From: an uncultured Caulobacterales bacterium
GTDB lineage: Bacteria; Pseudomonadota; Alphaproteobacteria; Caulobacterales; Maricaulaceae
DNA length: 34,447 nt
Direction: 5' to 3'
Assembly: GCA_938040095.1 (NCBI GenBank)
Contig: CALHXF010000067.1
Location: 1-34,447 of the forward strand
Made by a program: the position numbers and the translations under genes. Below, piece after piece: positions 1 to 34,447 of this stretch. The notes beneath the pieces were generated by a model, which was not told where the DNA came from, did not search any database, and worked only from the letters and a program-made list of their open reading frames with translations. Position 1 is the first letter of the stretch; each line of letters starts with the position of its first letter.

Positions 1-93
1 TTAAGCGAAGCGTGCCAGTTGGCCCACTACGCCACTGCCGTGGCCTTTTTCGACTATAATCGGTTTCCCAAACCGATTATTCAGCTGCGCTGA
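1..93 (+). CDS. 3' end of a gene running in from the left edge (unidentified)
   Basis: Frame 1 is open from the first base to a TGA at 91-93 and encodes about 30 residues ending in FDYNRFPKPIIQLR. Codon third positions lean to G/C and the peptide has a plausible composition, so I read it as the C-terminus of a protein that starts outside the window. I do not recognise the family. Thirty open codons can occur by chance, so support is modest. The last third of the frame overlaps a perfect hairpin listed separately. Confidence 0.35.
   Translation, partial: LSEACQLAHYATAVAFFDYNRFPKPIIQLR
56..80. repeat. Perfect 11-bp inverted repeat (hairpin)
   Basis: ATAATCGGTTT and AAACCGATTAT flank a 3-base CCC loop with no mismatch. 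It lies just before the TGA of the possible upstream gene tail. It has no run of T on either side, so it is not a textbook intrinsic terminator. It could be a palindromic remnant or an mRNA 3' stabilising stem. Confidence 0.6.
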
Positions 94-602
94 CCGTCTC
101 CAAAGCGCTTAAGCTCTGTTTTTCGCCACTGGTTTGCGCAGTAAACGACTGATTTGCTGGGGTCGGAGCCGCCGCGCGAAGCGAGGTGGGGCGGCGTAGA
201 CGGGACACCATTTTTACATCACCTTGGGCCAGTACAATTTTACTTGCAAAAATTGCACTGAGTGACACCATCCCAGAACCCTCAATTTACCTGTATTAAT
301 TACCCCCGTTCCAATCGGGACTCTTGAGCCAAAATCTGCTATGTTGTCCGCATGGCGCAGGAGGATGACTTCATTATTGGCGGTCGGAAGACTCGAAAAT
401 CTGGCTCGCAAGGCTCCCCTAGACCGAGCGCAAGCCGAGCAAGCTTGATTTGCCTCTAGTTTTATAGACACCTTGTTTGGTGAAATCGAAGGCAAGGAGA
501 GGGACTTGCGACCCACGCAATGTAATACTTTTGTATTAATCGCATAATGTATCTTATGAGAAATAGGCTGTGTGGTATCAATGGCCTTGGGTGTCACTGG
601 AT
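94..602. other. Gene-poor stretch downstream of the cytochrome operon
   Basis: I see no convincing gene in these roughly 500 bases. Two minus-strand ORFs of 64 and 127 aa overlap each other, have unnatural composition and match nothing I know. A GC-rich stem (CGCCGC...GCGGCG, about 170-200) is present. A short plus-strand frame from 352 begins MAQEDDFIIGGR, faintly like relaxase N-termini of mobile elements, but stops after about 35 codons. The stretch may be decayed mobile-element DNA. Confidence 0.4.
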
Positions 603-3600
603 CTATTTAGGGCCTCTAGGATTATCTGACACGTAATAGGGTTTTCCATCATTGCCGATGAACATGTTTTCCATTTCATCTCTTGTGAATGGACGTGATC
701 CCAGACGACCAAAAACTGCCATTTGGTGTCCGCTCTCATCCACAGCGCGATCACGGTCGATACCTTTGGCTAGTGATCGCGCAGGAGACTTCGTGCGATG
801 CCAAGCAATTAGTTCAGGTTTCGGTTCTGGAGAAAAGCCGTAGAAATTTGGTTGGGTCTCTGGGCTTGTCAGTTGGATGACTTTGGTGCCGTTCACGCCG
901 TCTGCGACATATGCAAATAATGATGCATTTGTACTGCCAATGACGACGTCTTGAGTGTCGTTCATTTTGCCATCAAACGTCTCGCGACTATAGAGTGTTG
1001 GCGCTTCCGGCTTCTCAATGTCTACAATAACCAAGCCTTCTTCGCCGCCAGCGACATATGCATAGGTTCGTGCAATATACATACCCTGCGCATCCTTCAT
1101 TGGAATTGTTGCGCCTGGGACAAGTTTGGGCTTTCCAAGGTCGGTTACATCCAGAACCTTAAGGCCCTCAGCATCTGTCACCCAAAGATAGCGGAATTGA
1201 ATGTCAGTCTGCCGAGCATCCTGAAGAGGTATTTGCGACGTGACCTTGGGAGCCAGAGGGTCGTTCAGATCAACAACAACCAACCCAATATCCGTGGTGA
1301 TATATGCAAAATGTCCACCAAGCGTAATGTGCCTAGCCCCTTTCAATGCCCCGTCAGCATCCCACGTCAGCGCCCGTTTCAAGAAGTTATTACGCGGCTC
1401 CCCATCTGCTAATGTGTTCACATCTACGAGGATCAACCCTTCAACACTATCGGTTACAAAGGCATAATTATAAATGGGATGGAACGGCTGCTCTTGGTTT
1501 AGCCTCTGCATTTCTGGCGTATTTTTGGCTGGGTTAATTGGCTGGTTGGTTGCCAAGGTCATGCAGGTCGCATTTTTCGTTTTAACGTGTGTGTCATGCC
1601 CCAGTGGTGAGAATGGCGCGGTCACAATGCGTTCAGAAATGCCCTTATTTGCGACAGACGCAATATCATATACACGGAATCCCCCCTTGCCTTCGGCGAC
1701 GTAGAGATACTCGCCTCTATTCTGGATACAGCCGACTTGCCCGCCGGTTTTCTGATGAACATTGGCGATCTCTTCAACAGCGCCTGTTTCTCCAGACCAT
1801 TTATTATCCTTGTCAAAAATGTCGCCGCGTTGCCAGTTTATCAACTCGCGATCATTCCGTTCGACATGTGCTTTATAATAATCAGGATATGCATATTTTT
1901 GCAGGTATGACCCAAAGACAGCTTGAGGTTCATCCCATTCGGTCACGCGAACCGCTTCCAAACCCCCATCAAGGCCAACATAATTGTGCATGCCAACAAA
2001 GTTGACGAAATTCGTTCCGAGCAACATGAGTTGGGCCATGATCGCATTGTTGTCCCCCTCAACAGAAAGATGACAGTCTGAGCAGGTTTTCGTTTCCTCA
2101 CGGCGCACAGTATGCGGGAAATGGGGCGCGAATGCCTGGCTCGAATACCCGACGGCCGATACTGGCGGTTGCTGCACATAAATGCGTTCGCGGTTTAAGT
2201 TTGTTGAAGACAGCACAAGTGCGGATGTTGACCGAATTGGCGCAATCGAATTGCCCTTAGAGCTCTGATGTTTACCGAGCTGGAACATCTGATCCCGCGC
2301 AACCTGAGGATTATAGGTCGCATAATTGCGGGTCGTCCCGCCTTCGTATTTATGTGATTTCTTTTTCCAATTTGCTTCGATCGGAAGATGACATCCACCG
2401 CAGCTGGTCGTCCAAGACAGGTGACACGTATAGCATTCCATTTCTTCATCATCATGGGCAAGATTTTCGGGTGCGACGTCGTCACCCCAATCGACATTAT
2501 TCTTTGCCACGGTTTTCGCCCAAGCGGATTTCTCGTTAAAGTCTGGATGGTCTTTGGTTACACTATCCTTCACGAGACTGACTTTCCATGTCAGCTCAGG
2601 ATCCAAAACCGACCTTTGTAACAGCACATCTTGGCCGTCTTCCTCAACCCATTCAAACCTACGCTTTCCGTCAGGATTTCTGAGCGCCGTTAAATCTGTT
2701 CCACCCGGACGGGCAGCGGGACCAGAGGTATATAAGTTCGGCAATTTTTTGGCTGTGCCATGGCAATCCTTACATCCGATCTCAACGGCGCTCGCGACCT
2801 CGCCGTGAATAAAACCGTCCCCATGGCTGTCTTGCGTGAAATGACAATCAACGCAGTTCATACCCTTTTCGGCATGAATAGACATCATGTGTACAGTTTT
2901 GCCTGGGTTCACGCCGACCGGTACAAATTTAGCCTCATCACCCTTTCTGAATTTTTCAGGATCATCTGGATCTACGATATTACCGTCTTTGTCTAAAAGG
3001 TTACCTTTGCGGTCCCGCTTGAACACGGCTCGAAAATTCCAACCATGCCCATGATAATCGGCAAATTGGGTGTCATTTAATTCACGGTTTAGGTCATACA
3101 CATTGCGAGAGAACTCTGGATCACCCCACAGCCCGCGTACGGCAGCACCCTCAGGGTTGCGCTCTAAGACTTCATGTTGTTCTTCTATCGTCGGGTATTT
3201 TTGCTCTTCTGGCCACATCTTGGCCGCGTCAGACTCATAATCCCACATCGTATACCCAAGAAATGAATTCAGGAAGATATTTGGTTGGTGCATATGACAA
3301 TTCATGCACTGGCTTGTTGGGATGGCACGGGTAAATGCGTGCTGAATTGGATGACCTTTTTCGTCTTTCGGAATGGTCGGATCTTTTGAAAAACTCTTAC
3401 CGTCACGTCCATATTTTGCGTAGATAGAACTGTGCCGCGGTTCTCTGTCATTGGCATAAACAACATGACAAGACGCGCAACCTGAATTTCGATAATCACC
3501 AGGTTGATCATTCGTGCCCATGAACCAAGTAAACGGATCATTTAGACGCGTTTTATGGATATTGAGTACGGGGATGGCCACGCGAGACCCTGTTCCTGGC

Positions 3601-4484
3601 CCTCTGTTTGACTGCCGAATATCTGGACGCCCTGGTTCTTCAATACGTTGGATTTGCCCAGCCGCATTGGGAAGTCCAATTTCAGGGAACTGCGTTCCGA
3701 TGTTTCGGCCACCAGGCTCAAAAACGCGAAACGTATCTGCGGGTGGAATTACATTCCAAGCGGGCAGAGGACCTACTTTTTGGAGTATGCCCGCAGCTTT
3801 TTGCGCCTCTGTTAGTCCGTCTTCAGTGCCCGGTGAGGTCAATACAGCTGGCTTACCATCCGTTGTATAGGCCTCGCCGATATTATAATTTTTGTTTGGC
3901 AGAATACCGTTATTGTAAGCCGCTCCACCAAAGAACATTGCCCCTGTCGCCATTAATGATCGCTCTGCCTGAACGATTTGTTCCAGATGACAGGATCCAC
4001 ATGACTCCCGCGCTACGCGGTAATCTGATGGGTTTACAAATCGAATATATTCTGGGCTTTCCTTGTTCAGTAATGTGTAGCTGCGCTTAGGGTTTGCAGA
4101 ACTAGGGTAGTGCCACGTTTCAGGATATTTCGGTTGAACATGAGCTTGATCGCGAAACGCCTCATATTCAGGTGCCTCTTCATTTAACAAAACTGACACT
4201 TTGATCGCAGCGTCGCCGCCATGACAATCTGTGCATCCCAAGACAACAGATGGAATATCATGCATGGTTTTTTGATCTGAATTCGTATGACACGTAATAC
4301 AGCCAGAGCTCTTCGTCTGCGCTTCGGCCGCAGTCTGGACACGCGGGGCTGGTGGTGTGAATGCGTATGTAATTTCGCGCGGCACTTCGTAGTCGCCCGC
4401 CGCATAAGAAAATATCGACAAGCTAAGGCCCGTCAGCAGCATCAAGAAGATTGCAAACAAGTGATATATGTATGATCGCGCCAT
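603..4484 (-). CDS. Decaheme cytochrome c with C-terminal LVIVD beta-propeller
   Basis: About 1293 aa, exported. The first 30 residues form a Sec signal with a hydrophobic core ending near SYA-A. Ten CXXCH haem motifs follow: CITCH (63), CTDCH (85), CGSCH (163), CASCH (337), CMNCH (394), CVDCH (545), CKDCH (572), CYTCH (685), CGGCH (696) and CSDCH (802). From about residue 890 there are six LVIVD-type repeats (for example YAFVTDSVEGLILVDV and AYITTDIGLVVVDLNDP), a family predicted to fold as a beta-propeller and often found on cell-surface proteins. The track's first codon is TTG; the ATG one codon later (4484) overlaps the barrel gene's stop as TGATG, so I use it. It is the last gene of the operon. 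Likely role: terminal or surface-exposed electron-transfer protein. No enzyme active site is recognised. Confidence 0.9.
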   Translation of the reverse strand: MARSYIYHLFAIFLMLLTGLSLSIFSYAAGDYEVPREITYAFTPPAPRVQTAAEAQTKSSGCITCHTNSDQKTMHDIPSVVLGCTDCHGGDAAIKVSVLLNEEAPEYEAFRDQAHVQPKYPETWHYPSSANPKRSYTLLNKESPEYIRFVNPSDYRVARESCGSCHLEQIVQAERSLMATGAMFFGGAAYNNGILPNKNYNIGEAYTTDGKPAVLTSPGTEDGLTEAQKAAGILQKVGPLPAWNVIPPADTFRVFEPGGRNIGTQFPEIGLPNAAGQIQRIEEPGRPDIRQSNRGPGTGSRVAIPVLNIHKTRLNDPFTWFMGTNDQPGDYRNSGCASCHVVYANDREPRHSSIYAKYGRDGKSFSKDPTIPKDEKGHPIQHAFTRAIPTSQCMNCHMHQPNIFLNSFLGYTMWDYESDAAKMWPEEQKYPTIEEQHEVLERNPEGAAVRGLWGDPEFSRNVYDLNRELNDTQFADYHGHGWNFRAVFKRDRKGNLLDKDGNIVDPDDPEKFRKGDEAKFVPVGVNPGKTVHMMSIHAEKGMNCVDCHFTQDSHGDGFIHGEVASAVEIGCKDCHGTAKKLPNLYTSGPAARPGGTDLTALRNPDGKRRFEWVEEDGQDVLLQRSVLDPELTWKVSLVKDSVTKDHPDFNEKSAWAKTVAKNNVDWGDDVAPENLAHDDEEMECYTCHLSWTTSCGGCHLPIEANWKKKSHKYEGGTTRNYATYNPQVARDQMFQLGKHQSSKGNSIAPIRSTSALVLSSTNLNRERIYVQQPPVSAVGYSSQAFAPHFPHTVRREETKTCSDCHLSVEGDNNAIMAQLMLLGTNFVNFVGMHNYVGLDGGLEAVRVTEWDEPQAVFGSYLQKYAYPDYYKAHVERNDRELINWQRGDIFDKDNKWSGETGAVEEIANVHQKTGGQVGCIQNRGEYLYVAEGKGGFRVYDIASVANKGISERIVTAPFSPLGHDTHVKTKNATCMTLATNQPINPAKNTPEMQRLNQEQPFHPIYNYAFVTDSVEGLILVDVNTLADGEPRNNFLKRALTWDADGALKGARHITLGGHFAYITTDIGLVVVDLNDPLAPKVTSQIPLQDARQTDIQFRYLWVTDAEGLKVLDVTDLGKPKLVPGATIPMKDAQGMYIARTYAYVAGGEEGLVIVDIEKPEAPTLYSRETFDGKMNDTQDVVIGSTNASLFAYVADGVNGTKVIQLTSPETQPNFYGFSPEPKPELIAWHRTKSPARSLAKGIDRDRAVDESGHQMAVFGRLGSRPFTRDEMENMFIGNDGKPYYVSDNPRGPK

Positions 4485-6421
4485 CAATAGGTCAGCGTCG
4501 CATTGAGTAGCGCGGAAAGATAGCGGTTTTTATCGTCATTATTTGCAAAAACACGATCAAACCCTCTCCCCGGCTCCAGTGATGCAATCGAACCCCTGAG
4601 TACAATATTCTGCGAGAATTTGGGCCGCCAAATTGTAGAGGCTGAGAGATCATACCCGATCGTTTTATTGATATCTCCTTGGACCCTCAAAACTTCTAAT
4701 ATGTCGGTCTTGTCAAACTGAAGTACATTGGCATTTAAGGATAGGCGAACCTCGGGAGTGAGGTCAAAATCGGCGCCTAAGCCTAATAGCCGAGTCCCAG
4801 GGTTGTTGAAATTACTTTGCCCTTGTTCTTTCGACGAGCGCAAAGAATTTAATATGCCGTTTCGCCCACTGAGACCTACCGCACGCCCGCCACCTATAAA
4901 TGGAACGTTTTGTCTGATCCAATAAGACGAGTCTGCGCCCGCAAATTGAGGGTTTTCGAATATGGCATCGAAACCCGTTTCCACATCATCATATGGGTCG
5001 CCATCACCCGTCGCAAAAAGTCCCGACAACCTAAACCGCATCCAATTATAGTCGTAAGACAACTCTGCAGCTGCGAAGCCTGCACTGATCGTAGCAGGTT
5101 TACCTGTGAAAATGTTGTCACGGTCTTCACCAATCGCGTAATAGGCGGAACCCGTGATGTTTAGGCGCTTGAAACGTCCATCGACATTGTAACCGAAATA
5201 TCCAACGTCATAATCACGGGCCCGTAAATTCCCGATCAAAGCGGGGCGCACAGGGAACCCATTCGTATCTATTTCACTCTGCGCGCCTTCCCGGTTACCA
5301 TTGTAAACAACTGTAACTTGCGACGTAAGCCCCGGAACGGGAAAGTCCTGCCGGTAGAGGTTTGCTAACAAGATCACATCGTAACGCGGCGTTCTCAAAA
5401 CAGCGTTCAACCCAGAATTTGTGTCTTTTTCAAGCCTCATGAATGCGGCTAAATTATATTGGTATCGGTTGTTATCTCGGTTCCCAAAAAACCTAACCCC
5501 AGGCTGGCTGTCCTGAAAAAGAAAACCGCGGAAGTCAGTAGAGAACGGCTGGATACCGACACGCACAGAATCAAAGTCGTACAGATCTGAGACATTGCGA
5601 ATATGGTAATCTATGAACGCTTCTTGTATCCCAAGAAAGACATCGGTGCGCTCGGTTCCTTTGGACGGCTCGACATATAGCACCCGCTTTTCATTGACGC
5701 GCGCGTGATTGATATTGAGGGCGGCCGTTAGCCTAAATTCTAAATCCTGAGGTTTAAACGTTGTATTGCCTTGGATCAGGGCGGCACTCGCCACGAAGGT
5801 TTGCGCCAACAAAAGCGTATCAGGATCCCCAAAGAGATCATTTGATCGCGCTTCCGTTGTTTGAACGCCAACAGGAATAGGAAAGCTACGGGGTTCAATA
5901 ACCGTATCAGAAATACCTGTTAGAACCAGAAACCAATCCTCTGTACCCTTTAGGGGGCGATCACCTTTCAAGGTATTTTGATTGTAAGGGTCCCACCACC
6001 GCTCATTTACCCCAAAATTCTCAATAACGCGCCATCGGTCTGGCAATGGGATTTCGTCTGTCGGAAAGGTCGCGGGCTGTGGAGGCGCGACAGACGCAGG
6101 ATCAAACGGACGATCCCGCGTGGGCAAGGGTTCAGCTTCACGGCCTGGTATACGCCGCGTTGTCTGTGGCCTGTTCACAGGGTTTGTATCGGCAACACTA
6201 TCTGGAGATGTTTGGTCTGTCTGCGAATACGTTTCTGAAATTTGAGCCGTCTCAAAAAATTCGAGGATTATGGGTTCCCCGCTCACAACATCGAACCCAT
6301 CAAGAACCGTAAACGCAGGTTTCAAACTCGGTATGGGAACGTCAGATGTCGCCCTCACCTCCGTCGCAAACGCCACACAGAAAAGAGCAACACCAAATGA
6401 GATCCTACGGTCCCAGAGCAT
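4484..6421 (-). CDS. Outer-membrane beta-barrel protein of the cytochrome operon
   Basis: About 645 aa. A signal peptide precedes a likely cleavage after EVRA. A Pro-rich linker (about 35-95) follows, then long alternating aromatic/polar strands typical of an outer-membrane barrel, and the chain ends in NATLTY with a terminal aromatic residue. I see no CXXCH, so it carries no c haem itself. The ATG at 6421 overlaps the previous stop as TAATG, which makes it a better start than the TTG at 6436. The next gene overlaps it as TGATG, so the barrel and the decaheme protein are probably made in matched amounts. By analogy with porin-cytochrome conduits such as MtrB/PioB it could hold a multihaem protein in the outer membrane. 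I see no recognisable MtrB sequence, so this role is inference. Confidence 0.75.
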   Translation of the reverse strand: MLWDRRISFGVALFCVAFATEVRATSDVPIPSLKPAFTVLDGFDVVSGEPIILEFFETAQISETYSQTDQTSPDSVADTNPVNRPQTTRRIPGREAEPLPTRDRPFDPASVAPPQPATFPTDEIPLPDRWRVIENFGVNERWWDPYNQNTLKGDRPLKGTEDWFLVLTGISDTVIEPRSFPIPVGVQTTEARSNDLFGDPDTLLLAQTFVASAALIQGNTTFKPQDLEFRLTAALNINHARVNEKRVLYVEPSKGTERTDVFLGIQEAFIDYHIRNVSDLYDFDSVRVGIQPFSTDFRGFLFQDSQPGVRFFGNRDNNRYQYNLAAFMRLEKDTNSGLNAVLRTPRYDVILLANLYRQDFPVPGLTSQVTVVYNGNREGAQSEIDTNGFPVRPALIGNLRARDYDVGYFGYNVDGRFKRLNITGSAYYAIGEDRDNIFTGKPATISAGFAAAELSYDYNWMRFRLSGLFATGDGDPYDDVETGFDAIFENPQFAGADSSYWIRQNVPFIGGGRAVGLSGRNGILNSLRSSKEQGQSNFNNPGTRLLGLGADFDLTPEVRLSLNANVLQFDKTDILEVLRVQGDINKTIGYDLSASTIWRPKFSQNIVLRGSIASLEPGRGFDRVFANNDDKNRYLSALLNATLTY

Positions 6422-8418
6422 TACTTTCCCTCGCAAGGGTTCTGGGCGCTTGAATCAAGAAACGGGGCAAAGGGGCAACTCACATATCGTAAACGAATAT
6501 CTTCACCTTTTACGGGCACGGTAATGATATCGGCGCGCACGTCTTTCGGTGCGTTGCCAAGCGTGCCCAATTTCACACCTGCGTTGTGAACGCCGAGGAA
6601 AGAGATCATATCATCTTGGTCAATCCCGTCACCTGACACCCCAATACCGCCAACGAGTTGGTTCCCTTTGTAAATCGGTACAGATCCTGGAAATATCTGA
6701 ATCCCATTCTGCAATCTATTTTGGCCGGCAATCGCATCAGGCAAAAAGGTACACCGTTGCGCCGTATCGGTATTTGGTAATCCACCACTTAGAACAAAGG
6801 TTACATGCTCAAGGATGTTGCCTCCAATGAGGTCCTCTTGAAGCCCCGTCGCAAAAGGGCTGAATTCAGAAATAGGTCGAGATAATGGCCCATTGTCGGT
6901 CCCGACTTCGCCGTCTGGAAAATAGGGCCTTGAAAGATTTCCGCCCGATCGATCCGCAAATGCAACCGTTCCCGTCAAAGCGTTCCCGTCGTTTAAGAAA
7001 GACCTGATTTGTGGAACACGCTCAGAAATTTCTACGTTGGGACCAGGCGCACCTGAAGCGATAGAGCTCAACCTCGTACCTAATAGATCACTTCCAGCAC
7101 TCGTGTTGGAGAAAAAAGTCGCCGTTCTTGCCTTTTGCAAAGAGACATCCGTTCCGAAAATCGGCGCATCGGGCGATCGTACGACACCTAAAATAGTTCC
7201 ATATGTATCAACCACGGAGATGCTAACTTGAGCACGGCTATTTAGAGGTCTCCGAATTTGCGCTCGCGACGATGTCATGACGGTAAAGGCTTCTTCGATG
7301 ACGGTCCGAACCTCGACAGCCGTTAGAGGACTTGCCACTACGCCACCATCAGCCCCTCCCCTAACCGGATAACGGTTAACGCCCGAACCATCAGACAGAA
7401 CAAAAACATCAGGATTCGCATATTCAGACGAGGTCGCAGGACGCATCCCAGAACCTTCCAAACTATAAGCCTGTCCTGGAACAATAGCCCCCGCACTATA
7501 TCCGTTCACAGATTGTAGAGCGCCCTCTGTTGCAAGAAGGCTTGCATAGGCAGGTGTGGACGCCAAATCTGAGCTCAAATCACTTTCATCGCGATCCAAA
7601 AATCGCAGCGTTGTACCATCAACCGATATACGCTCCGCACGGATATTCAGCGGCGCTGAAAATCCTGACATACCCGCGACAGCGATCAGTTCTTCATCAT
7701 CTCGATCAATGTCGTTGACTTCCGTATCAAACCCATAATCGGCATCCGCAGATATCCCGATGCCGCCAACCACAACTCCATTTTTATAGAGCGGAAAGCC
7801 GCCAGGGTCAGCAGAAAGGCCCAATGGCGCACGTTTCGGCCCAATGGTGTTCCCGAAACGTTGCGAAAGATCAGAACATGGCAGTTGTGAAAATTGCACC
7901 CCGAAGAGCGGGCCACTTTCCAACCCAACAGCATTTTTAGAAGGTGGAAAATGCTCCTGCACAATCATACTTGCCGTTCTCGTCGAGAACGCATTGCCGG
8001 CAGAGGATAGATAAGCTCCGGTTAGGGCTTTCGATATAGCGGCGAGTTCGCGCGGCACATCCTGACCTTGTAATCCAACATTTGCGACCCCCTCAAAATT
8101 TCGAGGACCGCGGCGGATTTTTGTGGTGGCACTGGCTCCATTCATTGTAAAAACAGCGAGAACATTACCAGGGCGGTCAACAACGGCAATCACGCCCCTA
8201 AGATTTCGAGCTTTTGCCTCAGATACCGCTTGAGCGATTATGTCCTCTATATCTGAAATGGTCAAATTTTCAGGAGCTGGAACCGCGTAAAGCGCCTGCC
8301 CAACAAGCGGCGCGGGCGGCGGAGCTTGGACGGGCGCTGTTGTTGACGTTCCGCCACCACCGCAGGAATTGAGGAAAAAGGCTGATCCAGATATAAAGGT
8401 TAGGAGGCTAACCCGCAT
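6421..8418 (-). CDS. Lipoprotein with two GlcG/HbpS-like domains
   Basis: 665 aa. The N-terminus has a hydrophobic core followed by FFLNSCGGGG, a near-lipobox with a Cys suited to lipid attachment. Two domains of the GlcG/HbpS (former DUF336) type can be seen. The first begins about LTISDIEDIIAQAVSEAKAR with a VIAVVDRPGNVLAVF strand and the GGIGISADAD signature. The second has VSISVVDTYGTILGVVRS and the GGIGVSGDGIDQDD signature. HbpS is a haem-binding, redox-linked extracellular protein; GlcG is of uncertain function. The ATG has an AGGAG about 10 bases upstream and overlaps the cytochrome gene ahead by 11 bp; the next gene follows as TAATG. A role in haem handling or as a redox partner anchored in the envelope is inferred from context. 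Confidence 0.8.
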   Translation of the reverse strand: MRVSLLTFISGSAFFLNSCGGGGTSTTAPVQAPPPAPLVGQALYAVPAPENLTISDIEDIIAQAVSEAKARNLRGVIAVVDRPGNVLAVFTMNGASATTKIRRGPRNFEGVANVGLQGQDVPRELAAISKALTGAYLSSAGNAFSTRTASMIVQEHFPPSKNAVGLESGPLFGVQFSQLPCSDLSQRFGNTIGPKRAPLGLSADPGGFPLYKNGVVVGGIGISADADYGFDTEVNDIDRDDEELIAVAGMSGFSAPLNIRAERISVDGTTLRFLDRDESDLSSDLASTPAYASLLATEGALQSVNGYSAGAIVPGQAYSLEGSGMRPATSSEYANPDVFVLSDGSGVNRYPVRGGADGGVVASPLTAVEVRTVIEEAFTVMTSSRAQIRRPLNSRAQVSISVVDTYGTILGVVRSPDAPIFGTDVSLQKARTATFFSNTSAGSDLLGTRLSSIASGAPGPNVEISERVPQIRSFLNDGNALTGTVAFADRSGGNLSRPYFPDGEVGTDNGPLSRPISEFSPFATGLQEDLIGGNILEHVTFVLSGGLPNTDTAQRCTFLPDAIAGQNRLQNGIQIFPGSVPIYKGNQLVGGIGVSGDGIDQDDMISFLGVHNAGVKLGTLGNAPKDVRADIITVPVKGEDIRLRYVSCPFAPFLDSSAQNPCEGK

Positions 8419-9790
8419 TAGATCTCAACTCCTGTAGGCGCCCCCGCAACACTTTTAGAGCGGTCGTCAGTTGGTCTTGATCGTACTCATTTGGACTTTC
8501 GACGGCATCATATGCCTTGTTGATTTCATTTCGCATGCCTGACGTTTGCGCAAATGAGACTTGGTTTGCTGCAACCATGGAACTCAACAGCGTATCGACA
8601 GCCATAATTGCTTGTTCGGCCGCGACATAATCGGTGTAACGGCGTGTCAGAGCGTCCTCCACGACAACCTCAAGAATGCCTAACGTCTGATTTTTAGAAA
8701 AATCAGTCTCAGTCACAACCTTCATCAAATCTTCAGCCAAGCCTTCCAAGCTCTGGCTCACTTCACTTGCATCCCGACCGCCACCAGCCAAACTCGCGTG
8801 GAAAGCCTTAATTTCAGCATCAAGTTTTGGCGCAAGGTCTGGAGCAATTTGCTTCGCAGTGGCCAATAACATGATCATATTTGCGTCGTTAAACTTTACG
8901 ACTCCTGGAGCTTCGGGCCGTCCAGGGTTGGACCGAACTTCAGGGCGCCAATCCGGGTCATCTGAAATCTCTCGATGGCACGCGAGACAGTCGAAGAAAA
9001 CAAGCTCTGGGAAGACGCCGTCTCTGTTTAAGGTTGGCGTCTGAAAAAGCGCGAGGTTTCTCTTCATCGCCTTCGCTTGACCAATGGCCCAAATGCGAAC
9101 GCCTGGCTGCACGACCTTTCGCTCAAAATAATCTACGTCCTCATCGTGATGACTTTGCAATGACGTAAAGAGGTCCAACTCAAATGAAATACGCGGGTGT
9201 CCCGCAGCCATCATTCTATGTGTCACGAATTGGTTGTTGTCCGCGCTGCCTAAGTGACAAGACAGACAGACGTCGGCTCGCGAGCCCGCGTCTTCCAAGG
9301 GCGTTAGGCCGAGGCTAACATTCTTCGTATGGCTGGCCCCGACGTCATAATGCTGGGTCAACCAATTGACGGACCCACCATGACATGCCTCGCATCCAAT
9401 TCCGTCATCTACTTGAAACTTGGGGCCCCGTAAGTTTTCTGCGACATTATCTGAATGGCAGCCGAGACAAGAAGGCTCTTCTTCGGGCTTGCCTAAATTG
9501 AGCCGCTGCGTAATCGCACTCGATCGTTCTGAGAGTAAAATCTTATACGCTCGCAGATGCGCGCCTGTTGTTGAAGTTTGGTCTTGCCAACTGAGAATTT
9601 CATTCTGGCGCACAACGACACCTGTCGCCTCTTGTCGCGAGTGACATGTCGAGCCGTAACAGCCCATAATCCCTTGATGCAAAGCTTCGTTCGCTGCCGT
9701 CGTAGAAGGTTGCACTTGAGAAACGGCTGGAGACGTAGCCAAAGAGAGCAGGAAAATAACTGCAAATGTACATTTCGATAAAAATCGCAA
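8408..9790 (-). CDS. Periplasmic multiheme cytochrome c, c554-like family
   Basis: 460 aa with a Sec signal (FAVIFLLSLATSPAVS). Haem sites: an unusual CYGSTCH (CX4CH, residues 44-50), then CLGCH (108), CEACH (133), CLSCH (175) and CLACH (268). The spacing, the HRMMAAGHPRISFELD segment and the helical haem-free C-terminus match the c554-type multihaem cytochrome family, whose members are periplasmic electron carriers or oxidoreductase partners. The start is a TTG preceded by AGGAGG about 10 bases upstream; no ATG lies nearby. It is first in the minus operon, divergent from the oxidoreductase gene. Likely role: soluble shuttle between the inner-membrane cytochrome and the outer-membrane pair. 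A catalytic role is not excluded. Confidence 0.85.
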   Translation of the reverse strand: MRFLSKCTFAVIFLLSLATSPAVSQVQPSTTAANEALHQGIMGCYGSTCHSRQEATGVVVRQNEILSWQDQTSTTGAHLRAYKILLSERSSAITQRLNLGKPEEEPSCLGCHSDNVAENLRGPKFQVDDGIGCEACHGGSVNWLTQHYDVGASHTKNVSLGLTPLEDAGSRADVCLSCHLGSADNNQFVTHRMMAAGHPRISFELDLFTSLQSHHDEDVDYFERKVVQPGVRIWAIGQAKAMKRNLALFQTPTLNRDGVFPELVFFDCLACHREISDDPDWRPEVRSNPGRPEAPGVVKFNDANMIMLLATAKQIAPDLAPKLDAEIKAFHASLAGGGRDASEVSQSLEGLAEDLMKVVTETDFSKNQTLGILEVVVEDALTRRYTDYVAAEQAIMAVDTLLSSMVAANQVSFAQTSGMRNEINKAYDAVESPNEYDQDQLTTALKVLRGRLQELRSNAG

Positions 9791-9942
9791 AACGTTCCGC
9801 CCTCCTTCCCAATGAGATAGCTCTTGGGTCGCGCATGTCTAGAGATAATTAGATTTCCAGCCAATCAGTCAGACGTCCGTAAAAAAGTTGCCTCTTTCGA
9901 ATATCTCTCTAAGACAATCGCCTAAGGGAGACGCTCAGGGGC
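9791..9942. promoter_or_regulatory. Divergent intergenic region between the two redox operons
   Basis: This 152-bp gap separates the two divergent operons and must hold both promoters. Shine-Dalgarno sequences are visible: AGGAGG before the minus-strand TTG and AAGGGAG about 12 bases before the plus-strand ATG. I could not pick convincing -35/-10 pairs, nor a canonical FNR (TTGAT-N4-ATCAA) or CRP (TGTGA-N6-TCACA) site. Confidence 0.5.
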
Positions 9943-12399
9943 ATGGCAAATAAATACGATATAGCCGTCATCGGCTCTGGGCCAGCCGGCATCAGCGCAG
10001 CTGCCCACGCGGCAGAGCTTGGTCTTTCTCACGTCCTTCTCGAAAAAACAGACCACCTTTCCGATACAATTTACAAGTATCAAAAAGGCAAGCACATCAT
10101 GGCCACGCCCGACCAGCTTGTCCTACGAAGCGACATTGATTTCGAAGCTGGCAAACGGGAAGATATTTTGGCCCGTTGGGAAAATCAAACGCAGCAAGGC
10201 GAACTTAACGTCGCTTTCAATTCTGATGTCAGTGAAGTCTCCGGAGAGAAAGGCGACTTTCTTATTAAGACTAAATCTGGCGAGACCTTTAATGCCGCCC
10301 ATGTAATTTTAGCCATCGGGACGCAGGGCAATCCAAATACAATGCGTTGTCCTGGCGGCGATTTACCACATATTCAATACACATTGGATGACCCTTACGC
10401 TTACTTCGACGAAGATATTATCGTTATCGGCGGCGGTGATGCTGGGATCGAAAATGCAATGGGGCTTATTGCGAATACGCTCCTGGCCAACCGTGTGACA
10501 TTGGTTCAGCGTGCGGATGGCTTCCCGCGCGCAAAAGAAGCCAATGTAAAATCCTTGCTGCAAGCCATGAATGAAGGGCGTTTGGACGTCCTGACACAAG
10601 CGGAGACGAGCCTCGTCGAAGATAAGTTTATCACCCTCAATGTGAGTGATGGCGAAACACGATTGCCCTGCGACCGTATTATTGCCCGCATAGGCTCCGC
10701 ACCACCACGGAAATTTGTTGAGAGCTGCGGGGTCGCTTTTGCGTCAGATGATCGGATGGCATATCCGATTTTGAGTCCAACTTTCGAAAGCTCCGTTCAT
10801 GGCCTCTTTGTCGTCGGTGCATTGGCTGGATACCCTCTCATCAAACATTGCATGAACCAAGGCTATGACGTCGTGGAGCACATAAATGGCAATGTTGACT
10901 TGAAACCAGCAGATGAACCCTTGCTCGCTGAGAAGTTTGCAAAGCTCCCCGGCGATAACGACGTCAGTGCTATTCTTGAGTTTTTGCGGCAGAAAATCAC
11001 AATTTTCAATGATCTCACGTCGCTACAAATGCGTGAGTTCATGCTGGACTCTCAGGTACACGTTTTCAAAAAGGGCGACACCGTCTTCAAACGAAATGAT
11101 TACGGCTCATCCTTGTTCTCTATTGCAGAGGGCATCGTTGACGTTCTCATCGACCCTAATGATTCCACAAAAACCATCGCAATTTCTGAGGGTGAAATTT
11201 TTGGCGAAGCTGGATTGATTTCTGGGCGACGTCGAAATGCAACGATCGTCGCGGCCTCGGACTGTATTCTGGTAGAGACGCCGCGAAACTCCGCGCGAAA
11301 ACTCATTTCAACGGTGCCCGCTGTCGAAACGCGGGTGAACCAGATTGCCGTTGAGCGCCTGCTCTCTCAAATATTCGGAGCAGGGCTCTCGAAGACAGAA
11401 TTTTCTGCGGTCATTGCGGATGCTGAGATTAAAACGATAAATGCCGGTGAGACCCTTATTGAAGAAGGCGCGGACGACACCGACATATTCATCATCCGGT
11501 CAGGGTCGATGTTGGTTGAAAAGCATATCGGCGGAAAAGATGTGTTTTTGTCTTATGTCTCCGCCGGGAGTTATGTTGGCGAGATGGCGCTCTTCGAAGA
11601 AGGCCGCCGCACAGCGACGGTGAAGGCTGCTGTAAAATCTCAAGTCATTCGCCTTAAAGGCGCGTATTTCGAATCCCTATTGGGTGCGAACCCTGATCTC
11701 AAAGCAAAAGTCATGGATGAGCTCTCAGACCGTAGAGCTATGAATGCATTCGTAGAGGGTCAAAAAAGCGGATTTGATAGCGTCGCAGACCTCTATGGTG
11801 CGCGGGCAAACTTTCTGATTGAACAAGGTCTAGGCGAGGCCACTGACGCTTTACTCATCGACGAAACCCTCTGCATTGGCTGTGACAATTGCGAGGTCGC
11901 GTGTGCGGAAAGTCATGACGGCATCTCGCGCCTCAATCGAGAGGCGGGACAAACATTTGCGCATATCCATGTCCCTACATCCTGCCGCCATTGCGAACAT
12001 CCACATTGCATGTCTGACTGTCCGCCAGACGCTATTCATCGCGCGCCCGATGGTGAAGTTTTCATCGACGACAGCTGTATCGGATGTGGAAATTGCCAAC
12101 GATATTGCCCCTACGGCGTTATTCAAATGGAGAAGACGCCACCCAAAAAGCCGAATTTATTGTCGTGGATGTTGTTCGGCGTCGGGCCAGGACCCGGTCA
12201 AGCCAATAAGGCTTGGACGAAAAAGACGCTTGCGAAGAAAGGCAACGATGCACCTAAAGTCGCGGTCAAATGCGACATGTGTAAGGGCATCACGGGCGGC
12301 GCGGCCTGCGTGAGGGCCTGTCCAACAGGCGCCGCCATTCGCGTGTCACCAGAGGAATATCTATCCTATTCCAAAGACCCGACCAAAGCCAAAGCTTGA
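9943..12399 (+). CDS. FAD/NAD(P) oxidoreductase fused to two cNMP-binding domains and a four-cluster ferredoxin
   Basis: 818 aa, no signal peptide, so cytoplasmic. Residues 1-315 are a two-dinucleotide-fold flavoprotein: GSGPAG (11-16) for FAD and GGGDAG (163-168) for NAD(P)H. It resembles thioredoxin reductase-like proteins but lacks their CXXC. Two cyclic-nucleotide-binding domains follow (about 370-455 and 495-580). The second has VGEMALFEEGRRTATV, a textbook phosphate-binding cassette with the Arg; the first (FGEAGLISGRRRNATI) is degenerate. The C-terminus (640-800) is a DmsB/NrfC-type ferredoxin with four cysteine groups: 644-654, 681-693, 712-722 and 777-793. An AAGGGAG lies upstream. 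The next gene overlaps as TGATG. It probably moves electrons between NAD(P)H and the membrane cytochrome b under direct cyclic-nucleotide control; the control is inferred. Confidence 0.9.
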   Translation: MANKYDIAVIGSGPAGISAAAHAAELGLSHVLLEKTDHLSDTIYKYQKGKHIMATPDQLVLRSDIDFEAGKREDILARWENQTQQGELNVAFNSDVSEVSGEKGDFLIKTKSGETFNAAHVILAIGTQGNPNTMRCPGGDLPHIQYTLDDPYAYFDEDIIVIGGGDAGIENAMGLIANTLLANRVTLVQRADGFPRAKEANVKSLLQAMNEGRLDVLTQAETSLVEDKFITLNVSDGETRLPCDRIIARIGSAPPRKFVESCGVAFASDDRMAYPILSPTFESSVHGLFVVGALAGYPLIKHCMNQGYDVVEHINGNVDLKPADEPLLAEKFAKLPGDNDVSAILEFLRQKITIFNDLTSLQMREFMLDSQVHVFKKGDTVFKRNDYGSSLFSIAEGIVDVLIDPNDSTKTIAISEGEIFGEAGLISGRRRNATIVAASDCILVETPRNSARKLISTVPAVETRVNQIAVERLLSQIFGAGLSKTEFSAVIADAEIKTINAGETLIEEGADDTDIFIIRSGSMLVEKHIGGKDVFLSYVSAGSYVGEMALFEEGRRTATVKAAVKSQVIRLKGAYFESLLGANPDLKAKVMDELSDRRAMNAFVEGQKSGFDSVADLYGARANFLIEQGLGEATDALLIDETLCIGCDNCEVACAESHDGISRLNREAGQTFAHIHVPTSCRHCEHPHCMSDCPPDAIHRAPDGEVFIDDSCIGCGNCQRYCPYGVIQMEKTPPKKPNLLSWMLFGVGPGPGQANKAWTKKTLAKKGNDAPKVAVKCDMCKGITGGAACVRACPTGAAIRVSPEEYLSYSKDPTKAKA

Positions 12400-13256
12400 T
12401 GAAGACACGCAAGACCAGCCCTGCTCAACACGTCAGCTTTCTGGCCCATAGAAGGTTTCTGTGGTTGAAAGTCTCAGGCGCTCTCTGCGTCCTCAGTATT
12501 GTTGGCTACGTGTCTACTGATTTTGATCCCGTCCGAAATGGTGGGACATGGTACGGATACACACTGGGCGTTATCGGTGCTCTACTCATTCTGTGGCTGT
12601 CTTTATTAGGCGCGCGTAAGCGCGCAATCACAGCCGGTCATTGGAGCTTGAAGGGGTGGACATCAGCTCATGTTTACCTTGGTGTCTCGTTGATCATCGT
12701 CGCAACGCTACACAGTGGATTCCAATTCGGATGGAATGTTCACACGCTCGCCTATGCGTTAATGATCTTTGTCATTCTGTCGGGCATTATCGGTGTCTTC
12801 TTCTATGTCTATATTCCCCGCCGCATGAGCGACAATAGAGCGGAAATGGGGCAGATGGACATGCTCAAAGATATCTCAAATCTGAATGCCATGCTTGATG
12901 ACGCGGCCCAACCCTTGAGCGATAAATATGTACCCATTGTCCGAAAGGCTATTGATAAAACAAAGTTGGGCGGCTCAATATTCCGTAGATTATCTATCAA
13001 TGATGCGCGTTGCTCCACGCGCGAAGCCCTCACTTACTTTCAGACAGAAATGCGGAACGTTGAAGCCAAAGAACGCTCTGAAATTCTAGACATGATTTCA
13101 GTATTGGAACGTAAGAATTCGCTCTTGCTCAAAATCCGAAAGCACACGCGCTACAAGGCTCTTTTACAAATTTGGCTATATGTCCACTTACCTGTCACTT
13201 TCGCTTTGATAGCGGCCCTGATTGCCCACATCATTTCCGTTTTTTACTATAATTAG
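12399..13256 (+). CDS. Diheme membrane cytochrome b (ferric-reductase/NOX-like core)
   Basis: 285 aa starting at the ATG that overlaps the oxidoreductase stop (TGATG); the track's TTG one codon earlier is less likely. Five hydrophobic segments lie at about 22-40, 52-70, 88-108, 117-138 and 256-280. Helix 3 carries H91 and H105 and helix 5 carries H263 and H277. Both pairs have 13 residues between them, the arrangement that binds two stacked b haems in NOX/ferric-reductase-like proteins. A charged loop of about 115 residues joins helices 4 and 5, predicted on the cytoplasmic side, and could dock the flavoprotein/ferredoxin. There is no FAD or NADPH domain in this protein, so its reductant must come from a partner, most simply the gene just upstream. 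Confidence 0.8.
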   Translation: MKTRKTSPAQHVSFLAHRRFLWLKVSGALCVLSIVGYVSTDFDPVRNGGTWYGYTLGVIGALLILWLSLLGARKRAITAGHWSLKGWTSAHVYLGVSLIIVATLHSGFQFGWNVHTLAYALMIFVILSGIIGVFFYVYIPRRMSDNRAEMGQMDMLKDISNLNAMLDDAAQPLSDKYVPIVRKAIDKTKLGGSIFRRLSINDARCSTREALTYFQTEMRNVEAKERSEILDMISVLERKNSLLLKIRKHTRYKALLQIWLYVHLPVTFALIAALIAHIISVFYYN

Positions 13257-13265
13257 GGAGGCGAC

Positions 13266-15059
13266 ATGACGAGCACTATACGTAATTTGAAACGCAGCCC
13301 CACAGGTCGTGAGAGCATTCGAGAACGCGATTACGACGGGTCAGAGCTCTCATTTGGGCGCGACATACAATCCGACGTTCAATTGCAAGATCTCAGCGTT
13401 GCACTGAAACATGCCAAGCTAAGGTATGATGAGACCGGTGAGGTTTTCATCGATATTAGCGCGGGCCAAAAAGCTCTTATCAATAATCGGATCAGAACGG
13501 GAGTCGTCGGACCCCTTCAGGTCGGGACCAAAGTGAAGCTAGGGATCTATTTGATAACCCTTGAGGCCCCTACCGAAAAATCTAAGCTCGTCGCCCAGTT
13601 GGAAGTTGCCGAAGATATTTCTGGGACAGAAAATGAACCAGATGAGCAAAGCGTTTTTGGTCTAAAACGCGCTCTTCCTTCCAAACGCATAATGGCATGG
13701 GCGTTCGCATTTGTGGTATTGGTCACCTGCCTCGTATTACCAACGCATATCAATAAATATCCTGAAGGTAAGGTCGCAGTAGCCACCCCGTTTCAAGCTG
13801 ACCTATTTTGGAATAGCGGCCCAATCTCATTGCTGCATTCAAATCTAAAATCAGACTGCCAAAGTTGTCATGTCAAAGGGTGGGAAGCCGTTACCGACAC
13901 AACATGTTTGGACTGTCACACAGAACTGAAAGATCACGCGAAACCCGAAAGACTGCAACAAAGCACACCACTATCGACTGGGTTTGAGGCCGTATTGGGC
14001 GATGTAAGTGAAACATTTGGACGACCCGTTGACCGCTGCACCTCTTGCCATGTCGAACATAACGGGCGGGCTCACATCATGCCGTCCAGTCAGTCCCTCT
14101 GTAGCGATTGTCATGCGGATCTAGACAAAGCCTTACCAGATACAGAGCTGCTCAATGCCGCCGACTTCGGCACAGCTCACCCTCAATTTCGACCATCTGT
14201 GATCACGTCTCCTAGCTTTGATAAGCCGCTCTACACACGGGTCTCTTTAGATAAAGATCCGAAAGGGGTCTCCGGGTTGAAATTCCCACATGACGTACAT
14301 TTGTCCAAAACTGGCGCGGTGGCTAAGATGGCCAGCACATTAGACTCTCAATATGAATTTGCCGACGGAGTTGGGTGCCTTGACTGTCATAGTGAAGAAG
14401 CGGGCGGTGCCCTGTTTGAACCCGTGAGCATGACCAATGATTGCGCCATGTGTCACTCCATCGTTTTTGAAGACGATGAAGGTTATCCAAGAACATTGCG
14501 GCACGGAGAACCCAAAGAAGTCATCGCCTCTATGAGGGATTTCTATGAGGCTAAAGCATTAGGAAACATTCGCGATGCTGAGATGAATACCACAACTCGC
14601 CGGCGTCCTGGACGCGCATCGCAAATCCGGGACCTCAATCGAAGAGAGCTTGCATTTAAGCAGGCGGAAAATAGAACGATAGAAAAAGTCGAAGCGATAT
14701 TTTCGGAGGGTGGGGCCTGCTACGATTGCCATGCCATTGACCGGCCAGCGGAAATTGCGACTTTGGATTTCAAGGTCCAGCCCATCAGTCTTAATGACGC
14801 CTTCTACCCCCTATCACCATTCAATCATGAGCAGCACGAAATCAAAGGGCTGTCGTGCGATACATGCCATAGTGCGGAGACGTCAAAGACATCCGATGAT
14901 GTATTACTGCCAAAAATTGAGGTTTGCCGTGATTGTCATATTGGCGAAGAGAGCTATCGTGAAGGCGGGGACTTTGCACATGGGAAATTCCCGACTAATT
15001 GCTTGACCTGTCATGCTTACCACGACGGCGAGCATGGTAAGGACAATTCAAAAGACTGA
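13266..15059 (+). CDS. FHA domain-TM-decaheme cytochrome c fusion
   Basis: 597 aa with AGGGAGG four bases before the ATG. Residues about 20-100 form an FHA fold (FGRDIQSDVQLQDLS...KHA), predicted cytoplasmic. One membrane helix follows (142-160). The rest is periplasmic with ten CXXCH motifs at 198, 214, 258, 279, 371, 393, 485, 531, 554 and 579, resembling cytochrome c3-type modules. FHA domains bind phosphothreonine; here Gly31-Arg32 and His49 are kept but the conserved Ser is Ala46 and the Arg after it is Leu47, so normal peptide binding is doubtful. It lies 9 bp after the cytochrome b gene. Likely role: accept electrons from the b haems and pass them into the periplasm, with the FHA domain as a docking or signalling handle. 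Confidence 0.9.
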   Translation: MTSTIRNLKRSPTGRESIRERDYDGSELSFGRDIQSDVQLQDLSVALKHAKLRYDETGEVFIDISAGQKALINNRIRTGVVGPLQVGTKVKLGIYLITLEAPTEKSKLVAQLEVAEDISGTENEPDEQSVFGLKRALPSKRIMAWAFAFVVLVTCLVLPTHINKYPEGKVAVATPFQADLFWNSGPISLLHSNLKSDCQSCHVKGWEAVTDTTCLDCHTELKDHAKPERLQQSTPLSTGFEAVLGDVSETFGRPVDRCTSCHVEHNGRAHIMPSSQSLCSDCHADLDKALPDTELLNAADFGTAHPQFRPSVITSPSFDKPLYTRVSLDKDPKGVSGLKFPHDVHLSKTGAVAKMASTLDSQYEFADGVGCLDCHSEEAGGALFEPVSMTNDCAMCHSIVFEDDEGYPRTLRHGEPKEVIASMRDFYEAKALGNIRDAEMNTTTRRRPGRASQIRDLNRRELAFKQAENRTIEKVEAIFSEGGACYDCHAIDRPAEIATLDFKVQPISLNDAFYPLSPFNHEQHEIKGLSCDTCHSAETSKTSDDVLLPKIEVCRDCHIGEESYREGGDFAHGKFPTNCLTCHAYHDGEHGKDNSKD

Positions 15060-15129
15060 AAACAAGACGGGCATAGACTCAGGCGCACAGAAAATTTATC
15101 CACTTTCTTCAGGAAAGAGACTTTGTTTC

Positions 15130-15993
15130 ATGATGAATGATCAAAACAGAATGATCATCGCACAGATCACCGATTTGCACATCGGGTTTGAAGGCGAAGG
15201 TGAGATTTGCCAAAATTCTGGTAAACTGCAAAGCGTCCTACGAAACATCGACACGCAAATCCTCAAGCCCGACGTCTTGCTCATTACGGGGGACCTCGTC
15301 GAGAGCGGATCTCACTGGGCCTATTCCCAACTTCGTGACCAGTTGCGCGGTGTTGATTACCCAATTTTATGGGCGGTTGGAAATCATGACAATAGAGACG
15401 CATTTGCTGAGATATTCCCCGATGCTGAGTTCAACGCAGGGTTCCTTCAATACGCGGTTGAGGATTGGCCCCTGCGTATCATTACATTGGATACGCTACG
15501 ACCTGAATATCATGGTGGGTATCTGTGCGAGACGCGTCTCAAATGGCTGGATCAAAAATTATCAGAGAGACCTAGTCAGCCCACCCTGATCGCAATGCAC
15601 CACCCGCCTATCGATACAGGCATTGCGTGGATGACAGAGCGTGACGACGCCCCCTGGATTTTGGGTTTGAAAGCGGTCCTCAAAAAACATGATCAAGTTG
15701 TCCACATCACGGCAGGCCATATTCATCGATCCATATTCCGTAAATTTGACAATCTAACGGTTTCCGTATGTCCAGCTATCGCACCAGAAGTAAGCCTAGA
15801 ACTGGCCCCAATTGATCCAAATCTCCCTGATAACCGCCCGCTCTTAAACACCTCATTTCCGGGGTATTGTTTGCATCATTGGAATGGAGACACACTCACC
15901 ACACATGCTGCGACCGTTACGGCAGGCGAAGCTATTGTTAAACATGACTCAGATCATGCCTTCATCGTCCAACATACGATGCATGGGAAATGA
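15130..15993 (+). CDS. cpdA: CpdA-like 3',5'-cyclic-AMP phosphodiesterase (class III metallophosphoesterase)
   Basis: 287 aa from the ATG at 15130. The longer ORF from 15013 would overlap the cytochrome gene out of frame, and the catalytic domain starts only at MIIAQITDLHIG. Motifs in order: TDLH (metal), LLITGDLVE, GNHD, MHHPPIDTG and AGHIHRS, the set of calcineurin-type class III cNMP phosphodiesterases such as CpdA. Length fits the family (about 275 aa). An AGGAAAGAG lies about 12 bases upstream. It follows the decaheme gene by 70 bp on the same strand, so it is probably in the same operon. This ties cAMP breakdown to the redox module. The substrate is inferred from family membership; related enzymes can act on other phosphodiesters. 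Confidence 0.8.
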   Translation: MMNDQNRMIIAQITDLHIGFEGEGEICQNSGKLQSVLRNIDTQILKPDVLLITGDLVESGSHWAYSQLRDQLRGVDYPILWAVGNHDNRDAFAEIFPDAEFNAGFLQYAVEDWPLRIITLDTLRPEYHGGYLCETRLKWLDQKLSERPSQPTLIAMHHPPIDTGIAWMTERDDAPWILGLKAVLKKHDQVVHITAGHIHRSIFRKFDNLTVSVCPAIAPEVSLELAPIDPNLPDNRPLLNTSFPGYCLHHWNGDTLTTHAATVTAGEAIVKHDSDHAFIVQHTMHGK

Positions 15994-16083
15994 CGCACTC
16001 AAATTTGAACCAATTATTCCTGAGCAATCTCTAATGGGCGGGTCCATCACATTATAATCGACCGTCACATCTCCCTATGGCGC

Positions 16084-16989
16084 TTGCTAAAGATTATTTG
16101 GTCACGGCTGCTGATAATGCTGTTGATTGCAGTTGTGGGGGCCTTAGTGGTTTTAGAAATTGGATCACAATACATCATCGTTTCGACGGTGATCCCAACA
16201 ATTTTGGGCACAGCACTCTCTATTTTCCTTGGGTTTAGAACAAACTCTGCCTTCGATCGGTGGATGACGGCACGAGGGTTCTGGTCAAGTATTCTAGCGT
16301 CATCTGAGAACTATGCGCTGACCCTAGCTCGAGTTGATGGTGAAGCCTTTCTGAATTCGGTATCGAAGAAGCCGTCAAAAATTGCAAAAAAAGCGATGAC
16401 CCGTATGATCCGACGCAACATTGCGTGGGTATGGTGCGTCAATCACCAACTCAAGAAGAAAGCTCCACTTGACGGCATTCAGCAGTATCTTGAACCTCAG
16501 GAATATGAGTCGCTTAAAGCCTATGAAAACCCCGCCTTGAAAATGCTATATAATCAAAGTCGGGACTTTCGTATCGCGGCCGCAGAGAACCAATTCACAG
16601 ATGGGGAACATTTCGAAATCGTTGCAATGCAGAGGGAAATGTTGCGGGCTCAATATAGTTGTGAAGGTTTACAAGGAACGCCCTTCCCGACCCATTATAC
16701 ATTTTTTACAGATGTGTTCATTTGGATGTTGGTGGCGCTAATGGCCTTCTCATTACCTGCAATGGAGAACATTGGGTATTTTTCTATCTTCGCCGTCGTC
16801 CTCACGGGATGGGTCTTCTCAATGATCAATGGTATCGGGTCCTATATGGAAGAGCCCTTCATCAATAATCGCAATGTCATTCCAATGGATGCTTTGTGCC
16901 GTAAACTTGAAAGAAGCCTGCTACAAATCGCGCTTGAACAAGACGAAATTCCACCCGCCATACAGCCCATAAAAGGGGCGCTCTACTAG
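16084..16989 (+). CDS. Bestrophin-family membrane channel (YneE-like)
   Basis: 301 aa from the TTG used by the track. The hydrophobic N-terminal pair of helices, the segment FLGFRTNSAFDRWMTARGFW, and the C-terminal GWVF...EEPFINNRNVIPMDALCRKLE match bacterial bestrophins (PF01062 family), pentameric ion channels. Homologues begin about 12-15 residues earlier, and the frame stays open upstream as IIIDRHISLWRLLKIIW back to a TGA at 16021. No ATG, GTG or TTG occurs in that extension, so the true start may be a rare ATT or ATA near 16051, or the N-terminus is shortened. It lies 90 bp after cpdA on the same strand. A link to the redox genes is not evident from the sequence. Confidence 0.8.
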   Translation: MLKIIWSRLLIMLLIAVVGALVVLEIGSQYIIVSTVIPTILGTALSIFLGFRTNSAFDRWMTARGFWSSILASSENYALTLARVDGEAFLNSVSKKPSKIAKKAMTRMIRRNIAWVWCVNHQLKKKAPLDGIQQYLEPQEYESLKAYENPALKMLYNQSRDFRIAAAENQFTDGEHFEIVAMQREMLRAQYSCEGLQGTPFPTHYTFFTDVFIWMLVALMAFSLPAMENIGYFSIFAVVLTGWVFSMINGIGSYMEEPFINNRNVIPMDALCRKLERSLLQIALEQDEIPPAIQPIKGALY

Positions 16990-17002
16990 GCGAGTTTAGC
17001 GT

Positions 17003-19339
17003 TTATTTTGAAGTTGCGATGTGGACGCCGTTCCAGTCAGGCGCGGGCGGCGATACCTTATACTCATCTATGCGCGCGGCCATCACATCATAATAGCCAT
17101 CAAAACCAAGGGGCCGCGCCAGTAATTTTAGTTTCGGGATTTCGATGACCGCCGCCTCCCATTGTTGGTCTCTGAACGCAGCCAGAAAGTCATTGTGTAG
17201 GGCCTTCAATTTGTCGAAATCTGATGTCGCCGACTGGGTCTCATCACCTACAAGGATCCAAATACGCTCTGGTGTTTCACGTCCGATGACCTTTATCAGA
17301 TCGGCTTCTATAATCGCGAAATCAGAGACAGCCTGAGCCGTTGTATCTCCGATCAATGACGAGACACGATATTGTTTTGTTAGCCCTTCAATACGTGACG
17401 CGAGGTTGGCGGCATCCCCAATCATGGAGTATGAAAAGCGTTGCTCCGACCCCAAATTTCCGACGCAACACACACCTGAATTGAGGCCAATTCCCATGGC
17501 AACATTATCAGGCCAGTTTACGTCATCCTGCGCTGTATAAGACTCATTCAGCTCGGCCAAAAGCGCATTCATTTTAAGGACTGCCCGCGCCGCATTTTTT
17601 TCATGGGCATCATCATCTAACGGCGCATTCCAAAACGCGACGATGGCATCGCCGATATATTTATCGATTGTCGCCTTGGAATCTTGAAGTGTGTTCGTCA
17701 TTGGCGTCAGGAAAATATTTAAGAAAGTTGTGATTTCTTGAGGCTCCAAGGCCTCTGAAATTTTTGAGAAACTTCGAATGTCCAAAAATAAAATCGTAAT
17801 ATATTTCTCCTCACCTCCCAGTTTGAGGAGGTTCGGATCGTCTGACACCTGCTTCACCATTTCCGGGGAAAGATACATAGAAAAGGCCGATTTAATGCGC
17901 GAACGTTCTGACTCTGTCATGTAAAAGGACACAATCGTCATCAATCCATATGTCGTGAAAATGGTCAACAACGGATAGGTCGGATTAATCAACAGCAGGT
18001 ATTTCGAGAATGCCGACCAAGAGAACCCTGCAATTCCAATAGCCAGCCCTGCACTAAAAATCGCGCCCCATGCTGCGGTCATACGCGGGAGAGTAAAGAC
18101 CAGAAAAAGACCCGGAACCAATATGGTCAGAAGCTCCCAAATTTCGGCCCAATAGGGACGATTCAAAATTTGTTTCCCCACGAGCCCCTCGCCAAGAATT
18201 TGCTCCGTAATCTGAGCATGTGCAAGCACACCCGGTTCCCCGCCCCGCATTGGGGTCGTAACAATATCTTTCAGGCCCGGCGCGCTTGTTCCGATAAAAA
18301 CGATATTTCCAGCAACACGGTCAGACCAGTTTTCCATAGGGATGGACCGATCTAAAATCGTTGAGGCAGATATGAAACGAGCCTTCTGAAGATCAGAAGA
18401 TGGTTTGGTGAAATACACTTGGAATCCACCATTTTTTGAGATCGGCCAGTTGAAATCACCGGTGGCCATAGACGAAAGGTAACGATCTTTGGCCCACCCC
18501 CCGATTTCTCCAGAACCATCGGAGCTCTTGAGTTGAAAGGCACCTGCCCCCTGAACGGTTCGGATCATCTCCGCGGATAGGCTTGGGTACAATTTTCCAT
18601 TATACTTATAGACCATTGGGGCGGTGCGAATGATCCCATCACCCGTTGGGTTAAAGCTGACGAAGCCTTCACCTGCTGCTGATTTTCCCAAGACGGGTAG
18701 AGCCGCAAATGCCCCCTTAAAGTCGAGAATATTTTCGACTTCTTTTACATCGCCATTTTCCTCAATTTTTACATCCCACGAATATGTGAAACCCGTTGAC
18801 GTCGTAGGGGAGCTTCGTGTGCTCTCACCTACGAGAAAAAAGCCAGTGACGACATTGGATTTAGCAAAGGATTGTGAGAGAATTTCGTCATGAGGCAGGA
18901 GGCGTTTTAGGGCGCTCATATCTCCAGTCGCCATCGGATTGTTTTGCAATACCCCAATCATATTTTCGGGCGATGTCCGATCGGGTTCCGAAAAAACAAT
19001 ATCATATCCGATAACGGCCGCCCCTGCTTCAGTCAGGCGATCATTGAGGTCGGCAACGATCGTTCTCGGCCACGGCCATTGGCCTATTGTCTCAAGGCTC
19101 TTATTATCAATATCAATTATCCGTACAGGCACCTCAGGAAGATATTCCCGAGGTTGCCAAGTTTGGTAGCGATCGAAGAGCAGGTTCCCCAGCTGTTCAA
19201 CCATGCGGGGTTTGGATATATTGGCAAAGTAGAACGCCAGCAGGCACAACAAACCCAACGCGCTTGGGATGAAAACTTTCTGTCGCTTTGAGGGCATTTT
19301 AACCCAATTTTTAAAGCGGTTCATCATCTCAAAAATCAC
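17003..19339 (-). CDS. CHASE2-domain class III adenylate/guanylate cyclase
   Basis: 778 aa from a GTG; two ATGs 4 and 5 codons downstream are alternative starts. An N-terminal helix precedes a periplasmic CHASE2 sensor domain (about 45-390, with VPVRIIDIDNKSLETIGQWP). Two or three membrane helices follow (about 395-470), then a cytoplasmic class III cyclase domain. Metal-binding aspartates sit in LFLDIRSFS (about D520) and KYIGDAIVAFW (about D564). The Lys before the second Asp suggests adenine recognition, and the transition-state Asn and Arg are in GDAANLASRIEG (about N645 and R649). All catalytic positions seem intact. It makes cAMP or possibly cGMP in response to an extracytoplasmic signal. 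It lies 35 bp downstream of gdhA on the same strand and converges on the bestrophin gene. Confidence 0.85.
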   Translation of the reverse strand: MIFEMMNRFKNWVKMPSKRQKVFIPSALGLLCLLAFYFANISKPRMVEQLGNLLFDRYQTWQPREYLPEVPVRIIDIDNKSLETIGQWPWPRTIVADLNDRLTEAGAAVIGYDIVFSEPDRTSPENMIGVLQNNPMATGDMSALKRLLPHDEILSQSFAKSNVVTGFFLVGESTRSSPTTSTGFTYSWDVKIEENGDVKEVENILDFKGAFAALPVLGKSAAGEGFVSFNPTGDGIIRTAPMVYKYNGKLYPSLSAEMIRTVQGAGAFQLKSSDGSGEIGGWAKDRYLSSMATGDFNWPISKNGGFQVYFTKPSSDLQKARFISASTILDRSIPMENWSDRVAGNIVFIGTSAPGLKDIVTTPMRGGEPGVLAHAQITEQILGEGLVGKQILNRPYWAEIWELLTILVPGLFLVFTLPRMTAAWGAIFSAGLAIGIAGFSWSAFSKYLLLINPTYPLLTIFTTYGLMTIVSFYMTESERSRIKSAFSMYLSPEMVKQVSDDPNLLKLGGEEKYITILFLDIRSFSKISEALEPQEITTFLNIFLTPMTNTLQDSKATIDKYIGDAIVAFWNAPLDDDAHEKNAARAVLKMNALLAELNESYTAQDDVNWPDNVAMGIGLNSGVCCVGNLGSEQRFSYSMIGDAANLASRIEGLTKQYRVSSLIGDTTAQAVSDFAIIEADLIKVIGRETPERIWILVGDETQSATSDFDKLKALHNDFLAAFRDQQWEAAVIEIPKLKLLARPLGFDGYYDVMAARIDEYKVSPPAPDWNGVHIATSK

Positions 19340-19374
19340 TCAGTACAGCTAGAAAATGCGACGGCGCGCGCGGT

Positions 19375-20727
19375 TTAAACCGCACCATAGGCGAGCATCG
19401 CATTCGCGACTTTATCAAATCCGGCAATGTTAGCCCCCTTGAAATAGTCTACTGTCCCGTCTTCTCTGATACCCTTGTCGACGCATTTTTCATGAATGCT
19501 TAAAATGATCTCTTTGAGATGGGCATCCACCTCTTCACGCGACCAACTCATGCGTAGGCTATTTTGGCTCATTTCCAGACCAGATACAGCCACTCCACCT
19601 GCGTTAGCGGCTTTTGAGGGGGCATGCATGATCCCTGCTTCGCGAATAATATCAATGGCGTCTGGGTCAGTTGGCATATTTGCGCCCTCGGAAATCGCTA
19701 TACATCCTGTCTTTACGAGCGCTATCGCATCGGCAGCTTCGATTTCATTCTGGGTCGCACAGGGGAAGGCAAGTTGACCTGGTAAAGCCCACGGACGATT
19801 ACCTTCATAAAATTTCGTACCTATACCTTCAACGCATTCGGACATTCTCCCGCCACGCTCATTTTTTAACGTCATGATCCAATCCAGGTCTGCACGCGTT
19901 AAGCCCTCTGGTTTGTAAATCGTGCCAGAGCTATCCGACATAGAGCAAACTTTAGCGCCAAGTTCGATCAGTTTTTCAGCGCAAAATTGTGCGACATTCC
20001 CTGATCCAGAAACGAGGCAAGTCTTGTCTTTTAAGCTATCATTCTGCCGTTCGAGCATGGCTTGCATCATATATACAACACCGTAACCCGTTGCCTCTGG
20101 CCTAATCCTTGAACCACCAAATTCGATACCCTTGCCCGTGAGAACACCTTCAAAGGTATCTTTGAGACGTTTAAACTGACCGAACATATATCCGACTTCG
20201 CGCCCTCCCACGCCGATATCTCCAGCGGGTACATCTGTGAATTGACCGATGTATTTAGATAGCTCGGTCATGAAGGCTTGGCAGAAACGCATAATTTCGC
20301 GGTCGGATTTACCCTTTGGATTAAAGTCCGCCCCGCCTTTACCGCCGCCCAATGGCAGGCCCGTCAAACTATTTTTGAAGACTTGTTCAAACGCCAAAAA
20401 CTTCAAAACAGATTGAGTCACCGTCGGATGAAAACGAATGCCACCTTTATATGGTCCAATCGCATTATTCTGCTGAACGCGATATCCTCGGTTCACACGA
20501 ATATTGCCGGCATCGTCTTCCCACGTTACGCGAAAGGAGACGATACGGTCAGGTTCCGTCATACGCTCCAGAATGCGCATGCGCTGCATGCGTTCATTAT
20601 CTTTGATATACGGCACAATATCCATAGCGACTTCTTGTACCGCTTGATGAAATTCGAGTTCGCCTGGATTTCGGGAGACAACCCCGCGCATAAATTTAGC
20701 TAGGTCTTTGTCTTGAATTTCAGCCAT
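19375..20727 (-). CDS. gdhA: Glutamate dehydrogenase, NADP-type (GdhA)
   Basis: 450 aa, the usual length of the hexameric bacterial enzyme. It interconverts 2-oxoglutarate plus ammonia and glutamate in the cytoplasm. The N-terminal substrate domain has GPYKGGIRFHP and LPLGGGKGGADF with the catalytic lysine; FTDVPAGDIGVGGREVGYM follows. The nucleotide-binding fold starts at TCLVSGSGNVAQFCAEKL. NADP use is inferred from similarity to E. coli-type GdhA. The ATG has a GGGGGCG close upstream. The 86-bp AT-rich gap before it probably holds its promoter; the cyclase gene follows by 35 bp and may be co-transcribed. Confidence 0.95.
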   Translation of the reverse strand: MAEIQDKDLAKFMRGVVSRNPGELEFHQAVQEVAMDIVPYIKDNERMQRMRILERMTEPDRIVSFRVTWEDDAGNIRVNRGYRVQQNNAIGPYKGGIRFHPTVTQSVLKFLAFEQVFKNSLTGLPLGGGKGGADFNPKGKSDREIMRFCQAFMTELSKYIGQFTDVPAGDIGVGGREVGYMFGQFKRLKDTFEGVLTGKGIEFGGSRIRPEATGYGVVYMMQAMLERQNDSLKDKTCLVSGSGNVAQFCAEKLIELGAKVCSMSDSSGTIYKPEGLTRADLDWIMTLKNERGGRMSECVEGIGTKFYEGNRPWALPGQLAFPCATQNEIEAADAIALVKTGCIAISEGANMPTDPDAIDIIREAGIMHAPSKAANAGGVAVSGLEMSQNSLRMSWSREEVDAHLKEIILSIHEKCVDKGIREDGTVDYFKGANIAGFDKVANAMLAYGAV

Positions 20728-20813
20728 TTCGCCCCCAATAAATTATCTTTTTAACTTTGGTAAATTCACCTTAGTGACGAAATTGGCGGGATATCTATAG
20801 AAAAATTTATTTC

Positions 20814-21770
20814 TTAATTTGACCAGCCACTCTGCTTTAAAATTTCGGCAACAGTTGCAGCGTCATTTTGGAAGTGAATTTTCAACGCTGCGATTTCTTT
20901 ATCCGCGGCATCAGACTGACCCAGAACTTTGCGGGCCCGCAGCAGTCTTACCCACCCTGTTGGGTCATCAGGGTTTTCTGCCAGTTTGAGAGAGAGACCT
21001 TCAACCATGCCCTGGATCATCACATTGCGATCGTCTGGAGTCATTTGAGCAGCGGCCTCAACATCTTCTCTGGTCGGCCCAGGTGTTCGAACGGACCCAG
21101 CCCCACTCTGCACTGGGACGGTTTGTTGTGCGGCAAAGGCCCGCGCACTTTGTAACTCAGCCAATATCTCAGGATTATTATCTGTAAGCGAAAGCGTCCT
21201 TTCGTAAGCAACGAAAGCTTCGTCAAAACGATTCACCGTCATCAAGCTACGCGCATAAAGCCCCCATTGTTGAGGACTCTGTTCGCCCGCCAATAGCTTT
21301 CTCTCGAGACCTGAGATCAAGTCCTCCATAGACGTATCATTTTCATGCTGCGACTTTGGCGCGGCTTGGGACATCGCTTGTTCAGGTGACAAAACAGCGG
21401 GCTTGAGGGCGTCCGCACCCGTTAACTCAGGCGATCCAATGACACCATAAATACCCAGCGTACCTGCAGTTAAAACAAGAAAGGTTCCAGCCATCCATAC
21501 TGTTTTACGATTGGTCGTAATACCGGAGGCTTGTGTCGCCGCTTTAACTAATCGCTTTTCTAACACTCTCTTTTCAGCGGTCATCGCATCGACATCACAT
21601 TCGCCCGACGCCAGTGTTTTTTCAATCTGTTGTAACTCGTGACGATATGCCGAGATTTCGTCTTGGGCTTCGCCATCAAGATTTGGCAACGTCAAATTTC
21701 TAAAAAACAGAGGCGTCGCAATGTAAGCGAAAACAGCGATGCAAAGTCCAATGGTCAAAACCCAAATCAT
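20814..21770 (-). CDS. ccmI: Cytochrome c biogenesis protein CcmI
   Basis: 318 aa. The N-terminus has a membrane helix (about 2-22), a cytoplasmic loop with a coiled-coil look (EISAYRHELQQIEKTL) and a second helix (about 90-112). A periplasmic TPR-rich domain follows (QQWGLYARSLMTVNRFDEAF and further repeats). CcmI chaperones apocytochrome c and hands it to the CcmF/CcmH haem lyase. The ATG overlaps the ccmH stop by four bases (ATGA). It is the last gene of the ccmFGHI run. Confidence 0.9.
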   Translation of the reverse strand: MIWVLTIGLCIAVFAYIATPLFFRNLTLPNLDGEAQDEISAYRHELQQIEKTLASGECDVDAMTAEKRVLEKRLVKAATQASGITTNRKTVWMAGTFLVLTAGTLGIYGVIGSPELTGADALKPAVLSPEQAMSQAAPKSQHENDTSMEDLISGLERKLLAGEQSPQQWGLYARSLMTVNRFDEAFVAYERTLSLTDNNPEILAELQSARAFAAQQTVPVQSGAGSVRTPGPTREDVEAAAQMTPDDRNVMIQGMVEGLSLKLAENPDDPTGWVRLLRARKVLGQSDAADKEIAALKIHFQNDAATVAEILKQSGWSN

Positions 21771-22216
21771 GTGTTGTCATCCATTACACGTTTCAGAACA
21801 GCTTGTTCAGCCTCCGTAAGTTGGCGCGGCGTTTCTATATTGGGTTTCTGCCTGCGCGCTGCGAAGATCAACCATATGCCCATACCAAAAATCGTAAGCG
21901 CCGGGAGAAACCAAAGTAAATATGTGTTCTTTTGCAATGGTGGTTTTAGCAGGACGTAGTCACCATAGCGAAGACGCATAAATTCTATAATTTCTGCATC
22001 TGTTGCGCCAACGGAAATACGCTCTCGCACTAAAACTCGCATATCTTTCGCGAGGGCAGCATCGGATTCTTCGATTGATTGATTTTGACAGACAACGCAA
22101 CGCAGGGATCGCCCCACTTCGCGCGCCCGCGACTCAACCTCCTCAGCACTCGGGACGGTTTGTGCAAAGGCGATACTCGATAGGAGCAACAGACAAAGAC
22201 AGATAACGGACCTCAT
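21767..22216 (-). CDS. ccmH: Cytochrome c maturation protein CcmH
   Basis: 149 aa. A signal peptide (MRSVICLCLLLLSSIAFA) precedes the RCVVCQNQ redox motif that reduces the apocytochrome haem-binding cysteines, and one C-terminal membrane helix (LLWFLPALTIFGMGIWLIF) anchors it. The short length matches the CcmH/CycL form with CcmI as a separate protein. It overlaps both ccmG and ccmI by ATGA junctions. It acts in the periplasm with CcmF. Confidence 0.95.
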   Translation of the reverse strand: MRSVICLCLLLLSSIAFAQTVPSAEEVESRAREVGRSLRCVVCQNQSIEESDAALAKDMRVLVRERISVGATDAEIIEFMRLRYGDYVLLKPPLQKNTYLLWFLPALTIFGMGIWLIFAARRQKPNIETPRQLTEAEQAVLKRVMDDNT

Positions 22217-22752
22217 TCTTCTGCCTTCAGATCATTTATGATTGGGCTGAGAATATTTGACCAAACGTCATCCGTGATTATGCCAACATGCTTATACCGA
22301 ATACGCCCCTCTTTATCGACGAGGAAGCTCTCTGGAGCGCCTGTGACGCCTAAATCAATCGCAAGACGGCTATCTTCATCAAAAATCACAAGGTCATAGG
22401 GGTCGCCATTTTTCCGTAACCAACGTTGCCCCTTCTCACGCGTATCTCTCCAATCGATGCCAACCAGTTTAACATCGCCCATTCGAGAAAGTGCCATCAG
22501 CTTCGGATGCTCGACTTCGCACGCGATACACCACGACCCGAACACATTTATCAATGCCACGTCATCTAATAATAGGTCCTGCGTGTAGACGACATTGGGT
22601 CGATACAGATCAGTAAGCTCGAATTCTGGCATTGCCCGATCAATCATTTCTGACGGCAAGACACTTGGATCTCGAGTGAGGCCGAAAGCGAATAAGATAG
22701 CCAAGAAAAGCAATGCCATCAGAGGCCAAGTTGCGCGGAAAATGCGAGCCAT
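22213..22752 (-). CDS. ccmG: Thiol-disulfide reductant CcmG/DsbE
   Basis: 179 aa with one N-terminal membrane anchor (about 8-25) and a periplasmic thioredoxin fold. The active site is GSWCIACEVEHP, with the acidic residue after the CXXC common in CcmG, and GAPESFLVDKEGRIRYKHVG matches the family's cis-Pro region. CcmG keeps CcmH or the apocytochrome thiols reduced before haem attachment. It starts 2 bp after the ccmF stop and overlaps ccmH by four bases. Confidence 0.95.
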   Translation of the reverse strand: MARIFRATWPLMALLFLAILFAFGLTRDPSVLPSEMIDRAMPEFELTDLYRPNVVYTQDLLLDDVALINVFGSWCIACEVEHPKLMALSRMGDVKLVGIDWRDTREKGQRWLRKNGDPYDLVIFDEDSRLAIDLGVTGAPESFLVDKEGRIRYKHVGIITDDVWSNILSPIINDLKAEE

Positions 22753-22754
22753 CT

Positions 22755-24725
22755 CTAGGATATAACCAAGGTGTCTGAGCGTGTTTTCTCACCACTCCGA
22801 TGTCTAAATCGTCGATCACATAGGGAAACGAAACCTGCCAAAGCCATCAGGAGCGCTCCGATCCAAATCCAAATTACAAAGGGGTGGTGGTTCACACGTA
22901 CAATCCATCCCGTATCTGGGTTCCCCTCACCAATGGCTGCAAATAGCGTATGAGTTGGGCTTAAATGAAGCCCCGCTTCAGTCGTGACCATCTCTCGCAC
23001 TGGGTAATACCGACGTTCAGTATAAACGTCCGAGATGTTGGCACCCCCTTTGGTGATAGAGATGTTGGCACCCAAGAACTGATAGTTCTCTCGTTCCCCT
23101 GGGGTCATATCATTGAGCGTGAATTCGTAGTGCCCCAATGCAATGGACTCACCGACCTTCAGCTCACGTAAATCACTACTCTCCCATACCGAAATAGAGG
23201 TCACGCCAGCCGCAAAAATAGCCATACCTATATGCGCACCAATAAACCCAAATGTAGCGGCAGGTTGAGCCCGCAAGAGCCCCCAACTTTCCCGTTTCGG
23301 AACCTCGCCCCAACGAATTTTCTTTCCAACAGTCGCAAGGGTTCCAAACGCCAGAAATGCAGCAATACCCAGAGATAATCCGCCCAAACCGGATTTTCCA
23401 AATAGGCCAAAAATAACGGCAATCAAGACAAGGGCAATCACACCTTTTCGAAGGGTTGATTTGTATTTTGTAAGACTGTCGGACCGCCATTTCAGCAGGG
23501 GTCCAACAGCCATGAAAATAAGAAGAAGGCTCATCAAAGGCGCGAAGGTCATATTGAAATAAGGCGCGCCTACAGAAATTTTAGCGCCGGTGAAGGTTTC
23601 GACCATGAGAGGGTAAAATGTGCCCAAGAACACAGTAATTGTCGCAGCAATGAGCAATAAATTATTTATTACAAGTGCCCCGTCCTTTGAAACAAGATTC
23701 AACGATGAACGCGCCCGCAAGGTGTTGGCCCGCAACGCATAGAGACCCAGTGCGCCACCGATAGTTGCCAACAACATTGCAAAAATAAATACACCGCGTT
23801 CCGGATCAACTGCAAATGAATGCACACTTACGAGAATTCCCGAACGCACGACAAATGTGCCTATCAGACTAAGTGAGAATGCCAGTATTGACAGTAAGAT
23901 GGTCCAACTGGCCATTGAATGGCGCGTCCCCAGAACCATTATGGAATGGAGTAAAGCCGTCGCGGCCAACCACGGCATAAAGGATACATTTTCAACAGGA
24001 TCCCACATCCACCAGCCGCCCCAGCCGAGTTCGTAATACGCCCAAAAGCTGCCTAAGGTGATGCCTATCGTGAGGAAACTCCATGCAAGTAAAACCCAAG
24101 GCCGAAGCCACTTCGCCCACACAGCGTCCACGCGGCCTTCGATCAACGCTGCTACCGCGAAGGCGAATGGCATAGAAAGGCCAACATATCCCAAATATAG
24201 AAATGGCGGATGGATCGCGAGTCCGATGTCTTGGAGCAGCGGATTTAATCCCTGCCCGTCGGTCGGAACAGGAATAAGTCGTTCGAACGGGTTTGAAGTA
24301 AAGAGTATAAATGCGAGAAACCCGAGCCCCATTAGGCCTTGGATGGATATCGCCCTCGCCTTCAGTGATAAAGGTAGGCTCCGCCCGAAGACGGGAACTA
24401 AAGCCCCATAAACAGATAGGATCAGCACCCAAAGGAGAATGGATCCTTCATGGTTTGCCCAGACACCAGTTATTTTAAATATGAAAGGTGTTTGAGAGTG
24501 CGAATGCAGCGCTGCAAGCTTAACACTAAAGTCAGAGTGGACAAAAATAGAGATGAGTGCAGTAAAGGCAAAGGCAATCAAACAAAGCTGTGCCAAGGCG
24601 GCATAGTCACCAAACAACATCAAACGCACGTCATTGCGACGCGCCCCGATCATGGGGATAGCGAATTGTAAGAGTGTGACAACAAATGCTAAAATTAGGG
24701 CGACATGCCCAAGCTCTGCAATCAT
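22755..24725 (-). CDS. ccmF: Cytochrome c haem lyase subunit CcmF
   Basis: 656 aa with about 14-15 membrane helices. The WWD domain WGGWWMWDPVENVSFMPWL binds holo-CcmE haem, and conserved periplasmic histidines (for example in HSHSQTPFIFKITGVWANHEG) are present. CcmF passes haem to apocytochromes bound by CcmH/CcmI. It heads the ccmF-G-H-I run. ccmE and ccmABCD are not in the window and must be elsewhere. All multihaem cytochromes in this window would need this machinery. Confidence 0.95.
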   Translation of the reverse strand: MIAELGHVALILAFVVTLLQFAIPMIGARRNDVRLMLFGDYAALAQLCLIAFAFTALISIFVHSDFSVKLAALHSHSQTPFIFKITGVWANHEGSILLWVLILSVYGALVPVFGRSLPLSLKARAISIQGLMGLGFLAFILFTSNPFERLIPVPTDGQGLNPLLQDIGLAIHPPFLYLGYVGLSMPFAFAVAALIEGRVDAVWAKWLRPWVLLAWSFLTIGITLGSFWAYYELGWGGWWMWDPVENVSFMPWLAATALLHSIMVLGTRHSMASWTILLSILAFSLSLIGTFVVRSGILVSVHSFAVDPERGVFIFAMLLATIGGALGLYALRANTLRARSSLNLVSKDGALVINNLLLIAATITVFLGTFYPLMVETFTGAKISVGAPYFNMTFAPLMSLLLIFMAVGPLLKWRSDSLTKYKSTLRKGVIALVLIAVIFGLFGKSGLGGLSLGIAAFLAFGTLATVGKKIRWGEVPKRESWGLLRAQPAATFGFIGAHIGMAIFAAGVTSISVWESSDLRELKVGESIALGHYEFTLNDMTPGERENYQFLGANISITKGGANISDVYTERRYYPVREMVTTEAGLHLSPTHTLFAAIGEGNPDTGWIVRVNHHPFVIWIWIGALLMALAGFVSLCDRRFRHRSGEKTRSDTLVIS

Positions 24726-24759
24726 AAATTCACCCTACCGATAAATCGGAAAAAACCGT

Positions 24760-25698
24760 TCATTGGCAACGTGGGAAATTAGGGTTGAGAGGCGTGCAAA
24801 CATCTTGAAAATCAGAAGCCCCTTCTAGATCTGTCGGCCACTGCATATCAGTCAGAGGGTTCAAAAATCCCGTGTCAGAATTTGGTGTGGTACCCGCTCG
24901 AGGTAGCGGCGCAAGAAGACCTGCGTCCAACGTAAACGGCTTGTAGGTTTGGCCAGATGTTGGTTCAGTTCTCAGCTTCGCATGAAATAGGTTTGAATCC
25001 GACTGTGACAACATAAACGGTTTGCTCGGGGGTGAATTCTTATCCGCAACGAAAACCGCCATACCGCTTGTTCTGACAATGACTGTCTCACCTGCAGACG
25101 TGATTGATATCTCACCGCGTCTGTTTTTGGATGTATTCTTTTTCCCAGGGCCTCGCAGCACAAATATGCTTGCGTTCTGCTGATCCACTTTCGTGTTTGA
25201 CGTAATGACACCCGCATTCTGAGCCATGAGGGCGGCTTCCAGCCCAATGACACCTTCCACCATTGTGCCGCGGATACCCATAGATGCGATCGGCGTTTCA
25301 ATTGAAACGCTGTCAGGACCCGACTTGGAAATATTTCCAGACATGAACCTGAACATCCCTTTTTTCACGCTTGCAGACATAGAGTTGGAGTTCTTGGACG
25401 GATCATAGACAAATTTGTCGATCGTCAAATTACAGTCTGGACCCACCGTGAACATTGTTTGGTCCTTCAACAGCACTTGGAGGCTGCCCACACTGTTCGA
25501 CGTCACGACATCGCCCAATAGAACAGGCTTTTTGACAACGGCCTGTTTCGCGGCTTGTTCGCCACTTTGGATCGTTACATCGCCCTTTACGGCCGCATTG
25601 ACGCCGATGGACGTATTATCCGCAAAGGCAGCGGTACTAGCTAATAACGCTAGGGAAAAAGCGCTCAGGAAAGATACGGTTTTGTTCATCTTGATCAT
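24760..25698 (-). CDS. Exported FecR-domain protein
   Basis: About 312 aa. Three in-frame ATGs lie close together (25704, 25698, 25689). An AGGAGA sits about 7 bases before the second, so I use it; the third gives the cleanest signal peptide (MNKTVSFLSAFSLALLASTAAFA). The mature N-terminal half is a FecR domain: GDVTIQSGE, VVTSNSVGSLQVLLKDQTMFTVG and ETPIASMGIRGT. The C-terminal part is Pro/Thr-rich and unrecognised. It has no membrane anchor or sigma-regulator N-terminus, so it is a periplasmic or surface FecR-like protein and not an anti-sigma factor. It lies just downstream of the TPR/barrel gene and probably forms a pair with it. Confidence 0.85.
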   Translation of the reverse strand: MIKMNKTVSFLSAFSLALLASTAAFADNTSIGVNAAVKGDVTIQSGEQAAKQAVVKKPVLLGDVVTSNSVGSLQVLLKDQTMFTVGPDCNLTIDKFVYDPSKNSNSMSASVKKGMFRFMSGNISKSGPDSVSIETPIASMGIRGTMVEGVIGLEAALMAQNAGVITSNTKVDQQNASIFVLRGPGKKNTSKNRRGEISITSAGETVIVRTSGMAVFVADKNSPPSKPFMLSQSDSNLFHAKLRTEPTSGQTYKPFTLDAGLLAPLPRAGTTPNSDTGFLNPLTDMQWPTDLEGASDFQDVCTPLNPNFPRCQ

Positions 25699-25709
25699 CT
25701 CCATATCTC

Positions 25710-27020
25710 CTAAAAGTTCACGATAAATTTGACGTCTGCGCCTAGGTTTTCATACTCAAAGAACGAGACCGAGGAATCGTAATTGGTGTAATTTACCCCC
25801 GTTTCCATATAGACTTTTGTGAACGCAGGATTGGGCTCCATACCCAACCAGCCACTAATTTTATTCAAGGACGCTCCGGCACCAACACGACCTAATATCT
25901 GGCTATCGTCCCTATCTGTGGCGGTTCCGCTGAGCAAGTTAGCCGCATCAAAGTTTAGATCACGATAGCGAGCGTTGGCCTTTAGATACATACCGCTGTC
26001 AAAGCCTTTGAAGACATTGCCGGCGACATGAAAACCTTTGTATGCCAGCGCATCCTGTGTCGCGTTCTTATCTTCATACCCGAGAGATACGCCGTAGGTT
26101 AGATTTTCATCCACGCGAGTATGAACTTTCGCGCTTAAGACGGATTTATTCCCAGAGCGGAATTTTTCTCCAAAGCTGAATGACAGAGACTCAAAGTCTT
26201 GATCATAGATTGCTGCGGCAAGTGTTAGCCGCGTTTTTTCTGATAATTTTGTTCCAACACTGAGTTTCGGCCCCATTTGCGTTAGGTATTTTTCACCCCC
26301 AAAAGAAACATTATCAAACGAAAAATCAGCGCTCCAAAACAAAGCTTCACCCTCGCCAGAGACCCCTAGATCAGCACCAAGGACATCATAATCAGAGTTT
26401 GAAGATGAGAACTGCTTACGCGTTTGTCCTCTAGCGCGCGCATTGAAATTTAACCCGCCCGACTTTGTAAGTGGGAGCGACAGTTTCATCACGCCGTTTA
26501 TAAATGCCGCGCCATCGCTTTCGTTCGGCAGATCTAAGACGGTATCCAGCAATGCATTCCCAGCATTATTATCTGCACGAAGTCCAAACTCCACCACACC
26601 GGTGACAGCCGACTTAGGTGGCGCCGGGTTAGAAATAGCTTGGCTATAGGACGTGACAAGTTTCTGATCTGCACCACTCAATGGGCGACGGCTCAGTAAC
26701 TCGAATTCTCGGAGGGCAGACGCACGATCATCGAGTTCGAACAAAACGACCGCGTAGAGCACTCTTGCGGAATCCCAGTTCGGCTGGGAAAACAACATCC
26801 CCTCAAGAGCGCCAGCTGCGCTAAGAAGATCCCCTGCGGCGGCCTGTTGGCGCGCATAGTTGAGTTTCTGCTCATTATCGTCAGGGTTTTCAAAGACCTG
26901 CTCAAAGGTTACAACGGGACCATTATAGGTGATGGAGCTCGCAACAGCATTTGATCCTGAAATGGCTAAGCTTGCCACCACTAAAGCGGCGCGGCCTATT
27001 AGACTTTGCGTGAGTTTCAT
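25710..27020 (-). CDS. TPR plus outer-membrane beta-barrel protein (Slam/DUF560-like)
   Basis: About 436 aa. I start at ATG 27020, which has AGGGG about 6 bases upstream and opens directly into a signal peptide (LIGRAALVVASLAISGSNAVA). The longer ORF from 27086 adds an unlikely 22-residue leader. Residues about 40-135 form TPR-like helices (YARQQAAAGDLLSAAGALEG and following). The rest is beta-barrel-like with alternating aromatic strands and ends in VKFIVNF. This resembles surface lipoprotein assembly modifier-type proteins, but the substrate is unknown. The FecR-domain gene follows within about 12 bp. Confidence 0.75.
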   Translation of the reverse strand: MKLTQSLIGRAALVVASLAISGSNAVASSITYNGPVVTFEQVFENPDDNEQKLNYARQQAAAGDLLSAAGALEGMLFSQPNWDSARVLYAVVLFELDDRASALREFELLSRRPLSGADQKLVTSYSQAISNPAPPKSAVTGVVEFGLRADNNAGNALLDTVLDLPNESDGAAFINGVMKLSLPLTKSGGLNFNARARGQTRKQFSSSNSDYDVLGADLGVSGEGEALFWSADFSFDNVSFGGEKYLTQMGPKLSVGTKLSEKTRLTLAAAIYDQDFESLSFSFGEKFRSGNKSVLSAKVHTRVDENLTYGVSLGYEDKNATQDALAYKGFHVAGNVFKGFDSGMYLKANARYRDLNFDAANLLSGTATDRDDSQILGRVGAGASLNKISGWLGMEPNPAFTKVYMETGVNYTNYDSSVSFFEYENLGADVKFIVNF

Positions 27021-27258
27021 TGCGCCCCTATCCGTCACACATTCCTTTGAAGAAATATGATGACATAAACTAATAATTAGACGCAATTCGCTCCGAGAAT
27101 ATGTCAGCTAGCAACGCGACCGTGAATAATCAGTAATCTTGTTTCTTCTGACATACAATAGTCATTCATTTAGCATTCGTCGAAATGTAGTTTCGGTCTC
27201 CCAACAATTGAGAAACAGGGGTACTGTCCTACCTTGGGTAGGGATTGTGAACTAGGTC
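27021..27258 (-). promoter_or_regulatory. Upstream region of the TPR-barrel/FecR pair with two palindromes
   Basis: This AT-rich gap holds CCTACC-TTG-GGTAGG (27228-27242) and AACTAGG-T-CCTAGTT (27250-27264, running into the stop of the DUF547 gene). Their centres are 22 bp apart, about two helical turns, as expected for a tandem operator. They could instead be mRNA 3' stems of the DUF547 gene. No clear -35/-10 pair was found. Confidence 0.4.
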
Positions 27259-28443
27259 CTAGTTGATTGCCGAGCTAGGAGGTTGACTTGGATCTGTCTC
27301 AATGTCTTCTATGATGACATATCCTTTATTTAGGCCAGTATAGATGCCTCTTCTCCGTAAAATCTCTTGTTTTCGACCAACTTCTGACAACAATCTAGCT
27401 GTCTCAGGTGGTAAATTTCCGCTACCCTCAACGAATAGAGCTGAGGCCTTTCTTTGACCGCCTGACAAGTCGGCAATTCTGGTTTCATAGCGGTCAAATT
27501 CAAAAGGCTTTTCGGTATTAAAGTCCTCTAAAGTGTCTCCTTCTGCATATTTTTCAACATGCGCCGCGATATCAGTTTGAAAGTTCGGAAAATAAAACGC
27601 CTTGGCATTGTCATAAATTTTCGAAACTTTCCGGGCCTTTCGAGACTCGTGGAAACCGCGAAGCGAATTCACAAACTCATTCGCGTTCCCGTTTAAGCGA
27701 TACTCTAAATTATTCGCTGTGAATGCCAAGCGCATCATTCTCGGGCTGCCAATATCGCCCCTGAAGAAACCATAAATAACGATCGGATCAGTCCAGTTTG
27801 AAAAGACAATATCTTCGCGGATATTTCGCAAGGATAGGGCCTTGCCCTTAATGACGATAAACTTTGCATCATCTAACAATACTTTGGATCCATTCACGTC
27901 AATCTTCAAAGTTGACGGGACGTCTTCTGGATATTCTTGTGAAATTTTTTCAATGAGAGCGACATTATGTAAGTTAAACCAGAATGCCAGTTGCTCGTCT
28001 TTTGATAAGCGGGTGATGTCGATTTGATTGGCGATACTGACGAGGTCTTCGCGGTACTGGGTTAGAACTTTCCGGTAATTATCATCAAGGAAGCCAAAGG
28101 AAATTCGACTACCTTCCAAGCGATAGGGCGAAACATGTCCCGAAACTATGCGTGTTCCTGTACCTTGCTGCGGACGTGTCGAACGGATTCTTGATGAAAT
28201 TCCAAAGTCGACAACAATGTTTTGCAAAACATCATCCCAGACTTGGTAATCGAGCCTACGTTTATCTGTCATGGCCTGAGGCGTAAAAGCTTCATAGGTC
28301 GAGGCATCAGTAGAGGTGTAGGTTGGACTGGAGAGAAGAGGCGCAACCCGCCCTGATTGGCTTTGCGCATGTGCAGGAAGTGCCGAGCTTACAATGAGTG
28401 AGAGCACAAGTATCGAAGCCGATTTCATATATGTAAGTCTCAT
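27259..28443 (-). CDS. Exported DUF547-domain protein
   Basis: 394 aa. The signal peptide is clear (SASILVLSLIVSSALPAHA). An AAGGAG lies 8 bases before the ATG. The DUF547 signature is visible in the middle: DITRLSKDEQLAFWFNLHNVALIEKI, then an internal RNIREDIVFSNW segment. The C-terminal 100 residues are charged and unrecognised. The family is widespread in exported proteins of Gram-negative bacteria and has no settled function. It lies between the FecR pair and a clear terminator, so it is probably transcribed separately from the S9 peptidase gene. Confidence 0.8.
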   Translation of the reverse strand: MRLTYMKSASILVLSLIVSSALPAHAQSQSGRVAPLLSSPTYTSTDASTYEAFTPQAMTDKRRLDYQVWDDVLQNIVVDFGISSRIRSTRPQQGTGTRIVSGHVSPYRLEGSRISFGFLDDNYRKVLTQYREDLVSIANQIDITRLSKDEQLAFWFNLHNVALIEKISQEYPEDVPSTLKIDVNGSKVLLDDAKFIVIKGKALSLRNIREDIVFSNWTDPIVIYGFFRGDIGSPRMMRLAFTANNLEYRLNGNANEFVNSLRGFHESRKARKVSKIYDNAKAFYFPNFQTDIAAHVEKYAEGDTLEDFNTEKPFEFDRYETRIADLSGGQRKASALFVEGSGNLPPETARLLSEVGRKQEILRRRGIYTGLNKGYVIIEDIETDPSQPPSSAIN

Positions 28444-28520
28444 CTATTTTGCTCCTTATGCACGTTTAAAGTGTCACAATAATTATCGTTAATCAATAAA
28501 ATTATAAATTTCATTTGAAC

Positions 28521-28548
28521 AAAAAAAAGCGAGCCCAGAGGCTCGCTT
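28521..28548 (-). terminator. Intrinsic terminator after the S9 peptidase gene
   Basis: The minus strand reads AAGCGAGCC-TCTG-GGCTCGCTT followed by a T run (eight A on the plus strand, 28521-28528). This is a 9-bp perfect stem with a 4-base loop, a textbook rho-independent terminator. It sits about 20 bp past the peptidase stop codon. Confidence 0.9.
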
Positions 28549-28570
28549 CATTAATATGAGTGTATTTTTT

Positions 28571-30568
28571 CTATAATCCGCCAGGACCACAGTCATTTTC
28601 AAGGTAGTCCAACAGCTTAGTATAGAACTGTTCTTGATGGTTATACATCAGAGTTGAAGAGAAATGGTCCGCGCCTTTAAGCGTCAAATATTGAGCGTCC
28701 TTGCCAGCTTTCTCCATAGCTTTCTTATAATCCTTCATGTTGAAATACATCACACGAGAGTCAACTTGACCATGCACCATCAGGAGCGGAATATTTGCCT
28801 TTGAAACCTCATCAATCGGGTTGATCCCGATCATGCCGCGACGCTGTGCCCAATCATCGATCGCTTTTGGAGTCCCTGGACCGCTTCGTTTCATATAAAC
28901 TTTTTTGGAGTCAGCAACGGCAGCGCCTGCGATAGCACATTGATAAATGTTGTTCTCACGACTCGTTGCAACGAGAGCTGCATATCCACCGTAAGACCAA
29001 CCAAACATTGCCATACGATCTTTGTCAACGAGACCCTTTTTCACAAGATGCAAAGCGCCATCATCTTTGTCGTCCTGCATTGCGAGACCATGCTCGCCGT
29101 AAGCTGAATCAAAGTGATCGCGGCCCCAACCCGTTGACATACGGTATTGTGGTTGAAGAACCATATAGCCCGCATTAGCCATTAATTGTCCCCACTCATC
29201 ATATCCGACGACCTCGTTCACGTGTGGGCCACCATGCGGCATCACGACAAGAGGATAAGGACCTGGGCCATTTGGTTTTGTGACATAAGCTGGGATCATC
29301 TTACCATCACGTGCTGGGTATTTGATGAATTCCACGTCCGCAAGTTGGCTAGGTTTCACCAAGGGATTTCTGCTCCCCACTTTGGACATCTTACCGTCTT
29401 TTACTAACCAGAATGAACCTGGGTCTCTTGGTCCTGAATTGGACACAACCATAGTCCCGCCATCCCGAGATCTACTAGAGATACGAACTTGATGAGCGTT
29501 CGGAATTTTGCTGGCGACAGAATCGTGAAGCGCTTTCTCTTCCATGTCGAACCAATGAAGTTCCCGCTTAGCACCAGAATATCTCGCGGCGACCATTTTG
29601 GTGTTACCGGCCCACGCCATCGAATGCGTCTGAATACCCATGACATCTGCATCTGGGGTACTGAAAAGCTTTTTGCCAAATTGACCCGTCGTGAAGTCGA
29701 ATTCCCACAAGGCGGCTTTGTCTTCCCCACGATCATCTATTATGTATCCAATGTTTGGATCATCATGTTTGAATCCGGCAAGGCCCTGAATTCCGCCAAG
29801 AAAGCGGTACAAATTGTTATGATCGTCTTGGTCATAACGTTCGCCAAATTCCTTCCAGGATTTATCTCCCGGCAAGCGATAATAGCTAATGACCTCATTT
29901 GTGTCTTGATCCAAGCCTTGCGTATAACGGGGGTTGCCATCGTTATCAAAGGTGGCTCTCGGATACTTATCGTTCCCTTTTAGAACGAGTGTTTTCCGGC
30001 CAGTATTCAGATCAAACTTATAATAAGAACGCGGTCTGAAAGCTAAGAATGGATCTACGCCTGTTCCGCCTCTATTTGCGGTTCCGGTTTGAATGAGAAC
30101 TTTGTTCGGTTCTTCAGGGAGGTTATTTACGATACCGAAACTGCCTGAGGCTTCAGAAAACTTATTTTCCTTCAGGTTGTAGGCCCAAGATTTGTAACTA
30201 CGGACATCTTCCTCTGGATTTTTTACGGATTTCCGAACGACCTTCCAAGCGCCACCAAAAATAAAATTGTCACTTACCCATCGGGCAGATGTCATTTCCA
30301 TAGGGTCGGCGTTTAAGCGGCGAAGAGGTTTCGACAAATCGTCAGTTTTGTAAATCTCAAGGACATTTTCGCCTTCCTTGCTTTTGTTGACCATCACAAG
30401 GATGTGCTTGCCATCAGGCGAAACCTGAACCGTGCTTACTACGTTGCGCAGTGACCAGACTTCGATTGGAACCGTTGGCGCCATCTTGGCCGTCGCTATT
30501 CCGGGTGCTGTGCTAAGTGCCAATACTGATGCAGCAAGCGCTAATCCTGTTGATTTCAAAAGCTTCAT
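28571..30568 (-). CDS. S9-family (prolyl oligopeptidase-type) serine peptidase, exported
   Basis: 665 aa from the ATG at 30568, which has GAGGA 8 bases upstream and opens into a signal peptide (STGLALAASVLALSTAPGIATA). The ORF's extra 17 residues fall in the terminator region of the upstream gene. An N-terminal beta-propeller (about 35-390) precedes an alpha/beta-hydrolase domain. The catalytic triad is visible: Ser in GWSYGGYAAL (about 525), Asp in VHGQVDSRVM (about 603) and His in GADHFSS (about 635). The family cleaves short peptides. It sits just downstream of the TonB-dependent receptor with terminators on both sides, which suggests peptide use with separate control of each gene. Confidence 0.9.
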   Translation of the reverse strand: MKLLKSTGLALAASVLALSTAPGIATAKMAPTVPIEVWSLRNVVSTVQVSPDGKHILVMVNKSKEGENVLEIYKTDDLSKPLRRLNADPMEMTSARWVSDNFIFGGAWKVVRKSVKNPEEDVRSYKSWAYNLKENKFSEASGSFGIVNNLPEEPNKVLIQTGTANRGGTGVDPFLAFRPRSYYKFDLNTGRKTLVLKGNDKYPRATFDNDGNPRYTQGLDQDTNEVISYYRLPGDKSWKEFGERYDQDDHNNLYRFLGGIQGLAGFKHDDPNIGYIIDDRGEDKAALWEFDFTTGQFGKKLFSTPDADVMGIQTHSMAWAGNTKMVAARYSGAKRELHWFDMEEKALHDSVASKIPNAHQVRISSRSRDGGTMVVSNSGPRDPGSFWLVKDGKMSKVGSRNPLVKPSQLADVEFIKYPARDGKMIPAYVTKPNGPGPYPLVVMPHGGPHVNEVVGYDEWGQLMANAGYMVLQPQYRMSTGWGRDHFDSAYGEHGLAMQDDKDDGALHLVKKGLVDKDRMAMFGWSYGGYAALVATSRENNIYQCAIAGAAVADSKKVYMKRSGPGTPKAIDDWAQRRGMIGINPIDEVSKANIPLLMVHGQVDSRVMYFNMKDYKKAMEKAGKDAQYLTLKGADHFSSTLMYNHQEQFYTKLLDYLENDCGPGGL

Positions 30569-30601
30569 ACGACTGTCCTCACGATAATTTTTCGTACTAT
30601 G

Positions 30602-30642
30602 AAAAAAAAACGGCCCCAACGCAAATGGTTGAAGCCGTTTTT
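30602..30642 (-). terminator. Intrinsic terminator after the TonB-dependent receptor
   Basis: On the minus strand AAAAACGGC pairs with GCCGTTTTT across a loop that contains a second short stem (CAAC/GTTG), and a long T run follows. It lies about 25 bp past the receptor stop and just ahead of the peptidase ribosome-binding site, so the peptidase needs read-through or its own promoter. Confidence 0.85.
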
Positions 30643-30664
30643 AGCTGTGACTTTTAATCTCAGA

Positions 30665-33600
30665 TTAGAACTGTTTTGTAGCCGATACGAAGAATTGGCG
30701 ACCGTCAAGATCATATCCGTTACCGATTGGTGTGTTCGAAATCGCGAAGACTTCGCCGCTGTCCACAAGTGGCGGATTGCGATCAAATACGTTCGAAACA
30801 CCAACACGTAATGTCAAAGAGTCATCACGATAGCGAATTGAAGCGGAATGCGTGAAGTACTCTTTAGCGAAACCAACATCGCGACAGAAGAAGTCGCCTG
30901 CTGCTGCACCGAGACATGTTTCTCCAAAGAAGCCTGTCCCTTGCGTGCCCGTTGCATCATCAAACTCATCGATGCCCTCTGGGTCTTGCTCTACCTTACC
31001 AATGTAACGCGCCTGCCATGTCAGGCGGAACTTATCTACGTCAGCTGTAAAGGTTGTACGACCAGTCCATTCAGGGAAACCAAATTCTCCAGCCAGCTCT
31101 GTTAGGCTTTCTTCCCCATTTGTGCCAACAAATAGGTTGTTTCGTTCCAGAAGTTTATTGGCTCTTAGGTTAACGCTAAAGTCAACGTTTTCGCCAAATG
31201 CTACCAACTCTTTTCCGAACGTTGCATTTACATCAACGCCCGAAACTTCTTCTTTGTTCAGGTTAATGAAGCCACTTGAAATGTCCGAAATCAATCGACG
31301 GTCATCATTTGCACCGACGGTGATGCGATCACAGAACGGACTACGGCTACCGTCTTGGCGAGTGTAACAGTCATCAACGATAAATTGAGCGCTAGGCTGA
31401 GTAACAGCGCCCTTAATATCGATTTGGTAATAGTTGACACCAATGTTGAAGTCGAAATCATCAGAGAATGGTTGTTCGAATGAAAAACCAGCCGTGAAGG
31501 ACTCGGAAGTTTCTGCATCCAAGTCCAAGGTGCCGCCTGTCGTATTTTCTACACTTGGCGAGGTGAACGTATTGAGACCGTTGGCGTCAATACCCGTCGT
31601 AGTTGGATCCCGTCCTTCACGAAGACAGTTAGCAAGCGTTTCTGGCTCACGTGTATCAAGAGCGGCAACATATTCACGTGTGACCACACCATCATTAGGC
31701 GTGATATCCACAAAAGCGACGTCAGGTACAGCACATCTATCCAAGACAGTTGGGAATCCTGATTGCCCGGCCAAGAAGTTCTCACGCAAGTTAGGGGCAC
31801 GGAAGGATGTGCCAAAGCTTGCCTTCAAGAGAAGTGAGTCGACTGGACGCCATCCACCTTTGATGGAGTAAGTCCCAGCCGTTCCGTAGAACTCTTCGTC
31901 CGTAACGCGGCCAGAAAAGTTTACGCCCAACTCACGGAACAAAGGCTTGTCTGCAAGAAGAGGGATATCAATTTCCGCAAATGCTTCACGGATCCATTTA
32001 CTGCCGACGGCACCACGATCAGAAGCGAAGCCAAAGAGAAGTCCGTTCGAGGCTTCAACAGAAGGCGTCGAGTCGATTTTGTCTTCGCGCCATTCAGCAC
32101 CTACAACCATTGCGACCTGACCTGCAGGCATCTCAAACACATTACCCGTTGCAAACGCAGAGAATAATGTTTGTTCATAGGTCGTGTCGAAGTTTCGCGT
32201 ACCGAAGACGTAATTACGTTCTGCCGCAGTCGCAAAATCACCAATTGTTTGACCCAAAAGGCTAGGCGCGAAGAGGTTAACCGGCACACAACCGTCCGTT
32301 AGATCGGCAAGGGCCTGATCTGGGTTGGCAAGTGCAGAAGCGTCACAGGCTGCAATCTCTGGTCCGCCAAAGATGCCACCGATTCTGACGTTTTGATCAT
32401 AATCATCCGCAATTCCGTCACCATTATTGTCGGTAATGCCATCAGCATCAAAATCTGCTGTCGGGTCAACACCCAAAGCAAATGCGAGTTTGTCTTCGCG
32501 AATACCTTGACGGAAGGACTTACCTTTTGATTTAGAGTATGATCCAGAAGCTTCAAACGTCCAGTTGTTAAGAGGGCCGGCACTTAGGAATGGAAGATCA
32601 CCCTTCACACCACCAACAAAACGAAGTTGCTCTTGTTCAACATCAACATTGTTTCTGTCGCCCTGAACCGTGACAATTGGAATAACTGGAAGATCAAACC
32701 CGCCGCCAAGGCCAGTGCCGAATGTTGCGTTCTCTGTTGCCCGACAATCAACGCCTGTTCCACGGAAACAAGGGTTAAATTGGTTGGTCGCAGATACGTA
32801 TGGGAAGATTTGCGGCGTACCCGTGTTATCCGATTGGATTTCAGCGCGGGAATAGTTTGCCTCAAAGAAAGGCGTGATATTGGCATCGCCTTCTAATGTG
32901 TACTCACCATATGCCATGACATTGTAGAGCTTTTGCTCACTGATAAATGTCTGATCAATATTTGCTGCGTTGTTGTTCACGTTTTGGAAGTCAACATCAC
33001 GGATACCGTCGCCATTTGCGTCAATGTCGCGGCCGCCGATTGTCGACTCGTTGAAGCCTGGAATACCTGTGTTACCTGCTCCATCAGTGAAATACACAGA
33101 ACCGAGGTTCGTGAATGGAATGAAGATACGGCCACTGATACCGGAAACTTTACAAGGGCTTTCAGAAACTGAAACACCTGGCGTCCGGTTCTGGACAACC
33201 AAATTGTCTCTCAGGTTGTTTGAGCGGATGTTGCCAGCACTGTCGACTTCAAGATGCGTATCACAGCCCGCCAAGAAATCACGATCTCTTAACTTCACTT
33301 CGTCGCGGAAATCATATTCTGCGCCGATACCGAAGAAACCACGGTCGTTGTTTTTACCCCATGCAGCACTGACAGTGAAATCATCACCGCCGCCACTCGC
33401 GCTATCCGCACGGCCAAAAACTTCTAAACCTTCAAAATCTTTTCTAAGGATAACGTTAGCCACACCAGCTACCGCATCAGAACCATAAACAGACGACGCG
33501 CCATCGAGCAGGAGCTCGTTGCGGTCAATCAATGAGCCTGGCAACAGGTTAACTGAAGGGCTCGTTGGAGCGCCCTCAACGCCAGCTGGTGCTAAACGAC

Positions 33601-34015
33601 GACCGTTGACGAGGAGCAATGTCCGACCAGCACCCAAACCGCGGAGGTTGATTGTTTGCGAACCAGGTCCGTTATCCAAAACAAAGCCTTGGAACGTCGC
33701 ATCGATTTGCTGACCAGCCGCTGATTCAGAGCGCTGAAGAATAGTGGACGGGTCAAACAAACCTACATCTTGGGACAAATCAGTTGTCAAAACTTGTAGA
33801 GGCGAGATGGACGAGAATGTGTCGCGCTTGATGCGTGATCCCGTTACAACAACGGTATCGTCATCCTCATTCGCAGCATCCACCGACTCTTCTAGCAACT
33901 CTACTGCGACAGGCGTCTCGTCGTTTTCGACTTGCGCGTAAGCTGGGGCTGCATAGACCGAAGCGGCAAGAATGCTCGATCCCAATAGTAGTTTACTCAA
34001 ATTTTTCGATTTCAT
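30665..34015 (-). CDS. TonB-dependent outer-membrane receptor
   Basis: 1116 aa, in the long Caulobacterales-type range. The signal peptide ends in AAPAYA. A candidate TonB box is in DDTVVVTGSRIKR. The plug domain (about 60-200) has TINLRGLGAGRTLLLVNGRR and LLLDGASSVYGSDAVAGVAN. A 22-strand barrel follows with many acidic extracellular loops, and the protein ends in RQFFVSATKQF with the terminal Phe needed for barrel assembly. The ATG has GAGGG about 6 bases upstream. The ligand cannot be told from sequence; the neighbouring S9 peptidase hints at peptides or protein fragments. Confidence 0.95.
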   Translation of the reverse strand: MKSKNLSKLLLGSSILAASVYAAPAYAQVENDETPVAVELLEESVDAANEDDDTVVVTGSRIKRDTFSSISPLQVLTTDLSQDVGLFDPSTILQRSESAAGQQIDATFQGFVLDNGPGSQTINLRGLGAGRTLLLVNGRRLAPAGVEGAPTSPSVNLLPGSLIDRNELLLDGASSVYGSDAVAGVANVILRKDFEGLEVFGRADSASGGGDDFTVSAAWGKNNDRGFFGIGAEYDFRDEVKLRDRDFLAGCDTHLEVDSAGNIRSNNLRDNLVVQNRTPGVSVSESPCKVSGISGRIFIPFTNLGSVYFTDGAGNTGIPGFNESTIGGRDIDANGDGIRDVDFQNVNNNAANIDQTFISEQKLYNVMAYGEYTLEGDANITPFFEANYSRAEIQSDNTGTPQIFPYVSATNQFNPCFRGTGVDCRATENATFGTGLGGGFDLPVIPIVTVQGDRNNVDVEQEQLRFVGGVKGDLPFLSAGPLNNWTFEASGSYSKSKGKSFRQGIREDKLAFALGVDPTADFDADGITDNNGDGIADDYDQNVRIGGIFGGPEIAACDASALANPDQALADLTDGCVPVNLFAPSLLGQTIGDFATAAERNYVFGTRNFDTTYEQTLFSAFATGNVFEMPAGQVAMVVGAEWREDKIDSTPSVEASNGLLFGFASDRGAVGSKWIREAFAEIDIPLLADKPLFRELGVNFSGRVTDEEFYGTAGTYSIKGGWRPVDSLLLKASFGTSFRAPNLRENFLAGQSGFPTVLDRCAVPDVAFVDITPNDGVVTREYVAALDTREPETLANCLREGRDPTTTGIDANGLNTFTSPSVENTTGGTLDLDAETSESFTAGFSFEQPFSDDFDFNIGVNYYQIDIKGAVTQPSAQFIVDDCYTRQDGSRSPFCDRITVGANDDRRLISDISSGFINLNKEEVSGVDVNATFGKELVAFGENVDFSVNLRANKLLERNNLFVGTNGEESLTELAGEFGFPEWTGRTTFTADVDKFRLTWQARYIGKVEQDPEGIDEFDDATGTQGTGFFGETCLGAAAGDFFCRDVGFAKEYFTHSASIRYRDDSLTLRVGVSNVFDRNPPLVDSGEVFAISNTPIGNGYDLDGRQFFVSATKQF

Positions 34016-34263
34016 GATGTACCCTCATCTCAAAAATTATGACCCTGGACCCACAATATGGCGGATTCCGAGGTTTGTTGAAATTTCCGTAAGCTCACGA
34101 AGACTTTATTTCAAGCACGAGACCTTAACGAACTGTAATTTTTATCCAGTGTGCCTAAAATGACACATACGGAGAGTTTGCGCGTGTCTGATAGGACCCA
34201 CTTTGAAGCATAGTCCATACCCGAGTGGTTCAGTAAAATGGGTATCAACTTGGAGGAATAAAG
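34016..34263. promoter_or_regulatory. Upstream region of the TonB-dependent receptor gene
   Basis: Noncoding stretch that should carry the receptor promoter on the minus strand. I found no confident -35/-10 pair. A TGTG-N10-CACA inverted repeat is at 34150-34167. The hairpin preceding the possible small ORF is at its right end. Confidence 0.35.
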
Positions 34264-34359
34264 ATGACAGTGTTTTGCGGTGAAAGCCTTTTAGAGCCTC
34301 TCAAGACCTCACAGATCCACAAACTCCGCAAATCTAGCCGCAACGGCTGGGGCGTTTAA
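34264..34359 (+). CDS. Possible small ORF, 31 aa
   Basis: The frame reads MTVFCGESLLEPLKTSQIHK and ends at TAA 34357-34359. Its start has a near-ideal ribosome site: GGAGG with a 7-base spacer. An inverted repeat ATACCC (34217-34222)/GGGTAT (34240-34245) lies just before the ribosome site. It is too short for the ORF track and matches nothing I know. Its second half is antisense to the end of a minus-strand gene, which lowers confidence. Confidence 0.35.
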   Translation: MTVFCGESLLEPLKTSQIHKLRKSSRNGWGV

Positions 34360-34447
34360 TGCGGCCCTCTTGTAATCGGCGCGCAAAAAGGGTTTGTCCA
34401 ATGTCGCTTCAAATGAGGCCAGCAAGCGGGATTTTTCAGCCTCCGGC
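34309..34447 (-). CDS. C-terminal end of a gene entering from the right edge (unidentified)
   Basis: The minus frame is open from the window edge for 46 codons to TGA (34309-34311). The peptide (PEAEKSRLLASFEATLDKPF ... VAARFAEFVDL) is Ala-rich and helical with natural composition, so I read it as a real protein tail. It lies upstream of the TonB-dependent receptor on the same strand, about 290 bp away. The family is not recognisable from this fragment. Confidence 0.55.
   Translation of the reverse strand, partial: PEAEKSRLLASFEATLDKPFLRADYKRAALNAPAVAARFAEFVDL

Follow-up and report, generated by a model that had tools for sequence, protein, structure and literature searches.

A decahaem cytochrome fused to an LVIVD propeller in a conserved gene cluster that may carry electrons across the cell envelope

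We analysed a 34,447-nucleotide stretch of DNA from an uncultured Caulobacterales bacterium (contig CALHXF010000067.1), hereafter the window. The genes gD, gC, gB and gA follow one another in that order in an operon on the minus strand, gA being the last, and neighbours overlap by 4-16 bases. The genes gE, gF, gG and gH run divergently on the plus strand. The features are as follows.

gA, 603..4487, minus strand: 1294-aa cytochrome, predicted to be exported, with ten haem sites and a C-terminal LVIVD beta-propeller
gB, 4484..6436, minus strand: outer-membrane beta-barrel of about 18 strands with a predicted AlgE-like fold; 4-base overlap with gA
gC, 6421..8418, minus strand: lipoprotein with HbpS/GlcG-like domains; LNSC lipobox at residue 16
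gD, 8408..9790, minus strand: exported c554-type cytochrome; four CXXCH and one CX4CH give five haem sites
gE, 9943..12399, plus strand: cytoplasmic FAD/NAD(P)H oxidoreductase with two cyclic-nucleotide-binding domains and 4Fe-4S ferredoxin domains
gF, 12396..13256, plus strand: membrane cytochrome-b-like protein; His 92, 106, 264 and 278 invariant
gG, 13266..15059, plus strand: N-terminal FHA domain, one hydrophobic helix and ten CXXCH (periplasmic decahaem domain)
gH, 15013..15993, plus strand: SpdA/CpdA-like cyclic-nucleotide phosphodiesterase (metallophosphatase)
gJ, 17003..19339, minus strand: CHASE2-adenylate/guanylate cyclase

A TTG start for gA gives 603-4487 and an ATG one codon later gives 603-4484; the true start of gH is probably downstream of 15013. 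We found no FNR- or CRP-like box in the 152 bases between gD and gE, and the counts of such boxes over the whole window reflect degenerate matches.

Haem region and propeller of gA

A motif scan located CXXCH motifs of gA at residues 63, 85, 163, 337, 394, 545, 572, 685, 696 and 802, the decahaem region covering residues 63-806. The sequence-only reading of this DNA had placed ten such motifs within the first 810 residues, with gaps of about 170 residues between haems 3 and 4 and about 150 between haems 5 and 6; both statements hold, the measured gaps being 174 and 151 residues. When gA was shuffled 2000 times, the mean number of motifs was 0.011 and the maximum 1. A chance origin of the set was dismissed, since orthologues keep the haems invariant: in an alignment of 59 orthologues, drawn from Alpha- and Gammaproteobacteria, every one retained all ten motif histidines. 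Thirteen further histidines were invariant across the same 59 sequences, enough to make a candidate set for the ten distal ligands. At the N-terminus, a single hydrophobic stretch forms a signal sequence without a lipobox, and gA is probably exported by Sec with no lipid anchor. Given this lack of a lipobox, attachment of gA to the outer membrane is a property that we infer.

The propeller occupies about residues 906-1220 and matched the Pfam LVIVD family (PF08309) with an E value of 1.9e-18 and 65.9 bits (gathering cut-off 20.2). A simple motif scan recovered five repeat cores, at 927, 1060, 1098, 1142 and 1191, and the repeat that it missed, YAFVTDSVEGLILVDV at about residue 1010-1025, was recognised by eye, which brings the total to the six repeats originally proposed for the C-terminus. 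In the AlphaFold model, the C-terminal ~300 residues are mostly high-confidence beta-propeller strands. The haem region was modelled at low confidence (pLDDT mostly 25-88), and for this reason Foldseek with the gA model returned generic propellers only. Neither gA itself nor profiles built from gA and gB gave a useful match among PDB sequences.

Like the LVIVD repeat proteins of PF08309, gA has six repeats and scores above the curated cut-off; it differs from them in that its repeats are fused to a decahaem cytochrome. Other matches, in named plasmid records, were to Calx-beta or PGF-pre-PGF proteins and extended over the propeller alone. The haem half and the propeller were fused in every complete gA orthologue examined, and the mean column majority was 0.80 for the former and 0.75 for the latter. 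This similar degree of conservation indicates that the propeller is an integral part of gA.

The outer operon and its known counterparts

The model of gB has about 18 strands, and its top Foldseek match was AlgE, the alginate exporter of Pseudomonas aeruginosa, whose 18-strand barrel is the nearest solved fold. Identity between gB and AlgE was 11-14%, and gB had no match in Pfam or NCBIfam. Unlike the context of AlgE, the window contains no alginate genes. The earlier description of a propeller on a multihaem protein adjoining a barrel gene was thus correct, and docking of the gA propeller to this barrel is plausible. The genes gD-gC-gB-gA were kept together in nearly all loci where the flanks permit a check, and the five haem sites of gD were preserved in 65 out of 65 orthologues. 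One of these sites is the unusual CX4CH haem-type motif of gD (8408-9790), which reads CxGSTCH in most orthologues and is itself invariant in all 65.

The operon holds a periplasmic cytochrome, a barrel and a larger multihaem cytochrome, the same parts as the Mtr/porin-cytochrome complexes (MtrABC, OmbB-OmaB-OmcB). In an Mtr-type conduit, the periplasmic cytochrome would be threaded in the barrel and gA would lie entirely on the exterior, where it would reduce minerals or further extracellular acceptors, while the propeller would bind surfaces or cap the barrel. Besides the gene content of the operon, with its decahaem gA, the presence in some loci of an adjoining gene for a two-partner secretion exoprotein favours this arrangement. 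However, the prediction for gB is about 18 strands, AlgE/OprD-like, against about 26-28 for barrels of the MtrB type (28 are predicted for MtrB itself; PMC5877670), gA is not a lipoprotein, and gD carries five haems instead of ten. The gA system also differs in that it co-occurs, in every genome tested, with the gE-gF-gG feed module described below. It therefore resembles the porin-cytochrome systems but lacks two of the features that define Mtr, namely a large MtrB-homologous barrel and a multihaem lipoprotein on the outer surface, and we consider a conduit of this type unlikely.

We then compared the haem half of gA with ExtM. In Geobacter, the ext cluster encodes ExtM, for which twelve haems are given, together with the outer-membrane porin ExtI and a cytochrome b, and has been linked to the reduction of selenite and tellurite (PMC5877670). 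Against the NCBIfam model of ExtM (NF040943), gA scored 81.2 bits where the curated cut-off is 800, and it was rejected as an ExtM equivalog on this ground. It has ten haems, invariant in 59/59 aligned sequences, and not the twelve of ExtM. Other Alpha- and Gammaproteobacteria encode 12-haem cytochromes of the ExtM-like type, ~790 aa long (L094 7209-9557, L095 6905-9349 and L096 7047-9425), and L110 has an 11-haem variant; these proteins serve as a bridge from gA to ExtM. By eye, the neighbours of the L095 gene are bc1-like genes and a gene for a NapC-like multihaem protein.

HHalign aligned the haem half of gA with the 12-haem relatives over ~580 columns with a probability of 99.9%. The ten haems of gA were collinear with haems 1, 2, 3, 5, 6, 7, 8, 9, 10 and 11 of the relatives, and several spacings agreed closely between gA and its relatives (57 and 56 residues for haems 4-5, 27 and 27 for 6-7, 113 and 117 for 7-8, 11 and 11 for 8-9). 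The 174-residue gap between haems 3 and 4 corresponds to 127 residues in L094, which contain one extra haem, plus ~47 residues, whereas the 151-residue gap between haems 5 and 6 corresponds to 65 residues in L094 and holds an insertion of ~86. The large gaps had been taken for inserted domains interrupting the haem wire. Insertion does account for most of the 5-6 gap, but the 3-4 gap is ancestral apart from ~47 residues, and the collinearity of the ten haems points to one lost haem and insertions and not to a broken wire. By this alignment, the haem half of gA is a diverged relative of the 12-haem ExtM-like cytochromes, and gA is a relative of ExtM and not a member of the family: the collinear haem core and a cluster that includes a porin and a cytochrome b are shared, whereas gA has two haems fewer, the 5-6 insertion, the fused LVIVD propeller and other partner genes.

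This kinship bears on the possibility that gA is a soluble periplasmic reductase, of selenite or tellurite for example, with gB as a substrate porin only and the propeller as a structural or substrate domain. The profile homology to ExtM, the missing membrane anchor, the finding that loss of ExtI lowers selenite and tellurite reduction (PMC5877670), and the fact that the Erythrobacteraceae hosts belong to lineages with tellurite-reducing aerobic phototrophs are all in its favour. The ExtM score nevertheless stays far from the cut-off (81 against 800 bits), and the sole tellurite reductase purified from an aerobic phototroph has subunits of 62 and 55 kDa, unlike gA (PMC5488091). We judge such a reductase a little less likely than the Mtr-type conduit; the link between the ext cluster and these oxyanions still makes selenite and tellurite reasonable first test substrates for the gA system.

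The inner-membrane module, its distribution and its neighbours

The four histidines of gF were conserved in 36/36 orthologues and likely form two haem-b sites, as judged from their invariance; gG kept its ten CXXCH in 49 of 50 orthologues. Fifteen gA genomes were checked for gE, most of them because it does not adjoin gA in the locus retrieved; all 15 had it, elsewhere or nearby. In an even sample of the phylum, full-length gA occurred in 11 of 399 genomes; all 11 had gE, as against 4 of the 388 genomes without gA (Fisher p 1.5e-18, a value that ignores kinship). From this co-occurrence, the second half of the system seems required and not incidental. One gammaproteobacterium carries all seven genes in a single run, gE-gF-gG-gC-gB-gA-gD. 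The gE-gF-gG genes were also found without gA (genomes G001 and G034) and thus look like a general feed module. Loci L120, L121 and L122 show the module in proteobacteria without detected gA, and in L121 a single ORF of 1118 aa fuses gE with gF.

When one genome was scanned for each GTDB species, 439 loci related to gA were recovered. The best 80 of these, from Sphingomonadales, Caulobacterales and relatives, were nearly full length with 64-75% identity, and Algimonas arctica (72%) and a MAG (75%) were among the closest. About eleven homologues (57-68%) were found in a sample of the class of genome G368, which was taken as Gammaproteobacteria. Cross-class identity was 58% for gA, 56% for gB and about 47-49% for gE over the full length, and 44% for gC, 38% for gF, 34% for gD and 27% for gG. 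Since gA and gB rank among the highest in this comparison, the outer end appears to be the most constrained.

Homologues of neighbouring genes were counted across loci by direct tblastn with named proteins, clustering of the flanking genes having been largely swamped by antisense ORFs of the high-GC genomes. Of the loci examined, 27 had a gJ homologue close to the cluster. The cyclic-nucleotide-binding domains of gE match PF00027 in two stretches, above the cut-off (118.9 bits). Together with gH in the same operon and the nearby CHASE2 cyclase, these domains suggest control by a second messenger, and gJ is a possible source of the signal that gE would read.

Other neighbours were noted. In the Sphingobium locus L132 (515-8668), the genes directly upstream of gD encode a transporter for two-partner secretion and a protein of 2092 aa; the latter had no Pfam match and is likely the exoprotein. 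By tblastn, exoprotein homologues lay beside the cluster in 16 loci and transporter homologues in 8. The window itself encodes a FecR-domain protein and a Slam-like TPR-barrel protein (24760-27086; SlipAM just below the cut-off), and homologues of the pair adjoin the gA cluster in 7 loci, in Caulobacterales. Either set of neighbours may supply a surface partner for the system. Also in the window, and near the multihaem operons, are the cytochrome c maturation genes ccmI, ccmH, ccmG and ccmF (20814-24725, by eye); in 36 loci the gA cluster has a CcmH-type TPR gene nearby. A gene for a Bestrophin-like membrane protein (16084-16989, by eye) separates the feed operon from the CHASE2 cyclase.

A putative chain between cytoplasm and outer membrane

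Altogether, these data indicate that the conserved gene set probably takes up electrons in the cytoplasm and delivers them to the outer membrane. Our fuller reading, to which we give a probability of about 0.55, is that the genes of the window specify a trans-envelope electron-transfer chain, so far uncharacterised and linked to cyclic nucleotides, in which gA is the terminal cytochrome and docks at the barrel gB. In such a chain, NAD(P)H would reduce gE in the cytoplasm through its FAD and Fe-S centres, at an activity set by a cyclic nucleotide via the two binding domains. Electrons would then pass to gF, the inner-membrane cytochrome b with two haems, to gG, a membrane-anchored decahaem protein with its FHA domain on the cytoplasmic side, and through the periplasmic pentahaem gD to the ten haems of gA. 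The propeller would dock on the 18-strand barrel gB, on the lipoprotein gC or on both, holding gA at the outer membrane, where gA would reduce an acceptor arriving at or through the barrel. The named hosts are mostly regarded as aerobes, and this counts against a chain that needs an alternative acceptor.

gE has an NAD(P)H/FAD fold, which points outward and is the one indication of direction. The same parts could in principle run in reverse, gA oxidising an extracellular donor and the chain reducing NAD(P)+ or quinone, but the relatives of gE are NAD(P)H disulphide/thioredoxin-reductase-like enzymes, and the window ORFs examined included no genes specific for a donor or for carbon fixation, which makes inward flow very improbable. 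Equally improbable is a role in iron or haem acquisition, in which ferric chelates or haem would be reduced at the outer membrane and gC would handle haem or iron: the HbpS-like gC is a constant member, but a coarse clustering test of orthologous loci gave no TonB receptor or iron-uptake gene as constant neighbour, and 25 c-haems would make a costly ferric reductase.

Returning to the outward chain, a more specific version would be cyclic-nucleotide-gated electron export in bacteria that are mostly aerobic. The cyclase, the phosphodiesterase and the gE sites would then switch the flow along ~25 c-haems to an outer-membrane cytochrome tipped by a propeller. We put this forward tentatively, as a possibility that is rather doubtful at present.

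The genes of the conserved module carry labels such as 'hypothetical protein' or 'multiheme c-type cytochrome', and those of the Sphingobium herbicidovorans cluster have generic RefSeq names. In the one library searched, we found no description of the gA system in the literature on LVIVD and multihaem cytochromes, and none matching it in that on multihaem cytochromes of Sphingomonadales or Caulobacter; experiments on any member of the system were likewise absent from the literature searched. Electron transfer at or beyond the outer membrane has been studied mainly in anaerobic metal reducers. Hundreds of Sphingomonadales, Caulobacterales and relatives, as well as some gammaproteobacteria, have kept the module, and several hosts are culturable (Sphingobium, Novosphingobium, Erythrobacter, Brevundimonas). 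If electrons do leave these cells by way of it, a large electron outlet would have been overlooked, one that a second messenger may control and that could be tested in easy laboratory hosts.
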